DNA of 64,000 bases from Microcoleus sp. EPA2 (GTDB taxonomy: Bacteria; Cyanobacteriota; Cyanobacteriia; Cyanobacteriales; Microcoleaceae): positions 1 through 64,000 of the forward strand of contig JAHRFD010000014.1 of assembly GCA_020882975.1 (NCBI GenBank), written 5' to 3'. Within the stretch, counting starts at the first letter, position 1. The number at the start of each line of letters is the position of its first letter. Below the pieces are notes generated by a model, which was not told where the DNA came from, made no database searches, and saw only the letters and a program-made list of their open reading frames with translations. The position numbers and the translations under genes are program-made. This document shows, piece after piece, positions 1-64,000 of this stretch.

Positions 1-147
1 GCATTGTTGAGTTTGAGTTCTAGCTTCAGGGCGTACATAGCCAGGGAGCAAGTCAGGAGTGCCAACATTGATACTTATTTTACCAGTTACAGACAGCGAT
101 TGCGACAAGAACACCGTGTTTTTTGGACCTGATGTCTTTAATGTCAG
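1..147 (-). CDS. possible gene fragment reading off the left edge
   Basis: On the minus strand a frame without stops runs from about position 147 to the window edge, with possible GTG (114) or TTG starts but no ATG. The translation contains the stretch SVTGKISINVGTPDLLPG, which looks protein-like but which I do not recognise. It begins just at the end of the ribbon-helix-helix gene and could be the next gene of that operon. It could equally be chance, since only about 45 codons are visible. Confidence 0.2.
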   Translation of the reverse strand, partial: MTLKTSGPKNTVFLSQSLSVTGKISINVGTPDLLPGYVRPEARTQTQQC

Positions 148-320
148 GAAAAGTCTATGAAACTGCCGTTTAGTATCATCTCTTGACGCTCTCGAACAGA
201 TTTAGTCAGCAAGTACGTTGCCAAACTGCTAACGGATCTGCTTTCTTCTTCTGCCCATTCTTCCAGAGCTTTTTGAATTTCCTCTGGCAGATATGCGGTA
301 ACTCTTCCCCGTGAAGCCAT
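144..320 (-). CDS. ribbon-helix-helix (CopG/Arc-type) small protein, distal copy
   Basis: A 58-residue protein starting MASRGRVTAYLPEE. It has the ribbon-helix-helix pattern: a basic beta strand (RGRVTAYL, residues 4-11), then helix 1 (PEEIQKALEEWAEEESR) and helix 2 (SVSSLATYLLTKSVRERQE). I chose the ATG at 320 over an upstream in-frame codon because it aligns exactly with the paralogue just upstream, which has the same length and the same acidic WAEEE helix. Such proteins normally bind DNA as dimers and often serve as antitoxins or autoregulators. No toxin is recognisable next to it within the window, although the gene could continue into an operon beyond the left edge. Assignment to the fold is fairly secure, and the role is inferred. 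Confidence 0.75.
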   Translation of the reverse strand: MASRGRVTAYLPEEIQKALEEWAEEESRSVSSLATYLLTKSVRERQEMILNGSFIDFS

Positions 321-373
321 TCGTTGCACTACAAAACATATCAACACAGTCCATCTTACGCTGTGCCCATCGC

Positions 374-550
374 TTAAGTGCGATCGCTTTCTGATTCTTC
401 CTTTTTCTGCTCTTGGCGATCTCTGACTGCTTTAGCTGCCACATGGGATAGCAGGTTTGCAAGGGTTCTATCTTCTTCTTCTGCCCATTCGGACAGGGCC
501 TGATGAACGTCTTCTGGCAGTGTAACTGTAACTCGCATTCGTGAAGGCAT
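374..550 (-). CDS. ribbon-helix-helix (CopG/Arc-type) small protein, proximal copy
   Basis: A 58-residue protein beginning MPSRMRVTVTLPED, with a beta strand RMRVTVTL, helix 1 PEDVHQALSEWAEEEDR and helix 2 TLANLLSHVAAKAVRDRQE, then a charged tail. It is a paralogue of the protein encoded 53 bp downstream (same length, same WAEEE motif, same RDRQE/RERQE helix end). The two therefore look like a tandem duplication in one operon. A near-palindrome about 80-100 bp upstream (629-654) would be a natural operator for an RHH dimer. The function as a DNA-binding autoregulator or antitoxin is inferred from the family. Confidence 0.75.
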   Translation of the reverse strand: MPSRMRVTVTLPEDVHQALSEWAEEEDRTLANLLSHVAAKAVRDRQEQKKEESESDRT

Positions 551-628
551 GGGCTGGCACGGTTTTACTTCAATTGTCTTTAATTTTACACTCTAACATC
601 ATTTTATATATTTTTATGTTATCTGCAT

Positions 629-654
629 CTTATAACATCAAATGATGCTATAAG
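629..654. promoter_or_regulatory. 26-bp imperfect dyad, putative RHH operator
   Basis: The sequence CTTATAACATCA-AA-TGATGCTATAAG reads nearly the same on both strands (22 of 26 positions symmetric). It lies in AT-rich DNA upstream of the two minus-strand RHH genes and could be their operator. An overlapping half-site (ATGTTAT ... ATAACAT) lies just to the left. Position and symmetry are seen; the binding function is inferred. Confidence 0.45.
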
Positions 655-686
655 TGTATATAGGGTTCAGACCCTAAAAAGTCAGA

Positions 687-722
687 AGCCAGCCCCTTAC
701 TGTCCAAGGTTCCGGGCTGGCT
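687..722. other. inverted repeat upstream of the 758 gene
   Basis: AGCCAGCCC at 687-695 is complementary to GGGCTGGCT at 714-722, with an 18-nt loop. It could be a terminator for leftward or rightward transcription, or a leader hairpin of the gene starting at 758. No T-run follows. Confidence 0.4.
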
Positions 723-757
723 CTGGCTCCAAAAATATCAATGGAGTGTATTCAATT

Positions 758-988
758 ATGACTTATAAAGACCGCTTGCACTGTTGGGCGATCGCCCGTT
801 TGTTACCGACTCAGCAATGGATAATTGTCGCCCGCTTCCGCAGTCGTTCCGATGCAGAGGGGCATTTTCAGTTTTTGCGACAAACTATACCCCACGTTAA
901 GTTTGAGGTTGTGTTCGATATAAGCGGGGACAGTCACCGTTTATCGGCGTTGGGCCGTCCTTCCAATCCCGTCACCAGCACGTTATAA
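758..988 (+). CDS. small conserved-looking hypothetical protein
   Basis: A 76-residue protein beginning MTYKDRLHCWAIARLLP. The ATG at 758 is preferred to an in-frame GTG at 746 because GGAG at 743-746 lies 11 nt before it. The composition is mixed alpha/beta with the segment WIIVARFRSRSDAEGHFQFLRQ, which looks like a compact single domain of the size of many uncharacterised cyanobacterial proteins. There is no signal peptide or membrane segment. I do not recognise a family. It stands alone between the RHH operon and the DUF262 remnant. Confidence 0.5.
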   Translation: MTYKDRLHCWAIARLLPTQQWIIVARFRSRSDAEGHFQFLRQTIPHVKFEVVFDISGDSHRLSALGRPSNPVTSTL

Positions 989-1028
989 ATGGTAATTTTC
1001 GCGGCGGTTTCAGTTAATTAAACATTGG

Positions 1029-1058
1029 CGATCGCACTTTTTTTGATAAGTGCGATCG
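1029..1058. terminator. HIP1-based hairpin after the 758 gene
   Basis: CGATCGCACTT (1029-1039) pairs with AAGTGCGATCG (1048-1058) around a T-rich loop. It lies about 40 bp beyond the stop of the preceding gene. A hairpin made from two inverted HIP1 cores probably acts as a terminator; there is no clear T-tract after the stem. Confidence 0.4.
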
Positions 1059-1191
1059 TCCGTACCCTCTCAGCCAAATCAGAATTTACACTGGGGTGGC
1101 CTCAAGACTGAAATTCTCCGAACAGGACTTTATCAACCTTGGGCTGTGGTAAAATTATCATATCCACAACACTTTCTCGTTACTTAAAAAT

Positions 1192-1725
1192 ATGCGCTCG
1201 AAACTAGAACAAATTACGCTTCAAGACAGAAATGCTGCTGAAATGGAAATTCGCGACAAGCAGAAGCAAATTAATTACGACACGAAAGAGTATCCAGTCG
1301 AAATACTCGTTCAAAAATATATGGAAGGAATTAATGATAATACTAATAAGTTGTTTATTCCGGACTACCAACGTGAATTTGTTTGGGATGAAGCAAAGCA
1401 ATCAAAGTTTATCGAATCCGTAATTTGGGGGCTGCCAATACCTTCTATATTCGTTGTTGATATCGGTCATGATGAAAATGATGAACCACGTTTAGAGATC
1501 GTAGACGGTGCACAACGCATTCTTACCATAACTAGATTTGTTAACAACGAATTAACCTTAAGTGGACTCGAAAAAATAGAGCGTTTAAATGGATTTAAGT
1601 TTAGTGATTTACTCCTGCCTCGGCAGAGGAACTTCAACCGAAAGACAGTTCGGACGATCCAATTAACTGAAGCTGCAAATAAGGAAGTCCGAAGAGATTT
1701 ATTTAAACGGATACAATCATTTTAA
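1192..1725 (+). pseudogene. DUF262 (GmrS/DndB-like fold) protein, truncated N-terminal remnant
   Basis: The 177 residues match the N-terminal part of DUF262 proteins. They include IPDYQREFVWDEAKQSKFIESVIWG, shortened here to its key part PDYQREFVW (about residues 63-71), the family hallmark DGAQR (about 104-108, usually DGQQR) and RRDLFKRI near the end. In intact relatives RDLFKRI is followed by N-T-G and roughly 200 or more further residues. Here the frame stops three codons later and none of the other frames in the following 110 bp restores the family sequence. DUF262 enzymes of the GmrSD type are nucleotide-dependent restriction components. The gene next door encodes a HEPN protein of a kind often found beside DUF262 genes. 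This one is probably broken by an internal or 3' deletion. Confidence 0.7.
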
Positions 1726-1836
1726 GTGCAATGTCAATCCATTTTACATACTGCACACAATCTGAGGCAACCCGTTTTAGAAATAAAGTAGTGGCGCGTA
1801 TTAAATATTTCCGCAATTAACTGCCATGTCACACTC

Positions 1837-2529
1837 ATGAATACTGTATTTTTAGACTTTAATACACGCGCCAAAGAGGTGAATGATTACTTCATTTTTC
1901 TGGAGAGCTTGGAAAAACAGACAACGAAGTTAGCTTTATTCGATACTCGTGGCAAATACCAAATTCAAAGCCTCGATCCAGAGTTAGCAAAAACTCTCAA
2001 AGCTAATGGTTTTTTGTTGCTGTATAATTTAGTTGAATCCACTATGCGAAATGCCATTGAAGCCATATTTGATGAGTTTAAAAATCAAGCAATCTCCTTC
2101 GATCAACTCAAACCAGAAATCAAAATGATTGTTCTTCAAAATCTTAAAAAGCGTTCTCCTAAGAAAATTCATTTACATATCAACCAAATATCTACAGACA
2201 TCATCATAGCTACATTTGAACGCAAAGAACTATTTTCAGGGAATGTGGATGCTAAGGTGATTAAAGAAATAGCCGAAAAATACGGTTTTTCATATCAAAC
2301 AGACTTTGCTAAGACAAAGAACGGGCAAAACCTTGTAGTTATTAAACACAACAGGAACGACTTAGCGCACGGACTTAAGTCTTTTGAAGACGTGGGCCGA
2401 GATAAGACTATTGAGGAACTTTTAGAGATTAAGGAGGAAGTCAGAGAATACCTACGTCAAATACTGGAGAATATTAAAACTTATCTTGACAATCAAGAGT
2501 ATTTGGACGTAACTACAGGTAATCCTTAA
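1837..2529 (+). CDS. MAE_28990/MAE_18760-like HEPN nuclease-like protein
   Basis: A 230-residue, largely helical, soluble protein. Near the C terminus it carries RNDLAHG, i.e. an R-x4-H motif (Arg173, His178), the catalytic signature of HEPN ribonucleases. The preceding segments LLYNLVESTMRNAIEAIF and the following KTIEELLEIKEEVREYL helices fit the MAE_28990-type HEPN family common in cyanobacteria. These proteins are usually encoded next to DUF262 genes, as here, and are thought to be toxin or effector RNases in defence or toxin-antitoxin modules. The partner gene is truncated while this one is intact with an unbroken motif. RNase activity is inferred from the motif only. Confidence 0.75.
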   Translation: MNTVFLDFNTRAKEVNDYFIFLESLEKQTTKLALFDTRGKYQIQSLDPELAKTLKANGFLLLYNLVESTMRNAIEAIFDEFKNQAISFDQLKPEIKMIVLQNLKKRSPKKIHLHINQISTDIIIATFERKELFSGNVDAKVIKEIAEKYGFSYQTDFAKTKNGQNLVVIKHNRNDLAHGLKSFEDVGRDKTIEELLEIKEEVREYLRQILENIKTYLDNQEYLDVTTGNP

Positions 2530-2538
2530 TTTTAGGCT

Positions 2539-2608
2539 AAGAAACCGGGTTTCTGGGATGATTTAGGTTGGGTGGCGAGATATCTCGGAAGAAACCCGGT
2601 TTCTGGGA
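2539..2608. repeat. pair of GAAACCGGGTTTC palindromes in opposite orientation
   Basis: AGAAACCGGGTTTCT at 2540-2554 and its reverse complement AGAAACCCGGTTTCT at 2590-2604 are separated by 35 nt. Each is followed by GGGA. The same core occurs inside the ParB-like gene at 12494-12560 (again with a 35-nt spacer), at 41782-41814 and near 63683. It is a dispersed repeat; here it lies between the convergent HEPN gene and the secreted-protein gene and could fold as a terminator. Confidence 0.7.
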
Positions 2609-2620
2609 ATGATGGGAAGG

Positions 2621-3283
2621 CTACTTCCGCACCATCACAGACTTAATTACAGCATTCGGTTGATACTTGTTAGTCTCAAAAAATCCCCCTTGACCCGCGC
2701 CATAAACTCCCGCAAATTGCTTTCCTTCAGCCTGGGGAACAAACATAATTTTTCTACTCGGTTGGTTGGCAAAAACTACATTTTCTCTCATTTCATTATC
2801 AACATTATAAGATAAAGTAGTCTTGCCGTAAATTGCCTCGGCTTGTTTGAGAGTCATTCCTGCCCCCACGCCCTGAGCTGTTTTATAATTGGCATTGTCT
2901 GTCATCAAAATTTCAATGACATCTGTATCCTTTAGCTTTGTACCCGCAGCATAAATAATCCGATATTGCACTTTTCCCGACTGGATGAGGGCCACAGCAT
3001 CAAAATCAACCATAAAAGGAGACTCAACCTTAAACTGCGCCGTCGCACCCAAAGTCTTTTTTAGTTGTCCGAAAGTCATCCCGACCTTGGCTGTTCCCAT
3101 TGTGCGATCGCTAATTGCTACACTTGCAGAGGCAGGTTTTTGAGCAGCATTAGCCACTTTTGGCTGCGCGTTGGTACTGACACGCGCCACAGCGACACCG
3201 GGATTTGATATTGCTCCCAAATAAGAGCCGATCGCCAATAAAACAGCTATCATCGATCCAGACAAAACTTTAATATTGAACAT
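2621..3283 (-). CDS. secreted protein with two G-M-T repeats
   Basis: A 220-residue protein with a classical signal peptide (positive start, hydrophobic core VLLAIGSYLGAI, about residues 11-26, then Ala-rich cleavage region). The mature part contains two related segments, VGMTFGQLKKTLG (about 67-79) and AGMTLKQAEAIYG (about 141-153). This pattern recalls the duplicated small alpha/beta modules of BLIP/SmpA-like periplasmic proteins. The start is supported by TAGGAG 8 nt upstream of the ATG. The start codon overlaps the divergent frame of the small membrane protein on the other strand. The function is unknown and the location is likely periplasmic or outer envelope. Confidence 0.65.
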   Translation of the reverse strand: MFNIKVLSGSMIAVLLAIGSYLGAISNPGVAVARVSTNAQPKVANAAQKPASASVAISDRTMGTAKVGMTFGQLKKTLGATAQFKVESPFMVDFDAVALIQSGKVQYRIIYAAGTKLKDTDVIEILMTDNANYKTAQGVGAGMTLKQAEAIYGKTTLSYNVDNEMRENVVFANQPSRKIMFVPQAEGKQFAGVYGAGQGGFFETNKYQPNAVIKSVMVRK

Positions 3284-3305
3284 GACTAATTCTCCTAGAT
3301 TTCAA

Positions 3306-3470
3306 ATGCGACTATCTACCCGCGTCTTTTGGGCTATATTGGGCATCACCTTGTTAGTTTGGATTCTCAGAGGCGTTGGCCTCTTGACATTCATTCCGGG
3401 TGTGGTGATGTGGATACTGATTTTGCTGTCTTTTGTCGCGGGTATCCTCAGCACTATACTGCGTAGATAA
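3306..3470 (+). CDS. small two-helix membrane protein
   Basis: A 54-residue protein beginning MRLSTRVFWAILGIT, or 62 residues if the ATG at 3282 is used. It is almost entirely hydrophobic, with two predicted membrane helices (about 7-23 and 29-48) joined by RGVGLLTFIPG and a terminal RR. It is divergently transcribed from the secreted protein gene. If translation began at 3282 its start codon would overlap the start codon of that gene, so I prefer 3306, although neither has a good ribosome binding site. No family is recognised. Confidence 0.5.
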   Translation: MRLSTRVFWAILGITLLVWILRGVGLLTFIPGVVMWILILLSFVAGILSTILRR

Positions 3471-3488
3471 TTTCGTGTCCGGTAATAA

Positions 3489-3570
3489 TAGTTTGTTAAC
3501 TGTTAACTGTTCACTGTTCACTCTTGTCATAAAAATAACTAATAACAAATAACCAATAACAAATAACCCA
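3489..3570. repeat. short tandem repeat spacer (TAACTGT / AATAACC units)
   Basis: Runs of GTTAACTGTTAACTGTTCACTGTTCAC followed by ATAACTAATAACAAATAACC form a low-complexity spacer. Its two halves are partly complementary. It is of the heptamer short-tandem-repeat type seen at several other intergenic places in this window, and it separates the convergent small membrane protein and YihY genes. Confidence 0.6.
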
Positions 3571-4587
3571 TTATTTTAATTTCATTGCCTTTCCAACAGT
3601 CACATTCAATTGCGCTCCTATCAGCATCACCAAACAACAAAGATCCAGCCACAATAGCAAAACAATAAAAGTGCCGATCGTCCCGTAAGTCCAACTGTAA
3701 TTGCCCAAATGCAAAACGTAGAAGCGAAACAAAGCTGAAATCAGCGCCCACAAAACAGCCGCAAAGACAGCACCAGAAAAAATCGGTATATTTCGTTGGT
3801 GGCGGCTCGGTCCGTAGCGGTAAATAAAAGCAAAGGCAACTGATATAATTCCCAAAGCAATCGGCCAGCGCCACAACCGCCAAACAGCCAACAGTTGCGA
3901 CTCCAAAGGGCAATTTTTCACCAACGATAAGCAATTTTTAACATCTTTTAAATTGCAATTAGCAACGGACTCCAGCAGACAACTCTCGCGGGCAATAGCT
4001 TGTACAATTAAGTCGCTGACAAAGACTGCTCCCGATGCCATAATTAATAGTATAATTGTACCGATACTCAGGGTCAAAGAAATCAGTTTTGCCTTCACAA
4101 AAGAGCGAGTTCGATCGGGCGGAATTTCATGGATGCGATCGAGGGCAGCCATGGCCGCGCTCATTACTCCAGAAAAAGCCCACAAGGATGCTACAAAACT
4201 CAGAGAAAATAGTTGTTGGTTGCGATATAAAAGGATTTCTTTGAGGGAACTCCGAATCAAATTGCGCACATCATCGGGTATGACTTCGCCTAAAAGACCG
4301 GCGATTTGATACAGTGTTGATTGCAAAGGTTCAAAAAGCGCGATCGCCGATAACATAGCCAACAACCCCGGAAACAACGCCAGCATAGAATTGTAGGCCA
4401 TTTCCGCCGATAGCCCCGGCAACCGCTGCTCTCCTGCCTTCACGCAGACCTCCCGAAGCGTCCCCCAAGTCAAACAGCGACAAAATAGCCAAAAGTGACT
4501 AAATTTCTGTTTGATAGCTCTCAGTACCTTCCAAAGCACCCGAAATAAAGCTAAAATCAGGTAGCGCAGCCAGTAATAAATGTTCAT
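3571..4587 (-). CDS. YihY/BrkB family inner-membrane protein
   Basis: A 338-residue integral membrane protein. After a basic N-terminal region, the segment GLSAEMAYNSMLALFPGLLAMLSAIAL (key part AEMAYNSMLALFPGL, about residues 60-74) is the hallmark of the YihY/BrkB (UPF0761) family. Further membrane segments follow, including WAFSGVMSAAMAALDRIHE and the C-terminal TIGTFIVLLLWLDLCCLVMLIGAQLN region (key part TFIVLLLWL). Once named RNase BN, the family is now regarded as six-helix membrane proteins of unclear, possibly transport-related function. Length is usual for the cyanobacterial members. The start ATG lacks a clear Shine-Dalgarno sequence. Confidence 0.85.
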   Translation of the reverse strand: MNIYYWLRYLILALFRVLWKVLRAIKQKFSHFWLFCRCLTWGTLREVCVKAGEQRLPGLSAEMAYNSMLALFPGLLAMLSAIALFEPLQSTLYQIAGLLGEVIPDDVRNLIRSSLKEILLYRNQQLFSLSFVASLWAFSGVMSAAMAALDRIHEIPPDRTRSFVKAKLISLTLSIGTIILLIMASGAVFVSDLIVQAIARESCLLESVANCNLKDVKNCLSLVKNCPLESQLLAVWRLWRWPIALGIISVAFAFIYRYGPSRHQRNIPIFSGAVFAAVLWALISALFRFYVLHLGNYSWTYGTIGTFIVLLLWLDLCCLVMLIGAQLNVTVGKAMKLK

Positions 4588-4607
4588 AATTAATTAAGCT
4601 ATTACCA

Positions 4608-4665
4608 ATTCCCAATTCGCAATTCGCAATTCGCAATTCGCAATTGCCAATTCCCAATTCCCCAA
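4608..4665. repeat. CAATTCG/CAATTCC heptamer tandem repeat
   Basis: About seven to eight consecutive heptamers (CAATTCG then CAATTCC variants) fill the short divergent spacer just upstream of the coiled-coil gene at 4678. The same heptamer type precedes the nuclease-ParA gene at 10639. Such heptamer arrays (STRR) are known from filamentous cyanobacteria. Confidence 0.75.
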
Positions 4666-4677
4666 TCTAAAATCAAT

Positions 4678-5292
4678 ATGGTTCAAGATGTCAGACAGTG
4701 GTTAGATGAAATCAAGCGGCTGCAACAGCAGTTAACAGAAATGACGCGCGATCGCGATGAGGCCGGCGAAAGTGCGGCTCAGTGGCGTCAACTCTACAAT
4801 ACCGAAGCCGAACAGCGCCGGAATGATACTAAACTCACTCAGCAAACGATCGCCAATTTAGAAACACAAATACAGCAACTCCAAACTTTCTCTCCCATTG
4901 TATCGGAAGGCGAAGCAACTGGAATTGCCCGCCTGGAAGAAGTGGAACAACTGCAAACAGTGGGGGAACTTAAAGCTAAATTAGTTATGGTACTCCAAGA
5001 GCGCGATCGGGCGATCGAACAAATCAAACAACTGACTCAAGCCCTCAAACAAGAAGAAGCGCGCCACGCCGAAACTAGCAAAAATTTAACTAGCGCCCTA
5101 GGAGACGCCGTGGACTTGCTCACGAAAGCCAAAAATCCTGCCCCTGCAAAAACAGAGACAGCCTATTCTTTGGAGATAGTACCTGTTACCACGGGAAATC
5201 CCGGCGAAACTGCGATCGAAATCCGCCACAATCCGGCCCAACTTCCACCTTCTAAAAATCCGTTACTTCAGCTACCACCTTTTGAAAGTTAG
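4678..5292 (+). CDS. coiled-coil hypothetical protein
   Basis: A 204-residue soluble protein. Residues 5-65 and 90-135 show strong heptad patterns rich in Glu, Gln, Lys and Leu (for example WLDEIKRLQQQLTEM and RDRAIEQIKQLTQALKQEE), so it should form a long coiled coil. The last 50 residues are proline-rich (LPPSKNPLLQLPPF). Similar plain coiled-coil proteins are common in cyanobacteria without assigned function. It starts right after a heptamer repeat, is divergent from the YihY gene and is not obviously part of an operon. Confidence 0.65.
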   Translation: MVQDVRQWLDEIKRLQQQLTEMTRDRDEAGESAAQWRQLYNTEAEQRRNDTKLTQQTIANLETQIQQLQTFSPIVSEGEATGIARLEEVEQLQTVGELKAKLVMVLQERDRAIEQIKQLTQALKQEEARHAETSKNLTSALGDAVDLLTKAKNPAPAKTETAYSLEIVPVTTGNPGETAIEIRHNPAQLPPSKNPLLQLPPFES

Positions 5293-5338
5293 TAGTAATT
5301 AGTCAGTATTTGTGGGTGCTAAATGATACTATCTGCAA

Positions 5339-6376
5339 CTATCCCAGCCATGATGGGTTCATTGCCGTACTATCAAATTGACTACTGGTCTTATAAAGTT
5401 CGTACTGCCCTTTCAGCGCCGCCTCGCGAGTGCGATTCAACATCGCCGCCACTTGTGCCCGATCCATCGGCACAAACGTGCGGACTGCTTCAAAGGCTTG
5501 ATCCAAGAGTTGCATCGTATCAATACCAGTAATCACCACTGAAGTAGGTAGATTCATCGCATAGTGAAGACATTCGATGGGGGTAACAGTATTGCTTCTA
5601 AGTACATAGGAATCGCCCATAGATTTCATCCCCAACACACCCATTTGGTTCTTCACCAGCACCGGCAAAACTTGTTGCTCAAAACTTCTGAAATGACCAT
5701 CCATCACATTCAGCGGCATCTGTACCGTGTCAAAACGGAAATTGTTTTGAGTGGCAAGTTCCAGCATCCGCAAGTGAACTAAAGGGTCTTTGTGTCCTGT
5801 AAACCCGATGTAGCGAATCTTGCCCGCCTTCTGCGCTTCCACCACAGCTTCCATTGCCCCACCAGCCCCAAAAATGCGATCGGGGTCTTCCATCCTAATA
5901 ATTTCATGATGCTGCATCAGGTCAATGCGATCGGTCTGCAACGACTTCAACGAGTCGTCAATCTGCATCATCGCAGCGCCCTTAGTGCGACCGTCGATTT
6001 TGGTCATCAAAAACACCTTTTCCCGATAGCCATCCTTAAGGGCTGCACCCATCCAGCGGTGGCTGCGTCCGTTGTGATAGTCCCAGGAGTTGTCCATAAA
6101 ATTGATGCCACGATCGATCGCACTTCGGATCAACTTAATACTATCTTGCTCCTCTCGCAGGCGTCCGATATGGTGTCCCCCAAGGCCAATAGCAGACACT
6201 CGCTCTCCAGTCCGCCCCAGAGTTCTGTAAGTCATCTCCCCGCTTTTAGTTTGAGCTTGGCTAACTTCACCTTGGGCTAACACAGGTTTCAAAAACCCTT
6301 CGGAAGCAGCCAGCCCTGCTGCTACCACACCGGAAGCAGAAGTTACCTTTAACAACTCGCGTCTGCTGATACCCAT
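5339..6376 (-). CDS. aldo/keto reductase with Tat signal
   Basis: A 345-residue NADPH-dependent aldo/keto reductase. The start at 6376 is chosen over an in-frame TTG at 6391 because AAGGAAAG lies just upstream. The protein begins MGISRRELLKVTSASG, a twin-arginine export signal (SRRELLK followed by an Ala-rich core), so it is probably exported folded. After about residue 45 come TYRTLGRTGERVSAIGLGG, the catalytic-tetrad Asp-Tyr region NFMDNSWDYHNG, Lys in FLMTKIDGR and His in MQHHEI. The C-terminal LNRTREAALKGQYELYK helix is common in cyanobacterial relatives. The substrate is unknown. It is a single gene with a 300-bp upstream region. Confidence 0.85.
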   Translation of the reverse strand: MGISRRELLKVTSASGVVAAGLAASEGFLKPVLAQGEVSQAQTKSGEMTYRTLGRTGERVSAIGLGGHHIGRLREEQDSIKLIRSAIDRGINFMDNSWDYHNGRSHRWMGAALKDGYREKVFLMTKIDGRTKGAAMMQIDDSLKSLQTDRIDLMQHHEIIRMEDPDRIFGAGGAMEAVVEAQKAGKIRYIGFTGHKDPLVHLRMLELATQNNFRFDTVQMPLNVMDGHFRSFEQQVLPVLVKNQMGVLGMKSMGDSYVLRSNTVTPIECLHYAMNLPTSVVITGIDTMQLLDQAFEAVRTFVPMDRAQVAAMLNRTREAALKGQYELYKTSSQFDSTAMNPSWLG

Positions 6377-6391
6377 AAATCTTTCCTTCAA

Positions 6392-6699
6392 GCAACTACT
6401 AACGCCGACAGCAGCTCTCTTGCCACCCTAAGCACGGCCTAGTATGCCCTAACTGCGGGCTGTCAACTTTTACAATGGTAAGAAGGCAGTCGCTTCATTT
6501 CCTCTTTCTAAAGAAGGAGTGTGATTGGCGATCGATCTGATGGCACAAGCCCTTGGTAACAACTTAAGATTGGTCGATCGGCCAAATCTGAGTTTTCTCC
6601 CCATAAGTATTTCCTGAATAATGTAGCTAATCTAATGGGTATATTAATAAGTTGTAGCGGTTTGCGATCTTAGTCTAAATTTGATGATTGAGAAACATC
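6392..6699. other. intergenic region upstream of the aldo/keto reductase
   Basis: About 300 bp between the Uma2 gene (stop at 6700) and the reductase start. It holds GATCGATC-type HIP1-related sites and AT-rich stretches (for example TATATTAATAAGTTGTA near 6637). No gene or clear hairpin is seen. The reductase promoter should be here. Confidence 0.5.
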
Positions 6700-7335
6700 T
6701 TAGAGTTCTCCCGATTTTTCTCTCGCCCATGCTCGCACGGCTTTACGCAAAGAAATGCGCCCATAATTACGATTTTGCTCGATTAATCCCGGTATTTCTT
6801 GTATCGGAAGAGTTGGAAAAATAGAACTATTTTGTACTTCTATATATTCTTTCCCCGACCGTTGGTAGATTTTGAGTTCACCCGAATCATAACACCAAAT
6901 TTCTGGCACACCCAACCGAGCATAAATGGGAAAACGACTGAGAGATTTACTTGTTACGTCTATTTCTAAAGCCAAATCCGGTGGTGGATCTTGTTCCAAA
7001 TTAAACTGGAGTTTGCCGCGAATTTTTGACTCATTCTGGAAGTAGAAACAATTGTCTGGTTCTACCCCAGCTTTTTCGATTTCTCGCTTCCAAGTGGTTG
7101 AGCCTAAGCTTTCATAATCTTGCTCCAACACTTCTGCGATATCTTGAATGGAAATGCCGATCGTTTCTTTGTAGTATTCATGTTCGGGTAATGGTGTCAT
7201 AATTTCTAAAGTTCCATTATCATAGGCGAATCTAGCAGCACGGCTTTCACCGAGATCCGCAAGCAACTTCTCAAATTGTTGCCAACTGATATTATATAGA
7301 ACTACTCGATCGGCACGAGGTTTGGTTAGTAGCAT
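6700..7335 (-). CDS. Uma2 family (DUF820) putative endonuclease
   Basis: A 211-residue member of the Uma2/DUF820 family, greatly expanded in filamentous cyanobacteria. The PD-(D/E)xK-like core is visible as PPDLALEIDVTSKS (Asp and Glu about residues 118 and 122), followed by YARLGVPEIWCYD. The N-terminal half holds the family's GTLEIMTPLPEHE strand region. It is related to restriction-type nucleases and often acts in mobile or defence contexts, but most members are uncharacterised. GAGAAAAAG precedes the ATG. It is a single gene. Confidence 0.85.
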   Translation of the reverse strand: MLLTKPRADRVVLYNISWQQFEKLLADLGESRAARFAYDNGTLEIMTPLPEHEYYKETIGISIQDIAEVLEQDYESLGSTTWKREIEKAGVEPDNCFYFQNESKIRGKLQFNLEQDPPPDLALEIDVTSKSLSRFPIYARLGVPEIWCYDSGELKIYQRSGKEYIEVQNSSIFPTLPIQEIPGLIEQNRNYGRISLRKAVRAWAREKSGEL

Positions 7336-7545
7336 AACTTTTTCTCAAAACTTTTTGATAGGTAATCCTATTATAGCCGAAGGAAATTCGGCAACGGATT
7401 TGGCTCCCATCAAGGACATCCCCTTGACAGAAGAAGAAAAGACACAGAAAAGGACAGAGAGTATTCATATCTCCTGAAATAAAACTCAGTTAAATTCATC
7501 CGTCTCTCCCTGTCCGAATCCGTGTCGTTCCCGAATTCCTTCTTC

Positions 7546-8670
7546 TTAAAATCCCATCGCCCCAGCTACCGCATCCAAAGTCGGAGCAATGCCATTTTTA
7601 AACTGATTGTTGCTGTGATTAATTGCCGTATCTGGGTCTTTTAAACCATTACCAGTCAGCACGCAAACTACCGTTGCTCCCGTGGGAACTTGGTCTTTTA
7701 CCTTCAGCAAACCGGCCACAGAAGCTGCACTCGCAGGTTCGCAGAAAATCCCTTCCTGGGATGCTAACAAACGGTAAGCATCCAGAATTTCAGCGTCGGT
7801 GACAGCACTAAAACTGCCGCGGCTGGCTTCCGAAGCTGCCACAGCCTGTGTCCAACTAGCTGGGTTGCCGATCCGAATCGCTGTCGCCAGAGTTTCTGGG
7901 TGCGACACGGGCGATCCACTCACCAAAGGTGCAGCCCCCGCCGCCTGAAATCCCATCATCTTTGGCAAGCGGGAACATTTTTTCGCTTGATGGTATTGAC
8001 AAAAACCCATCCAGTATGCTGTGATGTTTCCCGCATTTCCTACGGGAATGCACAGCCAGTCTGGGGCATCGCCCAAAGCATCAACGACTTCAAAAGCGCC
8101 GGTTTTTTGGCCTTCCAATCGGTAAGGATTCACCGAATTGACCAACGTCACCGGGTAGTTAACGGCCATTTCCCGGACTATTTCTAAAGCCCGATCGAAA
8201 TTTCCTTGAATCGAAATCACTTCCGCACCGTAGAGCAAAGCTTGGGCCAACTTGCCCAAAGCCACGTAACCTTCGGGAATCAATACGAAAGCTCGCATCC
8301 CCCCACGTCGGGCGTAGGCGGCTGCTGCTGCGGAAGTATTGCCCGTACTGGCGCAAATTACTGCCTTGGCACCTGCTTCCTTGGCCTTGGAAATCGCCAT
8401 TGTCATCCCCCGGTCTTTGAAACTACCAGTGGGGTTGAGGCCGTCGTATTTGACTAGGACTCGCACGTCTCTACCGATGAGAGCGGCGATCGCAGGTGCT
8501 GGAATCAGGGGAGTGTTGCCTTCTTGGAGTGTCACTACCGGCGTAGTTTCCGTCACCGGCAGGTAGGGGCGATAAGCTTCGATTAAGCCCGGCCAGCCGT
8601 AGTGTTTTGGCATGACTGCGCGGGCAGCAGGGTTATGAGCAGAGTCAGTTACAGGTAGAATCAGGGTCAC
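7546..8670 (-). CDS. thrC: threonine synthase
   Basis: A 374-residue PLP enzyme converting O-phosphohomoserine to threonine, cytoplasmic. Visible motifs are the PLP lysine in TGSFKDRGM (Lys85), the substrate-binding [17 protein letters not shown], the phosphate loop IPVGNAGNI and the C-terminal [13 protein letters not shown]. Its length matches the compact class of bacterial threonine synthases (about 350-375 residues). The gene is divergent from the small gene at 8792, with about 120 bp between them for both promoters. The identification is secure. Confidence 0.95.
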
Positions 8671-8791
8671 GATGTCAATGGTTTTGAGGCAATGGCCAAG
8701 GAATTTACACCAATTTTAGCTCGATCGGTTAATTTGATGTTTAATACGATCGGTTCAGGTTAAAGTAACTTAATGGTGTGAATGTGTAGAT

Positions 8792-9079
8792 ATGTCTACC
8801 CAATTACTAATGTCAAATAATTCATCCACTCTTTCTCGGCCTCAAATCACGGCTAGCAATCCCGAAATGGCTAGTGCTTCTGCCCTACCGACCGGTTTGA
8901 CCCGGAAAGTAGAGTCTGCGAAGTCTCCGTATCAAGCCGACCACCAAGTTAAATTTCTGCACCTGCAAGCAGAAATCGAATCCTTGCTGCTACAAGTGCA
9001 AACCCTCAAACAGCAACGCTCTGTTGCTGGCTCTCAAGTTGCGATCGGCCAAAATTCTGCAGGTAGCAACAACAATTAG
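8792..9079 (+). CDS. small hypothetical protein with C-terminal coiled coil
   Basis: A 95-residue protein. The first 45 residues are Ser/Thr/Ala-rich and probably disordered. Residues 48-76 (VKFLHLQAEIESLLLQVQTLKQQ region) have a leucine heptad pattern that should form a short coiled coil. The tail is Asn/Gly/Ser-rich. It resembles small conserved cyanobacterial proteins of unknown function. There is no recognisable Shine-Dalgarno sequence before the ATG. It lies divergent to thrC. Confidence 0.6.
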   Translation: MSTQLLMSNNSSTLSRPQITASNPEMASASALPTGLTRKVESAKSPYQADHQVKFLHLQAEIESLLLQVQTLKQQRSVAGSQVAIGQNSAGSNNN

Positions 9080-9327
9080 TAGTAGCAACTCGTGCTAATT
9101 GTGCCGCCCCTGTGGTATAAAAAGTAAAGTTTTGTTGACCGCAGTGTTTTTTTAACCAAAAGCGCTAGCCAATTAATCTGCGGCTAGCGATAGCTAGCAT
9201 TTGTTAAAACGCGCTTCTTAAAACGCGATCGCCTACCTAAACTAGCCTGGTGCTGACTTGCAGCAGGCGACATGGTACTGCGTTAATTTTGTGACCGGTT
9301 CTACTGGTACAGGGAAAATCTAGATCG

Positions 9328-9350
9328 ATCCCCAACTTCTAGTTGGGGAT
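9328..9350 (+). promoter_or_regulatory. perfect 10-bp hairpin in the desA leader
   Basis: ATCCCCAACT pairs perfectly with AGTTGGGGAT around a three-base TCT loop. It ends 23 nt before the desA ATG and about 16 nt before the presumed ribosome binding site (GAGAG). Being in the 5' untranslated region of a desaturase gene, whose family is typically cold-induced, it may affect mRNA stability or translation. Structure is seen; function is inferred. Confidence 0.5.
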
Positions 9351-9373
9351 TTCCAAACATTCCAAGAGAGTTT

Positions 9374-10426
9374 ATGACAGCATCGATCGAAAAACCACTA
9401 AATTTGACATCCGCAAGTGACACTTCCAACTTGCGCCTCAAAGATATTCTCAAAACCCTGCCGCGGGAAGTATTCGTCAAAAACCCCCGCAAAGCTTGGA
9501 CAAAAGTCATCATCAACGTTTTGCTAGTTGCTGTCGGTTACTGGGGCCTAGCAGTATCCCCTTGGTTTCTACTACCCCTGATGTGGATTTTCACAGGTAC
9601 TGCATTGACCGGTTTTTTTGTGATCGGCCACGACTGCGGACACCGGTCATTTTCTAACCGCCGCTGGGTAAACGATTTAGTCGGACATCTAGCATTTTTG
9701 CCATTAATTTACCCGTTTCACGCATGGCGTCACGGACACAATTATCACCACAAGCATACCAACAAAATTGGAGAAGATAATGCTTGGCAGCCCATGAGAG
9801 CAGAAGACTACGCTGCTGCTCCCAAGGCTTTACAAATAGCTTATAGTTTAATTTTTGGTCCGCTATGGTGGGTAGGCTCGATCGCCCATTGGGCAAAAGT
9901 GCACTTCATGTGGTGGCGCTTCAAAGGCCAACAGAAACAAGAACAAGTCCGCTTTTCTGTGTTAGTGGTTTTAATCGGTGCTGCGATCGTATTTCCCACA
10001 CTAATTGCCACAACAGGCATCTGGGGATTCGTCAAATTTTGGTTACTGCCCTGGATGGTTTACCATTTCTGGATGAGCACATTCACGATTGTTCACCACA
10101 CCGCACCAGACATTTCATTCAAAGAACCTTCAGAATGGAATGAAGCCCAAGCGCAACTATCGGGAACAGTTCACTGCGATTATCCTCGCTGGGTAGAGTT
10201 CCTATGTCACGACATTAACGTCCACGTTCCCCACCACTTGTCAACAGCAATTCCCTGGTATAACTTGCGGCTAGCCCACAGTAGCTTGAAAGAAAATTGG
10301 CAAAATCATCTCTATGAAACCAAATTTTCTTGGTCTTTGATGAAGCGGATTGCCGACAACTGTCACCTCTACGATCCCGCGGGTGGCTATCTGACATTGG
10401 AAGATTTTAAAGCTCAAGCTAAGTAG
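9374..10426 (+). CDS. desA: acyl-lipid Delta-12 (omega-6) desaturase DesA
   Basis: A 350-residue membrane-bound desaturase that introduces the Delta-12 double bond into membrane lipid acyl chains. The three histidine boxes are present: HDCGH (86-90), HNYHH (122-126) and HVPHH (about 286-290). Between them are hydrophobic segments such as IIVNVLLVAVGYW-like 47-57 and FVKFWLLPWMVYHFWMS (key part WMVYHFWMSTF). The stretch NRRWVNDLVGHLAFLPLIYPFH is characteristic of the cyanobacterial DesA group rather than DesB. Expression is usually cold-regulated, and a strong hairpin lies in the leader. It is a single gene followed by a repeat-rich spacer. Confidence 0.92.
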   Translation: MTASIEKPLNLTSASDTSNLRLKDILKTLPREVFVKNPRKAWTKVIINVLLVAVGYWGLAVSPWFLLPLMWIFTGTALTGFFVIGHDCGHRSFSNRRWVNDLVGHLAFLPLIYPFHAWRHGHNYHHKHTNKIGEDNAWQPMRAEDYAAAPKALQIAYSLIFGPLWWVGSIAHWAKVHFMWWRFKGQQKQEQVRFSVLVVLIGAAIVFPTLIATTGIWGFVKFWLLPWMVYHFWMSTFTIVHHTAPDISFKEPSEWNEAQAQLSGTVHCDYPRWVEFLCHDINVHVPHHLSTAIPWYNLRLAHSSLKENWQNHLYETKFSWSLMKRIADNCHLYDPAGGYLTLEDFKAQAK

Positions 10427-10429
10427 TCA

Positions 10430-10634
10430 GCAGTCATTAGTCAGCAGTCATTAGCTATTGGTTATTGGTGTCGCCCTGAGCGAAGCGTCGAAGGGTTATT
10501 GGTTATTGGTTATTTACTGTACCCAGCCCTTCGACTAGGCTCAGGAACCGCCTAGCGTCGCCAGCCAGCGAAGCGTCGAAGGGTTATTGGTTAAGAATTC
10601 CCAATTCCCAATTCCCAATTCCCAATTCCCAATG
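10430..10634. repeat. mixed short-repeat block (GGTTATT, CCCTTCGAC, AATTCCC units)
   Basis: It contains AGTCAGCAGTCATT repeats and GGTTATT heptamers. It also holds two inverted copies of a CCCTGAGCGAAGCGTCGAAGGG / CCCTTCGACTAGGCTCAGG element and ends in five AATTCCC heptamers touching the start of the nuclease-ParA gene. The block contains whatever promoter drives that gene. No coding sequence is visible. Confidence 0.7.
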
Positions 10635-10638
10635 AAAC

Positions 10639-12153
10639 ATGACTTTTAATCCCAATAACTGTCGCAACGAAAGCGAAGTAGAAACCAAACTAATTGTCAG
10701 CTATCTACTGCCAAAACTGGGCTATACCCCCGACAATTGGTACCAAGAAATAGCCTTTGGGAATATCCGTCTAGACTTCCTATCCTTCGCCACCCAAGTT
10801 CTCCCCATAGTCATCGATGCCGACTCGCCAATGAGCGTAGTAATTGAGGCGAAACATCCGAAGGAAAAATTAGACCGCCACATCAGGAGACTGAAACGTT
10901 ACTTAACAAGCTTAAACATTCGCTACGGACTGATCACCAATGCGAAAGAAATTAGAATATATGAAATAGCAGCCTCCGAGATTCAGCTAGTATTCAATTG
11001 CTCTGGCCAAGAACTTGAAACCAGAATCGATGAAATTATTGCTTTAATTGGCAGAGATAGTTTAAAAATAATCAAAAGTCCAGAAAATCTCGAACTAAAA
11101 GATAGTCAACTAAATTTAGTTACTCGTGATTTGACTAACGAAATAGCGATCGCTCTAAATCATCCAGCCAACGTCGAACCGCCACCAAATCCAATCTCCC
11201 AACCGGAAAATGTGCCAGAAATAGTGCCATTCGCTCCCGAAATTGTACCAAAAATAAAATTAGATCTAGTTGAACCCACAACCAGTCAAAATACTATGAA
11301 AATAATTGCTGTTTACCACAATAAAGGCGGAGTCGGCAAAACTACAACCGTAGTCAATTTAGCCGCCGCCCTCAGCAAGCAATGTAAAAGAGTCTTGGTG
11401 ATAGACTTAGACAGTCAAGCTAATACAACCTTTGCCACAGGTTTAGTCAAATTTGATGACGAAGAAGATGATGATTTGAAACAAAAAAATATTCTGCACA
11501 TCTTACAATCAGAGGATTTTTATTCAATATCAGAAGTAGCTAGAAAGTCTAATTTTTGCAGTCCAGCAATAGATGTAATTCCTTCTCACATTGATTTAAT
11601 GCAATATGAAACAGAACTAAACTCACTGGATTACAGTAGAATGATTCTGATACAGAAACTAGCAGAAGTACAAGATAAATACGATATTGTATTGATTGAT
11701 ACGCCACCGTCTTTAAATTTTTATGCCAGAGTTGCCCTGATTGCAGCCGATTATTTAATTATTCCTTCTGACTTAAAGCCTTTTGCGAATCAAGGATTAA
11801 TTAATGTCAAAGATTTTATCAAAAAAGTTAATGGATTTAAGAAACAAATCGGCAAAAATCCTCTACAGGTTTTAGGTGTACTTCCTTGTAAAATCTCAAC
11901 TAACGGTAAATTTATACAATACAGTTTGCCTAGGCGGAGGGATGCAATTCCCAAACGTTACGGTATAGAAATTATGGAAAGCGTAATTTATGAAAGAGAT
12001 GATTTGGCTAAGTGTGCAGAACAAACTCAAATATTCGGAGATATCGAAATTGCCGACCCTATCTCCGTGTTAGACTTTAAGCCAGATTCAATCGCATCCC
12101 AAGAGTTTGAAGTATTAGCAATGGAAGTCTTGGAAAAGATAGGTGAAAAATAA
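10639..12153 (+). CDS. PD-(D/E)xK nuclease-like (HsdR N-terminal type) domain fused to ParA ATPase
   Basis: A 504-residue fusion. Residues 1-115 resemble the type I restriction HsdR N-terminal domain. After ESEVETKLI come GNIRLDF (Asp46) and VVIEAKHP (Glu70, Lys72), the D...ExK arrangement of PD-(D/E)xK nucleases, then YGLITNAKEIRIYE. A Pro-rich linker (175-215) leads to a complete ParA/MinD-type ATPase. It has the deviant Walker A KGGVGKTT (229-236), DLDSQANTT (256-264), the Walker B-like LIDTPPS (352-358) and the region YLIIPSDLKPFANQG. ParA proteins move DNA or protein cargo using ATP and a ParB partner. A ParB-like gene follows with a TAATG overlap (coupled translation) and a second one after it. 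The ATG has no clear ribosome binding site. Confidence 0.85.
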   Translation: MTFNPNNCRNESEVETKLIVSYLLPKLGYTPDNWYQEIAFGNIRLDFLSFATQVLPIVIDADSPMSVVIEAKHPKEKLDRHIRRLKRYLTSLNIRYGLITNAKEIRIYEIAASEIQLVFNCSGQELETRIDEIIALIGRDSLKIIKSPENLELKDSQLNLVTRDLTNEIAIALNHPANVEPPPNPISQPENVPEIVPFAPEIVPKIKLDLVEPTTSQNTMKIIAVYHNKGGVGKTTTVVNLAAALSKQCKRVLVIDLDSQANTTFATGLVKFDDEEDDDLKQKNILHILQSEDFYSISEVARKSNFCSPAIDVIPSHIDLMQYETELNSLDYSRMILIQKLAEVQDKYDIVLIDTPPSLNFYARVALIAADYLIIPSDLKPFANQGLINVKDFIKKVNGFKKQIGKNPLQVLGVLPCKISTNGKFIQYSLPRRRDAIPKRYGIEIMESVIYERDDLAKCAEQTQIFGDIEIADPISVLDFKPDSIASQEFEVLAMEVLEKIGEK

Positions 12154-13073
12154 TGCAAAAATTATCCCCCTCGTTGGTAGCAGTAAAAAAGATTACATCT
12201 AAAGTTCCTCGTGACAATTTTGCCGATCGCGATTTGGAGAAAGTCGCCCAACTAATTTTAGAATTAGGAGGATTGATCAACCCCATAATTCTCCGGCGCA
12301 ACGGGATGGAAGCCTACGAGATAGTAGACGGAGACTTTGAATACTATGCGGCGGCGAAAGCCAGGGAAATCAACCCTATGAAAGGCGAGACCATCGGAGC
12401 ATTTATTCTGGAACCAGAAAATGAAGAACTTCTCCTAGAGCAGGTTAAAGCGCTGAGGAAATCAGCCCAAACTGGCAATTTAGTTGAAAGTCCAGAAACC
12501 GGGTTTTTTGACGAAAATACTTCATCGCAGCCCGCAGACTCCATAAAAAACCCGGTTTCTTTAGTCGAAGTCCCTAATTTATGTGAAAACGAAACTCCCG
12601 AAGATTCATCCAGTTTAGAACAGCGACTAACAAATATTGAAACTAGGTTAGAAAATCAAATTAATGAATTAAAAGCCGAGTACGCCCGCGAACAACAGGT
12701 TTTAGCCCAGAGTATAAAAGAAGTTGAAAACCGAATCTTACAACAAGTACCTCTGTTAGTTGAAGCTGGCTTAGCAAATAGAATTAATGAGTTGAAACCA
12801 GAGTCGCCGCCCAAAAAACAGGCGGTTGAAAACGTAACTTCCCAACCAATGTCGCTGTTATCAGCGCTCAATACTCTAGAGAAATCTGAACTTTCGGCGA
12901 CTTTTAAAGATGCTGGGCTGAAGCCTAAAGTAATCGAAACAATACTCGAAATAATACTCGAAGAGCGAGATGTGCGGCCGTTTGAGTCATTTACAAGTGC
13001 GGTGAAACGTATTGACGGGTTAACCGACAAAACAATGATTAAAATAATTGACAAGTGGCACAAATACTCATAA
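12153..13073 (+). CDS. ParB-like protein 1 with coiled coil
   Basis: A 306-residue protein whose ATG overlaps the stop of the ParA fusion by one base. Residues 8-75 look like a ParB/sulfiredoxin N-terminal domain (VPRDNFADRDLEKVAQLI, LINPIILRR, YEIVDGDFEYYAAAK). The GERR motif that binds CTP in ParB is replaced by GDFE. Residues 150-215 form a coiled coil. The C-terminal 70 residues are helical and end in FTSAVKRIDGLTDKTMIKIID, possibly a helix-hairpin-helix. Residues 114-136 are encoded by an inserted inverted repeat (12494-12560). It probably works with the upstream ParA as its partner or adaptor. It is not a standard chromosomal ParB: no helix-turn-helix is obvious. Confidence 0.7.
   Translation: MQKLSPSLVAVKKITSKVPRDNFADRDLEKVAQLILELGGLINPIILRRNGMEAYEIVDGDFEYYAAAKAREINPMKGETIGAFILEPENEELLLEQVKALRKSAQTGNLVESPETGFFDENTSSQPADSIKNPVSLVEVPNLCENETPEDSSSLEQRLTNIETRLENQINELKAEYAREQQVLAQSIKEVENRILQQVPLLVEAGLANRINELKPESPPKKQAVENVTSQPMSLLSALNTLEKSELSATFKDAGLKPKVIETILEIILEERDVRPFESFTSAVKRIDGLTDKTMIKIIDKWHKYS
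12494..12560. repeat. 16-bp inverted repeat inside the ParB-like gene
   Basis: AGAAACCGGGTTTTTT at 12494-12509 and its exact reverse complement at 12545-12560 flank 35 bp. The element belongs to the dispersed GAAACCGGGTTT family also seen at 2539-2608, 41782-41814 and 63683. It reads through in frame and encodes about residues 114-136 of ParB-like protein 1. Confidence 0.75.
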
Positions 13074-13088
13074 CTCGCAATTCCTGTA

Positions 13089-13218
13089 GCGTGTTTTCTT
13101 GCCTTTCCAATTAGGTTCAGATCCCCCTAAATCCCCCTTAATAAGGGGGACTTTGAATGCTCTTGTTCCCCCCTTGTTAAGGGGGGCTAGGGGGGATCTC
13201 CGGGTCAATAAAACACGC
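13089..13218. repeat. MITE-like palindromic element between the two ParB-like genes
   Basis: A 79-bp nested palindrome (13120-13198) starts and ends with GATCCCCC / GGGGGATC and contains two inner stems (CCCCCTTAATAAGGGGG and CCCCCCTTGTTAAGGGGGG). Outside it, GCGTGTTTT (13089-13097) and AAAACACGC (13210-13218) are terminal inverted repeats. Almost the same palindrome lies at 23070-23150 in the opposite orientation. It is probably a non-autonomous mobile repeat; it separates two genes that otherwise look like one operon. Confidence 0.6.
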
Positions 13219-13451
13219 TCTGCGCCCACTGGGAACGTTAGCCCAGTGAGGCTCCACACTAACAAAAGTAAAGATGAGTTAAGCAATGTATCATTGGTGT
13301 CCCCCAGCCAGTTAAACTCATCACAGTCGCTTGTTTTAGGAATTGCAGTAACTTTTGTCGATCGCCAGGGATGTCGCCCCACGGAAGCCGCGTAGATATA
13401 CATAAATCCCTAAAACACCTAATTTTTATAAAAAAGGGGGTTTTTAACAAG

Positions 13452-14510
13452 ATGGAGCGATCGCAAGATCAAAACCGAATAATTGAATATTTGCGGATTA
13501 AGCCAATTAGTCACAGTCAAATTTACACTTCCCAAATTGCGATACCAGAGACTCAGCGGGGCGAAATTATCCGCGATCGCCGCGAAGCTCTCAGAAGAAG
13601 TCTAATTGAGCAAGGGAGCAACTTGATTCCTTTAATTGTACGCCCCACAGAAGCTTACAGCAACGAAGAAGAATACGAAGTTGTCTGCGGTGCTGATTGG
13701 TGCATAGTTGCTAAAGAACTTGGCCTCGCACAAATGTGGGCTTGGGTGTTTGAAATGACCGATGAGGAAGTAGCTGCTGCTCAAACAGAAATGGAACTTT
13801 TAGCTCCACAGCCAACTCAAAAAACAGCCCAAATTGAGAGTCTACTGCAACAATTTGAGCTATCATTTCAAAAAAAAGTAGAAAGTCTAACAAAACAAAT
13901 AGAACACTCAATAAAAAAAAATGAAGACCTGCTCAAAAAACAAGTAAAAGCTCTAACTGAGCAGAAGTTAGAGGGCGACAAAATAGAACAGATTAGGATT
14001 GTAATCGAAGAAATTGAACAAACATTTAACAAAAAGGTAGACAAATTGGCTAAAAAAATTGAGCGATCTGGCATCAATATTCCTCCCACGTCTGCTGCGA
14101 TGGATGAGATGAATCTGGAAGGTGCGTTAACACTGTTGGATGAATTCGAGAAATTGCTGTCAATTAAATTAGAATTCACCGTCGAAACAATTAATCAGTT
14201 TGTGGCGGAGGCAATTACAGGTCTAGAATCAGACCTGAAAAATCAAATTGCAAGGCTCCGTCACCAACTTGGAGGCACCGTCCACAACTCTGGAATACCA
14301 CCAGAGACCAAGCCGAAAACTAAGTCTAAAACACAGCCCAAAAAACCGTTTTTGCCACAATTACCGCCGTTGCAATCCCCACCAGAAGACTACGACAGTC
14401 TCTCCCTCAGACGCTTGAAGGCGATCGGCAAAGAGCGGAAATTGCGAGGTTATGCACGGATGAAACGACCAGAAATTCTGGCTGCTCTCAAACGCATTGA
14501 CGGTAAATAA
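13452..14510 (+). CDS. ParB-like protein 2 with long coiled coil and SAP/Rho-N-like end
   Basis: A 352-residue protein. I start it at the ATG at 13452 (MERSQDQNRI) because the frame further upstream lies in repeat DNA. Residues 25-100 resemble a ParB N-terminal domain (IAIPETQRGEIIRDRREALRRSL, key part IIRDRREALRRSL; LIPLIVRP; YEVVCGADWCIVAKELGL). GADW stands where ParB has GERR. Residues 122-275 form a long Lys/Glu-rich coiled coil. Residues 313-350 (SLSLRRLKAIGKERKLRGY...) look like a SAP or Rho N-terminal helix-extended loop-helix domain, which usually binds nucleic acid. With the ParA fusion and ParB-like protein 1 it forms an unusual cluster. The function is unknown. Confidence 0.7.
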   Translation: MERSQDQNRIIEYLRIKPISHSQIYTSQIAIPETQRGEIIRDRREALRRSLIEQGSNLIPLIVRPTEAYSNEEEYEVVCGADWCIVAKELGLAQMWAWVFEMTDEEVAAAQTEMELLAPQPTQKTAQIESLLQQFELSFQKKVESLTKQIEHSIKKNEDLLKKQVKALTEQKLEGDKIEQIRIVIEEIEQTFNKKVDKLAKKIERSGINIPPTSAAMDEMNLEGALTLLDEFEKLLSIKLEFTVETINQFVAEAITGLESDLKNQIARLRHQLGGTVHNSGIPPETKPKTKSKTQPKKPFLPQLPPLQSPPEDYDSLSLRRLKAIGKERKLRGYARMKRPEILAALKRIDGK

Positions 14511-14529
14511 AATCGAGGGAATACCAAGC

Positions 14530-14556
14530 TACCCGAATTCTTAAATAATTCGGGTA
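14530..14556. terminator. terminator between ParB-like 2 and the ligase gene
   Basis: TACCCGAATT pairs with AATTCGGGTA (10 bp) around a 7-nt loop, in the short spacer between two convergent genes. A T-rich TTTA follows on the plus strand. It probably works for both directions. Confidence 0.65.
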
Positions 14557-14603
14557 TTTAACACAGATATTAAAACATTGCTAAAATACTGTATCAAAAC
14601 AGA

Positions 14604-16166
14604 TTAGTGCCGAGTATATCGATGCTTCACACCCATAGGAAAATACTCCGAATCCCCCGTTGCAGTTAGCGTCACAATGGGTAATTGATATTCTGGCGGT
14701 ACATAGTTGGCAAATTCGCTGTTTAGCCGCCGCAATTGTGAGAGAATAGAAGATGCGATCGCCCTTTTTTTCTCCTCATCACCATCCACCCCCGGTGCTA
14801 ATTCCACAACCACAGATAAAAACCGATTTCGATCGGAATCCTCCCTAACTTGCAGCACAAACTTTCCCGTCACCCATTCCCGAATGGTGGGAACCTCTAA
14901 ACCGACGGTGACATTTTCTGGGTAAATGTTAGCACCGAAGTAGGAAACCGTAAAGTGCGATCGCCCAAATACATAGACAAAGGGTAGCCGTCGAATCCCT
15001 CTAGGAAAATCTGAATTTGGCAATAAATTTAAAGCTGCTGCTGCTTGCAAATGTTCCCCAGGGTTAAATCCCCATGCAGCTAAAAAATCGAGCATTGCTT
15101 CATAAGAAATTAAGCCACCATTGTCAGAAATATGATAACGTATTAATGGGATGCCATTGTCTCCAGAAAATAGCAATGTACCATCATCATTCACTTCAAA
15201 AAAGCGACTGTTCGGATCGTACTGCATCAAGCTGGGCAACCGCGATTCTCCAAATAAATTGCGTGCAGCTTCAGGATTATTTGCTAAAAAGTGGCGGATG
15301 CAAATACTCAGCGGTGTCTCGTTAGCTAAAACTCCTGCATCGGCAGTGCCGTAAAGGCTAGCAGAGTTGTAATATAGATTGGGAGAATGAGTGCGATCGC
15401 TAACCAAACTCCGCCATTCTTCGCTAAAAACTTCCCCCGCAAACACCATCTTAATTCCATATTTTTCCCACTCCACACCCGCAGCAATGCCACTATCAAT
15501 GACATCCTTAATAAAGGGTGGATATCCTAACAATACCACTTGCTCAAAATCCGCTCCAAGTTCCTGCACAACCCGCAATATTTCTGTTTTATTATTTCCC
15601 GGTGTTACCACCGTCACTGGATAACCTTTACTCGCTAAATGGCGGCAACAATTCGCGGTATACATTCCCCCCACCCAAGTCCCCAACGCAAAGCATATCA
15701 CAGCTAAAGTTGAACGAGTATCGGCGTAAAAACTGTCATAAAATATTTGTTCAAAGCGAGTAGCAATTTGCAACTCATCGCTGAGGAAGCGCGGCCAAAA
15801 AGTGGGTTTTCCTGTGGAACCAGAAGAAACAGCAATGAAATCGCAAGTTTCTAATTTACCACCGCGACACAACTCAGCTAGTCGGTGACAGCGCAAATAA
15901 TTGTCTTTAGTAATTAGTGGCAATTTTTGGAAGTCTTCAAAGCTTTGAATCTCCGCAGGATTAATGTTATGTTTAGCTAAAAAAGTTTGGTAAGCGGGAA
16001 CAGTTACAGCGACGTTTTGAAAAAGTGCCTGAAGCCCAGCTATTCCCCAGGGAATCTCAACTGTTTCAGGAGAAGCTTCCTGCTGTTGTTGCAATCGTTT
16101 TTCCAGGGCTGTGTTCCAAAACTCTTGATATGCTTTCTCAGCTCGTTGACGCTGTTCTTTCTGCAT
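14604..16166 (-). CDS. phenylacetate-CoA ligase-like (PaaK/CapK) AMP-binding protein
   Basis: A 520-residue adenylate-forming enzyme. The ATG at 16166 is chosen because AGGAGGAAAAA directly precedes it. The ATP-binding loop is visible as VSSGSTGKPTFWPR (about 115-128). Later motifs include YYNSASLYGTADAG (the YGxTE-like region) and LIRYHISDNGG. It resembles the PaaK/CapK group, which activates aryl or other carboxylic acids as acyl-AMP or CoA thioesters, but the substrate cannot be told from sequence. It lies 58 bp downstream of the histidine kinase gene on the same strand and may be cotranscribed with it. Confidence 0.75.
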   Translation of the reverse strand: MQKEQRQRAEKAYQEFWNTALEKRLQQQQEASPETVEIPWGIAGLQALFQNVAVTVPAYQTFLAKHNINPAEIQSFEDFQKLPLITKDNYLRCHRLAELCRGGKLETCDFIAVSSGSTGKPTFWPRFLSDELQIATRFEQIFYDSFYADTRSTLAVICFALGTWVGGMYTANCCRHLASKGYPVTVVTPGNNKTEILRVVQELGADFEQVVLLGYPPFIKDVIDSGIAAGVEWEKYGIKMVFAGEVFSEEWRSLVSDRTHSPNLYYNSASLYGTADAGVLANETPLSICIRHFLANNPEAARNLFGESRLPSLMQYDPNSRFFEVNDDGTLLFSGDNGIPLIRYHISDNGGLISYEAMLDFLAAWGFNPGEHLQAAAALNLLPNSDFPRGIRRLPFVYVFGRSHFTVSYFGANIYPENVTVGLEVPTIREWVTGKFVLQVREDSDRNRFLSVVVELAPGVDGDEEKKRAIASSILSQLRRLNSEFANYVPPEYQLPIVTLTATGDSEYFPMGVKHRYTRH

Positions 16167-16224
16167 TTTTTCCTCCTGAAAATACACATATATTGTTAGC
16201 CAAATTTTGATTTAATCAAGTTTT

Positions 16225-18123
16225 TTATAGGGCTAAACTTAAGTCTTGATTATTGCCGATAGGCAGTTCTATGATAAATTCTGTACTGTGATTTTCTCTT
16301 GAAATACATTTGAGTTTACCTCCATGCTTTTGGACTACTATTTGATGACAAATATATAATCCTAAACCCGTGCCTTCTCCCACAGGCTTAGTCGTAAAAA
16401 AAGGATCAAAAATTTGATTTTGAAATGCTTTCATAATCCCCATTCCATTGTCTAAAATACTAACAGATACACATTTACTATCTAAAATATTTGTACTAAT
16501 TTTGATAGTAGGCAAAGTTTCCCCATCCTTCAGGTCTCTTTTCATCCGTTTGTCTGCCAAAGCATCGATCGCATTAACAAGTATATTCATAAACACTTGA
16601 TTTAACTCAGAGACATAACATTCTATTTCTGGTAAACTACTATATTCTTTAATCACTTGAATGCTAAAATTTCCGCGATTAGATTGCAAGCGGTTATCCA
16701 AAATCATGAGGGTACTATCCAATCCCTCATGAATGTCTACTATCTTGACTTCCGACTCGTCCATCCGGGAAAAATTACGCAAAGATAAGACTATATTTTG
16801 AATTCTGTTTGTTCCTTTTTTCATAGAAGCTAAAACTTTCTGCAAATCTTGCATCGCAAACTCTAGATCTACTGCTTCTATGGCGTTTTGAATTTCTGGG
16901 GCTGGTTGAGGATAAAAATTTTGATACAATTTAACCAGCTCTAATAACTCTTGAGTATATCGATTAGCGTGAGCTAAATTTCCCCCAATAAAAGTAATCG
17001 GGTTGTTGATTTCGTGAGCAACTCCCGCCACTAATTGTCCCAAACTAGACATTTTTTCGTTGTGGATTAATTGAGCTTGTGCCTGCTGTAAGTCTAGTAA
17101 GGTTTTTTTCAGCTTTTGACTTTGAACTCGTAATCGATCCTCTACTTGCTGCCGTTGTGCGATCGCAGCATACAACATTAAATTAGTCAGTACCACAACC
17201 CCGATAAAAGACTGCAATAACACCAGAGATTCATTCAGATCGGGACGTACAAACGGTCCCCCACCGTTAACTGTTCCTAAAACAGCAATAGCCGAAACAA
17301 TAAATATTAATAATGTTGACCCTTTGATGTCAAAACGAAATACGGCCCATAGGATAAAAGGAATCATCATATACTCCACCGGATAGCCACCACCAAAAGC
17401 AACTTTACCGACGGCACATACCAGCAATATTAATAGAATAAATTCAGCCTGCTGTAACTGAAATGACAGAGATTTAAAATGTTTAAATCTCCGGTGGTAT
17501 TTTTGCTGGATTTGGGCATTGCCGAATTCAAACAATTCCTGAATAAGCTCTAAAAGTAGTGGACTCCAGATTAACAACAGAGGTGTAAAAATCAAAATCC
17601 CGCCTACATTAGACATCCACCATGTAAACCAGTTAGTTCCCCAATTTTCCAGAGGGACGATACCTCGCAAATAGAGAGTGGTAATACCGACTGTGGCACT
17701 GACAATGGGCCCACACATTCCCCCCATAATGACAAATCTGAACACACTTTGGGGGCGATCGAACAAATGGCGACTTCCGACAAACTTATGTAGCAGAAAA
17801 CTGCCTAAGATTGCCGATCCGCTAGTTCCCACAGCGATGCTAGAAGCAATGGCGATGGAAATAGCCACAGAAGCTGGATTTGTTTTGTCCAAAAAAGCCC
17901 AAATATTGGCAAAAAATGAACCGATCCAAATTCCAGGCCAAACGCGATATCCTACTAACAGGACGGCTGCTAAAGCGAATCCGTCAGGAGGCCAAACGGG
18001 AGTCACATTGTCAGGGGTGGATGCCAAAAATCGTCCCAATTCAGCGGTGCTGTAGTAGACAGCAGCTAAAACGGCAACTGCTGTCGAGTGCAGCAACCAT
18101 TTTGGTAGGGATAAAAAATTCAT
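16225..18123 (-). CDS. MASE1-domain sensor histidine kinase
   Basis: A 632-residue membrane sensor. The ATG at 18123 has GAGGG upstream. The N-terminal 320 residues form a MASE1 membrane sensor with about eight to nine helices (TPVWPPDGFALAAVLLVGYRVWPGI, key part VWPPDGFALA). A linker helix follows (ERQQVEDRL-like, about 325-355). The HisKA domain then has LGQLVAGVAHEINNPI, with phospho-acceptor His370. The HATPase part shows NILVNAIDAL, ILDNGMGI and FTTKPVGEGTGLGLYIC. No receiver domain or adjacent response regulator gene is seen. The ligand is unknown. It is divergent from a Ser/Thr kinase gene with a shared spacer of 177 bp. Confidence 0.9.
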   Translation of the reverse strand: MNFLSLPKWLLHSTAVAVLAAVYYSTAELGRFLASTPDNVTPVWPPDGFALAAVLLVGYRVWPGIWIGSFFANIWAFLDKTNPASVAISIAIASSIAVGTSGSAILGSFLLHKFVGSRHLFDRPQSVFRFVIMGGMCGPIVSATVGITTLYLRGIVPLENWGTNWFTWWMSNVGGILIFTPLLLIWSPLLLELIQELFEFGNAQIQQKYHRRFKHFKSLSFQLQQAEFILLILLVCAVGKVAFGGGYPVEYMMIPFILWAVFRFDIKGSTLLIFIVSAIAVLGTVNGGGPFVRPDLNESLVLLQSFIGVVVLTNLMLYAAIAQRQQVEDRLRVQSQKLKKTLLDLQQAQAQLIHNEKMSSLGQLVAGVAHEINNPITFIGGNLAHANRYTQELLELVKLYQNFYPQPAPEIQNAIEAVDLEFAMQDLQKVLASMKKGTNRIQNIVLSLRNFSRMDESEVKIVDIHEGLDSTLMILDNRLQSNRGNFSIQVIKEYSSLPEIECYVSELNQVFMNILVNAIDALADKRMKRDLKDGETLPTIKISTNILDSKCVSVSILDNGMGIMKAFQNQIFDPFFTTKPVGEGTGLGLYICHQIVVQKHGGKLKCISRENHSTEFIIELPIGNNQDLSLAL

Positions 18124-18300
18124 TAACAACCCTCGAATTGAATCGGATTTTTTTCACTATACTGCAAGCCCATCACCAAGCTGTTGACAAAATTGCTTTC
18201 TGCCTCCATCGATGCAGCCTTTGCTTCAGATTTCTGGGTTTCTTGAGTTTCTTGCCCTCGATCGCACATCCTATCAAAATATCAGACGCAACAAGTTCCA

Positions 18301-20208
18301 ATGACTAATCCTATCTATCCCGGCATTACTCTAGGCAACCACTACCGCATTGTCCGCGAATTGGGACATGGTGGCTTCGGGCGCACCTACCTCGCTGAAG
18401 ATGCTCACCGATTTAACGAGCCTTGTGTTTTAAAAGAATTTGCGCCCCAAGTACAGGGGAGTTACGCTTTACAGAAATCCGAAGAACTCTTTGAGCGGGA
18501 AGCCGGAGTGCTCTACAAGCTCAAACACAACCAAATTCCCAACTTCCGCGAACTGTTTCGGGTGAATATTAGCGATCGAGGCTACCTATTTCTCGTCCAA
18601 GACTACGTACCCGGTCAAACCTACCGCTTTCTGCTAGATGCCCGCAAACGTCAGGGTTTGCGCTTCATAGAAGCCGAAGTCAACCAACTGCTGATCCAGC
18701 TTTTGCCAGTGCTGGAATATACTCACGCTCTGGGAGTCATTCACCGCGACATCTCCCCAGATAACCTGATTCTGCGACTGTCTGACGGGATGCCGGTACT
18801 CATCGACTTCGGCGGAGTCAAACAAGTCGCCGCCACCGCAGAATCTCTGTTTGCAGAGACTAACAGCACTCCCGCCCCCGCCACTCGCATCGGTAAACTC
18901 GGCTACGCCCCCGCCGAACAGATGCAGATGGGCATTGTGTATCCCCACAGCGATTTGTACGCTTTAGCAGCAACGGTTTTGGTATTGCTGACAGGGAAAG
19001 AACCCCATCAGTTGCTCGACAGCCACACCCTAAATTGGCATTGGCGATCGGAATGTTCTGTGTCTCCCAATTTGGCTCTAGTTTTGGATAAAATGCTCGC
19101 TCACGGGCCTAGCGATCGCTATTCCTCGGCTCGCGAGGTAATGCAGGCTCTCTCTGGCAATCCCCCTTCCTGGCCTCACTCACAACCGACACCAACACCA
19201 ACATTTCCGGCAACCCAAGCGCCGCCGGAGTTACAGCCCATACCTATCGTGCCCCCGAAACTGCCGGGAGTTCCGGTTTCCATGACTAATATTCGCAGTC
19301 AGGAAAAGTTGCCTGCTTGGAAAATGGCGTTGCTGGTGGTGGCAGTTTTGTCAAGTATGGGAGGATTGGGCTGGTTTGCGGGTAATTATTTGCTAAATCT
19401 GCAATCTAAAGTGCAGAAAATTCCCGTGGCCACGGGCCCAAAGCAGCAGCAGGAAGATGCTTTGCGCGATCGCTTTCAAAAATTAGAAATAGACGATAGA
19501 TTTTATAATGGTTACGTGAGTCTGGTGGACGAGACTTTCTATGCTAAATACCCGGAATTGGGAGGACGGCTGCTAAAAGAAGGTGAGGGCGATCGCACTT
19601 GGCGAGAAAGGTGGCAAAAAATCGGTGACGAATTACTTGACAAATTGGAAAATATCAGCAGTAACGCTAGAAAGAAGTTAGGCAGTTACGACACCACCGA
19701 TATCAGTACCTGGAAAGTAGAAGTCAACAAGATCAATTTGAGCAGTCGGGCGCTTTATGATTTGGCTGATGCTAAGTTTTTCTATCTGTTTCCAGAACAA
19801 CCGCGCGATCGTAATATAATTGGTTTGGCGATCGGACAAATTTGGCAAGCAATTACAGCAGATGCCCTCGCAGCCTTACAAGCAGGAGCAACTATCGAAA
19901 GGGTTGAATTTGAAAACCGAGCTTCCCAAAAAACCCTCAAAGGCAATCTCAAACCAGGAGAAGGGAAAGCTTACATAGCCAGACTAGCTCAAAATCAAAC
20001 TCTCCGAGTAAATTTGCAAGCTCCCCCTAAATCTACTCTGCTGTCAATTTATACTCCGGGGCGGACAAACAAGTCGCGAGCTTTGCTAGAAGATGCAGAG
20101 GGCCTTAGTTGGTCAGGATTGTTGGATGATGCTGGTTATTATGAATTCGTGGTAGTTTCTAAATCCTCAAAGCCTATTTCCTATGATTTGAATATGGCGG
20201 CAGAATAA
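18301..20208 (+). CDS. eukaryotic-type Ser/Thr protein kinase, membrane anchored
   Basis: A 635-residue kinase. The kinase domain is residues 15-285: glycine loop GHGGFG (22-27), catalytic Lys45 in VLKEF, HRDISPDN (148-155, Asp150 catalytic) and IDFGG (168-172). A Pro-rich linker (290-325) and one membrane helix (about 342-364) follow. The C-terminal extracytoplasmic region of about 270 residues has a helical first half. It ends in a beta-rich PPC-like module (VEFENRASQKTLKGNLKPGE...). It fits the large cyanobacterial Pkn2-like group. Substrates are unknown. The gene is divergent from the MASE1 histidine kinase. Confidence 0.9.
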   Translation: MTNPIYPGITLGNHYRIVRELGHGGFGRTYLAEDAHRFNEPCVLKEFAPQVQGSYALQKSEELFEREAGVLYKLKHNQIPNFRELFRVNISDRGYLFLVQDYVPGQTYRFLLDARKRQGLRFIEAEVNQLLIQLLPVLEYTHALGVIHRDISPDNLILRLSDGMPVLIDFGGVKQVAATAESLFAETNSTPAPATRIGKLGYAPAEQMQMGIVYPHSDLYALAATVLVLLTGKEPHQLLDSHTLNWHWRSECSVSPNLALVLDKMLAHGPSDRYSSAREVMQALSGNPPSWPHSQPTPTPTFPATQAPPELQPIPIVPPKLPGVPVSMTNIRSQEKLPAWKMALLVVAVLSSMGGLGWFAGNYLLNLQSKVQKIPVATGPKQQQEDALRDRFQKLEIDDRFYNGYVSLVDETFYAKYPELGGRLLKEGEGDRTWRERWQKIGDELLDKLENISSNARKKLGSYDTTDISTWKVEVNKINLSSRALYDLADAKFFYLFPEQPRDRNIIGLAIGQIWQAITADALAALQAGATIERVEFENRASQKTLKGNLKPGEGKAYIARLAQNQTLRVNLQAPPKSTLLSIYTPGRTNKSRALLEDAEGLSWSGLLDDAGYYEFVVVSKSSKPISYDLNMAAE

Positions 20209-20346
20209 ATAATAGCCCCAGGATTCATCCGGCGCGTAGCTTGCTGCATTTTTCCCATCTAAAATCTCAAATCGATTGACGTTGCACAAAACCCAGACAA
20301 TAATAGAGAATAGTAATCAAGTGAATTTTCCGGTTTAAAAAAGAAT

Positions 20347-20625
20347 ATGCTGAGATTTGCGATCGTAGCTTTAGTGACCTTAGAGTTAGTATTGCTGACA
20401 GCACTAGGTATGAATCCAGCCACTGCGACAGTCAGCAACCCCGAATTTTACGCTTGGAACTTTGCCTCTGTAGGCAGCAGCGAACTTGTGTGTAAAAAAA
20501 TGGTAGTAGCCCCCCAAGACTTAGTTCTACCCTCATCGCCCATGCAGGCGGTTAATATCAGTTCAGCTATTGTGGACGAAAAATTTTGTGCTAATTCCAC
20601 TAAACCTTTGAAATCAGAGGGTTAA
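20347..20625 (+). CDS. small secreted hypothetical protein
   Basis: A 92-residue protein with a signal peptide (MLRFAIVALVTLELVLLTALG, key part VALVTLELVLLTAL) and probable cleavage after ATA (residues 25-27). The mature part is about 65 residues with two cysteines (about 48 and 81) that could form a disulfide. No family is recognised. It lies 138 bp after the Ser/Thr kinase gene on the same strand. Transcription of the downstream DarTG gene is convergent. Confidence 0.55.
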   Translation: MLRFAIVALVTLELVLLTALGMNPATATVSNPEFYAWNFASVGSSELVCKKMVVAPQDLVLPSSPMQAVNISSAIVDEKFCANSTKPLKSEG

Positions 20626-20741
20626 TCGGTTTTTGCCGCTAGCAACCGAGTGATGTTGTTGGCGGCAATTTTTAGGTAAATTCACTGAAAGGAAGCGTGA
20701 ATATAGTCATATTCTGAAGGCTGAATAATTAAAATTCAAAA

Positions 20742-21944
20742 CTACACTTGAGAAAGCAAAAAATCGCGTGAAACTAAATCATCTGAAAGTTTTCCTTCTG
20801 AGGGTAAATATATGGCTACAGGAATATCAATAGAAGTCAAATACTTACACATCAAAGGACCAACATCTCGCCACTCTAAACCACCTAGTCCGCATCCAAG
20901 TGCCGGCATTGCTAACGACTTTATCCCTTCACTTTTGTAGTTTTCACAAAGCCACTGCAAGCCATTCTCAATGTCAATAAGAGTTGAATTATTTTTCCAG
21001 TGATTCTTGGTGGGAAACAATAAAAACCATGTTTGAGAGTTATCATTTAAATTTTCTGAAGGCAATAATGTAGGCTCAGCTAATTGTTCTATAACCGATG
21101 ACTCACGTTTGTATAAGTAAGGTTTTCCTATCTGCAAACTCTTATTTCTGCACACTTTTTCATACCTGACATATACATCAGGAAAACGATCTTTTGCTGT
21201 TGATGCCAATCCTTTGCCCATGACACCTACACAATTAACGCTAACAGTAAGAGTTTGCATTTTTGAAAAAAACATATCTCCGCGAATCAGAGAAACTGTT
21301 GGAGTAAGTCTAGCACTCCAGACTGGTTGAAAAAATCTTTCTGGTTCAACAGTAATAGGTATCTCCGAAAAACTAGGCTTGTCACAAGCAAGCAGCTTTT
21401 TTCCTAAATCTTCTCTGGCGCGATCGCAAGCAACATAAATCATTTGAATATAACTTGGCACAATCCGTTCTGGAACCAAGCATTCAGCCATCATTTTTCT
21501 TTTTGACCCATCTTCATTATTCCACCATGTTTTATTTATTTCCTTCCTGATTTGAGGTAAAACTTTTTCACTTTCCTCAATGGGAATGATTTGCGAATCC
21601 TGACTAGCAGCATTACCTGTAGTAATAAAAATGTTTTTTTTATCTAATATTTTCTTTTTTATGCAGATAATTGCCACTTGATGAACGGCTGTTTTATTGA
21701 TAACTGAGTAAAGCATTGCATTGCGCGGCTGAAAGTAAAGATTAGCGAAACTCCACAAGGATTTATTATCGCTAACTATTCTTCTAGAACGAATATCAAC
21801 TATTTGACTGTTGTATATAGGCGTGTTATTCAATCCCTCTATCTCGATAATTTCGTGAGATAAAATACCCTTTTCTAAAATAGAAATAATATTGTCAAAA
21901 TGAACAATATAGTACAATCCTTGAATGCCCATTTTTTGAACCAT
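20742..21944 (-). CDS. DarT-DarG fusion: DNA ADP-ribosyltransferase plus macro domain
   Basis: A 400-residue single polypeptide. Residues 1-210 match DarT (DUF4433), the thymidine-specific ssDNA ADP-ribosyltransferase. Matching parts are YYIVHFDNIISILEKGIL (His15), DIRSRRI (50-56), the NAD-site segment FANLYFQPRNAMLY (66-79) and MAECLVPERI with the likely catalytic Glu154. Residues 214-385 match the DarG macro domain (RGDMFF, NCVGVMGKGLA at 237-247, PALGCGLGGLEW at 347-358), which removes ADP-ribose from DNA. DarTG is a toxin-antitoxin and anti-phage system, normally two genes; here both activities are in one chain. The C-terminal half of a typical DarG after the macro domain is absent. It is a single gene. 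Confidence 0.88.
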   Translation of the reverse strand: MVQKMGIQGLYYIVHFDNIISILEKGILSHEIIEIEGLNNTPIYNSQIVDIRSRRIVSDNKSLWSFANLYFQPRNAMLYSVINKTAVHQVAIICIKKKILDKKNIFITTGNAASQDSQIIPIEESEKVLPQIRKEINKTWWNNEDGSKRKMMAECLVPERIVPSYIQMIYVACDRAREDLGKKLLACDKPSFSEIPITVEPERFFQPVWSARLTPTVSLIRGDMFFSKMQTLTVSVNCVGVMGKGLASTAKDRFPDVYVRYEKVCRNKSLQIGKPYLYKRESSVIEQLAEPTLLPSENLNDNSQTWFLLFPTKNHWKNNSTLIDIENGLQWLCENYKSEGIKSLAMPALGCGLGGLEWRDVGPLMCKYLTSIDIPVAIYLPSEGKLSDDLVSRDFLLSQV

Positions 21945-22121
21945 TTTTTACCTAAATATCCAATATTTTATGAGTAAATAGATTGATAAAATTATACCGA
22001 CATCAAAATTTAGCTGACTTGCACTAATCAAACTAGGTTTACTGGCATTCTATCACAACCACACAAATAGTGCTTCAAAGGGCGATCGCACTTCCCTACA
22101 TCCTCCAAGACTAAAAAACAG

Positions 22122-22143
22122 AAAGTCCGCGCAGGCGGACTTC
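22122..22143. terminator. AAGTCCGC hairpin repeat
   Basis: AAGTCCGC (22123-22130) pairs with GCGGACTT (22135-22142) around a GCAG loop. A TCGTTTGTCTAGA tail follows. It lies between two minus-strand genes: downstream of the pentapeptide gene and upstream of DarTG. The same kind of hairpin is a frequent dispersed sequence in filamentous cyanobacteria. It may terminate the pentapeptide transcript. Confidence 0.5.
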
Positions 22144-22179
22144 GTTTGTCTAGAACCACACATCAGTCTAGCCGACTAA

Positions 22180-22896
22180 TCACTCCAAATTCAAAACACA
22201 ATCAGGAAAACGAGTATTCACACAAACCACCGGGCCCACATTCGTCCCCCGTAAATTGGCACGTTCCAAATCAGCCTGACGAAAATCCCTCACCGCCTCT
22301 ATATTTGTACCACTCAATTGAACTTTAGTCAGCCTAGTATTAGACAAAATAGCATTCTGCAAATTCGTATCGCGCACATCCGCAAAAGACAAATCAGCCC
22401 CACTTAAATTCGCTCGACTGAAATTAACTCTAAACAAAAGCGATCGCCTCAAATCAGTATTCGACAAATTAGCTTGCAACAAATAAGATTCCGCCAAATT
22501 AGCCCCAAAAAGTTTAGCACCACGCAAATCAGCCATCGTCATATTTGCCCTACCCAAAAAAGCATTAGACAAATTCGCACTGCGCAGATTAGCACTCTCC
22601 AAATCCGCACCATACAAATCAGCATTAACTAAATTAGCACCAGCCAAATTAGCATCAGTTAAATCCGCTTGAATCAAATTAGCTTCATAGAGATTTGCTC
22701 CGCTTAAATCAGCTCCTTTCAACTTAGCTCTATACAAGCTAGCCTTGAACAAATCAGCATTTCTCAAATCACAACCCTCACACTCCTTAGTTTCCAACAA
22801 CTGGCGGACATGATCGGCATTTTGAGCTTTCACCGGAACTGCTAGCCAAAGCGAGGCTAAAATTGTCGTTACAGTTGCTAAAATCTTAACTTTCAT
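22180..22896 (-). CDS. secreted pentapeptide-repeat protein
   Basis: A 238-residue protein starting MKVKILATVTTILASLWLAVPVKAQ, of which the hydrophobic core VTTILASLWLAV marks a signal peptide. The ATG at 22896 is chosen because GTGAGG lies upstream. From about residue 42 almost the whole protein is A(D/N)LxX pentapeptide repeats (GADLSGANLYEANLIQADL and so on), which fold into a right-handed quadrilateral beta helix. A CEGCDL motif precedes the repeats, and two more cysteines are near the end. Probably periplasmic or lumenal, as many cyanobacterial pentapeptide proteins are. The function is unknown. Confidence 0.85.
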   Translation of the reverse strand: MKVKILATVTTILASLWLAVPVKAQNADHVRQLLETKECEGCDLRNADLFKASLYRAKLKGADLSGANLYEANLIQADLTDANLAGANLVNADLYGADLESANLRSANLSNAFLGRANMTMADLRGAKLFGANLAESYLLQANLSNTDLRRSLLFRVNFSRANLSGADLSFADVRDTNLQNAILSNTRLTKVQLSGTNIEAVRDFRQADLERANLRGTNVGPVVCVNTRFPDCVLNLE

Positions 22897-22959
22897 AAAC
22901 AAACCTCACAGATTCCATGTTTTTCATCAAGTATATGCCAGATCTATAAATCCCCCTAG

Positions 22960-22980
22960 GGACACGGCATTGCCGTGTCC
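22960..22980. repeat. perfect 21-nt palindrome
   Basis: GGACACGGCA-T-TGCCGTGTCC is a perfect hairpin with a one-base centre, in the spacer between the pentapeptide gene and pgk. A partial copy of its left part (GGAGACGGCATTGCC) occurs at 22996-23010, next to the larger repeat element. Confidence 0.65.
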
Positions 22981-23007
22981 TAATTAATTAAGTAAGGAGA
23001 CGGCATT

Positions 23008-23210
23008 GCCCATTGGTGTCAACTTAACGTCAAATGTAGTCAGAGACTTCTGTTTGACTCTTAGATTTTGATCCCCCCTAGCCCCCCTTAAGAAGGGGGG
23101 GACAAGAGTCTTCTCAAAGTCCCCCTTCTTAAGGGGGATTTAGGGGGATCTAGACTTAGGTAAAAACGAAATTTATCAAGGCTTTCAGGCTTAAGTTGAC
23201 ACCTATGGGC
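23008..23210. repeat. 203-bp MITE-like element with 20-bp terminal inverted repeats
   Basis: The ends (23008-23027 and 23191-23210) are inverted repeats matching at 19 of 20 positions, with GGTGTCAACTTAA as the core. Inside lies an 81-bp nested palindrome (23070-23150) bounded by GATCCCCC / GGGGGATC. That palindrome is nearly identical to the one at 13120-13198 read in reverse. No coding capacity. It lies in the spacer between pgk and the pentapeptide gene. Confidence 0.6.
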
Positions 23211-23235
23211 GAAAGCCTTTGTCCCTACTACTTAA

Positions 23236-24435
23236 TTAAGCCTCATCTAAAGCAGCAACACCAGGCAATTCCTTACCTTCAAGCAACTCCAAACTAGCAC
23301 CGCCACCAGTAGAAATGTGGCTCATTTCTGAACCCAAATTCAACTGTTCCACAGCAGCCACCGAGTCACCACCACCAATAATAGTGGTAGTACCAGTCTT
23401 AGTCAGTCCAGCCAAAGAATGAGCGATACCTTCAGTACCGGCAGCAAACTTCTCCATCTCAAACACGCCCATCGGCCCGTTCCAGATGACAGTTTTGCAA
23501 TCAGCCAAAGCCTCTTGGAAAGTTTTGACAGAATCCGGGCCAATATCCAAACCCATCCAACCATCAGGAATGCTCTCAACCGAGACAGTTTGAGTATTAG
23601 CATCACCAGCAAACTTATCAGCAACTACCACATCAGTAGGTAACAGAAAAGTAACTCCCCGTTCCTTGGCCTTGGCTTCCAAAGACTTAGCCAATTCCAG
23701 CTTGTCATCTTCCACCAAAGACTTACCAACGCTCAAGCCACGAGCCTTGTAGAATGTGAAAACCATGCCACCGCCCAAGAGCAATTTGTCGCACTTCTCC
23801 AGCAGTTTTTCTATGACTCCAATCTTGCTCGAAACCTTAGAACCGCCGATAATGGCAGCTAAAGGACGTTGAGGATTGTCGATCGCACTACCAAGATACT
23901 GCAACTCCTTCTCCATCAAAAAGCCAGCCACAGAAGGGCTCAGATACTTAGTAACACCCTCAGTAGAAGCATGAGCCCGGTGAGCAGTGCCAAAAGCATC
24001 ATTGACATACAAATCGGCCACAGAAGCTAACTTCTTAGCAAATTCCGGGTCATTTGCCTCCTCTTCTGGGTAAAAGCGGACATTTTCCAGCAACACCACA
24101 TCGCCATCTTGCATCGCCGCGACAGTAGCAGCGACTTCATCACCGATGCAGTCGTCAGTCTTTTTGACTTCTTTACCCAACAATTCCGACAGTCGCTTAG
24201 CAACAGGAGTCAAGCGCAACTTCTCAGTCACGCCCTTGGGACGGCCGAAGTGGCTGCACAAAATCACCTTAGCGCCCTTGGATGCTAAATCTTGAATTGT
24301 CGGCAGAGCAGCCCGGATGCGAGTATCATCGGTGATACTGCCGTTGTCGAGTGGCACGTTAAAGTCCGCCCGCACCAATACCCGTTTTCCCGATAAGTCC
24401 GATGCCGATAAATTTGCTACAGTTTTTTTTGTCAC
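23236..24435 (-). CDS. pgk: phosphoglycerate kinase
   Basis: A 399-residue glycolytic and Calvin cycle enzyme that interconverts 1,3-bisphosphoglycerate and 3-phosphoglycerate with ADP/ATP, cytosolic. Motifs include [12 protein letters not shown] near the start (about 20-31), SHFGRPKG (62-69), [12 protein letters not shown], the nucleotide site [18 protein letters not shown] (key part GGSKVSSK) and the C-terminal [10 protein letters not shown] and [11 protein letters not shown]. The length is standard. It is a single gene, and its upstream region is shared divergently with the universal stress protein gene. Confidence 0.97.
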
Positions 24436-24619
24436 AGGATTAACCTCCTAAATATGTGTCTTTTTGTTGAATTCCGTTGTAATGGTGGCACTGGTCACTG
24501 GTACTTGGGCCTCGGACGCATTCAACCGCGCCCGTACAAAAAACGGAAGATGGAACAAACGGCACTAATTGGTTCAACCTAAACATTTTATCGGAGTCCG
24601 TGTCCCGGAGATGTGCAGT

Positions 24620-25033
24620 ATGTTCAAGACTGTCTTATTTCCAGTAGATCAAAGCCGAGAAGCCCGCGAAGCTGCCGAAAAGGTTGTCAATATCGTGAAA
24701 ACCTACGGTGCTCGTTTAGTGATTCTGTCGGTAGTCGAACCCCCAGCCGAGGGTGGCGAATCCCCGCCGCGAGAAACAATGGCTTCACCCGAAGCCGTCG
24801 CCAAACTGCTTTCTGATGCTCAGGCGATGTTCTCCCAGCAGGGAATTGAAGCTGAAATCATTGAACGGGAAGGCAAGCCTGCCTTCACGATTTGTGATGT
24901 GGCTGACGAAATTGGGGCTGATTTGATTGTAATGGGCTGTCGAGGGATGGGTTTAACTGATGATGGGGCGTCTGACAGCGTTACCAGTCGGGTGATAAAC
25001 TTATCTCCTTGTGCAGTTTTGATTGTGCCTTAG
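24620..25033 (+). CDS. universal stress protein (UspA family)
   Basis: A 137-residue single Usp domain. The ATG at 24620 (MFKTVLFPVDQS) is preferred, with GGAG 9 nt upstream, because the longer frame adds only untypical residues. Typical features are the start KTVLFPVDQS, the strand GARLVILSVVEPP and the ATP-binding-type C-terminal motif GADLIVMGCRGMG followed by SRVINLSPCAVLIV. The GxxG-9-G(S/T) spacing is only partly kept (GCRGMG...SDSVTS). Usually stress-induced and cytosolic. It is divergent from pgk. Confidence 0.9.
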   Translation: MFKTVLFPVDQSREAREAAEKVVNIVKTYGARLVILSVVEPPAEGGESPPRETMASPEAVAKLLSDAQAMFSQQGIEAEIIEREGKPAFTICDVADEIGADLIVMGCRGMGLTDDGASDSVTSRVINLSPCAVLIVP

Positions 25034-25303
25034 TCATTGGTCAGTAGTCATTGGTCAGTAGTCATTAGTTATTAGTTATTGGTTATTGGTTATGAGTTAT
25101 TGGTTATTGGTTGAATGATAACTGCCAACTGACTACTGCCAACTGACTAATGCCAACTGACTAATGCCAACTGACTAATGACAGTTGACTGTTAACTGTC
25201 AACTGTTGACTAATAACTGTTGACTGTTAACTGTTAACTGTCAACTGTCAACTAATGACTAATGACTAATGACTAATAACTAATAACTAATAACTAATAA
25301 CTC
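25034..25303. repeat. 270-bp short tandem repeat block, self-complementary
   Basis: The left half repeats GTCATTGGTCAGTA and TTATTGG units. The middle repeats CCAACTGACTAATG (four near-copies) and GTTAACTGTCAACT. The right half repeats AATGACT and AATAACT. Left and right halves are complementary, so the whole spacer between the stress protein gene and ylqF could fold into one long imperfect hairpin. No gene. Confidence 0.75.
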
Positions 25304-26158
25304 ATGAAAATTCACTGGTATCCCGGTCACATTGCCAAAGCTGAACGGGCATTAAAAGAACAACTAAAGCGAGTAGATGTGGTGCTAGAAGTCCGAGATG
25401 CCCGCATTCCTTTGGCTACTCACCATCCCCAAATGCTGAATTGGGTGGGCAGCAAAGCACGCATCTTAGTTATTAATCGGATGGATATGATTTCGCCTCG
25501 GTTGCGGGAGGAATGGGAAAACTGGTTTGAAGCAAGGGGGGAATCGGTTTATTTTACTAATGCCGAACATGGACACGGCATAAATGCTTTGGCGGATGCT
25601 GTACAGAATGCTGGGGTGCAATTGAATCAAAGAAGATTCGATCGCGGTATGCTTCCTCGTCCTGTCCGAGCGGTGGTGATTGGCTTTCCCAATGTGGGAA
25701 AATCTGCTTTAATTAACAGGCTGTTGGGACGCAAAGTCGTAGATAGTGCGCGCAGGGCTGGAGTAACTCGATCGCTCCGATGGGTTCGCATTTCTGACCA
25801 AATTGAGTTGTTAGATACCCCCGGAGTGATTCCCACCCGCATTAACAATCAAGACAATGCTCTCAAGTTAGCTATTTGTGAAGATATTGGCGAAGCAGCT
25901 TACGACAATCAGGTAGTAGCAGCGGCGATGGTCGATTTGCTCCTGGGGCTGGAAGCTACTGATGATACTTTGATCTCAGTATCTGGTTTCAAATCCAGAT
26001 ATAAATTAGATGCTTTATCTACTAATGGTGAAAATTATTTACACGAGGTAGCTAAAGAAAGACATCAAGGAGATGTGGAACGAATGGCACGGCAAATGTT
26101 GAATGATTTTAGAACTGGTGTTTTGGGTCAGCTTCCTTTGGAGTTACCGCCGATTTGA
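25304..26158 (+). CDS. ylqF: ribosome biogenesis GTPase YlqF/RbgA
   Basis: A 284-residue circularly permuted GTPase that helps mature the 50S subunit. It starts MKIHWYPGHIAKAERAL, typical of the family. The G motifs come in permuted order: G4 NRMD (about 61-64), G1 GFPNVGKSAL (about 124-133), G2 GVTRS and G3 DTPGVI (about 171-176). A C-terminal helical domain follows (DNQVVAAAMVDLLLGL...). The ATG immediately follows the repeat block (ATAACTC-ATG), so no ribosome binding site is visible. The identification is secure. Confidence 0.95.
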   Translation: MKIHWYPGHIAKAERALKEQLKRVDVVLEVRDARIPLATHHPQMLNWVGSKARILVINRMDMISPRLREEWENWFEARGESVYFTNAEHGHGINALADAVQNAGVQLNQRRFDRGMLPRPVRAVVIGFPNVGKSALINRLLGRKVVDSARRAGVTRSLRWVRISDQIELLDTPGVIPTRINNQDNALKLAICEDIGEAAYDNQVVAAAMVDLLLGLEATDDTLISVSGFKSRYKLDALSTNGENYLHEVAKERHQGDVERMARQMLNDFRTGVLGQLPLELPPI

Positions 26159-26167
26159 TCTAGCCGT

Positions 26168-26977
26168 TTAAAAATCCAAATCCACACTTGACTTGAGGTT
26201 GATGATTTTCACTTCATCTCCTATGTGTAGTATTTTTCCTGATAAGCCATCGGGTACTCGCGTGTTAATATTAAGTTGCGACAAGTGATTTAAAGGCAAT
26301 CTTCTTGCGGAATCAGCTAGGGTTTTATTCCGCTTGGCTGTGAATACCTTTTGAAAATTGGGATAAACTTCTTCCCTCAAATAATTGGGCGGGGATAGGA
26401 TAGAGCGTTGGCTGGGATTAAGAGCTTGAAATAGGGTTGTTCCTATTTGCAAGCGCACAATTTCTTCATTTTCTGCAAACAGTTGGTCTTCCCAAAACGG
26501 CGGCACGTCTCCAATTTCAATATTAGCTCGTAAGTGCTGTCGCATTTCATTGACACAAACTCTGGGAAACCAAGATGCAATTTCTGCAATTGTTTCGGTA
26601 CTGATGATGGTTGGTCCCGGTGCTGCGGGATTTTCGGGAAAGCCGGTTAGCAAGTCCTCAACTAACTTGACACGGAAACCGAAGTAGCTAGTCAACCAAG
26701 ATTGTATTCTGGTACGTTCTCGATCGATGTGAAAAAATATTTCTTGTTCAGTGCCTTGAATTTTCAGACCAACGATGTTATTGCTGATGTTAAAGGATAA
26801 ACGCAGAAAACAAGCTCCGTTGTGGCGCTGGCAGTTCACAAATTCACCTTGCTCGTCATAGATAGCAAAGGAGCGATCGCCTTTTAGAGCGCCGCTAGGA
26901 AGAAGAGTTGCTTGACTGACAGCTATGCCGTCTAGGGATTTGATTGGATAGATATGAATACTGGCAACGTAAGCCAT
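26168..26977 (-). CDS. MOSC-domain protein lacking the usual Cys motif
   Basis: A 269-residue protein with an N-terminal MOSC beta-barrel domain (AYVASIHIYPIKSLDGI, GDRSFAIYD) and a C-terminal MOSC domain (ETIAEIASWF, MRQHLRANI, FWEDQLF, LQIGTTLF). Relatives of the YcbX/mARC kind bind molybdenum cofactor through a Cys in a motif like NPCQRC. Here the corresponding segment is NPSQRS, with Ser codons AGC and TCT. Molybdenum binding by that residue is therefore unlikely unless another residue serves. Convergent with ylqF, only 9 bp apart. Confidence 0.8.
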   Translation of the reverse strand: MAYVASIHIYPIKSLDGIAVSQATLLPSGALKGDRSFAIYDEQGEFVNCQRHNGACFLRLSFNISNNIVGLKIQGTEQEIFFHIDRERTRIQSWLTSYFGFRVKLVEDLLTGFPENPAAPGPTIISTETIAEIASWFPRVCVNEMRQHLRANIEIGDVPPFWEDQLFAENEEIVRLQIGTTLFQALNPSQRSILSPPNYLREEVYPNFQKVFTAKRNKTLADSARRLPLNHLSQLNINTRVPDGLSGKILHIGDEVKIINLKSSVDLDF

Positions 26978-27177
26978 TTCGATTTAGTGAGCAAAATTAT
27001 TGTCAATCTCTAATCATACCTTTTATTTGGTATTAAGGTGAGAATAATTTATAATTATTCATGAGTTTATTTTAACTTAGTGAGAGACTGCTTATAAAGA
27101 AACAATAAAAAAATTAGTCAAAATTTATTGTACATATTATGCTCAGAATGTTTAACGCTTAAAGAGAGTTAAAAATA

Positions 27178-27894
27178 ATGATCGACCCAAAAAAAACAGG
27201 CGGGATGTCGAGGCGGAATGCCATCTTGATGACTGGTGCAGGGGCGCTGGTGGCAGCCATTGCACCAGGAGTCTTAAAAGTGGAAGCGGCAAATGCTAGC
27301 ACAGAGGCCAGCCCAAACATCACTTCTGATGCAGCACTCCAGAAATTGATGGACGGGAATCGGCGCTACATTGAACAAAAACGGACATTTCCTGACCAAG
27401 CCCGATCGCGCATTGTAGAATTAGCAAAGGGTCAACATCCCTTTGCGATCGTTCTTTGCTGTTCCGATTCGCGGGTGGTTCCTGAAATTCTTTTTGACCA
27501 AGGATTGGGGGATTTATTTGATATCCGAGTAGCTGGAAATGTCCTAGACGATGCTGTTATCGGAACCATGGAATATGGTGTCGCAGAATTGGGTACTCCC
27601 TTGGTTATCATCCTGGGTCACGAACACTGCGGTGCTGTCAAAGCAGCTTTAGATGGTAAACCAGTCCCCGGTAAAGTTGGGAGTTTGGTGGCGGCGATTC
27701 AACCGGCGGTTGATTCGATCAAAGGTCAACCGGGGGATGCCTGGGATAACGCAGTCAAAGCTAATGTGAAAATGAACGTAAATAAGTTAAAACAATCATC
27801 ACCAATTATAGCTGAAGCAGTTAAAGCAGGCAAACTTAAAGTGGTTGGGGGACGCTATGATTTGGATACTGGTACGGTAGAGATGGTTGGTTAA
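27178..27894 (+). CDS. beta-class carbonic anhydrase with export signal
   Basis: A 238-residue enzyme hydrating CO2 to bicarbonate. The first 40 residues contain MSRRNAILMTGAGALVAAIAPG, of which the SRR plus hydrophobic Ala-rich core looks like a twin-arginine export signal. Zinc-binding residues are visible: Cys with the Asp-Arg dyad in CCSDSR (about 99-104) and His/Cys in GHEHCGAV (about 152-159). It may correspond to the periplasmic EcaB-like enzymes of cyanobacteria, but I am not sure of the subgroup. Single gene, divergent from the MOSC gene. Confidence 0.9.
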   Translation: MIDPKKTGGMSRRNAILMTGAGALVAAIAPGVLKVEAANASTEASPNITSDAALQKLMDGNRRYIEQKRTFPDQARSRIVELAKGQHPFAIVLCCSDSRVVPEILFDQGLGDLFDIRVAGNVLDDAVIGTMEYGVAELGTPLVIILGHEHCGAVKAALDGKPVPGKVGSLVAAIQPAVDSIKGQPGDAWDNAVKANVKMNVNKLKQSSPIIAEAVKAGKLKVVGGRYDLDTGTVEMVG

Positions 27895-28016
27895 TTTGCT
27901 TGATTGTATCTGATATTTTGACTATGTTTATGAACAGGCAAGATGTCTGTTCCACGAATAGGGAATTTGATTTTGGGGTGGGCCGGAGAACCCGCCCATA
28001 AAAGCCTTCAACTCAG

Positions 28017-29204
28017 TTAGATTAACCCCATCTCTTGCAGTCCCCGGCGCAGGCGTTCTGCTTCAAAAGGACGGCGCTGTTCGTGAAGGGCGATCGCCCT
28101 TTTGAATTCTGCTAAACTCTCAGGCATTTTACCAATTTTCAGCAGCGCTACGGCCAAGTTTTGATGTGCTTCCGCGTGTTCGGGAGCGATTTTAATTGCT
28201 TGTCGATAATAGGCGATCGCATCTGTCAAATTCCCCGCGGCTTTCAGTGTTAGTCCTAAATTATAGTGACCAGTGGCAAAAGTGGGGTCAATTTTCAAAG
28301 CAGCTTTGTAAGCCATTTGGGCACCGGTCAAATCTCCCTCATCTTTGAGCAAATTTCCCAAATTATTGTAAGCACCCAACTTAATCGCTGGGAATACTTT
28401 GGTATTAATTGCTGCTTGATAGTGTTCCTTGGCTTTCACAAATTGCTGTTGGTGGCGGTAAGCAATTCCCAAATGATAGTTAAGTTCGTAAATGATAGAA
28501 TCATCAATGGGGATAAGGGTCAAGCCCTTAGTTAATAAATCAATTCCTCGCTGTATTTGTCCGCTTTCTACATATAAAGCGCCTAATTTACTACAAGCAT
28601 AGGCATCGTTTGGATAATAGGTGATATATCTTTCCATTGCCACTTGAGCTTTTTGGAATTTGTGTTTAGTGGCGATCGCATCTTGTTGATAACCAGAGTG
28701 CAAAATCGCTACATCCGCCAAAGCAACTATTTTCCACTCCGGTTCCCTCTGCAAAATCTCAGCCACGCTGTCGTCTACCATGGCGTGATAAGGTCGAGAA
28801 AACCGGATATCGTGGCGATGGCGAAACAACCGCGACACCAGGGAATAGGGAGATTGAGAAGCACCGATTTCTTGACGGATGAGATTGATTACTAAAGTGC
28901 GATCGCTCTCAAGAGCCTGCTTTATTTGAGGTAAAATCTCCGGTACCAGCACTTCATCGGCATCCAACACTAAAATCCAGTCACCCGTGGCGTACTTGAG
29001 ACACTCATTGCGGGCTGCTGCGAAATCATCGCCCCATTCAAAGTGATAGACTCTCGCCCCGAATTCTCGTGCAATTTCACAAGTGCGATCGCGCGAACCA
29101 GTGTCCAGCACCACAATTTCATCAACAACATTCTTAACGCTAGCCAAAGTCCGCGGTAGGGCTGCTTCTTCATTCTTTACAATCATACACAAACTTAGAT
29201 CCAT
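28017..29204 (-). CDS. family 2 glycosyltransferase with TPR repeats
   Basis: A 395-residue protein. Residues 1-95 are a GT-A glycosyltransferase core: MDLSLCMIVKNEEAALPRTL, EIVVLDTGSRDRT and the metal-binding DADE in LVLDADEVL. From about residue 200 there are five or so TPR units (GAYNNLGNLLKDEGDLTGA, GHYNLGLTLKAAGNLTDAI, AHQNLAVALLKIGK). Such fusions are common in cyanobacteria and may glycosylate proteins or envelope components; the acceptor is unknown. The ATG at 29204 is preferred over the in-frame TTG at 29213. Confidence 0.88.
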   Translation of the reverse strand: MDLSLCMIVKNEEAALPRTLASVKNVVDEIVVLDTGSRDRTCEIAREFGARVYHFEWGDDFAAARNECLKYATGDWILVLDADEVLVPEILPQIKQALESDRTLVINLIRQEIGASQSPYSLVSRLFRHRHDIRFSRPYHAMVDDSVAEILQREPEWKIVALADVAILHSGYQQDAIATKHKFQKAQVAMERYITYYPNDAYACSKLGALYVESGQIQRGIDLLTKGLTLIPIDDSIIYELNYHLGIAYRHQQQFVKAKEHYQAAINTKVFPAIKLGAYNNLGNLLKDEGDLTGAQMAYKAALKIDPTFATGHYNLGLTLKAAGNLTDAIAYYRQAIKIAPEHAEAHQNLAVALLKIGKMPESLAEFKRAIALHEQRRPFEAERLRRGLQEMGLI

Positions 29205-29515
29205 CGGGCCCAATCTTTCCTATTTTTAAAGAATTATTGTAGTTTTATTGAGAAGTAAAAAACCAACACCTCAAGCCAAAGTTGTCATTTTCCATTCAGA
29301 CTCCAGCCTAGTTAGTTTCTAGCTTTTACCTTTCTTCGCTAAAAAGGTGTGGTTAACTCTTTTGACATACTCAACGACCTCAAAATTTTAACTATTCTTG
29401 ATAAATCGTACCACTTTAGGTTCCTCCCTACGGTAGAGACAACCAATCAATATCTGTTGTTATTCTAAGAACATAAGACAAGGCACAAAACAGTTTAGGA
29501 TTCAGGAGAAAAGAA
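29205..29515. other. divergent promoter region
   Basis: 311 bp of AT-rich DNA between the glycosyltransferase and the small GlsB-like gene, which are divergent. TTGACA at about 29362 is a candidate -35 element for the rightward gene but has no good -10 partner. Nothing else is seen. Confidence 0.4.
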
Positions 29516-29785
29516 ATGGGCATTATTGCATGGATTGTTTTAGGACTCATTGCCGGCGCGATCGCTAAAGCTATTTACCCCGGACAACAAGGCGGCGGTT
29601 TCCTCGCTACAACAGGTTTAGGAATTTTGGGAGCGCTAGTGGGAGGTTATTTAGGTCAAGTCTTCCTGGGGACGAGCGGGGGAGCATCCTTCGGCGCATT
29701 AACGATACCTAGCGTTGCATTTGCCGTCCTAGGTGCGATCGTTCTACTTTTCATCTGGGGTTTATTAACTCAACGTACCGTATAA
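29516..29785 (+). CDS. GlsB/YeaQ/YmgE family small membrane protein
   Basis: An 89-residue protein with three predicted membrane helices. The Gly-rich pattern IIAWIVLGLIAGAIAKAIYPG, of which WIVLGLIAGAIAK is the family mark, is followed by LATTGLGILGALVGGYLG and a last helix SVAFAVLGAIVLLFIWGLL. The family is called transglycosylase-associated or stress-response membrane protein, with no proven function. AGGAGAAAAGAA gives a strong ribosome binding site before the ATG. A clear hairpin terminator follows at 29817. Confidence 0.9.
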   Translation: MGIIAWIVLGLIAGAIAKAIYPGQQGGGFLATTGLGILGALVGGYLGQVFLGTSGGASFGALTIPSVAFAVLGAIVLLFIWGLLTQRTV

Positions 29786-29816
29786 AAAATCTTGTAAATT
29801 CCCAGTCAATAATTTT

Positions 29817-29850
29817 AACAATCCTCCAGGCAGAATACTGGAGGATTGTT
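29817..29850 (+). terminator. 13-bp hairpin terminator
   Basis: AACAATCCTCCAG pairs perfectly with CTGGAGGATTGTT around an 8-nt loop, 31 bp after the stop of the small membrane protein gene. It is also positioned between it and the convergent sppA gene, so it may serve both. Confidence 0.75.
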
Positions 29851-29916
29851 ATTTGAGTAAGAATTAATAGCAGTTGCCCTGGGGCGCGGTTGCTATATGA
29901 CTCATCTCAATATCAA

Positions 29917-31737
29917 TTAATCAATCCGAAAATTGAAAGGCAAGCGAACATAAACTCCCTGGGGATCGTTCATCGACTGCACCACGGCAAGTTCCTGCTG
30001 CATTTTATGCACTTCTGCCGTCAGGGGATCGAGTTTGACTGCTGCTTTGGTGGCGCGCACGCCGGACAGTTTTTCCAACAGGCGCTCCTCCAAACTGCGA
30101 CGTTTTGGATATTCTTCCAATTGCCAATCATTGCCTAGTTTAGCTTGTTTGACGGCTTCTTTGACAGCATCTTCCAGACCCCCAATGCGATCGACTAAAC
30201 CCAACTCCTTAGCGGCCGCGCCAGACCAAACCCGACCTTGAGCAATTTCCTGTACCTTATTTTTGGGCAGTTTGCGAGAATCGGCGACTTTAGTAATAAA
30301 TCGATCGTAAATGCGATCGACAACCCTCTGAATATTAGCCAATTCTTGAGGATTTTTCGGGCGAGAAATCGTGTTAGTATCAGCAAAGCGGCCTGTTTTC
30401 ACGACATCCCAAGTTACGCCGTTGTTGGTAGCTAATTTTTCGACGTTGGGTAGCATTCCAAAAACGCCAATCGAACCAGTAATCGTATTAGATTCCGCAA
30501 AAATCAGGCTGGAACCCATGGAAATCCAATAGCCACCGGAAGCTGCTAAATTACCCATGGAAACAATCACGGGTTTTTTCTTAGCAGTGAGTACCACTTC
30601 CCTGGCGATGATTTCAGATGCCGTGACACTGCCTCCGGGACTGTTGACGCGCAAAACTACTGATTTTACGTCGTTATCATCTCGGATTTTACGCAATTCT
30701 TGAGCGATGCGATCGCCTCCTACTTGACTCACGCCCCCTTCGCCGTCTACAATTTCTCCTTCGGCATAAAGTATAGCCACTTGCTTGTGATTATCAGCGC
30801 GATTTGAATTTTTATTTTCAGCAATTTTGGCGTAATTTTTAAGACTAATTTGTTTGAAAGATTTGTTTTCTCCATCGGTTCCAGTTAGTTTCTTAAGTTC
30901 GGTGACAATTTCGTCAAAGTATGCAACTTTATCAACTAACTTGCTTTTGAGAGCTTCCTCCGCCATCAACGTGCCACCATTATCTGCGATCGCCTGCAAT
31001 TGCGGCACAGTCAATTTGCGGTTTGGCCCCACCGTTGTCAGATATTCACCCCAAATATCTCCCAACAACTTTTGAGTTTGCTGGCGATTTTCTGGGCTCA
31101 TTTTTTTCAGCAAAAATGGTTCGACGGCTGACTTATATTTGCCGACGCGAGTAACTTGCACTCCCACTCCATATTTTTCTAGTGCGCCGGCAAAAAACGT
31201 TGTCTGACTGCTAAAACCGTTGATTTCCACAGAACCAAAGGGATTGATAGCAATGGTATTGGCAACGGAACCAAGGTAATATTCTCGCTCGTTCCAATCC
31301 ATTTCATAAGCAAAAATTGGTTTTTTGGCATCTCGAAAACGCTGCAATGCCGATCGCACTTCTTTGAGATTAGCAAACCCACTACCGGCAGAATCAGAAT
31401 TACCTTCGAGATAAATACCAACGATTTTCGGATCTTTTTTCGCAGATTCGATCGCATCTAAAACAGTACGCAGCGTCACAGCATCCGAACCATCATCAGA
31501 AAGCACTTCTTCAATAGCCGCCCCGGTACTGCGGCTGGGTTTACTGTCAGTAATATTCAGAGAAAGATCTAATACTAATACAGATTTATCTTTAACTTGC
31601 GGGCCTGCGTCTTTAGAAGAAGAGGCAGCCACAGCAATTAGCACTACCAGTCCTCCCAATCCTAGGGTACCCAGCATTACCAGTCCTAGGAGGCTTCCTA
31701 GAAAACTGGCAAAGGTATATTTTAGGAAATCTTTCAT
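29917..31737 (-). CDS. sppA: signal peptide peptidase SppA, 67K type
   Basis: A 606-residue membrane-bound serine protease that degrades cleaved signal peptides; in cyanobacteria SppA is also linked to light acclimation. An N-terminal membrane helix (about 8-40) is followed by two tandem S49 domains. The general-base Lys is in RVGKYKSAVEPF of the first domain (about residue 203). The nucleophile Ser lies in MGNLAASGGYW of the second domain (about residue 398), as expected for the 67K type. The C-terminal part has RVWSGAAAKELGLVDRIGG. A shorter paralogue is encoded at 40291. Confidence 0.92.
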   Translation of the reverse strand: MKDFLKYTFASFLGSLLGLVMLGTLGLGGLVVLIAVAASSSKDAGPQVKDKSVLVLDLSLNITDSKPSRSTGAAIEEVLSDDGSDAVTLRTVLDAIESAKKDPKIVGIYLEGNSDSAGSGFANLKEVRSALQRFRDAKKPIFAYEMDWNEREYYLGSVANTIAINPFGSVEINGFSSQTTFFAGALEKYGVGVQVTRVGKYKSAVEPFLLKKMSPENRQQTQKLLGDIWGEYLTTVGPNRKLTVPQLQAIADNGGTLMAEEALKSKLVDKVAYFDEIVTELKKLTGTDGENKSFKQISLKNYAKIAENKNSNRADNHKQVAILYAEGEIVDGEGGVSQVGGDRIAQELRKIRDDNDVKSVVLRVNSPGGSVTASEIIAREVVLTAKKKPVIVSMGNLAASGGYWISMGSSLIFAESNTITGSIGVFGMLPNVEKLATNNGVTWDVVKTGRFADTNTISRPKNPQELANIQRVVDRIYDRFITKVADSRKLPKNKVQEIAQGRVWSGAAAKELGLVDRIGGLEDAVKEAVKQAKLGNDWQLEEYPKRRSLEERLLEKLSGVRATKAAVKLDPLTAEVHKMQQELAVVQSMNDPQGVYVRLPFNFRID

Positions 31738-31743
31738 TTAACT

Positions 31744-31830
31744 AATTGGTAATTGAGCATTAGACCTTGGTTATTAGTTATTGTATTGGTAGCAACTAAC
31801 AACTAATAAATAACCAATAACCAATAACAT
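31744..31830. repeat. GGTTATT/AATAACC self-complementary repeat spacer
   Basis: GGTTATTAGTTATTG on the left and AACTAATAAATAACCAATAACC on the right can pair. This short repeat fills the spacer between fni and sppA, both on the minus strand. Confidence 0.6.
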
Positions 31831-31834
31831 CCTT

Positions 31835-32896
31835 CTATCTTAACCTTTCCAAAACTCCAGAATGTTGTAACTCATCAAGGTTAGCGCAGCCGGTACAGAA
31901 CATCACTGTGGCAATCTCTGCAATTAAAACCTCAACCAAAAGCTCTAAAGCTGATTCCGATTCCGCTGCTGCTTGCAAAAACGGCCTCGCCAGCCCCGCC
32001 ATATCCGCACCTAGGGCGATGGCCTTGGCTGCATCCAAACCATGCTGCAAGCCTCCAGAAGCAATCAGAGGAACATCAGGCGCTGTGGCGCGGGTACTGA
32101 CAATGCACTCGGCTGTCGGTATCCCCCAGTCAGCAAAGGTTGCGCCCAATCGGCGCTGCTTACCATCAAGCGCACGCTCTCCTTCTATTTTCGCCCAAGA
32201 AGTGCCTCCAGCTCCAGCAATGTCGATCGCACTCACCCCTGCTGCGAGCAATTTTGTTGCCATTTTTCCTGAAATGCCATTACCAACCTCTTTCGCAATT
32301 ACTGGTACTGGCAATTTTTCACACAATTTGGCAATCTTATCCAGCAGTCCTTTAAAGTTAGTATCACCTTCAGTTTGAACACACTCTTGCAGAGGATTGA
32401 GGTGCAAAATTAGAGCATCTGCTTCCAGAAGATCGACAATTTTTTGACACTGTGCCAAACCGTAATTATAGTTTAATTGAACTGCACCGATGTTAGCAAA
32501 TAGGAGAATATCAGGAGCGCGGCGTCGGACTGCAAAGGTATCGGCGAGTTGAGGATTTTCGATGGCGATGCGCTGGGAACCGACACCCATGGCAATTTTG
32601 TATTTTTGAGCGACATCGGCGAGGCGATAATTAATAGTCTGGGCTAATTCAGTGCCACCAGTCATGGAGGAAATTAGCAGAGGTGCAGCTAATTTTTTTC
32701 CCAGAAATGTTGAGGTTAAATCGATTTCAGTGCGATCGAGTTCTGGCAAACAGCAGTGAGTAAAACGGTAGCGTTCAAATCCGCTAGTAGTTTCGCGGAA
32801 TTGTACATCTTCTTCGATGCAGAGCCGGAGGTGGTCTGCTTTACGGGTTTCGATGGGCGAGGGTGGGGTTAGGGACAAGTTCACAGGGGAGTTCAC
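31835..32896 (-). CDS. fni: isopentenyl-diphosphate Delta-isomerase, type 2
   Basis: A 353-residue FMN- and NADPH-dependent enzyme interconverting IPP and DMAPP in isoprenoid synthesis (MEP pathway organisms such as cyanobacteria). Motifs are [16 protein letters not shown] near the start (about 18-33), [56 protein letters not shown] and [12 protein letters not shown]. The start is a GTG. It is a member of the lycopene/carotenoid precursor pathway; crtR is elsewhere in this window. Confidence 0.95.
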
Positions 32897-32942
32897 AGGG
32901 GGAATTTTGGGGTTAAAATATCATCTTAATTCTACTCTTTTA

Positions 32943-33194
32943 TTACGCTCCAGGAACAGTCATTGACACGCCATTATCCGTCGGCTTAAACTTCAATAAA
33001 AAAGGGACAGCTTTTTGCGCCCAAGCTTTGACAGGCGTGTAATTTCTAGCATCTTCTCCGAAACAAATTTCCAGCATATCCGTGTGAATTATCCCCGGAT
33101 TTAAAGGAATCGCCGCCATCCCCCGTGGCAATTCTTGAGCTAAGGCTTTGGTCAGTCCTTGACTTACTCCTGTAATTAAAATGATTTTTTTCAT
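32943..33194 (-). pseudogene. short-chain dehydrogenase with large in-frame internal deletion
   Basis: Only 83 residues remain of a normally about 230-residue SDR. The N terminus MKKIILITGVSQGL is a Rossmann start (TGxxxGxG region, with the last Gly changed). It joins directly to TKALAQELPRGMAAIPLNPGIIHTDM, which belongs after the active-site Tyr-x3-Lys in intact homologues. NAD-binding core and catalytic residues are therefore missing. The C terminus (NYTPVKAWAQKAVPFLL, VTVPGA-like end) is intact. The frame is open, so the deletion was in frame. It is very unlikely to be an active enzyme. Confidence 0.7.
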
Positions 33195-33271
33195 AAATTT
33201 GTGTGAATTGTTAAATAAAGTAATAGAATACATTGTACATAGGTAATTGACAATTTTATAGGCAGGAATAG

Positions 33272-34384
<1,113 letters not shown>

Positions 34385-34516
34385 AGGAAGTCAACGATGC
34401 CCAGCAATCTTGGCAGAGTCCTTACAAGCAAATCAAACTTCTCAATTATCTCTTCCTCTGCGCCCTCTGCGCCCTCTGCGGTAAAAAAATCCATCCCCAA
34501 AAAAAAGAGAATTCAA

Positions 34517-35371
34517 ATGATATCCCAATCCCTAAAACTCCACCAACAATATAAAACCTGCGGCGGAAAACTCGGCTATTATAGCCATCAATCCTCAGCC
34601 TGCAATAGCGAAATGAAATTCGCCGTTTACCAACCACCACAAGCCGAATATCAACCCGTACCAATTCTATATTTCCTCTCAGGATTAACCTGCACAGAAG
34701 AAAACTTCACGATCAAATCTGGAGCCCAACAATTTGCAGCAAAATATGGATTAATGCTAGTAGTACCCGATACTAGCCCACGCAATACAGGCATTCCCGG
34801 CGAAGACGACAATTCGGATTTAGGAAGTGGCGCGGGTTTTTATATTGATGCCACAGCAGCACCTTGGAATGCTCACTATCGGATGTACAGTTATGTTGTC
34901 GATGAATTACCTAAATTAATCGCTGAAAATTTTCCAGTCATCCCGGAAAAACAGGGAATTTTTGGTCATTCTATGGGCGGACATGGGGCTTTAATTTGTG
35001 CGTTAAAAAATAGCGATCGCTATCTTTCAGTTTCCGCTTTTGCGCCTATTTGCGCGCCCATGCACAGCCCTTTAGGACAAAAGATTTTCACTCACTACCT
35101 CGGTGAAAATCGGGAGGATTGGCGGGCTTGGGACGCGAGTGAATTAGTGCTGAAAGCACCATATAATGGTTCAATTTTAATTGATTGTGGCACGGCAGAC
35201 TCCTATCTGGCTGACGGGCAATTGTTGCCGGAAGTTTTTGCAGAAGCTTGTGCAAAAGCGGGACAGGTGTTAAATTTAAGAATGCAGGAAGGTTACGATC
35301 ACAGCTATTATTTTGTTGCGAGTTTTATGGAGGATCATATTCAGCATCATGCTGCTGTTTTGTGCGGGTAG
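34517..35371 (+). CDS. frmB: S-formylglutathione hydrolase
   Basis: A 284-residue alpha/beta hydrolase of the esterase D family, releasing formate from S-formylglutathione. I start at the ATG at 34517 (MISQSLKLHQQYKTCGG). The 40 codons upstream lie in a CCTCTGCG repeat region and are not typical of the family. The nucleophile is in GHSMGGHGA (Ser about 152), with the acid Asp near DCGTADSYL and the His in EGYDHSYYF. It follows frmA directly in the same direction. A repeat-derived hairpin lies after it. Confidence 0.92.
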   Translation: MISQSLKLHQQYKTCGGKLGYYSHQSSACNSEMKFAVYQPPQAEYQPVPILYFLSGLTCTEENFTIKSGAQQFAAKYGLMLVVPDTSPRNTGIPGEDDNSDLGSGAGFYIDATAAPWNAHYRMYSYVVDELPKLIAENFPVIPEKQGIFGHSMGGHGALICALKNSDRYLSVSAFAPICAPMHSPLGQKIFTHYLGENREDWRAWDASELVLKAPYNGSILIDCGTADSYLADGQLLPEVFAEACAKAGQVLNLRMQEGYDHSYYFVASFMEDHIQHHAAVLCG

Positions 35372-35464
35372 TTTGTAGCAGGGGAAGCCGCCGCATGATA
35401 ACTGGTTCCTAGGAAGAGCCTCGAATGACTGCCATCAAATTTGGAGGCAGAGCCTCCGGATCTG

Positions 35465-35490
35465 CGTTACCAGGCCAGAGCCTGGTAACG
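35465..35490. terminator. 11-bp hairpin between frmB and ilvE
   Basis: CGTTACCAGGC pairs perfectly with GCCTGGTAACG around a 4-nt loop. A second GAGGC-AGA-GCCTC hairpin lies just left at about 35443. The genes on both sides converge, so it may terminate both. The sequence type (CCAGGC...GCCTGG) is a common dispersed repeat in this kind of genome. Confidence 0.6.
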
Positions 35491-35520
35491 AGTGAAACGA
35501 GGGAATGCGTAGATTATGGA

Positions 35521-36435
35521 TTAATTTAGGTTAATCGGAAATACCCAATCTTTGTACTTGCTATCGCGATTTTCGATGATTCCAGTCAATTTTTCCAATA
35601 TCTTTTCAGTGATTGGTCGCTCTTTTGGTAAATGATAGTTTTCGATGCGCTTAATTGGGGTAACTTTAGCTGCGGTGCCGCACAGGAATATTTCATCAGC
35701 AATCAATAATTCTGATTTGTCAACTGGTCTTTCTATGACTTCAATTCCTAAGTCTCTGGCGATAGTTATTATGCTGTCTCTGGTGATTCCTTCGAGAATA
35801 TCTTGCTCGAAACCTGGTGTCACTAATTTACCGTTTCGGGCGACAAATATATTCATTCCTGAAGCTTCGCTGACTTTTCCTTGACTATTCATCATGATAG
35901 CTTCGTCAAAGCCAGATTGTACTGCTTCTGTTTTGGCTAAGGCTGAGGTGATGTAAGCACCGCTAATTTTTCCTCTCAAGGGTAAACTGCGGTCTTCTTG
36001 GCGATACCATGAGCTAATTCTACAGTTGACTCCTTCCTTGGGCAAATAGTCGGAAAGTTCTAATCCGTAGACAAAAAAGTCTGTGTCTACGTTGTGGAGT
36101 CTGGGGGCGATTCCCAAACTTGATGTGTAGACAAATGGGCGGATATAAAAAGATTTGGTGGGCTGATTTTTTTTGACAAAATCAGTGATTATTGATTGTA
36201 TTTTGTCGGCGGGCAAATCGCATTGCAGGAAGCTGGCACTTTGGCTTAATCTTTGACAGTGGCGGTCTAGTCTAAATAGTAAGATGCGATCGCCATTTTC
36301 GGGATCGGGAATTCCGCGCAAACCGCCCAAGACTCCGGTTCCGTAGTGCAGTGCGTGGGTGGCTATGGAGATTTTGGCGTCGGTAAATGGCAGGAATTGA
36401 TTTTGAAAGTAGGCAATGGGGAGAAAACTATCCAT
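35521..36435 (-). CDS. ilvE: branched-chain amino acid aminotransferase
   Basis: A 304-residue fold-type IV PLP aminotransferase making Leu, Ile and Val from their 2-oxo acids. Visible: FTDAKISIATHALHYGTGVLGG near the start (key part ISIATHALHYG), RLDRHCQRL, the PLP lysine in GKISGAYITSALAKTEA and the class IV signature region DEAIMMNSQGKVSEASGMNIF. The C-terminal part has GITRDSIITIARDLG and IFLCGTAAKVTPI. Branched-chain specificity is inferred from overall similarity. Single gene. Confidence 0.9.
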   Translation of the reverse strand: MDSFLPIAYFQNQFLPFTDAKISIATHALHYGTGVLGGLRGIPDPENGDRILLFRLDRHCQRLSQSASFLQCDLPADKIQSIITDFVKKNQPTKSFYIRPFVYTSSLGIAPRLHNVDTDFFVYGLELSDYLPKEGVNCRISSWYRQEDRSLPLRGKISGAYITSALAKTEAVQSGFDEAIMMNSQGKVSEASGMNIFVARNGKLVTPGFEQDILEGITRDSIITIARDLGIEVIERPVDKSELLIADEIFLCGTAAKVTPIKRIENYHLPKERPITEKILEKLTGIIENRDSKYKDWVFPINLN

Positions 36436-36608
36436 GATTCAAGCTAGCGATGAGTTTTTCAGTCCGCGAGGAAAGGTGAATTTGGTTATATTACCATAAG
36501 TTATTATTTTGTTGTTTAAGAGAATTGTAAAACTTTAAAAAGTTATCTCCTTTTGGTTGATAATTGTTTTGGGAAAGATTTGGTTAAATTACAAATAAAG
36601 AGGTAGCT

Positions 36609-36977
36609 ATGGCGCGGAAATGTTTTATCATTGAAATGGGCATGGGTATCGACCAGCACGGGCAAGAACCGACGGTAGCGGCGGCTAGGGCGGTCCGAAA
36701 TGCGATCGCCAATAATGCTTTACTCGGTGTCTGGGAAGTGGCGGGTTTGACCGATCCAAATCAAATGATTGTGGAGGTAAAGGTGGCCGTTCCTTATCCG
36801 GAACAAGTGCGAAGGGATGAGGTTTTGGCGGTATTGCCTTTTGGGGAAAAATCTCTGATTGTTGAGCAAGGTGGGATGGTGGTGGCTGGAAGGGCGATCG
36901 CATCTCTGAATGATAAAAATGATGAAATGTTGATTGCGGTAGCGGCGGTGACAGTTTTTGTGGACACTCAAGACTAA
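36609..36977 (+). CDS. Lin0512 family conserved protein
   Basis: A 122-residue protein. The pattern CFIIEMGMGIDQHGQEPTVAAARAVRNAI (key part EMGMGIDQHGQ, about 8-18) and the C-terminal VAAVTVFVD are typical of the Lin0512 family, of unknown function, found in cyanobacteria and Firmicutes. GAGGTAGCT precedes the ATG. Single gene, divergent from ilvE. Confidence 0.85.
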   Translation: MARKCFIIEMGMGIDQHGQEPTVAAARAVRNAIANNALLGVWEVAGLTDPNQMIVEVKVAVPYPEQVRRDEVLAVLPFGEKSLIVEQGGMVVAGRAIASLNDKNDEMLIAVAAVTVFVDTQD

Positions 36978-37079
36978 TTTTCGACTGTTTGAATGGATGG
37001 GTGAAGTGCGAAGTCCGATCGCGCTAACCCCGATCTAGTAAAACAATTTAAACAAACACAACTATAAAATCATAACACC

Positions 37080-38291
37080 ATGTTAAAAGAAGTTAGAATA
37101 GAAAATTACAAATCGATTCACAAGCTGAAACTGGAGTTAGGACGAGTAACCGTGTTGATTGGTGAGAATGGTTGCGGCAAGAGTAATATCTTAGAGGCGA
37201 TCGCCCTAGCTTCTGCGGCGGCTGATGATAAACTGGATAACGAGTTTCTAGCATCTAGGGGTATTAGAGTTACGGAACCTCAATTAATGCGATCGGCTTT
37301 TGAAAAAGAGAATCTTACTAAAGAAATTAAAATTGATTTAATAGGAAATGATCGACAACCATTTAGTTGTGTTTTAGAAAATGATAACTCTCCCTATTCT
37401 AAGTGGCTTAACAAAATCGATTTTTATAGTTTTATTGTTCCAGCGATAAACTTTATCAATGACAATAAAAATCATCTAGAAAATACTTTTAATATTCAGG
37501 AAGAATACGAGAACGAGCCAAATAAATTGTCTATAGAACAAGCAAGCCAGGAATTAAAACTCAGAGAGTTAGTAAAAAGCGGAGATAAGATACTACAATC
37601 ATTGCAAAGACATTCTAAAATGTTTGCTATACGTGAATTTATCATTTATTCTCCTGAAAACCAAGCATTACGAACTTTTGAAAAAGAAGGACAAATTCAA
37701 CCATTAGGAATTAATGGAGAAGGCTTATTTAAACTTTTAAAAGTTTTGAATTCAGATGAAAACCAAGAGCCACTTAATGAAATCAAGAAAAAACTGCAAT
37801 TGATAGATTGGTTTCAAGATTTTGAAGCTCCTCCAAATTTATCCAATATTCAAAACTATCTCCAAATTAAAGATAGATACTTAGATCCAGATTTAGCTTA
37901 CTTCGACCAACGAAGTTCTAATGAAGGCTTTTTATTTTTGCTTTTTTACTTGGCTTTATTTATTAGCGATATCACACCTAAATTTTTTGCAATTGATAAC
38001 ATTGATGCTTCCCTCAACCCTCGATTATGTCGCAGGTTAATCCAAGAATTAGTTGAATTAGCAAAAAAACACGACAAACAAGTTATATTTACAACCCACA
38101 ACCCGGCAGTTTTGGATGGTTTGGATTTAGATGATGATGAACAACGCTTGTTGGTGATTTATCGTAACCAATTAGGTCATACTAAAGCCAGACGTATTCT
38201 CAAACCTAAACCTCTCGAAGGACAGGAACCTGTTAGACTGTCCGAGGCTTTTTTGAGGGGCTATATTGGAGGACTTCCTAAGAATTTTTAA
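37080..38291 (+). CDS. AAA/OLD-like ATPase of a probable defence pair
   Basis: A 403-residue ATPase of the SMC/OLD-like AAA group. Walker A is GENGCGKS (28-35), after MLKEVRIENYKSI. A signature-like RSSNEG lies at 278-283. The Walker B region is FFAIDNIDASLNPRL (302-316), where the residue after Asp306 is Asn rather than the usual Glu. H-loop: TTHNPAVLDGLDL (338-350). The middle (90-270) is variable and probably the sensor or partner-binding part. The next gene starts one base after its stop and encodes a TOPRIM-like protein. This arrangement resembles PARIS- and OLD-type anti-phage pairs. Confidence 0.8.
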   Translation: MLKEVRIENYKSIHKLKLELGRVTVLIGENGCGKSNILEAIALASAAADDKLDNEFLASRGIRVTEPQLMRSAFEKENLTKEIKIDLIGNDRQPFSCVLENDNSPYSKWLNKIDFYSFIVPAINFINDNKNHLENTFNIQEEYENEPNKLSIEQASQELKLRELVKSGDKILQSLQRHSKMFAIREFIIYSPENQALRTFEKEGQIQPLGINGEGLFKLLKVLNSDENQEPLNEIKKKLQLIDWFQDFEAPPNLSNIQNYLQIKDRYLDPDLAYFDQRSSNEGFLFLLFYLALFISDITPKFFAIDNIDASLNPRLCRRLIQELVELAKKHDKQVIFTTHNPAVLDGLDLDDDEQRLLVIYRNQLGHTKARRILKPKPLEGQEPVRLSEAFLRGYIGGLPKNF

Positions 38292-38292
38292 T

Positions 38293-38967
38293 ATGATTAA
38301 TTTAGGATTAATTACTGAGGGATTGACTGACCAGATTGTGATTGAAAATATTTTACGAGGGTATTTCAACAATCCCGATCTAGATATTACATGGCTTCAA
38401 CCAGAAAGAGATGAAAATGACGAAAACAAATTTACAGGTTATGGTAGTTGGAGTCAAGTTTTTGCTTATTGCCGTTCAATAGATTTTCAATTATCCTTTC
38501 AATCTAATGATTATATAATTATCCAAATAGATACGGATGTTTCAGAAGAGTATGGTATCCCACAGCAAGATGAAAATGGTGAATTTACTCCTGAAGAGTT
38601 GATTGTAAAAGTGATTGAAAAGTTTAAACAGGAAATTGGCGAAGATTTCTACAGTAAATGTCAACAGCAAATCATTTGGGCTATATCAGTACACTCTATT
38701 GAGTGTTGGTTGTTGCCACTTTATTATCAAGACAAGAAGAAAAAGTCTAAATTAAAGAATTGTTTAGAGACGTTAAATAAGGAACTTATAAAGAAACATA
38801 ATTTTAGAATTGACGCTAAGAATCCCGAATATTATAGGACAATTTCCCAACAATATAGCAAGCATAAAGTTTTGATGGCTTGTTACCAAGACAATCCCAG
38901 TTTGAACAGTTTTGTGGTAGAGATTGCAAGCAAAGAAATTGTGATGGTTTTAGAAGACGAGTGGTAA
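38293..38967 (+). CDS. TOPRIM-like (OLD/DUF4276-type) putative nuclease
   Basis: A 224-residue protein. The TOPRIM pattern is visible as LGLITEGLTDQIVIENIL (Glu9) and IIIQIDTDVSEE (Asp80, Asp82), i.e. E...DxD for metal binding. The segment VHSIECWLLPLYY (about 133-145) resembles a conserved block of RloB/DUF4276-type proteins. The ATG at 38293 follows the ATPase stop with one base between, so translation is probably coupled. It likely acts as the effector nuclease or primase-like partner of the ATPase. The role in phage defence is inferred. Confidence 0.75.
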   Translation: MINLGLITEGLTDQIVIENILRGYFNNPDLDITWLQPERDENDENKFTGYGSWSQVFAYCRSIDFQLSFQSNDYIIIQIDTDVSEEYGIPQQDENGEFTPEELIVKVIEKFKQEIGEDFYSKCQQQIIWAISVHSIECWLLPLYYQDKKKKSKLKNCLETLNKELIKKHNFRIDAKNPEYYRTISQQYSKHKVLMACYQDNPSLNSFVVEIASKEIVMVLEDEW

Positions 38968-39000
38968 ACTTAGCAAATTTTGGATAAACTTTTCCACTGG

Positions 39001-40074
39001 CTAAACTTCCGACTCCAATTCACTCACCCGCAACTGCACCGGTAACTCTACAGGATTCAATTCAGATGACTCTAATAAACCTGTAGCTTCTTCCTCAGCA
39101 TTTACTTCGCCGTCGCGCACTTTTCGCCATTTATCAGCCAAAGTATCCCGCTGATTAATCAAATAAATGCTCACCAAAGTTAACCCAACTCCCATCGATT
39201 GCAGCGGATTCAGGACTTCACCCAAAAACAAATTGCCGAACAATAAGGCAAAAACTGGTGTTAAAAATGTTAAAGAACTTAAACTGGTGAGACTGCCGCT
39301 TGAAGCAAAATAAAAGAACAAACCGTAGGCGATCGCACTTCCGAACACTGTAGAATAACCTAACGCCATCCAACCCGAAAAATCGATATTGACAAATTGC
39401 TCAGATTCTGTTGCAGCCGAAATTGCTAACAGTGGCAAACCACCCAAAATCATGTGCCAACCAGTCGCCACCACTGGGTCAACATAACGGCAAACCCAGC
39501 GCACCAAAACCGTACCCACAGCCATCGACAAGGCTGCCAACAGCATCAGCCATTCTCCACCCTCAAACAACTGTCCGACATCAGCAGAAACCTGGACATT
39601 TTCAGGATGAAACAGTCCCAAAATCCAGCTATCCGGCAACCCAATTAAACTAATCCCAATCACACCAATAACTAATCCCAACCAGCCCCAAAAACCAATT
39701 TTTTCTTGAAACAGCCACAAACACAATATCGCCACAGCTAGCGGCTGAGAGTCAATCATCACCGAACCTAAACCCGCACCGGTTCTGGCCAAACCTTCTG
39801 CTAAAAAGCCTTGAAACAAAGTACCGTCAACTAAGGCAAACAACGAAATCCACAGCCAAGCTTTCCAGCCCTGGGGCTGTGATTTTCCCATAAAGGCGGC
39901 GGCTAGGAGCACCAACACGCCTGCCGGCATCAAACGCACGACAGCCACAAACAGCGGAGTCGTGTGGGGCATGACTCCTTTCATGGCTACCATGGCGGTT
40001 CCCCACAGGAAAAACGGCGCAATTAGCAACAGTGGCGCGAAAGGCAGTTTGGAATCGGTAATTTTTAGCTGCAT
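39001..40074 (-). CDS. EamA/DMT family transporter
   Basis: A 357-residue inner-membrane protein with ten predicted helices in two EamA halves (first from about 13, with FFLWGTAMVAMKGV; second from about 172, with LAALSMAVGTVLVRWV). The last 50 residues form a hydrophilic acidic tail (EVNAEEEATGLLESSELN, key part NAEEEATGLLE). Members export amino acids, metabolites or drugs; the substrate here is unknown. Convergent with the TOPRIM gene. Confidence 0.88.
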   Translation of the reverse strand: MQLKITDSKLPFAPLLLIAPFFLWGTAMVAMKGVMPHTTPLFVAVVRLMPAGVLVLLAAAFMGKSQPQGWKAWLWISLFALVDGTLFQGFLAEGLARTGAGLGSVMIDSQPLAVAILCLWLFQEKIGFWGWLGLVIGVIGISLIGLPDSWILGLFHPENVQVSADVGQLFEGGEWLMLLAALSMAVGTVLVRWVCRYVDPVVATGWHMILGGLPLLAISAATESEQFVNIDFSGWMALGYSTVFGSAIAYGLFFYFASSGSLTSLSSLTFLTPVFALLFGNLFLGEVLNPLQSMGVGLTLVSIYLINQRDTLADKWRKVRDGEVNAEEEATGLLESSELNPVELPVQLRVSELESEV

Positions 40075-40290
40075 GGCGGAGGGCTCCTGATAATTGATGA
40101 GAGTGACTCTCGTGGTGATGATGTAGTTTTGTTAAGCAATTTTTACAATTATATATTGATGTTGGATGAAGTGCGATCGGACTCTGTGGGGGTAAGGGGG
40201 TAACTTCTTCGTTGTTCCTGCTTCGTTCTTCCTTCGGATAAGGCACACTATAAGTTAGCTACACAATTTCACATTGCGCGAAAACTGCCC

Positions 40291-41109
40291 ATGATTTGGC
40301 CATTCAAGCCTCGCTACCGTAAACAAATCGCTCACATCGAAATCACTGGCGCCATTGCTGGAGAAACTCGCAAACGAGTTCTAGAAGCCCTCAAAACCGT
40401 TGAAGAACGCAAATTTCCCGCTTTGCTGCTGCGGATAGACTCTCCTGGTGGCACTGTGGGGGATTCCCAGGAAATTTACAGCGCCCTGAAGCGTTTGGGC
40501 GAAAAAGTCAAAATAGTTGCCAGTTTTGGCAATATTTCGGCTTCTGGGGGAGTTTACATCGGTATGGGTGCCGAATATATCGTGGCTAATCCAGGTACGA
40601 TTACCGGTAGCATTGGTGTAATTATCCGGGGTAATAATCTAGAACGGCTATTGGAAAAGGTCGGTGTTTCTTTTAAGGTCATCAAATCTGGGCCATATAA
40701 AGATATTTTGTCATTCGATCGCGAATTAACCTCACCAGAACAGCAAATTTTGCAAGATTTGATCGACACCAGCTATCAGCAATTCATAGAAACAGTGGCG
40801 GTAGCCCGAAAACTGCCTATTGAACAAGTTAAAAGTTTTGCCGATGGTCGTGTTTTCACGGGCCAGCAAGCCTTAGAGTTGGGTTTGGTGGATAGATTGG
40901 GTACTCAAGAGGATGCCCGTCGCCAGACTGCCGAACTGGCGGGACTTGACCCGGAAAAAACTGAGTTGTGCACTCTGGAAAAACCAAAACCTTTCCTAAA
41001 TCGCGTCTTGGGGAGTAGTCTGGATACATCGGGGCTTTCAGCTTACAAAAGTTGGCTGGAATTCGAGCTGTCTGCTAGTGGTTTGCCACTGTGGCTGTAT
41101 CGCCCGTGA
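40291..41109 (+). CDS. signal peptide peptidase SppA, 36K type
   Basis: A 272-residue S49 family protease, the short single-domain form. The nucleophile Ser is in FGNISASGGVYIGMG (about residue 87) and the Lys base in IKSGPYKDILSF (about 139). RIDSPGGTVGDSQEIY is the conserved first strand region. The N terminus lacks a clear membrane helix (MIWPFKPRYRKQIAHIEI). It is a second SppA paralogue in this window beside the 67K gene at 29917. A repeat block follows. Confidence 0.9.
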   Translation: MIWPFKPRYRKQIAHIEITGAIAGETRKRVLEALKTVEERKFPALLLRIDSPGGTVGDSQEIYSALKRLGEKVKIVASFGNISASGGVYIGMGAEYIVANPGTITGSIGVIIRGNNLERLLEKVGVSFKVIKSGPYKDILSFDRELTSPEQQILQDLIDTSYQQFIETVAVARKLPIEQVKSFADGRVFTGQQALELGLVDRLGTQEDARRQTAELAGLDPEKTELCTLEKPKPFLNRVLGSSLDTSGLSAYKSWLEFELSASGLPLWLYRP

Positions 41110-41112
41110 TTA

Positions 41113-41290
41113 AATAAATTAGTTATTAGTGATTAGTCATTAGTCATTAGTCATTAGTCAGCAGTCAGCAGTCAGCGGTCATTAGCTAACAAGTCAAGAT
41201 TGCTGAGCGCAAATACCTAACAGCTAACGAATAACTAATGACCAATAACTAATGACCAATAACTAATCACTAATAACTAATGACTAATAA
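41113..41290. repeat. self-complementary tandem repeat block before aroH
   Basis: The left half repeats GTCATTA and AGTCAGC. The right half repeats AATAACTAATGACC. The halves are complementary, giving a long imperfect hairpin. The right edge contains an ATG (41280) in frame with aroH that is part of the repeat. Confidence 0.7.
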
Positions 41291-41312
41291 CAAAAAAATG
41301 GAGAATATTTGC

Positions 41313-41705
41313 GTGGAATGGCAAGTGCGGGCGATTCGCGGGGCAACTACTGCCAGCGACAATTCGGTAGAAGCAATTCGAGATGCGGTGAGAGAATTAT
41401 TAGATGAATTAGAAGCAAGAAATCATTTAGATCCTGAATTAATTATTAGTGCTACGTTTTCTGTCACTCGTGATTTAGATGCTGTGTTTCCTGCCGCGAT
41501 CGCCCGCGAACGTCCCCGTTGGTGTAATGTTCCCTTATTGGACGTGCAGCAGATGTATGTCCAGGGTGCTTTGGAACGTTGCATCCGGTTTTTAATTCAC
41601 GTCAATTGGCCAGCACATACCGAAATTTATCATCCTTATTTGCGGGGAGCTCAAAATTTGCGGCCGGATTGGAATTTAGCAGTTGCGGTGGCTGGGGAGA
41701 AATAA
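41313..41705 (+). CDS. aroH: chorismate mutase, AroH class
   Basis: A 130-residue monofunctional AroH-type mutase converting chorismate to prephenate for Phe/Tyr synthesis. The sequence VEWQVRAIRGATTASDNS starts with GTG at 41313. GGAG 9 nt upstream and the family's usual length (about 125-130) support this start over the ATGs at 41280 and 41298, the first of which is in repeat DNA. Active-site type residues appear in RAIRGATT (Arg7), CNVPLLDVQQM and GALERCIR (Arg about 90), with Tyr in TEIYHPYLRGAQNLRPD. Confidence 0.93.
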   Translation: MEWQVRAIRGATTASDNSVEAIRDAVRELLDELEARNHLDPELIISATFSVTRDLDAVFPAAIARERPRWCNVPLLDVQQMYVQGALERCIRFLIHVNWPAHTEIYHPYLRGAQNLRPDWNLAVAVAGEK

Positions 41706-41781
41706 TAAATTTTTGGCTTAGAGAAGCGATCGCATACTGGTTAATTTTTTTTAGACAAGACTTACGCACGCTTCTACCTAA

Positions 41782-41814
41782 AAAAACCCGGCTTCTTGGA
41801 GAAACCGGGTTTTT
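41782..41814. terminator. bidirectional terminator built from the GAAACCGGGTTT repeat
   Basis: AAAAACCCGGCTTCT pairs with AGAAACCGGGTTTTT around a TGG loop (one G-T type mismatch). The right arm ends in T5 and the left arm starts with A-run, so it works as an intrinsic terminator on both strands between convergent aroH and crtR. Confidence 0.75.
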
Positions 41815-41815
41815 G

Positions 41816-42706
41816 TCAATCAGACGCTTTCTTGTGATGCAACCTAATCCCTAAAAAGATGTCATATATAAAACTCCAAAAGTCCTTTTTCCCTTCTAAT
41901 ATTCCCAAGCTTTGAGGAGAACCTTTTTCATCTAATAGCGGCTTGACAGCTTCATAAGCTGGCTTGTAGTTGTACCAAGGAATTGAAGGCCACAGGTGAT
42001 GAATCAGGTGATAATTCTGACCCAAAATTAAGATATTTAGAATTGGACTAGGATATACTCTGGCATTTTTCCAGCGATCGCGCTCGTGAAATGGACGGTG
42101 TGGCAAATAATCAAAAAATAACCCCAAGGCTAACCCCACCACTAAAGCAGGAGAAAACCAAAAATTCAGCACGTAACCTAAATGGTCGTATTGAATGGAG
42201 ATATACACCACTCCGATCACAAATAAACGGCTGAAAAACCATTCCCAAAGTTCGTTTTTTCGCCACAGTTTGCGCTTAAAGAAGAAAATCTCGTGGTAAA
42301 AAAACCTCGCAGCAATTAACCACAGAGGCCCGCCGGTAGAAACATAATGGTCTGGATCGTTATCTGGATCGTTAACGTGAGCGTGATGCTGCATATGTAC
42401 CCGTGTAAACACGGGAAAAGCAAAACCCAACATCAGGGCGCTACCGTGTCCCAAAATAGCGTTAATGGCGCGATCGCGGTGCGCTGCATTATGAGACGCA
42501 TCGTGAATCACTGTTCCAGCCATGTGCAAAGCCAGAACATTCAGGAAAAAACAGCACCATTGGGGCCATTCCCCATACCAGAAACCCCAGTATGAAATCA
42601 CGATAATCGCTAATGCACTCAAAAATAGCAACAGCGTCGGATTGAAGTCACCTGGAGGACTCAGAAACTCTTTCGGCACTGTCAGTGGCCGTCCTGCCTC
42701 CGACAT
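41816..42706 (-). CDS. crtR: beta-carotene hydroxylase CrtR
   Basis: A 296-residue membrane diiron enzyme that hydroxylates beta-ionone rings to make zeaxanthin and related xanthophylls. The ATG at 42706 (MSEAGRPLTVPKEF) has AAGGAG 11 nt upstream, so I prefer it to the in-frame GTG at 42718. His boxes are HDASHNAAH (about 69-77), HMQHHAHVNDPDNDPDH (key part HMQHHAH, about 104-110) and the late YHLIHHLWPSIPWY (about 231-244). The family assignment to cyanobacterial CrtR rather than CrtZ or a ketolase is strong. Confidence 0.93.
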   Translation of the reverse strand: MSEAGRPLTVPKEFLSPPGDFNPTLLLFLSALAIIVISYWGFWYGEWPQWCCFFLNVLALHMAGTVIHDASHNAAHRDRAINAILGHGSALMLGFAFPVFTRVHMQHHAHVNDPDNDPDHYVSTGGPLWLIAARFFYHEIFFFKRKLWRKNELWEWFFSRLFVIGVVYISIQYDHLGYVLNFWFSPALVVGLALGLFFDYLPHRPFHERDRWKNARVYPSPILNILILGQNYHLIHHLWPSIPWYNYKPAYEAVKPLLDEKGSPQSLGILEGKKDFWSFIYDIFLGIRLHHKKASD

Positions 42707-43115
42707 TTTTGTTAGCACTCCTTAATATTTCACACTTGCGTAGTATAAGATACAAGGCTCCCAATAGTAAAGTTTTGTGAAATAAGTGTATCTAATCTCG
42801 ATCGCCACTCCTGTACACCAAATTCCAGTCACAGGAGAGTCACACCAAGCTGTTGGCAAACTACCAAAAAATAAATGGGTATATTTGTAAATTTGTCAAG
42901 TAGTATACAAAAAATATTGGGAAGCTGTGGCGATCGAAAAGAAAAGATTACGGATGGGTAAAAAGTCAGATATTGTATATATTGGTCAATACCTGCGGTC
43001 TAAACCATCGAAAAATTTTTAAGAATTAAGACAACTAGCGTCATTGCTTTTACTCAAACATGAAACGTTAGCCGAAAATTACACAATAAATCCTCCAGCC
43101 ACCCCATCTCAATTC
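42707..43115. other. divergent region between crtR and pyk
   Basis: About 410 bp. The crtR ribosome binding site (AAGGAG) is at the left end. The rest is AT-rich with several short T- or A-runs and one GCGATCG-type site. In-frame TTG codons upstream of the pyk ATG (from 43044) are not supported by a ribosome binding site. No gene or strong hairpin is seen. Confidence 0.5.
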
Positions 43116-44903
43116 ATGCAACTGCCAAAAGCCTTACGCCGGACTAAAATCGTCGCCACCATTGGCCCCGCCACCTCTGATCCACAAGTGCTGCGGAACC
43201 TCATAGAAGCAGGTGCGACAACTTTGCGACTCAACTTTTCTCACGGCTCAGAAGAAGACCACCAACGGAGCATTCGCTTAATCCGGCAAACATCCTTTGA
43301 ACTAAATCAGCCGGTGGCAATCCTGCAAGACCTCCAAGGCCCGAAAATTCGCTTAGGTCGCTTTGAAACAGGGTCGATTGTGGTCAAAAATGGCGATCCG
43401 TTCATTTTAACCAGTCGCCCAGTTCCAGGGACTGAGATGATTTCCTCAGTAACCTACGAACCCCTAGCAGACGAAGTTCCCGAGGGAGCGATGATTTTGC
43501 TAGATGACGGGAAAGTGGAAATGCGGGTGGAAAAAGTAGACCGGGTGTCGCGGGAATTGTACTGTCGCGTTGTGGTCGGCGGGCCACTTTCCAACAACAA
43601 AGGCGTGAATTTTCCAGGAGTATACCTGTCAATTAAAGCGCTGACCGATAAAGACCGCAAAGATTTAATGTTCGGACTCGACCAAGGTGTGGATTGGGTA
43701 GCTCTGAGCTTTGTGCGGAATCCCCAGGATATGTTGGAAATTAAAGAGCTGATTGCCAGTGCCGGTAAGCAAGTACCTGTTATTGCTAAGATCGAAAAGC
43801 ACGAGGCGATCGAACAAATGGAGGCAATTCTGGCCTTGTGTAACGGAGTGATGGTTGCCCGCGGGGACTTGGGAGTAGAACTGCCGGCAGAAGACGTGCC
43901 GATTTTGCAAAAGCGACTGATTGCGACTTCTAACCGCATGGGAATTCCGGTGATTACCGCTACCCAGATGCTCGATAGTATGCTTCACAATCCTCGTCCC
44001 ACCCGCGCCGAAATTTCCGACGTGGCCAACGCGATTCTCGACGGGACTGATGCGGTGATGCTCTCCAATGAAACCGCCGTAGGCGACTTCCCAGTGGAAG
44101 CAGTGGCGACGATGGCAAGAATTGCGGTGCGGATGGAGAGAGAAGGAATTCGGGGCAATATTAGGAATGTAGAAGATATTGGTCGATCGATCCCCAACGG
44201 CATCAGTCAAGCTGTCAGCCAAATTTCCGAACAGTTGAATGCAGCGGCGATTATGACGCTGACCAAAACCGGTGCTACAGCCAGAAATGTGTCGAAGTTC
44301 CGACCAAAAACTCCGATTTTGGCAGTTACTCCCCACGTAGACGTGGCGAGACAACTGCAACTGGTGTGGGGAGTAAAACCGCTGCTGGTGCTAGATTTGC
44401 CCTCGACCGGTCAGACATTTCAATCTGCAATCAATGTCGCCCAGGAAAAAGAGTTGCTCTCCGACGGAGACTTGGTAGTGATGACCGCCGGTACTCTGCA
44501 AGGGGTAGCGGGTTCAACGGATTTGATCAAAGTTGAGGTAGTGACAGCGGTTTTGGGTAAGGGAACCGGTGTGGGGCTAGGCTCAGTCAGCGGTATGGCC
44601 AGGGTAGCTCACACTGCTGCGGATGTGGCGAATTTCCACCCAGGAGACATTTTGGTAGTCAACCACACTAGCGCTGACTTTGTGGAGATGATTCGGAAAG
44701 CAGCAGGTGTGGTGACGGAGGAAGAAAGTTTGACTTCTCACGCGGCGATTATTGGTTTGCGTTTGGGCGTACCGGTGATGGTGGGCGTCAAGAATGCCAC
44801 CCAAGTGATTCGGGACGGCACTATGCTGACGCTGGATATGCAGCGGGGTTTAGTTTATTCCGGTGCTAGAGGTGGCGGGACTGACGGCGAACTGGATGTT
44901 TGA
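43116..44903 (+). CDS. pyk: pyruvate kinase with C-terminal PEP-utiliser domain
   Basis: A 595-residue glycolytic enzyme (PEP + ADP to pyruvate + ATP). The ATG at 43116 gives the standard start MQLPKALRRTKIVATIGPA. Motifs: LNFSHGS (Arg/Asn/Ser substrate and K+ site), VIAKIEKHEAIEQ (catalytic Lys), MVARGDLGVE and ATQMLDSM. After the allosteric domain, residues about 490-590 form a PEP-utilising mobile domain with TSHAAIIGLRLGVPVMVG (key part TSHAAI). This extended form is usual in one of the two pyruvate kinases of cyanobacteria. An excellent terminator follows. Confidence 0.95.
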   Translation: MQLPKALRRTKIVATIGPATSDPQVLRNLIEAGATTLRLNFSHGSEEDHQRSIRLIRQTSFELNQPVAILQDLQGPKIRLGRFETGSIVVKNGDPFILTSRPVPGTEMISSVTYEPLADEVPEGAMILLDDGKVEMRVEKVDRVSRELYCRVVVGGPLSNNKGVNFPGVYLSIKALTDKDRKDLMFGLDQGVDWVALSFVRNPQDMLEIKELIASAGKQVPVIAKIEKHEAIEQMEAILALCNGVMVARGDLGVELPAEDVPILQKRLIATSNRMGIPVITATQMLDSMLHNPRPTRAEISDVANAILDGTDAVMLSNETAVGDFPVEAVATMARIAVRMEREGIRGNIRNVEDIGRSIPNGISQAVSQISEQLNAAAIMTLTKTGATARNVSKFRPKTPILAVTPHVDVARQLQLVWGVKPLLVLDLPSTGQTFQSAINVAQEKELLSDGDLVVMTAGTLQGVAGSTDLIKVEVVTAVLGKGTGVGLGSVSGMARVAHTAADVANFHPGDILVVNHTSADFVEMIRKAAGVVTEEESLTSHAAIIGLRLGVPVMVGVKNATQVIRDGTMLTLDMQRGLVYSGARGGGTDGELDV

Positions 44904-44918
44904 TGGCAGTTCTGAGTG

Positions 44919-44960
44919 ATGAGTTGTAGGGTTTAAATTCTACAACTCATTGCTTTTTTT
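44919..44960 (+). terminator. intrinsic terminator of pyk
   Basis: ATGAGTTGTAG pairs perfectly with CTACAACTCAT (11 bp, 10-nt loop), followed within 3 nt by T7. Classic Rho-independent terminator 16 bp after the pyk stop. Confidence 0.9.
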
Positions 44961-44993
44961 CTGGCGGTTGTGCTAATATTTTTAATTGTCTGT

Positions 44994-45065
44994 GCCGATG
45001 TAGCTCAGTGGTAGAGTAACCGATTCGTAATCGGTCGGTCGCGGGTTCAAATCCCGCCATCGGCT
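44994..45065 (+). tRNA. tRNA-Thr (anticodon CGT)
   Basis: A complete cloverleaf: acceptor GCCGATG / CATCGGC, D arm GCTC...GAGT, anticodon stem ACCGA / TCGGT with loop TTCGTAA (anticodon CGT, reading ACG), and T arm GCGGG-TTCAAAT-CCCGC. The discriminator base is T and CCA is not encoded. It starts 34 bp after the pyk terminator. Confidence 0.95.
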
Positions 45066-45158
45066 TACAACAAACCACATATTTTCAAGGGTTATACAGC
45101 ATTCACGAGCTGTATAACGTTTATTTTGTCTAGGACTTGTCTATGGTTTGTCTATGAT

Positions 45159-46223
45159 TTAGGTGTGGTTTGGTGGGCGAGTCTGACGAGCTTTTAAGGG
45201 ACTGAGGATTTGATTTAGTACGCGCAATTGTTCCGCAGTACCCAAACAAATCAGCATATCTCCTCCACAAATCGCGGTTTCTCCGGTTGGCCCGACAATC
45301 AAAGTCCCGCTAGCGCGCCGCACTGCTAAAACTAAGGCCCCCGATTGCGATCGCAATTTGGCATCTCTCAAAGTTTCTCCGACGTAGACACAACTCTTGG
45401 GATCTACCAGAAATTCTTCCATGTAAAAAGAACTCTCGGTACCGGTCAAAACACCGTCTAAAAAATCCATAACTTGAGGGCGCAAAGCAGCCGCCGCCAT
45501 CCGCTTTCCCCCAGTGATGTAGGGGGATACGACAGCATCGGCACCACCCCGCTGCAACTTCTGTACTGCTTCTTCTGTGGTGGCGCGGGCGATCGCCCGT
45601 ATCTTAGGGTTCAGGGTTTTCGCTGACAGCACAGTGTATAAATTCTCAGCATCCGAAGGCAAAGCTGCTACGATACAAATTGCCCGATCGACTCCCACAC
45701 TCAGCAAAATTTCATCGAGAGTCGCATCCCCTTGCACCGCCGTATATCCCAGGGCCAAAGCTGCCTCCACCGACTGCACCGCCGAATCTATCACCACAAA
45801 AGAGATATTTTCTGCCTGAAATTCCACAGCAATCTGACGCCCAGTGCGCCCAAAACCGCAGAGAATGTAATGCCCAATCAAAGAATCTACCAAGCGCCGT
45901 TGTTGCCTAATTCTTGCTCCTTCCTGAAAATATCCTTGAATGAGGGCTTCTGTAAAGCGGTTAACAATAAAACCAATAGCAATAACACCCATCAAAATTA
46001 GGCACATGGTAAACATTCGCCCGCGTTTACCGAGGGGATGAAGTTCGCCGTAGCCCACTGTTGCTAGGGTAAATACGGTCATGTAAGCCGCATCGAGTAG
46101 GGACCATTGTTCCACCAGCCAATACCAGAGAGTACCTGTGCAGAAAATGCCACCAAGGGCCATGACACCGCCCATTAACTCTTTTTGCAGTCGCTGATAC
46201 TTTTGTTCGAGGATAGAATACAC
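45159..46223 (-). CDS. potassium channel with RCK (TrkA-N/TrkA-C) domain
   Basis: A 354-residue protein. Two membrane helices (about 18-36 and 71-90) flank a pore loop with the selectivity filter TVGYGEL (about 55-61). A Rossmann TrkA-N domain follows (YILCGFGRTGRQIAVEF, key part GFGRTGRQ, from about 118) and then a TrkA-C domain (about 260-345; VYVGETLRDAKLRSQ). This is a two-helix Kir/MthK-like voltage-independent channel gated by ligand binding to RCK. The start is a GTG without a clear ribosome binding site. Confidence 0.9.
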   Translation of the reverse strand: MYSILEQKYQRLQKELMGGVMALGGIFCTGTLWYWLVEQWSLLDAAYMTVFTLATVGYGELHPLGKRGRMFTMCLILMGVIAIGFIVNRFTEALIQGYFQEGARIRQQRRLVDSLIGHYILCGFGRTGRQIAVEFQAENISFVVIDSAVQSVEAALALGYTAVQGDATLDEILLSVGVDRAICIVAALPSDAENLYTVLSAKTLNPKIRAIARATTEEAVQKLQRGGADAVVSPYITGGKRMAAAALRPQVMDFLDGVLTGTESSFYMEEFLVDPKSCVYVGETLRDAKLRSQSGALVLAVRRASGTLIVGPTGETAICGGDMLICLGTAEQLRVLNQILSPLKARQTRPPNHT

Positions 46224-46701
46224 TGATGGGGCTGACCTATTACCGATTATGTGTTACCAAGTTTAACTATTTTTGGCGTACTTATGGCGATCGATTAATA
46301 TTCAGGCGATCGCCCTTTTTCTCGATCGCTAATTCCGTCGCATAAGTGGCGATCGCTTTCATTAAGCACAGACTTAACCTGAAGAGAATTGCGGGTTAAA
46401 TTGCAACCCTCCACCAGCAAATTATCCACATTCAAATTCCACAATATCACCGTACCATCCGCTGGTTAACTGATTTAGATTTCGTAGTAAAATTTAGGCT
46501 ATGACCACAAGCGAGGGGAGAGATTTATTAAATTTGAGACTGACATCACCGAGGGTATAGTCAAATATCTATCAAGAGAAAGGTGTATTGGGCAAAGATA
46601 TTAGCTATTTTGAATAGTAGTAGCCGCAATCCTCAGCAATCGCTAAAGATTGGCTGTTTGGATCGAGAGTAAACTGATTAAAATTAGCATAATTTGATTT
46701 C
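46224..46701. other. 478-bp intergenic region with HIP1 sites
   Basis: Divergent spacer between the channel gene and the diiron-protein gene. It contains several GCGATCG-type HIP1 sites (near 46286, 46310 and 46351) and AT-rich sequence. Nothing gene-like is seen. The promoters of both genes should be here. Confidence 0.5.
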
Positions 46702-47799
46702 ATGCACAGCACCCTAGATATATCATCAAAAACTGAATCGTCGAGTCTGCAAAAGCAACAAATAACAGCTACAACCTACGAAACAGCAGAGCAACAATTT
46801 GTCAACTTGTTAGATGTTGATGATTTAGACAAAACGGTGGCGGCAAAACCGTTACTTGTTAGTGATTTGGAAAGTGCGATCGCTGTGGCTGTTCGATCGG
46901 CTTACCAGGAATCCTCAAACGATGATGCGGCACACCGCTTTTTGCAGCGGGTGCTGTACCGCATCAACAGACTCAACTTATTTTGGTACGACGATTTGCG
47001 TCACTACAACAACGAGCGATCGCACTATTTGCGTTCCGTGCGCGATCGGATTGAGGAACCTTGGCAACAGTGGGAACTGGCACACATTGACCTCCCACGG
47101 CTGCACAAGTTAGATGTCAAGCAAGCTCTACGCGATCGCGCTGCTGCTGATGTCGATCCTCCGCTAACTTTTGCCGATCGCTATTTGCGGGAAGAGATGA
47201 CTGTAGAGGGATATCGGCACTTGCTGGCGATCGCCTCTTTCGATGGTTTAGTAGAAGCCAGCCGCCTTTCCCGCATCCTCGGCGGTGCCGCCAACGAAAT
47301 CCAATGTACCCTGACACGGGTGCTGATCGAAGAATACGGTGGCGGTCGTCTCGCCCGCAAGCACTCGACCTATTTTGCCCAAATGCTGGCAGAATTCGGC
47401 ATGAGTACGCAACCGGAAGCATACTTTGACTTAGTGCCTTGGCAAGTGCTTGCTGGCGCCAATCACAACTTCTTGCTGACAGAACGCAAGCGCCATTTTC
47501 TGCGCTACAACGGCGGACTGACCTATTTTGAAGTAGCTGGACCAGTCGCCTACAGGAATTATCTCGCAGCGGCCCAGCGTTTGGGTCTTTCCCAGGCTGC
47601 AATGGGTTACTGGGAACTGCACATCCGAGAAGACGAGCGTCACGGGCGCTGGATGTTGGATGAAGTAGCTCTGCCACTAGCGGACAAATACCCGGAGGAT
47701 GCCTGGGAACTGGTGTTGGGCTACGATCAGGAGAAACTGATCGGCGATCGGGCTGGGGCTGCTGTGGTGCGATCGATCCAAGCCGCCGAACAAAATTAA
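46702..47799 (+). CDS. iron-containing redox enzyme-like (haem-oxygenase-fold diiron) protein
   Basis: A 365-residue soluble helical protein. Acidic and His residues fit the haem-oxygenase-like diiron fold: EEYGGGRLARKHSTYFAQML (key part EEYGG...KHSTYF, about 213-227) and HIREDERHGRWMLDEVA (key part EDERHGRW, about 312-319). The first 60 residues are Ser/Thr/Gln-rich and poorly conserved in type. Homologues occur in many cyanobacteria; the reaction is unknown. Single gene. Confidence 0.7.
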   Translation: MHSTLDISSKTESSSLQKQQITATTYETAEQQFVNLLDVDDLDKTVAAKPLLVSDLESAIAVAVRSAYQESSNDDAAHRFLQRVLYRINRLNLFWYDDLRHYNNERSHYLRSVRDRIEEPWQQWELAHIDLPRLHKLDVKQALRDRAAADVDPPLTFADRYLREEMTVEGYRHLLAIASFDGLVEASRLSRILGGAANEIQCTLTRVLIEEYGGGRLARKHSTYFAQMLAEFGMSTQPEAYFDLVPWQVLAGANHNFLLTERKRHFLRYNGGLTYFEVAGPVAYRNYLAAAQRLGLSQAAMGYWELHIREDERHGRWMLDEVALPLADKYPEDAWELVLGYDQEKLIGDRAGAAVVRSIQAAEQN

Positions 47800-47898
47800 C
47801 AGGTAGATGGGGATTAGCCGTTGGGTAGGGGCGGGTTCACAGACAATAATTGCCGATCGACCCACAATCTCATAAACCCGCCCCCACCCATAAAACTT

Positions 47899-48618
47899 TT
47901 ACAACACAGTCATCAACTGCATTAACTCCCCGGATAAATCCCTGTGGGACTTTTGCTGCTGCTTAAACAAAACACCGGCCAGCAGATAGATGTTTCGAGA
48001 ATAAAAAGCCTTTCCCTGTTCTCGGAGAGTGGCGATCGCATTTTTCACCTTGGGTTCGGAACTGTAATAGCCAAAACTCAAAGGTGAAATCTCAAAACCC
48101 GCCACGGAGTAACCTTGAGCCAAGGCATAATCAATCAAAGCCAGCGGATTAGAATAGCTAGAAACCATCAGTAAAACTTTTTCACATCCCGTAGACAAAA
48201 GTCGCTTAGCAATGGTCGAGCCATCAGTTCCGCCATGCAATAGTGGCTGGTAAATTTTGTCATCCGCAGCGGGCAGATAAGGCGGATTTGAAATCAAACA
48301 ATCCGCTTGCTTATATAAAGGTGAATCAAAAAAAGAGCAATTGTGAACGACATATTGTTCGGTCAGCTCATATTCTAGAATCTGAGATTGAGCAATTTTC
48401 CAAGCCACATTATTTAGCTCAAAACCGTGAATTTTTCCCTCAAAGCTAGTTCTCAACAAAGACTTAATAACTGGGCTTCCCTCTCCAGAACCAAACTCTA
48501 CGATGAGTTGAGAATTGTCGCTAGCATTTAACACTAAATTTTCCAGGCACTGCGCGTAAAAATTAGATTCTTCAGGACAGTGGAATACCTGTTTCAGAGG
48601 GTAAGATGAAGTGATCAT
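47899..48618 (-). CDS. class I SAM-dependent methyltransferase (HemK/PrmC-like)
   Basis: A 239-residue protein. The SAM site is LIVEFGSGEGSPVIKSLL (about 37-54) and the catalytic motif is NPPYLP (about 113-118), the N-P-P-Y of N-methyltransferases acting on Gln/Asn or adenine. It lacks the N-terminal helical domain of PrmC, so the substrate is probably different. Convergent with the diiron-protein gene. An AT-rich spacer lies upstream. Confidence 0.8.
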   Translation of the reverse strand: MITSSYPLKQVFHCPEESNFYAQCLENLVLNASDNSQLIVEFGSGEGSPVIKSLLRTSFEGKIHGFELNNVAWKIAQSQILEYELTEQYVVHNCSFFDSPLYKQADCLISNPPYLPAADDKIYQPLLHGGTDGSTIAKRLLSTGCEKVLLMVSSYSNPLALIDYALAQGYSVAGFEISPLSFGYYSSEPKVKNAIATLREQGKAFYSRNIYLLAGVLFKQQQKSHRDLSGELMQLMTVL

Positions 48619-49066
48619 ATAATATGTAACAAGAACTACTTTTTTTCAATTTAACGAATTAGCAATATTCAAACCATCTGTCATAAGGGTTATCTTAGGC
48701 AATTAGGAAATCGCTATTTTGTGATTGTCGTAGTAGCCCTCAAAAAATAAGTGTTACAGCCTAGCTGTTCTCATCAATAAAGCTAAAATCCTACAATCAA
48801 AAGAGTAAAATTAAGGCGATTTCCCCAAATCTTCCTAAAGATGAATGGCGAGCCGATAGCGGAAGTTATAAGGTAGAAGCTATGAACTTAGAGGGGTAAT
48901 TGTTCAGTGGGTAAATCATCAATGGAAATGGGCGAACTTTCATCTTTTATTTTCATTATTTCCCACTGAATGTTGGAAAAATTGCAGGTTGTGCTGTCAA
49001 CTCGACCCTGCGGTTTGGGAATATTAAGCGATCGCAGAACTCTACAAGGAAAAAGCAAGCACGATC
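48619..49066. other. 448-bp intergenic region
   Basis: Divergent spacer between the methyltransferase and the Thr/Gly-repeat protein genes, mostly AT-rich with one GCGATCGC site near 49029. No gene, strong hairpin or known RNA is recognised. Confidence 0.5.
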
Positions 49067-49990
49067 ATGAAATCTTCTAAATTGTTGAAGTTTGTTTTAA
49101 CAGGCGCTTGTACTTTTAGTCTAGCCACGGTTGGCTTGGGAGTGCCTGCTTCTGCACAGTCGGGAGGGGGCGGTGCAGGTACTGGCGCGGGTACAAGCGG
49201 TAGCACGAGTACGACGGGTACGAGTCCGAGCTCTACTGACACAACGGGTACTGGTGGGGGTACAAGCGGTAGCACGAGTACGACTGGTACGACTGGTACG
49301 AATGGTACCAATAGTACGAGTCCGAGCTCTACTGGCACAACGGGTACCGGCGCTGGTACAAGCGGTAGCACGAGTACGACTGGTACGAGTCCGAGCTCTA
49401 CTGACACAACGGGTACCGGCGCGGGTACAAGTGGTAGCACGAGTACGACTGGTACGAGTCCGAACTCTACTGGCACAACGGGTACCGGCGCGGGTACAAG
49501 CGGTAGCACGAGTACAACTGGTACGAGTCCGAGCTCTACTGGCACAACGGGTACCGGCACCACGAGTACGACTGGTACAACTGGTACGAATGGTACGAAT
49601 AGTACGGGTACAACTGGTACAACTGGTACAACTGGTACAACTGGCACAAGTGGCACAACTGGTACAAGCGGTATCACTGGTACGGGCGCTACAGATACAA
49701 CGGGTACAACTGGTACAAGCGGTACGGGAACCAGCGGTGCGGGCACTACAGGTACAACGGGTACAACGGGCACAACGGGCACAACGGGCACAACGGGCAC
49801 AACTGGCACAACCGATACCGGTGCGGACGCTACAGGTACAACGGGTACAACGGCAGCACCCGCTGGGGCCAATTCTGGTGTTTTGAGTGCGAGGCGCGAT
49901 CGCCCGCATAATTACGGGTGGCTTGGTGCCCTGGGCATCTTTGGTTTGCTCAATTTGTTTCGGAAAAGGGGTACACCTTCCCAACTTTAG
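49067..49990 (+). CDS. secreted Thr/Gly/Ser tandem-repeat protein with WGxxG-like C terminus
   Basis: A 307-residue protein. A signal peptide ends around VPASA-Q (residue 30). Residues 35-265 are pure low complexity. First come about five 23-residue units of the type [19 protein letters not shown], then short TTG and GTTGT runs. The C terminus [26 protein letters not shown], with its YGWLGALG core, matches the WGxxGxxG-type anchor of cyanobacterial envelope proteins: one short helix ending in basic residues. It is probably surface-exposed and possibly glycosylated on Thr/Ser. The 69-bp DNA repeat leaves all frames nearly open. The function is unknown. Confidence 0.75.
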
Positions 49991-50150
49991 TTGCGCGATC
50001 GCGTCCGTTTTTTCACCCATGCCCTGAGTGGGATCTATTTAACAGACAATCTCGCACGATCGCACTTTTGCCCCCCATCGGTAAATAATTCTGGTGTCGC
50101 CATGCAGCATAGGCGATCGTGCTTTGAAAAACTTAGAGGCTTAGAAATTC

Positions 50151-50912
50151 ATGAATCCACTTAATCGTTCAAATTTTTTCAAACAATTGGCTACTTTTAC
50201 CGGCATTGCTGGCGTTAGTTCCTTAATGGCTCTGCCGGGAATCGCAGAATTAAACCCGCATCCTCAGAGCTTTAATCAGTCTGGCGATCGAGTTTTGGAG
50301 CTGGCTCAAAACACTCCCAACACTCCTGATTCTCCCGCCTATCCTGGGAGTGATATCAACAACAATAATAACAATGGGACTCCTTCTGACAACGCTCCCA
50401 ATACTCCCAGCAATAATAACAATCCCGGTCGTTCTCTCAACACTCCGACGGGGGATAATTCTCCTAGTTCTCTCAGCAGCACAGACAGAAACTTTGTTCT
50501 CCAAGCTGCTGGAAGTAATATGTTGGAAGTACAGCTAGGCAGGCTAGCTGTGGAGCGCGGTGCTAGCAATGCTGTCAAACAGCACGGTGCAAAAATGGTT
50601 GAGGAACACACCCAGGTAACTCAAGAACTGATGCAGTTAGCCATGGAGAAGGGTGTGCAAGTGCCAACAGAGTTGAGCAGCCAGAATAAAGCGGTGAGCG
50701 ATCGACTTTCTGGACTCTCCGGTACCAGTTTTGATGCAGCTTACAAACAAGTAATGCTCGACAGTCACAATCAGGCTATTGCTCTGTTTAAGGCTGAGTC
50801 TCAACAGGGACAAGATGCGGATGTGAAAGCTTGGGCAACTAATATTTTGCCTAACCTTCAGGCACACTTACAAATGATTAACCAGATGGCAGGAAATACC
50901 ACCAATCGTTAA
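50151..50912 (+). CDS. secreted DUF4142 protein
   Basis: A 253-residue protein with a signal peptide (residues 1-33, core FTGIAGVSSLMALPG). A disordered Asn/Pro/Ser-rich region follows (about 50-110, NNNNNGTPSDN-type). The DUF4142 domain spans residues 115-250 (DRNFVLQAAGSNMLEVQLGRLA; VKQHGAKMVEEHTQ; VKAWATNILPNLQAH). DUF4142 is a helical ferritin-like periplasmic domain, often stress-related and of unknown activity. It stands 160 bp downstream of the Thr/Gly-repeat gene in the same direction. Confidence 0.85.
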   Translation: MNPLNRSNFFKQLATFTGIAGVSSLMALPGIAELNPHPQSFNQSGDRVLELAQNTPNTPDSPAYPGSDINNNNNNGTPSDNAPNTPSNNNNPGRSLNTPTGDNSPSSLSSTDRNFVLQAAGSNMLEVQLGRLAVERGASNAVKQHGAKMVEEHTQVTQELMQLAMEKGVQVPTELSSQNKAVSDRLSGLSGTSFDAAYKQVMLDSHNQAIALFKAESQQGQDADVKAWATNILPNLQAHLQMINQMAGNTTNR

Positions 50913-51077
50913 TCTTAGGTCTAGTCCGATCGCCTTAAATGCGATCGGACTCAACTTGTCTCTGACTTGATTAAAGTTTAAGATTTAAAAATTTATATAA
51001 ATTAATATTTTTTGACTGATTAAACTTCCCGCTCAAACAGAATATAATTTGATTTTAGTCAGCGACTAACACCCTGC

Positions 51078-52133
51078 ATGAATCTTAAGGAACGCTTGCA
51101 CACTCATCTGATTCAAATTGTACGCGATCGCCACCCATACCTCGCATCAGGTGGACATTTCTATGTCCAGCAATACATCCGCGAACAGTTGACACAGTGG
51201 GGAACTGTAGAAATAGATGATTTTGCGGTGCGCGGCCGGATTCATCACAATTTTATTTTGGATTTACCCCCCCTCAGTCCCCCCCTTAGCAAGGGGGGGA
51301 AGCAAGAACAGCTACCCCTTAGCAAGGGGGGGAAGCAAGAACAGCTACCCCTTAGCAAGGGGGGGAAGCTAGAACAGCTACCCCTTAGCAAGGGGGGGAA
51401 GCAAGAACAGCTACCCCTTAGCAAGGGGGGGAAGCAAGAACAGCTACCCCTTAGCAAGGGGGGGAAGCTAGAACAGCTACCCCTTAGCAAGGGGGGGAAG
51501 CTAGAACAGCCGATTCTAATTGGCGCTCATTACGATACAGTACCCGGTACGCCTGGGGCCGATGATAATGGTACTGGGGTGGCTGTTTTGTTGGAACTCG
51601 CAAGGGCGATCGCGCTTCAACCTCTCAAATATCCAGTGAAATTAGTCGCCTTCGATATGGAAGAATCCGGCTATTTCGGTAGCAAGGATTATGCTGATAA
51701 GTTAAAAGCACAAAAACAGTCGCTTCGGTTGATGATTTCTTTGGAAATGTTGGGTTATTGCAACCACAATCCCAACTCCCAAAAGTATCCTAGTGGATTG
51801 AAATATTTTTATCCCAATTCTGGCAATTTTATTGCTTTAATTGGTAATCTGCGGACTGTTCCAGATTTGATTAATTTGAGTGGCAAAATTCGCAAATCTG
51901 GTCAGTTGTGCGAGTGGTTGCCGGTGCCGAATCGAGGTTTAATTGTGCCGGATACTCGCCGCAGCGATCATGCTCCTTTTTGGGATAATGGTTATCCGGC
52001 TATCATGGTGACGGATACTGCTAATATGCGCAATCCTCACTATCATCAAGCTAGCGATCGGATTGAAACTTTGGATTTAGATTTTCTTGCTGGTGTTTGT
52101 GGGGGGCTGATTGAGGCTATTCGACGTTTATAG
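51078..52133 (+). CDS. M28 family peptidase with in-frame 11-residue minisatellite
   Basis: A 351-residue zinc aminopeptidase-like enzyme. Zinc ligands: GAHYDTVPG (His about 149), GADDNGTG (Asp about 159), FDMEESGYFGS (Glu pair about 194) and the last His in NPHYHQASDRIE. Between residues 66 and 145, just before the first zinc ligand, the chain contains seven copies of an 11-residue unit LPLSKGGKQEQ (or KLEQ). This comes from a 33-bp tandem repeat of GC-rich palindrome sequence. M28 relatives lack this insert. No signal peptide is seen, so it is probably cytosolic. Confidence 0.85.
   Translation: MNLKERLHTHLIQIVRDRHPYLASGGHFYVQQYIREQLTQWGTVEIDDFAVRGRIHHNFILDLPPLSPPLSKGGKQEQLPLSKGGKQEQLPLSKGGKLEQLPLSKGGKQEQLPLSKGGKQEQLPLSKGGKLEQLPLSKGGKLEQPILIGAHYDTVPGTPGADDNGTGVAVLLELARAIALQPLKYPVKLVAFDMEESGYFGSKDYADKLKAQKQSLRLMISLEMLGYCNHNPNSQKYPSGLKYFYPNSGNFIALIGNLRTVPDLINLSGKIRKSGQLCEWLPVPNRGLIVPDTRRSDHAPFWDNGYPAIMVTDTANMRNPHYHQASDRIETLDLDFLAGVCGGLIEAIRRL
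51278..51511. repeat. 33-bp minisatellite, seven copies, inside the M28 gene
   Basis: The unit CCCTTAGCAAGGGGGGGAAG plus CAAGAACAGCTAC is repeated seven times, with only C/T-type variation (AAGCAAGAA versus AAGCTAGAA). It begins from a GGATTTACCCCCCCTCAG-type palindrome like the dispersed GATCCCCC element. Length 33 keeps the frame. Confidence 0.85.
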
Positions 52134-52268
52134 GCATTTTTGGGAAACCGCTAAGGTGCTCTCAGGCGCGAAGGAAGAAAAGAGAAGTTATGATTTTTAT
52201 GAGTTGACTTGCTGGTAACTTTGTTGAATAATTTTAATTTATTCAAATATTACAGTTGAGAAAAAAAT

Positions 52269-55200
52269 ATGAATGCTGATTTTGTCGATCGCCAAAGCTG
52301 GCAATTTTGGATCGATCGCGGCGGTACTTTTACTGATATTGTAGCTAAAAATCCTGATGGTAAACTAATTATTCACAAGTTGCTATCGGAAAATCCCGAT
52401 CGCTACACAGATGCCGCAGTTCAAGGAATTCGAGATATTTTGGGAATTCCCACAGATGTTGCGATTCCGGTGGCTGAAATTGCTGCGATTAAAATGGGGA
52501 CGACGGTGGCGACAAATGCTTTGCTGGAACGCAAGGGCGATCGCACGCTGCTGTTAATTACTAAAGGTTTTGGCGATGCGCTGAGAATTGGCTACCAAAA
52601 CCGCCCGAATATCTTCGCGCGTCAGATTGTGCGGCCGGAAATGTTGTACGATCGGGCGATCGAAGTTACTGAACGCTACAGCGCCACAGGTGAGGAGTTA
52701 ATTGCTGTTAATTTCGATTTTATCCCATCTTTGCAGCAAGCCTATGATGATGGAATTCGCAGTTGTGCGATCGTATTTATGCACGGCTACCGCTACTGGG
52801 AACACGAACAACAAGTGGCTGAAATTGCCAAGCAAATTGGCTTTACCCAAATATCAGTATCTCACGAAGTTAGCCCCCTAATGAAATTAGTTTCGCGGGG
52901 AGATACTGCGGTTGTCGATGCTTATTTATCTCCGATTTTACGCCGCTATGTCGAACAAGTAACCAATGAATTGATCGAGGCAGAGCCTGGGAACGAGGAA
53001 CTCCCTTCCGATTCCCCCCTAGGGGGGGGCTGGGGGGGGTCAGGAAGTAGTAGCCCCATGCCCAATTCCCCATTCCCTAAATTAATGTTTATGCAGTCGA
53101 ATGGCGGCTTAGTTGATGCCGCCCAATTTCAAGGAAAAAACAGTATTTTATCGGGTCCGGCTGGGGGAATTGTCGGCGCAGTTAAAACCAGTAAACTCGC
53201 TGGTTTTGATAAAATTATTACCTTTGATATGGGCGGAACTTCTACCGATGTTGCCCATTTTAATGGGGAATATGAACGAGAATTTGAGACAGAGATTGCT
53301 GGTGTCAGATTGCGATCGCCCGTGATGGCAATTCATACTGTAGCAGCCGGTGGTGGTTCCATTGTATTTTTTGATGGTGCCCGTTACCGCGTTGGGCCTG
53401 CTTCTGCGGGGGCTAATCCTGGGCCTGCTTGCTATCGGAAAGGTGGCCCTTTGACGGTGACTGATTGCAATGTGATGTTGGGCAAAATTCAGCCGGATTT
53501 TTTCCCGAAAGTTTTTGGATTGGATGCAGATTTGCCGATCGCCTCTGAGGTTGTCAGGCAAAAATTTGTCCAATTAGCGACGGAAATTGGGGGCGAGAGG
53601 ACACCGGAACAGGTGGCGGAGGGTTTTTTGGCGATCGCCGTGGAAAAGATGGCTAATGCGGTGAAAAAAATCTCGCTTCAGCGCGGTTATGATGTTTCGG
53701 AATATACATTGTGCTGTTTCGGCGGTGCGGGGGGCCAACACGCTTGTGCGATCGCCGATGCTTTGGGTATGAAACGGGTATTTATTCACCCCTATGCGGG
53801 GGTGTTATCCGCCTATGGTATGGGTTTGGCTGATGTGCGGGCTATGCGCGAAAGGGCGATCGAGCAACAATTAAGTCTCGATTTAATTACTGATTTGCAG
53901 CCTATTTTGGCAGAATTGGAGGCTGAAGGAAAGAGGGAATTGAACCGCAGTAGCCCCGAAACCGCAGAGGAAAAGCCAGAGCTTTTAGTTATTAGGAAGC
54001 TGCACTTAAAATATCATGGAAGCGATTCGGTTTTAGCAGTAAATTTCGCTCCAACTCTTGAGATAATGCAGGCTGAATTTGAAGCATTCCACCGACAGCG
54101 TTACAGTTTTATTATGCCAGAAAAAGCGCTGATTGTGGAAGCAGTTGCGGTGGAAGTTGTAGAAACAATGGATGTGCCGGAGCGGTCAATAATTGCCTCT
54201 GATTGTGACACAGACATCTTACCGGTGCAACCAATTTCAACAGTCGAAATGTATGTGGCTGGCGGCTGGCGGGAAACTCCTGTGTATAAAAGGGAGAATT
54301 TGCGATCGCACCACTGCATTATCGGGCCAGCCTTGATTGTGGAAGCTACGGGAACCAATGTCATTGAACCGGGATGGGAAGCCGAATTAACTTCCAGAAA
54401 CGATCTCATTTTAAACCGCAGATGCAGCCAAATAAACCCCGATCGTCCCCGTTTATCTACGGTTGAAGCAGATCCGGTGTTGCTGGAAATCTTTAATAAT
54501 CTGTTTAGGGCGATCGCCGAACAAATGGGCATCACTTTACAAAATACATCTTCATCAGTTAACATCAAAGAACGCCTCGATTTTTCCTGCGCCATCTTCG
54601 ACCAAAACGGGCAATTAGTTGCCAACGCCCCCCACATTCCCGTGCATCTAGGCTCGATGAGCGAAAGTATTTCAGCTTTAATTTTAGGAAAAAATGGTAC
54701 TCTTAAACTGGGGGATGTTTATGTATCCAACAATCCCTACAACGGCGGCACGCACTTGCCAGATATCACCGTTATTACCCCAGTATTTGATAATACTAAT
54801 TCTCGGCCTCTATTCTATGTAGCCTCGCGAGGACATCATGCCGATATTGGCGGCATCACTCCCGGTTCCATGCCTCCTAACAGTACGATAGTAACTGAAG
54901 AAGGCGTATTGCTGGACAATTTTCAGCTAGTAAAAGAGGGGAAATTCCAAGAAGCACAATTACTAGAAATTCTCACCTCCGGCAATTTTCCAGCCCGCAA
55001 TCCCGCTCAAAATATCGCCGACTTGCAAGCACAAATTGCCGCTAACAAACGCGGTACTGAAGAACTTATCAAGATAGTAGAACATTACGGTTTAGAAACA
55101 GTACAGGCTTATATGGGATTCGTCCAAGACAATGCTGAGGAGTCGGTACGCAGGGTAATTGATGTGTTGCAAGATGGCGAATTTACCTATGGGATGGATA

Positions 55201-56012
55201 GCGGCGGACAGATTAAAGTAGCCATCACTATTGACAAATCAGCCCGCAGTGCCAAAATAGATTTTACTGGTACTTCTCCTCAACAAATCAACAATTTTAA
55301 TGCTCCCGCAGCAGTGTGCAAAGCCGCTGTTTTGTATGTTTTTCGCACCTTAGTAAATGACGATATCCCTCTGAATGCAGGTTGTTTGAAACCTCTAGAA
55401 ATCATCAATCCCGTAGGCTGTATGCTGAATCCGCGCTATCCGGCGGCGGTAGTTGCAGGTAATGTGGAAACTTCGCAGAATATTACCGATGCTTTGTATT
55501 GTGCGTTGGGAGTGATGGCGGCTTCCCAGGGAACTATGAATAATTTTACCTTTGGAAATCACCGCTATCAATATTATGAAACAATTTGCGGTGGTTCTGG
55601 CGCTGGTCCAGATTTTGATGGTACTGATGCGGTGCAAACTCACATGACTAATTCGCGTTTAACCGATCCAGAAGTGTTGGAATGGCGCTTTCCGGTACTG
55701 TTAGAAAGTTTTGCTATTCGGGCTAATAGTGGCGGCAATGGATGTCATCGCGGGGGGAATGGTGTGGTGCGGCGAGTGCGGTTTCGGGAGGCGATGACGG
55801 CGGGGATTTTATCGGGGCGGCGGGTGATTTTTCCCTGCGGTTTGAATGGGGGAGAAAACGGTGTTTTGGGACGGAATTATGTGGAAAGGATTGATGGGAA
55901 AGTTGAGGAGTTGGGGAGTACGGCGACTGTGGAAATGCAGCTTGGGGATGTTTTTGCGATCGAGACTCCTGGGGGTGGAGGATATGGTTTTTATAGCGAT
56001 TTTCACGGTTGA
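52269..56012 (+). CDS. 5-oxoprolinase (HyuA-HyuB fusion)
   Basis: A 1247-residue ATP-dependent enzyme that opens 5-oxo-L-proline to glutamate. The HyuA half (about 10-700) has [18 protein letters not shown] (key part DRGGTFTDI), [28 protein letters not shown] and [18 protein letters not shown] (key part AAGGGSI). The HyuB half (about 740-1245) has [28 protein letters not shown] and [10 protein letters not shown]. Fused forms are the usual cyanobacterial and eukaryotic arrangement. Residues 238-270 ([17 protein letters not shown] and following) come from a repeat insertion. Confidence 0.93.
52980..53080. repeat. in-frame palindromic repeat inside the 5-oxoprolinase gene
   Basis: A GATTCCCCCCTAGGGGGGGG-CTGGGGGGGG tract with flanking CCCAATTCCCCATTCCC heptamer-like sequence interrupts the HyuA part. 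It encodes a Gly/Ser/Pro-rich loop. The tract resembles the GATCCCCCTA... element found between genes elsewhere in this window. Confidence 0.7.
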
Positions 56013-56078
56013 AAGCCTTCACCCGCTTGAGGGTAATAACTCCCCCAAACGGTATCTAAAAACTGCGACACCTTAATA

Positions 56079-56687
56079 TTATTCAGCTTCTATCCAACCC
56101 TTAATTGTTTCAATAGGAACGCTGACTAGCGGATGATTAAATATTGCTTTTAATGCCTCAATACCACCTGCTTTTAATGCACTCCGCAATCGCTGTTTAA
56201 GGGTAAGATTTTCCTTTATTTCATGGTGAATTGCTTCAGCTACAACGGATTCAGGCACAGTTGGATTCTGCGCTATTTGATTCAGCAATTGCTGAATTTC
56301 TGCTGCTGCATCAACTAAATTCTGAGGTGGATTATTTATGAAATCACCTTCAACATTCCCGGCGGCACCTGTAACGGGGGCGTTAAAATTCATTTGTACT
56401 TTGCGTTCTGACATAGTGTTAATGGCTTGATTTAGTACATTAAAAATTATAGCGTTTCTGTAAATCTCTCCTAGGGCGGTAACAGCACTAGCCCGAACAC
56501 TTGGGTCGCTATCTTCCAATGCAGCTTGATATAGAGTAGCGATCGCCTCTTTGCTGTCAGCACCCATTTTCGCCAAAGCTTCAGCAGCGTTAGTGCGAAC
56601 GAGAGAAGACGGATCGTTTTGCAAAATATGACATATCAATTGAATTGTCCTGGTTTTTGACTCGGTGAACTCATTTTGTTCGCTCAC
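56079..56687 (-). CDS. HEAT-repeat protein, coupled second gene
   Basis: A 202-residue protein starting with GTG at 56687 (MSEQNEFTESKTR). It overlaps the end of the upstream gene by 17 bp, and GGGAG lies about 10 nt before the start. Residues 20-80 hold two HEAT units (VRTNAAEALAKMGADSKEAI and VRASAVTALGEIYRN). The rest is helical with conserved-looking QNPTVPESVVAEAIHHEIKEN and ends in VPIETIKGWIEAE. The preceding gene ends in half a HEAT unit (AVRAKAVFSLGDFYS). The two may therefore be halves of one frameshifted gene or a translationally coupled pair. The function is unknown. Confidence 0.6.
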   Translation of the reverse strand: MSEQNEFTESKTRTIQLICHILQNDPSSLVRTNAAEALAKMGADSKEAIATLYQAALEDSDPSVRASAVTALGEIYRNAIIFNVLNQAINTMSERKVQMNFNAPVTGAAGNVEGDFINNPPQNLVDAAAEIQQLLNQIAQNPTVPESVVAEAIHHEIKENLTLKQRLRSALKAGGIEALKAIFNHPLVSVPIETIKGWIEAE

Positions 56688-57606
56688 TGTAGAAGTCTCC
56701 CAAGGAAAATACAGCTTTAGCGCGAACAGCAGGATCTTCACTTTCCAAATCTTGCAGTAAGGGAACTATCTCTTTTGGAAATTCCTGGTTTAGCCAGTCG
56801 AATTGATTGTCAGCAATTTTGTCAGTGCTGCTGTTGTTCCCTTTAGGGTTGAGGTGCAGGAGCAAATGTTTGTTCGTCGCATCGTCTACTAACTCGAAGT
56901 TAGCGATTAATCCTTGATTTTTTATTACTTGTACCAGGTGGATAGTTGCCCATGTTGCTGGAACTTCCGTGGTTAAATTCCCTGCTAGGTTGGCTTCCCG
57001 AATGCGGGCGATCGTTTGCGCGATCGTATCTTCAGAATTTGCACTTTTCTCGTATGTTTTGGTTTGCGGATTGAGATGTTCGTAAAACGATGCAGAACCC
57101 CAAGTCAAATTTGACCCGGTTATTCCCTGATTTCTTGCAAATGTGATATTTCTATCATTAATATCTATGACACAGTTTTCTGTTTCATTTTCACTCTCGA
57201 TGAATTTGGATAATTCTGCAATTACTGCTTTGAGCCCCTTTATATCATTTGTAGTAAAGACAGCCTTTTCACCAGAATTCATAGATACTTCCAGTCCATA
57301 TTTTTTTAGCCAAATATTTGGCATTGCGTATAATGCTGTGACCATCAATAAAAATCCCAGACCTTTTATATCTGTAAAAGCCAAAACCAAGCCGATAAAA
57401 AACAAAACAAATATCCCGGTAGTTACTAAGGGATTTATAATATCAACTCCAGTTATTTTAAATCCACTAACGTTACAAAATTGATATACAACATCTCCAA
57501 ATTTGACTATTTTCTTAGTAATATATATGGTTGTTAACTTAGAATATATCGTTCTAGAGCTAACAGGGGTAGTCGCTTTGCCTCGCACTCCATTACTTAT
57601 CAGCAT
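56671..57606 (-). CDS. DUF6232-like membrane protein with C-terminal HEAT unit
   Basis: A 311-residue protein. The ATG at 57606 with GAGGG upstream is preferred. Residues 15-105 look like DUF6232 (YSKLTTIYITKKIVKFGDVVY...FCNVSGFKI), with two membrane helices at about 60-78 and 82-99 (VTTGIFVLFFIGLVL; GFLLMVTALYAM). A middle part of mixed type follows. The last 30 residues form the start of a HEAT repeat (LLQDLESEDPAVRAKAVFSLG). Probably a small envelope-associated signalling or scaffold protein. The function is unknown. Confidence 0.65.
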   Translation of the reverse strand: MLISNGVRGKATTPVSSRTIYSKLTTIYITKKIVKFGDVVYQFCNVSGFKITGVDIINPLVTTGIFVLFFIGLVLAFTDIKGLGFLLMVTALYAMPNIWLKKYGLEVSMNSGEKAVFTTNDIKGLKAVIAELSKFIESENETENCVIDINDRNITFARNQGITGSNLTWGSASFYEHLNPQTKTYEKSANSEDTIAQTIARIREANLAGNLTTEVPATWATIHLVQVIKNQGLIANFELVDDATNKHLLLHLNPKGNNSSTDKIADNQFDWLNQEFPKEIVPLLQDLESEDPAVRAKAVFSLGDFYSERTK

Positions 57607-58039
57607 ATCTTTTACCCTCAAAGTAACTTACTAAATATTAACCAAGAGTGATAGTTTCATAGTATGAATTAACAAAAAGATTGATGAATCATTAATCTGT
57701 CCACTCTCCTATTATATCAGAATAAGTTACTTGTCGCTTGCCTGCAATCATTTCAATTTTTCAGGTAAGCCGCAAGTGCAGGATATATCTTAACAGTCTG
57801 GAAAGGCAGACAAGATGAAGTTTAACGCTACTGAGCGCGAGCGCACATATAGCAGTCCTTGCAGGAGTCGTAAAGTTTTTTACCCCACCCCAACCCTCCC
57901 CTTATTAAGGGGAGGGAGTAAGAAATTCACAAATGATTTAGGATTGCTATAGCTGGGATAAAATCAGCTTCAACTGTGGAATCTGGATGCAGAGATGGTG
58001 TAAAATCGAGCTGCACCAGCATATATTACCAAAACAATT
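57607..58039. other. 433-bp intergenic region with a MITE-like element
   Basis: The right half holds a 104-bp element (57848-57951). It is bounded by TATAGCAGTCCT and AGGATTGCTATA, inverted repeats matching at 11 of 12 positions. Inside it is CCCTCCCC-TTATTAA-GGGGAGGG (57894-57916), a perfect hairpin. The rest is AT-rich sequence with the promoters of the divergent DUF6232 and sigma-like genes. Confidence 0.55.
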
Positions 58040-58687
58040 GTGCAAACACCTAATTTTTCAGAATTCAACCATCCTGTGGTCAAATCCCTGTTCCATCACA
58101 CCGATCGCGAATTATTGACCCTGTTTCAAAATCATCCCGATCAGGGTAAGTTCTTTACCGCAATTTTTTGCCGCTACGCTCAAATAGTACATTCCCTAAT
58201 TCGCCATTCTGTGCGATCGCCAGTCCAAGGAGATTACCTATTCGCCCACACTTGGCTGCACATCTATCACGAACTCCGAGGCCTCGATTTGCGCCGGGAA
58301 ATCCCAGAGTCTGATGGCGACAATCTCAGTCTGCAAAACTGGCTCATTAATGTCACCGCTATCTGCATAAATCAAGCCGAATTGCCTCCTGTTGAGACTA
58401 TTCATTATTCTTTACAATCCGCTTCACCCCCTCTCTGGTGTTACCTCAAACAAGCCTTAGAATTGTTAGCACCCCTACCACGTTTAGTTGTGTTGATGGC
58501 TCAGACTTTCCGCTGGAGCGAAACCAGAATTGCTGCTTATTTACAAGCAGAAGGTGAAGCTATTTCGCCCGCTCAGGTAAGGGCTTTACTGCAAAAAGGA
58601 TATCAAACTCTGGAATCAAATTTGCCGGATGATATTCGAGCTATTTATCTCGATGAAAATCTCGACTATCAACAGGCACTTGTTTAG
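58040..58687 (+). CDS. sigma-70-family-like cyanobacterial protein
   Basis: A 215-residue protein with a GTG start. The C-terminal third contains PPLWCYLKQALELLAPLPRLVVLMAQTFRWSETRIAAYLQAEGE, of which FRWSETRIAAYL has the helix-turn-helix look of a sigma region 4. The N-terminal part (TLFQNHPDQGKFFTAIFCRY; DYLFAHTWLHIYHEL) looks like a degenerate region 2. Such proteins are annotated as sigma-like in cyanobacteria, but evidence for promoter recognition is lacking. It is followed by a ferredoxin gene. Confidence 0.6.
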   Translation: MQTPNFSEFNHPVVKSLFHHTDRELLTLFQNHPDQGKFFTAIFCRYAQIVHSLIRHSVRSPVQGDYLFAHTWLHIYHELRGLDLRREIPESDGDNLSLQNWLINVTAICINQAELPPVETIHYSLQSASPPLWCYLKQALELLAPLPRLVVLMAQTFRWSETRIAAYLQAEGEAISPAQVRALLQKGYQTLESNLPDDIRAIYLDENLDYQQALV

Positions 58688-58822
58688 ATATAGACATTTA
58701 CTGTCGTAAAATTAACACCATCATAAACCTGCCTTTTCTAGTTGTCCGGGCGGGTTTTACCCGAAATTTTTGCTAAGACTAACAGCATACTCAACCAGCC
58801 CCTTCGCGAATACAGAGAAAAA

Positions 58823-59143
58823 ATGGCAGTTTATCAAGTTCGGTTGGTAAATCAGGAACTGGCGCTCGATCGCACGATCGCCGTACCAGATGACCAGTAT
58901 ATCTTAGATATGGCAGAAGATGCCGGCATTCGCTTGCCCAGTGGATGCAAGCAAGGAGAGTGTTCTGCCTGCGTTGTCAAGCTGCTTGGTGGCGAAATCG
59001 ACCAAAGCGAACAAAAGTTTTTGAAGTCCTCAGAATTGCAAGCTGGCTATGCTGTTACTTGTGTAGCTTACCCGCTTTCTGACTGCACTTTGTTAACTCA
59101 TCAAGAACAAGTTTTGTATCAAACATCTCTTTATTTGAAGTAA
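58823..59143 (+). CDS. plant-type [2Fe-2S] ferredoxin
   Basis: A 106-residue electron carrier. The ATG at 58823 (MAVYQVRLVNQ) is chosen over an earlier in-frame GTG-like start because the fold begins there. Cluster ligands: C-x4-C-x2-C in SGCKQGECSACVVKL (about 40-53) and the fourth Cys in GYAVTCVAYP. It is a little longer than photosynthetic PetF (about 98), with a hydrophobic tail TLLTHQEQVLYQTSLYLK-type (key part EQVLYQTSLYL). Probably one of several specialised cyanobacterial ferredoxins. It lies 136 bp downstream of the sigma-like gene. Confidence 0.92.
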   Translation: MAVYQVRLVNQELALDRTIAVPDDQYILDMAEDAGIRLPSGCKQGECSACVVKLLGGEIDQSEQKFLKSSELQAGYAVTCVAYPLSDCTLLTHQEQVLYQTSLYLK

Positions 59144-59355
59144 TATCGTTGACCGTTGGATCGGAATGATTTAACCTTACTAGAACGCAGAGAACACAGA
59201 GGGAGATAACAGAGATAAATAATTCCCCTGCTACCGGATTTGATATAAGGGGGGTAGGCACCGGGGCACTACCCTTACAGAATCATCGTTTTCTGGAGAA
59301 TGAAACACCCCTACCCCCAAGGGAGGATGAGGGATATTCAGGAAGAATTCAACTG

Positions 59356-62300
59356 TCAACGTTCCAGCAATTGTAGCAGCCGCTGAAGCGGAACTTCTAC
59401 CCAATCGACGCGGTAATTAAGTTCATACACTAACTCAGCAACCGTTTTTTCTAAGATGTAAGCATCGAGTAAAACTTGTATTTCCTGGATTGATTTTGGC
59501 AAGAAATTTGCATCCGCTGATTTCTGCAAATAACTCTTCAGAAAAGTCAGGCTAACCCAACGATCCCAAACCTTTGCCCACTGCTGCATCTCCGATAAAT
59601 TTTGAGGACTAATCATCCCGCTTTCTACTTCATTGCGGAGTCCCAAAGTAACAGCATAGTTGAAAGATTGTAGCATTCCCGCTACATCTCGCAGGGGCGA
59701 TCGCTTCATCCGCCTCTCGCTTAAGGGTCGATTTCTTTCTCCTCCAAAGTTAATAATCACAAACTCTTTGCCTGTATACAGAACTTTTCCTAAATGAAAG
59801 TCCCCATGGCAACGAATGCGCTCTGCCGTGATTTTCAAGTTCAAAATAGATTTGAAACGTTCCATCAGCAAGTCTTCCCGATTTAGCAGAATTTGTCCCA
59901 ACTTTTGGGTTTCCGGTGGCAGTTGAGACAGCCGTTTTTTCAGTAGCAGCAAAGTTCTTCCTGCTAAATTTCTCATCTGTTGATAGATGGAACGTTGGTA
60001 AAATGAAGTGAAATTTTCTGGGGCAAAATCTGGATTTTGTGTATCGGAAGCTAATGCTAGGTGAAGTTCGGCTGTCCGCTGTCCTAAAAGTTCGGCGGAG
60101 GCTAAATAGGAACCGATTAGTTCGCGAGCTAATTCGGGAACTGCTAGGGATAAATCGGATACTAACGAGTTTGAATGCCGCTGCATTGGTGCAGTGCTGG
60201 CATGGGGTAAATAATTTTCGGGGTCCGTAGATAGGTTGTCTGCTGCATACTTGGCTTCTACTGCCATTACTTGCTCGAAATAGTCGCGCAATGTGTCTAA
60301 GGTATAGGACCAGGCATCCCTGCTATCGGGGACAAATTTTTGCAGGATACCCATTGTCATTACTGGTTTCCCTTCGGCCTGATATTCTAAATATCCGGCA
60401 ATGGGAGCAAAGTGTTGAATCAAGTTGCGATCGGTTAAAAAGCGTCCGATTTCTAATTCTGGGTTGATACCTTCTTCAACTTTTCGCAATAGTTTAAACG
60501 CGAAGCGATCGCCATAACCTGCGGATGTATTCCTATGTTCTTTTTTGAATACATGAGGTTCTAGCTTTGACAAATCTGGTTCTGAGGCGAGTGCATTGTC
60601 GGGAATTCCTAGCACTTTACCAGCGACACCTTTGTAATTGCCAGAATGGGCGATCGTCTCTAGCAGAACACTGAGAAAAGCTTTGTCCGTGGCTGCATCA
60701 AATAGTACCCCAACTTCATTTTTTTCTAAAAATTGAATCCTAGCGATCGCCCGTTCGTCTACATCACCTTGAATCTCTTCCCAACCTACAGGTAAAATGT
60801 AACTTTCTGCCATCCCTTCAGTATAATTTAACTGCAAGAGTAAAATGTATACTGTTGATTCTAATCCCGAAGATTTTTTACATTCAACTGGCACAATTTC
60901 ATCTATTTGCAAAGATTGAATCGTCCTATCCCTACCGATAAACCAAGGACTAGAACGCAAGTAATCCGGCAAAATAGGAACCAGTCCCTCTCTCAATTTA
61001 CTGGTAGCAAAAGCAGTTTTCCAGTTGCCTGGGATACCTAATGTCGGCAGTTCCGTTTGAGGTAAGTGTAGGGAAAATTCTTCGGTTTTGACAGTAAGGG
61101 TAAACCAATAAAATGAGTGAGGACTCAAACTCAAAAAGTAAGCCGAATCGCCCACAGCCGGAAACTCTGTACGACCAAAAATCTCCACCGGAATAGCACC
61201 TTTGAAGGGCGAAAGGTCTAATTCTGCGGTCTGTACGAAGCGGGACAAATTCGCTACTACTAAAACGTGTTCGTCTTGATAAGTACGCACAAAAGCTAAA
61301 ACTTTGCGGTTTTCTGGGTAAAGAAATTCGCAAGTTCCACGACCGAATGCTTGGAAGCGTTGGCGAATAGCTATGAGGCGTTTCATCCACCACCAAAGAG
61401 AATTTGGATTAGATCGTTGCGCCTCCACATTTACAGATTCGTAGTGATATTCAGGGTCAACAATTGGCGGTGCGTAGAGCCGTTGCTGGTTAGCGCGACT
61501 GAAACCGGCATTGCGATCGCCACTCCACTGCATGGGAGTTCTCACCCCGTTGCGATCGCCCAAATAAATATTGTCACCCATCCCAATTTCATCGCCATAG
61601 TAAAGCACAGGCGTACCCGGAAGAGAAAGCAGCAAAGCATTCATCAACTCAATCCGGCGGCGATTATTTCCCATCAGTGGAGCCAAGCGACGGCGGATAC
61701 CCAAATTAATCCTCGCCTGGGTATCTTGAGCGTAAACTCGGTACATATAATCTCGGTCTTCATCGCTGACCATTTCTAGCGTCAGTTCGTCATGATTTCG
61801 CAAAAACAATGCCCACTGACAGTTATTAGGAATCTGGGGAGTTTGCTGGAGAATATCAATAATCGGGAAGCTATCTTCCATGTGTACAGACATGAACAAG
61901 CGCGGCATCAGCGGGAAATGAAAATTCATGTGACATTCATCCCCCTCAGCGTAATATTCAACCGCATCCTCCGGCCACTGATTCGCCTCAGCTAGCAGCA
62001 TTCGGTTGGGGAATTTTTCATCTACGTGCTTCCGCAACTGTTTCAGAAATAAGTGAGTTTCTGACAAGTTTTCACAGTTAGTACCTTCGCGTTCGTACAA
62101 GTAAGGCACCGCATCCATTCGCAGTCCATCCACTCCCATTGCTAACCAAAAATTCACCACATCTAATATGGCGAGACGCACCGCTGGATTGTCATAATTC
62201 AAGTCTGGTTGGTGGGAATAAAAACGATGCCAATAATAAGCTTTTGCTACGGCATCCCAAGCCCAATTAGAAGTTTCAAAATCCTGGAAAATAATCCGAG

Positions 62301-62736
62301 CATCTTGATATTTTTCTGGCGTATCGCTCCATACATAAAATTCTCTTTCTTTGCTACCTTTAGGAGCACGTCGCGCTTTCTGAAACCAAGCGTGTTGGTC
62401 TGAAGTGTGGTTGACAATTAACTCAATAATAACTCTAATTCCCCGCAGGTGGGCTTCTTCTAAAAGATGTTTAAAGTCTTCTAAAGTGCCATAAATCGGG
62501 TTGACACTCATATAATCGGAAGTATCGTAGCCATCATCTCGGAGCGGGGAGGGAAAAAAGGGCAGTACCCAAATTGCTGTTACTCCCAAGTTTTTCAGGT
62601 AATCCAGCTTTTCAGTTAGCCCACGAAAGTCGCCGATACCATCACCATTGCTGTCGGCAAAAGCGCGAATGGGTACTTCGTAAATGATCGCATCTTTGAA
62701 CCACAAAGGGTCGTCATTTAAGATTGAGTTTTGCAT
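59356..62736 (-). CDS. treS: trehalose synthase (TreS)-maltokinase fusion
   Basis: A 1126-residue fusion. The ATG at 62736 has AGGA upstream. Residues 1-560 are a GH13 TreS: YEVPIRAFADSNGDGIGDF (key part ADSNGDGIGDF), nucleophile Asp in GLRMDAVPYLYE, acid Glu in LLAEANQWPED and Asp in FLRNHDELTLE. Residues 600-1126 are a maltokinase with HGDFHLGKVL (about 979-988). The metal-binding D-F-E(G) motif is here N-F-G-G (Asn996), so kinase activity is doubtful. TreS interconverts trehalose and maltose; maltokinase makes maltose-1-phosphate for glycogen. Single gene. Confidence 0.9.
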   Translation of the reverse strand: MQNSILNDDPLWFKDAIIYEVPIRAFADSNGDGIGDFRGLTEKLDYLKNLGVTAIWVLPFFPSPLRDDGYDTSDYMSVNPIYGTLEDFKHLLEEAHLRGIRVIIELIVNHTSDQHAWFQKARRAPKGSKEREFYVWSDTPEKYQDARIIFQDFETSNWAWDAVAKAYYWHRFYSHQPDLNYDNPAVRLAILDVVNFWLAMGVDGLRMDAVPYLYEREGTNCENLSETHLFLKQLRKHVDEKFPNRMLLAEANQWPEDAVEYYAEGDECHMNFHFPLMPRLFMSVHMEDSFPIIDILQQTPQIPNNCQWALFLRNHDELTLEMVSDEDRDYMYRVYAQDTQARINLGIRRRLAPLMGNNRRRIELMNALLLSLPGTPVLYYGDEIGMGDNIYLGDRNGVRTPMQWSGDRNAGFSRANQQRLYAPPIVDPEYHYESVNVEAQRSNPNSLWWWMKRLIAIRQRFQAFGRGTCEFLYPENRKVLAFVRTYQDEHVLVVANLSRFVQTAELDLSPFKGAIPVEIFGRTEFPAVGDSAYFLSLSPHSFYWFTLTVKTEEFSLHLPQTELPTLGIPGNWKTAFATSKLREGLVPILPDYLRSSPWFIGRDRTIQSLQIDEIVPVECKKSSGLESTVYILLLQLNYTEGMAESYILPVGWEEIQGDVDERAIARIQFLEKNEVGVLFDAATDKAFLSVLLETIAHSGNYKGVAGKVLGIPDNALASEPDLSKLEPHVFKKEHRNTSAGYGDRFAFKLLRKVEEGINPELEIGRFLTDRNLIQHFAPIAGYLEYQAEGKPVMTMGILQKFVPDSRDAWSYTLDTLRDYFEQVMAVEAKYAADNLSTDPENYLPHASTAPMQRHSNSLVSDLSLAVPELARELIGSYLASAELLGQRTAELHLALASDTQNPDFAPENFTSFYQRSIYQQMRNLAGRTLLLLKKRLSQLPPETQKLGQILLNREDLLMERFKSILNLKITAERIRCHGDFHLGKVLYTGKEFVIINFGGERNRPLSERRMKRSPLRDVAGMLQSFNYAVTLGLRNEVESGMISPQNLSEMQQWAKVWDRWVSLTFLKSYLQKSADANFLPKSIQEIQVLLDAYILEKTVAELVYELNYRVDWVEVPLQRLLQLLER

Positions 62737-63307
62737 AATTATCCTGGGGAAGAAGGAAGAGGGTAGAAGGAATGGTGATAGCAATCTGATTTCATTGGCG
62801 ATCGAGATTTTTTGGTTTCAGGAACCGCTCAGACACTGATGCGGGCTCAAATCGATCGACAGGTTGATAAATCCTGTAATCCTTGCTATTTTTCAAATCC
62901 AAACTTGTTGATTATAGCTCATAACACCCTAGCAATTTCTCATACTAAAGGCTGAGTCGTTCACGATGGTTTATGAAGACAAAACTTATAAATTATTAAC
63001 AAAAAACTTGGCTAATCTGCGATATATCCTATCCTGAAATCAAGTCCTAATCTGTTTGCTGGTAACTTTTCCTTCGGCATCAATATTCTCAATAATCGAA
63101 ATGCCTACTGCTAGTTATAGCTATTTTCTCCCCGTTTCCCTCCGTCTCTCTCCATCTGAAATTACTAGAACTCGGCAGTGGGAAGCATCAGGTGTGGCAT
63201 TCCCTACCTACTGGACGGTTGGCACGACAATACACTATCTTGACATCCTCCGCAAACATTTGTTACATTTATTTACATAAAGCAACAAAACTTAAGGAAA
63301 AGCCGCC
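62737..63307. other. 571-bp intergenic region
   Basis: Divergent spacer between the treS fusion and psb35. An open frame at 63056-63280 lacks features of a real gene. AT-rich sequence and one GCGATCG-type site are seen. No strong hairpin. The psb35 leader has TAAGGAAAAG before its ATG. Confidence 0.5.
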
Positions 63308-63538
63308 ATGACTATCGTAATCGCCCTTTTAATCGTCGGTTGGGTAGCAGCCTCAGTAATTGGCACTCAAGCATACTTCCTGGGCGAACAGTCCAAGCCC
63401 ATCCACGATCGCAATTGGAACTCAGAATCTTTTGAAAAATTGGCTGTAGCCGTCACCGGAACAGAGATTGATTACAGCCTTCGCGTTCCCGCCTACAGCC
63501 TGGATGCCTATGGTAGCAGCACCATGTCCAATTCCTAA
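63308..63538 (+). CDS. psb35: photosystem II assembly protein Psb35
   Basis: A 76-residue protein with one N-terminal membrane helix (residues 3-23, IVIALLIVGWVAASVIGTQAY, key part LLIVGWVAASVIGTQAYF) and a soluble tail. GEQSKPIHDRNWNSESF (about 27-43) is the conserved stretch of the Psb35 family, thylakoid proteins found in PSII assembly complexes with CP47/high-light proteins. TAAGGAAAAG gives a good ribosome binding site. A repeat block and a hairpin separate it from the convergent clpB gene. Confidence 0.8.
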   Translation: MTIVIALLIVGWVAASVIGTQAYFLGEQSKPIHDRNWNSESFEKLAVAVTGTEIDYSLRVPAYSLDAYGSSTMSNS

Positions 63539-63552
63539 TTTGAACCATTTTC

Positions 63553-63660
63553 AATAATAGGTAATAGGTAATAGGTAATAGGTAATTGGTAATTGGTAAT
63601 TGGTAATACCCTATACCCTATTCCCATCCCCCCTAGGGGGGGTTCCCATTACCTAATACC
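63553..63660. repeat. AATAGGT/AATTGGT tandem repeat plus GGGG palindrome
   Basis: Eight or so AATAGGT or AATTGGT heptamers, then CCCCCCTAGGGGGGG (a palindrome) and ATTACCTAATACC, which is complementary to the heptamers. Heptamer repeat of the same general type as the others in this window. Confidence 0.7.
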
Positions 63661-63715
63661 CACCTAACTGAGAAAGGCTAGAGAAACCGGGTTTGTAAGT
63701 CGTGAAATCATTTGG

Positions 63716-63739
63716 GGAACAGGCTTTTTTGCCTGTTCC
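63716..63739. terminator. hairpin with T6 loop between psb35 and clpB
   Basis: GGAACAGGC pairs with GCCTGTTCC (9 bp) around TTTTTT. It lies between convergent psb35 and clpB, just after a GAAACCGGGTTT copy near 63683. It is a terminator-like dispersed repeat. Confidence 0.55.
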
Positions 63740-63747
63740 TAACCAAG

Positions 63748-64000
63748 CTACAAACTGTTACCAACTAAGGCGGGACGAGACTCTATTTTGCGAAATTGCA
63801 AACTATTATTTTCACAATCGATCGCAATTGTATCACCCTCCACAAACGCATTTTCCAGAATCTTATTAGCCAGCGGGTTTTCCAACTCCCGCTGAATAGC
63901 CCGTTTTAAAGGACGAGCACCATAAACTGGGTCGTAACCAACATCTGTGATATGGTTTTTGGCAGCATCCGACAGTTCCAAGGTAATCTTTTGTTCCGCC
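63748..64000 (-). CDS. clpB: ClpB chaperone, C-terminal end (partial)
   Basis: The last 83 codons of a minus-strand gene that continues past the right edge; there is no start in the window. The reading KITLELSDAAKNHITDVGYDPVYGARPLKRAIQREL, of which DPVYGARPLKRAIQ is the diagnostic part, matches the ClpB D2 small domain (sensor 2 GARPLKR). ClpB is the hexameric AAA+ disaggregase working with DnaK. It ends normally with a short variable tail. Confidence 0.92.
   Translation of the reverse strand, partial: AEQKITLELSDAAKNHITDVGYDPVYGARPLKRAIQRELENPLANKILENAFVEGDTIAIDCENNSLQFRKIESRPALVGNSL

Follow-up and report, generated by a model that had tools for sequence, protein, structure and literature searches.

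A nuclease-ParA fusion (P1) and a ParB-fold partner protein (P2) form a conserved two-gene module in the cyanobacterial order to which Microcoleus sp. EPA2 belongs. Different versions of the pair take each other's place at one chromosomal site, a pattern that resembles policing of DNA or competition more than ordinary chromosome segregation. Our tentative preference, with somewhat less than even confidence, is that the module arose from a plasmid partition locus, is armed with a nuclease, and acts in conflicts between DNA elements. The known role of ParA motors is to move DNA and organelles; no description of a stable coupling between ParA and a restriction-type nuclease was found in the open-licence literature searched. 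The locus lies at 10639-14510 of the window (the whole 64,000-nt stretch of contig JAHRFD010000014.1 that was analysed) and has three plus-strand open reading frames: P1, P2, and a second ParB-like gene, P3 (Table 1).

Table 1. Features of the nuclease-ParA locus and the basis for each assignment.
Feature	Positions	Strand	Basis
P1, type-1 nuclease-ParA fusion, 504 aa	10639..12153	+	Pfam HSDR_N_2 + AAA_31/ParA
P1 residues 1-143, HSDR_N_2 / PD-(D/E)xK domain	10639..11067	+	Pfam; conservation; dN/dS 0.137
P1 predicted catalytic codons D46, E70, K72	10774-10776, 10846-10848, 10852-10854	+	Sequence, alignment
P1 residues 144-214, variable linker	11068..11280	+	Mean conservation 0.42; dN/dS 0.57
P1 residues 215-504, ParA ATPase	11281..12150	+	Pfam, AlphaFold, conserved motif residues
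P1 deviant Walker A KGGVGKTT, signature lysine K229	11323-11346	+	Sequence
P2, ParB-fold partner of P1, 306 aa	12153..13073	+	ParB_N; predicted fold; adjacency
P2 residues 1-105, ParB/sulfiredoxin fold without GxxR	12153..12467	+	Foldseek, Pfam, alignment
P2 residues 153-213, single long predicted helix (coiled coil)	12609..12791	+	AlphaFold2, pLDDT 72-94 over 151-210
P2 residues 233-306, C-terminal helix-hairpin-helix-like module	12849..13070	+	AlphaFold2; Pfam on relatives
Inverted repeat separating P2 from P3, each arm 31 nt; possibly a mobile intergenic repeat	13119..13199	.	Sequence
P3, apparently stranded partner of the type-2 nuclease-ParA family, 352 aa	13452..14510	+	Family assignment; dN/dS 0.232
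P3 residues 1-125, ParB-like domain	13452..13826	+	hhalign to P2 profile; family Pfam matches
P3 residues 316-347, Rho_N/SAP-like end	14397..14492	+	Family Pfam matches

The fusion and its partner

An earlier note on this DNA had read P1 as an HsdR-N-like PD-(D/E)xK domain joined to a complete ParA, and this is borne out: residues 17-114 match HSDR_N_2 (E 2.7e-6, above the Pfam cut-off), residues 220-399 match AAA_31/ParA (Pfam, E 9e-56), and D46, E70, K72, and the KGGVGKTT motif are where it had placed them. HSDR_N_2 recurs at E <= 0.01 in all 36 N domains scanned. In an alignment of 52 type-1 fusions the D, E, and K are each retained in 51, and all three together in 50 (L066 lacks the D, L088 the E and K), while the ParA motif residues K229, K234, D258, and D354 are present in 40/40 rows of a second alignment (A1). 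The N domain has a median dN/dS of 0.137 and ParA one of 0.111, with a range of 0.11-0.17 over these two and the ParB domain of P2, the pairs compared not being independent of one another. The predicted P1 nuclease domain is under purifying selection, with its active site intact. AlphaFold2 on residues 1-140 gave a mean pLDDT of 23-47 per block of ten, and a profile search of PDB sequences with the N domain gave ten matches, all at E 0.05 or worse and none a nuclease.

The start codon of P2 overlaps the P1 stop (TAATG), as the earlier note had observed, and its ParB-like reading of P2 also holds: ParB_N matches above the Pfam cut-off (E 2.4e-7) and recurs at E <= 0.01 in 40 of 41 family members, and in a Foldseek comparison of the predicted fold with the PDB the best matches include Noc, ParB, and KorB (Noc and ParB at the top, E 6e-5 and up). 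In the partner, a ParB fold and a coiled coil precede a C-terminal module that is exchangeable and of a type that binds nucleic acid, either helix-hairpin-helix or Rho_N/SAP; among 41 relatives, DUF655 matches in 11, HHH_6 in 11, and Rho_N in 8.

Several features of canonical ParB were looked for in these proteins. The CTP-binding P motif of ParB is GxxR, according to the excerpted text of PMC12704722; the R is found at position 63 in 0/41 P2 rows and at the equivalent site in 0/15 P3 rows, all 15 of which have W. No ParB-type HTH was found in the 41 P2 members (25 of 29 Pfam families inspected; the only HTH match among these was a Mga HTH in a single member) or in the 15 P3 members. The ParA-binding motif LG(R/K)GL is likewise absent from all 41 and all 15, but this is a poor test here, because the source genome's own canonical ParB has LGTS. 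A search for parS in 350 bp upstream of P1 gave no palindrome common to more than 4 of 17 regions, and positions 8600-16300 had no Rfam match to RNA elements.

Distribution and loss of the nuclease

Type-1 ParA was found at 90 places in 86 of the 195 genomes of the order, and not in the other 109 at the cut-off used; these places are rows covering the type-1 ParA part, five type-2 rows and the N-domain-only rows (hence G059 and G151) being excluded. The fusion lies outside standard ParABS, as the earlier note had said, and is widespread in cyanobacteria. At 83 of the 90 places a match to the P2 model lies within 1.5 kb, just downstream (median gap 9 bp), and no retained P2 row comes from a genome without type-1 ParA; most of the rows used in this test of adjacency had E < 1e-20. 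No type-1 ParA is listed beside one stray P2 match, which lies near a contig end (G188:C5, E 7e-27). More broadly, 64 of 386 phylum-sampled Cyanobacteriota genomes match the type-1/2 N-domain model.

In a tally compiled by hand, P2 accompanies 62 of 62 intact type-1 nuclease-ParAs; 18 places with a lost, mutated, or split nuclease still have P2 (three of these are split frames, perhaps assembly errors), and the seven ParAs without P2 have all lost the nuclease domain or its site. This asymmetry has a Fisher p of 8e-5, uncorrected for kinship and with three truncated places excluded; four of the seven P2-less places are in one genus, one (G061) is a ParA fragment, and one (G042) has only 1.1 kb downstream. 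By a hand count on genus labels, with one mutated site (D46G, shared by three genomes of a single genus) among the cases, about eight lineages have lost or inactivated the nuclease and retained ParA and P2; on the tree, the six nuclease-less rows require a minimum of four changes. The nuclease is therefore dispensable, and its repeated loss is just as compatible with a core of ParA and P2 to which the nuclease is an accessory. The rarity of P2 loss would follow from such a core too, which would also lead one to expect the same 62/62 pattern as an effector tolerated only with its partner.

These losses favour the first alternative to a conflict module, which is that the system is at heart one of DNA positioning or partition, with ParA and its partner moving DNA or nucleoprotein cargo and an accessory nuclease that resolves DNA or only binds it. 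This is plausible enough to be taken seriously, though we think it rather less than probable. The complete set of ParA motif residues and the ParB fold of the partner agree with it, as do the best PHROGs match (phrog_164, “ParA-like partition protein”) and the 12.6-kb plasmid ABRG53g, which has no annotated par-like locus besides the module. However, the partner lacks the HTH, GxxR, and LG(R/K)GL of ParB, no widely common palindrome lies upstream of P1, the source genome already has a separate, canonical-looking ParA/ParB pair (L002), and replacement in place by a version as divergent as the type 2 described below would be unexpected for a housekeeping segregation locus.

Type 2 and the origin of P3

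A second version of the fusion, type 2, is about 30% identical to type 1, occurs in at least 12 genomes, and keeps D, E, and K in 10/10 aligned fusions. Types 1 and 2 replace each other at one chromosomal place, with similarity resuming inside the partner gene. In one congeneric pair (L097, type 2; L073, type 1), the DNA of both flanks is 89-93% identical; the final 256 bp of the partner gene fall within a 323-bp stretch of 89% identity, and no similarity was found between that stretch and a point slightly upstream of the ParA start. A second congeneric pair (L106, type 2; L064, type 1) has the same pattern, with flanks at 73-87%.

P3 can be read in this light. Its listed start (13371) is likely too early: full-length Microcoleus/Tychonema orthologues begin at an ATG equivalent to 13452. 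The window protein matches ParB_N (E 9e-5) and Rho_N (E 0.003) below the Pfam cut-offs, while at E <= 0.01 ParB_N is found in 14/15 and Rho_N in 13/15 members of its alignment, so that a second ParB-like gene with a SAP/Rho-N-like end, as first proposed, is confirmed at the level of the family. Against the P2 profile, hhalign gives a probability of 96.6%, the aligned portion including the coiled coil.

All seven genomes of the genus have P3, five of them no more than about 0.6 kb downstream of P2, and its dN/dS (0.232) indicates continuing purifying selection. These observations would suit a working third component for P1, a proposal compatible with a conflict module but one that we consider doubtful. 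Outside the genus, P3 relatives follow a type-2 ParA in 10 of 14 other genomes. P3 lies 3 kb away in G166 and on a different contig in G109; in L040 and L042, which are both metagenome-assembled, it is broken into two ORFs, and in L045 it was not found. G190 carries P1-P2, but no P3, at the same place, and G056 has P3 without P1. This distribution rules out P1, P2, and P3 as a single conserved system: of the three-gene co-occurrence suggested by the earlier note, the P1-P2 part stands and the P3 part does not. By family assignment, P3 belongs with the partners of type-2 nuclease-ParA, and is not P1's third part by descent. Type 2 occupies the equivalent place in a related genus, and we read the locus in the window as a type-1 operon by which type 2 was displaced, with the type-2 partner, P3, left behind.

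Genomic setting and further versions

At least four diverged versions of the predicted nuclease-ParA are found in Cyanobacteriota. The ExK motif is present in 13/13 type-3 and 4/4 type-4 rows (three of the four by eye, as ENK); type 3 was counted in 50 genomes, a figure that may include a type-4-like match (G009, 34% identity). Types 3 and 4 are partly plasmid-borne, on Nostoc, Pseudanabaena, and Leptolyngbya plasmids. The type-1 locus lies on the chromosome of Microcoleus vaginatus HSN003 (L048), and it was earlier suggested to derive from an integrated plasmid; this is ruled out, as is a prophage origin, because the locus is chromosomal and its flanks are ordinary chromosomal genes common to other genera of the family.

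Among the 5000 PLSDB matches listed for P1, no record had 80% coverage; P2 had one weak match (39% over 74 residues, pOSC7112.01), there was no match to P3, and the N domain matched just two genes, both for Thermus methylases. In viral contigs, matches at the best 80 loci for A1 cover only residue 196 onward, and type 3 had no relative; in phage records, ParA alone was matched in the best 20 of 258 rows. A Shinella match, considered as a non-cyanobacterial fusion, proved to be an ordinary Soj/Spo0J pair. The scan of genome contigs covers close relatives only.

The six neighbours scanned around the window locus are mostly ordinary (among them a threonine synthase-like gene, a desaturase, and a histidine kinase), with a Uma2 putative endonuclease as the sole defence-like gene; they do not make up a defence island. 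In the congener G140, the neighbour of the desaturase is instead an AAA ATPase resembling HEC-01A/AbiLi (PADLOC E 1e-20), and the module is missing there; this is not a clean empty site, because it is a single genome with a common flank only on the desaturase side.

Possible mode of action

The defence or selfish-element role first proposed fits the cassette swaps and the plasmid relatives of types 3 and 4, and a conflict module is also consistent with an intact nuclease under selection, tight P1-P2 pairing, and the nuclease-P2 asymmetry. Against it stand the ordinary neighbourhood, the retention of ParA and P2 in lineages that lost the nuclease, and the PADLOC results, which match P1 only around the ParA motif.

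The function that we infer from this architecture and these swaps might work as follows. The partner would sit on DNA via its C-terminal module and contact ParA via its ParB fold; ATP-bound ParA dimers would spread along the DNA, bringing two nuclease domains together. The partner could then license the DNA on which it sits, through stimulation of ATP hydrolysis and disassembly of ParA, or else aim the nuclease. DNA in the wrong partner state (an incoming plasmid, a phage, or a rival cassette) would be cut. P3, retained without its ParA, might be what is left of an immunity or licensing function directed against type 2; alternatively, it might serve P1 as a second partner.

Put more generally, and by analogy, this would be ParA-based policing: a partition motor carrying a restriction-type nuclease over the cell's DNA, a ParB-fold partner licensing or targeting that DNA, and rival cassettes displacing each other by recombination at one locus, the displaced version leaving its partner as immunity, like orphan methyltransferases or orphan immunity genes. 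In so specific a form the idea is speculative and on balance unlikely. 

The swaps and the stranded partner offer a direct way into the purpose of the module: they predict which partner controls which nuclease, and that an orphan partner should matter only when the other version is present.

A role in chromosome maintenance or DNA repair, with the nuclease processing DNA while the many chromosome copies of polyploid cyanobacteria segregate, is improbable: a chromosomal locus with flanks common across genera, strong purifying selection, and presence in 86 genomes would suit it, but type 1 was not found in 109 genomes of the order, is absent from some congeners, and is replaced in place by another type or, next to the desaturase of one congener, by genes unrelated to it. 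That the locus is a decaying, functionless remnant of a plasmid partition system, as its plasmid relatives and the loss of nuclease or P2 in some lineages might suggest, is very hard to reconcile with the low dN/dS and the retained active site.

Comparison with known systems

The carboxysome-positioning McdAB system likewise has a cyanobacterial ParA-type ATPase with a partner protein; McdA is not known to carry a nuclease, nor McdB to be ParB-like. The PADLOC candidate PDC-M28B, for which no paper was found by name, is a ParA-type ATPase with an N-terminal extension and a candidate defence component, but the match is confined to the region at or next to the Walker motif (P1 residues 214-258, E 3e-10; type-3 residues 100-214, E 9e-10); beyond these, PADLOC gave only weak matches and no full-length match to a defence family. 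The excerpted texts on the antiplasmid system ApsAB and on type II toxin-antitoxin systems (a survey) contain no ParA fusion.

ParATS of plasmid SCP2 is a ParA partition system with a ParB-like, CTP-independent partner, but ParT lacks any apparent CTPase domain (PMC12260392, excerpted text), and the word “nuclease” is absent from the text of that paper. Orphan ParB-like proteins are among the subjects of a survey of the ParB-CTPase fold, as are new domain fusions such as that of HNH to ParB; a nuclease fused to ParA is not reported in its excerpted text, and the words “HsdR” and “Rho_N” are absent from the paper's text (PMC12704722).

Two further systems, of different kinds, share parts of the module. 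As in ParABS (Soj/Spo0J, ParA/ParB), a ParA with a deviant Walker A motif is followed by the gene for a ParB-fold protein, but here the ParA is fused to a nuclease, the partner has no HTH, GxxR, or ParA-binding motif, and no parS was recognised in the 350 bp upstream of P1. With HsdR of type I restriction, P1 shares the HSDR_N_2 family, the active-site pattern, and a conserved G-x-x-TNG-like segment, but it lacks the helicase motor (SF2 translocase), and neither HsdM nor HsdS is among the six scanned neighbours. If the conflict reading is right, the module would link plasmid partition with restriction-like conflict.

Architecture of the module

The window is part of the chromosome of a cyanobacterium resembling Microcoleus; among named relatives, Microcoleus and Tychonema came out closest. 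Features of the locus, and of the other loci discussed, are collected in the table. The earlier note had described a nuclease domain joined to ParA in one protein, and this is borne out by matches to both HSDR_N_2 and AAA_31/ParA in P1, the type-1 nuclease-ParA fusion. The TAATG overlap it saw with the following ParB-like gene is likewise present: P2, the ParB-fold partner of P1, starts within the P1 stop codon.

Coordinates of features in the window and in related loci
Feature	Sequence	Coordinates	Size	Remarks
P1, nuclease-ParA fusion	window, + strand	10639-12153	504 residues	HSDR_N_2 at residues 17-114 (above Pfam cut-off); AAA_31/ParA at residues 220-399
P2, ParB-fold partner	window, + strand			
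Inverted repeat	window		31-nt arms	between P2 and P3
P3, ParB-like, behind P2	window, + strand	start most likely 13452, rather than 13371		
Uma2-type putative endonuclease	window	6700-7335		near the locus
Uma2-type putative endonuclease	L043	9651-10256		near the locus
AAA_15/AAA_21 ATPase and neighbor	L282 (G140)	11051-12651		
Exonuclease-nuclease-translocase fusion and neighbors	L105 (G056)	2587-8257		beside orphan P3
Adjoining type-1 and type-2 genes	L087 (G040)	8774-10345 and 12083-14152		
Short ParA and separate gene	L098 (Euhalothece plasmid pEu4)	2599-4152		
Tail protein, phage A-4L	KF356198	21073-21324		

HSDR_N_2 is matched by all 36 N domains compared (34 type 1 and 2 of type 2, a diverged version about 30% identical to P1), and HSDR_N by 34. 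Across an alignment of 52 type-1 fusions E37 is invariant, while D46, E70, and K72 are each present in 51 and occur all together in 50 (the exceptions being L066 and L088); D, E, and K are also present in 10 of 10 aligned type-2 domains, with Q at the E37 site. The predicted PD-(D/E)xK fold is argued from these profiles and motifs, since AlphaFold gave no model of the domain and no nuclease was found among the PDB sequence matches of the N-domain profile. In Microcoleus/Tychonema the N domain and the ParA domain evolve at similarly low rates (median dN/dS 0.137 and 0.111, respectively, with 0.57 for the linker).

P2 is predicted to have a ParB/sulfiredoxin fold, a 61-residue helix, and a C-terminal helix bundle. 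ParB_N is matched in 40 of 41 P2 relatives, none of them has the canonical ParB motif GxxR, and their C-terminal ends vary in kind (HHH_6 in 11, DUF655 in 11, Rho_N in 8, and SAP in 5 of the 41). By sequence, what the P2 profile matches best in the PDB is a phage-type tail protein (9k3a chain B, residues 1338-1405, E 6e-9) rather than a ParB, with Noc and Spo0J/ParB ranking next. This tail protein is 1717 residues long, the matched stretch being a domain that resembles the P2 ParB fold. A tail protein of Anabaena phage A-4L also has a weak P2 match (E 0.2) and may, as a guess, be identical to the 9k3a protein.

Distribution of types and partners

Type-1 ParA is found at 90 places in 86 of 195 genomes of the order, with P2 no more than 1.5 kb downstream at 83 of them (median gap 9 bp). 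The P3 profile, at a threshold of E <= 1e-8, matches 21 of the 195 genomes: all seven from the genus of the window plus 14 more. Within the genus, P3 lies about 0.6 kb or less from P2 in five genomes; the distance is 3 kb in G166, and G109 has it on a separate contig. Of 16 named loci of the Microcoleus/Tychonema type, 12 have an intact P3; it is split in L040 and L042, the L050 contig ends before its site, and it was not found in L045.

Ten of the 14 other genomes have a type-2 nuclease-ParA directly before the P3 relative (L096, L097, L106, L108-L111, L113-L115). As to the rest, type-2 ParA lacks the nuclease in G043 (L107) and is split in G040 (L087), G153 has nothing but broken P3-like pieces, and G056 (L105) has P3 without a type-2 nuclease-ParA; a second P3 copy in G098 (L112) likewise stands alone. 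In L087 a type-1 ParA adjoins the type-2 nuclease-ParA (in two ORFs) and partner, and by eye a helicase C-terminal-like piece replaces the nuclease at the N-terminus of this type-1 ParA.

Types 3 and 4 have the two-gene plan of type 1, and the window's own genome has both (L003 and L004, respectively). Type 3 occurs in 50 of the 195 genomes, perhaps including one type-4-like match; its partner is present in 11 of 12 loci examined, and in the twelfth ParA is broken. At least 127 of the 195 have type 1, 2, or 3. The type-1/2 N-domain model matches 64 of 386 genomes sampled across the phylum, one of them from another class.

In a ParA tree, types 2, 3, and 4 each form one branch (support 98/99 or better). 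Type 1 falls on a further branch together with its nuclease-less members, which are scattered, a distribution that points to repeated losses.

Exchange of cassettes in place

The loci L097 (type 2) and L073 (type 1), from one genus, have six flanking proteins 88-95% identical in unchanged order, while their ParAs are 33% identical. In L097 coordinates, the two DNAs are 93% identical as far as 7013 and 89% identical over 7209 to 7530, a stretch that takes in the final 256 bp of the partner gene; from there blastn gives no match before 9766, a little way upstream of the ParA start (9679), after which identity is 89-92%. The partners share 52 of their 66 final aligned residues, and little of the ParB domain. 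A second pair from one genus, L106 (type 2) and L064 (type 1), has flanks of 73-87% and a partner end of 69%, with only short, repeat-like blastn similarity between these matches. In these two pairs, therefore, it is the ParB domain that moves along with ParA; the partner's C-terminal end stays at the locus. L114 and L060, from different genera, are also of opposite types (flanks 59-81% protein identity), with 8 of 25 final partner residues in common.

A recurrent gene set lies beside the module in L073, L097, L096, L060, L114, and L066: two ATPases, each about 700 aa long (weak AAA_16 in the one scanned), and a 280-350-aa protein whose winged-helix-like matches are weak and below cut-off. A separate ParA of about 300-400 aa adjoins the module slot in L053, L059, L067, L073, L097, and L108; near it, in several of these, is a gene that we take to encode isoleucyl-tRNA synthetase.

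History of the locus

The window, L064, and L106 have in common a threonine synthase-like gene (81%) and a desaturase gene (66-67%) beside the module. The module itself is of type 1 in L064, of type 2 with a P3 relative in L106, and of type 1 with P3 behind it in the window. G056 has the desaturase and P3; a model search found no type-1 or type-2 N domain there, and no type-2 ParA was found (the best match, on another contig, is 33% identical). Similarly, neither an N domain nor a ParA of type 2 was found in the seven genomes of the window's genus, only cross-matches to P1 or other ParAs (38-42% at best). Most simply, a type-1 operon would have displaced a type-2 operon or settled next to it, and the type-2 ParA would have been lost. 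Purifying selection on P3 persists (dN/dS 0.23).

G140, which is from the genus of L064 and L106, shares only the desaturase-side flank; beside its desaturase there is no ParA module, but an AAA ATPase, a small gene, and a Uma2-like gene. The ATPase resembles several defense ATPases (PADLOC E 1e-20), including HEC-01A, AbiLi, and AriA; with its 163-aa neighbor it is a possible defense pair. In G056 the orphan P3 has beside it a gene for a 3'-5' exonuclease fused to a PD-(D/E)xK nuclease and an FtsK/SpoIIIE translocase; next to that gene are those of an AAA_16 ATPase and of a 287-aa protein for which Pfam gives no match. Uma2 proteins are reported to be numerous in cyanobacteria (PMC2701414).

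Plasmid relatives

Plasmids of Nostoc sp. UHCC 0870, Pseudanabaena, and Leptolyngbya boryana, from 12.6 to 226 kb in size, carry modules of types 3 and 4. On the smallest, Pseudanabaena ABRG53g (18 annotated features, mostly hypothetical), the type-4 pair is the sole annotated par-like locus, alongside a CyRepA1 replication gene; three Nostoc plasmids each have ParM or further ParA/ParB genes elsewhere. From these relatives we read either a plasmid origin for the module or its use by plasmids, short of proof of partition.

On pEu4 a short ParA lies behind a separate 222-codon gene, and because the tblastn match to P1 extends over both, the pair may be an unfused version of nuclease-ParA. A 4.6-Mb Shinella sp. 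PSBB067 record filed as a plasmid (L241, NZ_CP069303.1) has a canonical Soj/Spo0J pair near what is presumably gidA, and for this reason is probably a chromosome.

Possible functions

In the portion of the open-licence PubMed Central literature covered, no description of an HsdR-ParA fusion was recognized, nor, for PDC-M28, any paper describing one; no mention of it was found in a survey of ParB-fold proteins (PMC12704722).

The conserved ParA motifs and the ParB fold are typical of partition; loci in genetic conflict are marked by in-place swaps, an orphan partner that is retained, several versions in one genome, and relatives on plasmids. Tentatively, we lean toward a partition locus turned nuclease-armed conflict system, in which the partner would control or aim the putative nuclease. 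The main rival, not far behind although rather doubtful, is a positioning system with an accessory nuclease.

The states of nuclease and partner bear on the partner's role. An intact nuclease is found at 62 of the 90 type-1 places, and P2 is present at all 62. At 18 others P2 is kept and the nuclease is missing, mutated, or split (three of these are split frames, maybe assembly errors); at the seven without P2 (four of them in a single genus, one a ParA fragment) no intact nuclease is present either, G096 having a mutated one (E70K, K72T) and the other six none. Three more places are truncated. Fisher's exact test for nuclease state against P2, with kinship ignored, gives p = 8e-5. At the genus level, the nuclease was lost or inactivated about eight times in lineages that retain P2, and no case was seen of P2 lost beside an intact nuclease. 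This pattern fits a partner that is required while the nuclease is active, as in restriction-modification or toxin-antitoxin pairs; it fits a ParA-P2 core with a dispensable nuclease as well.
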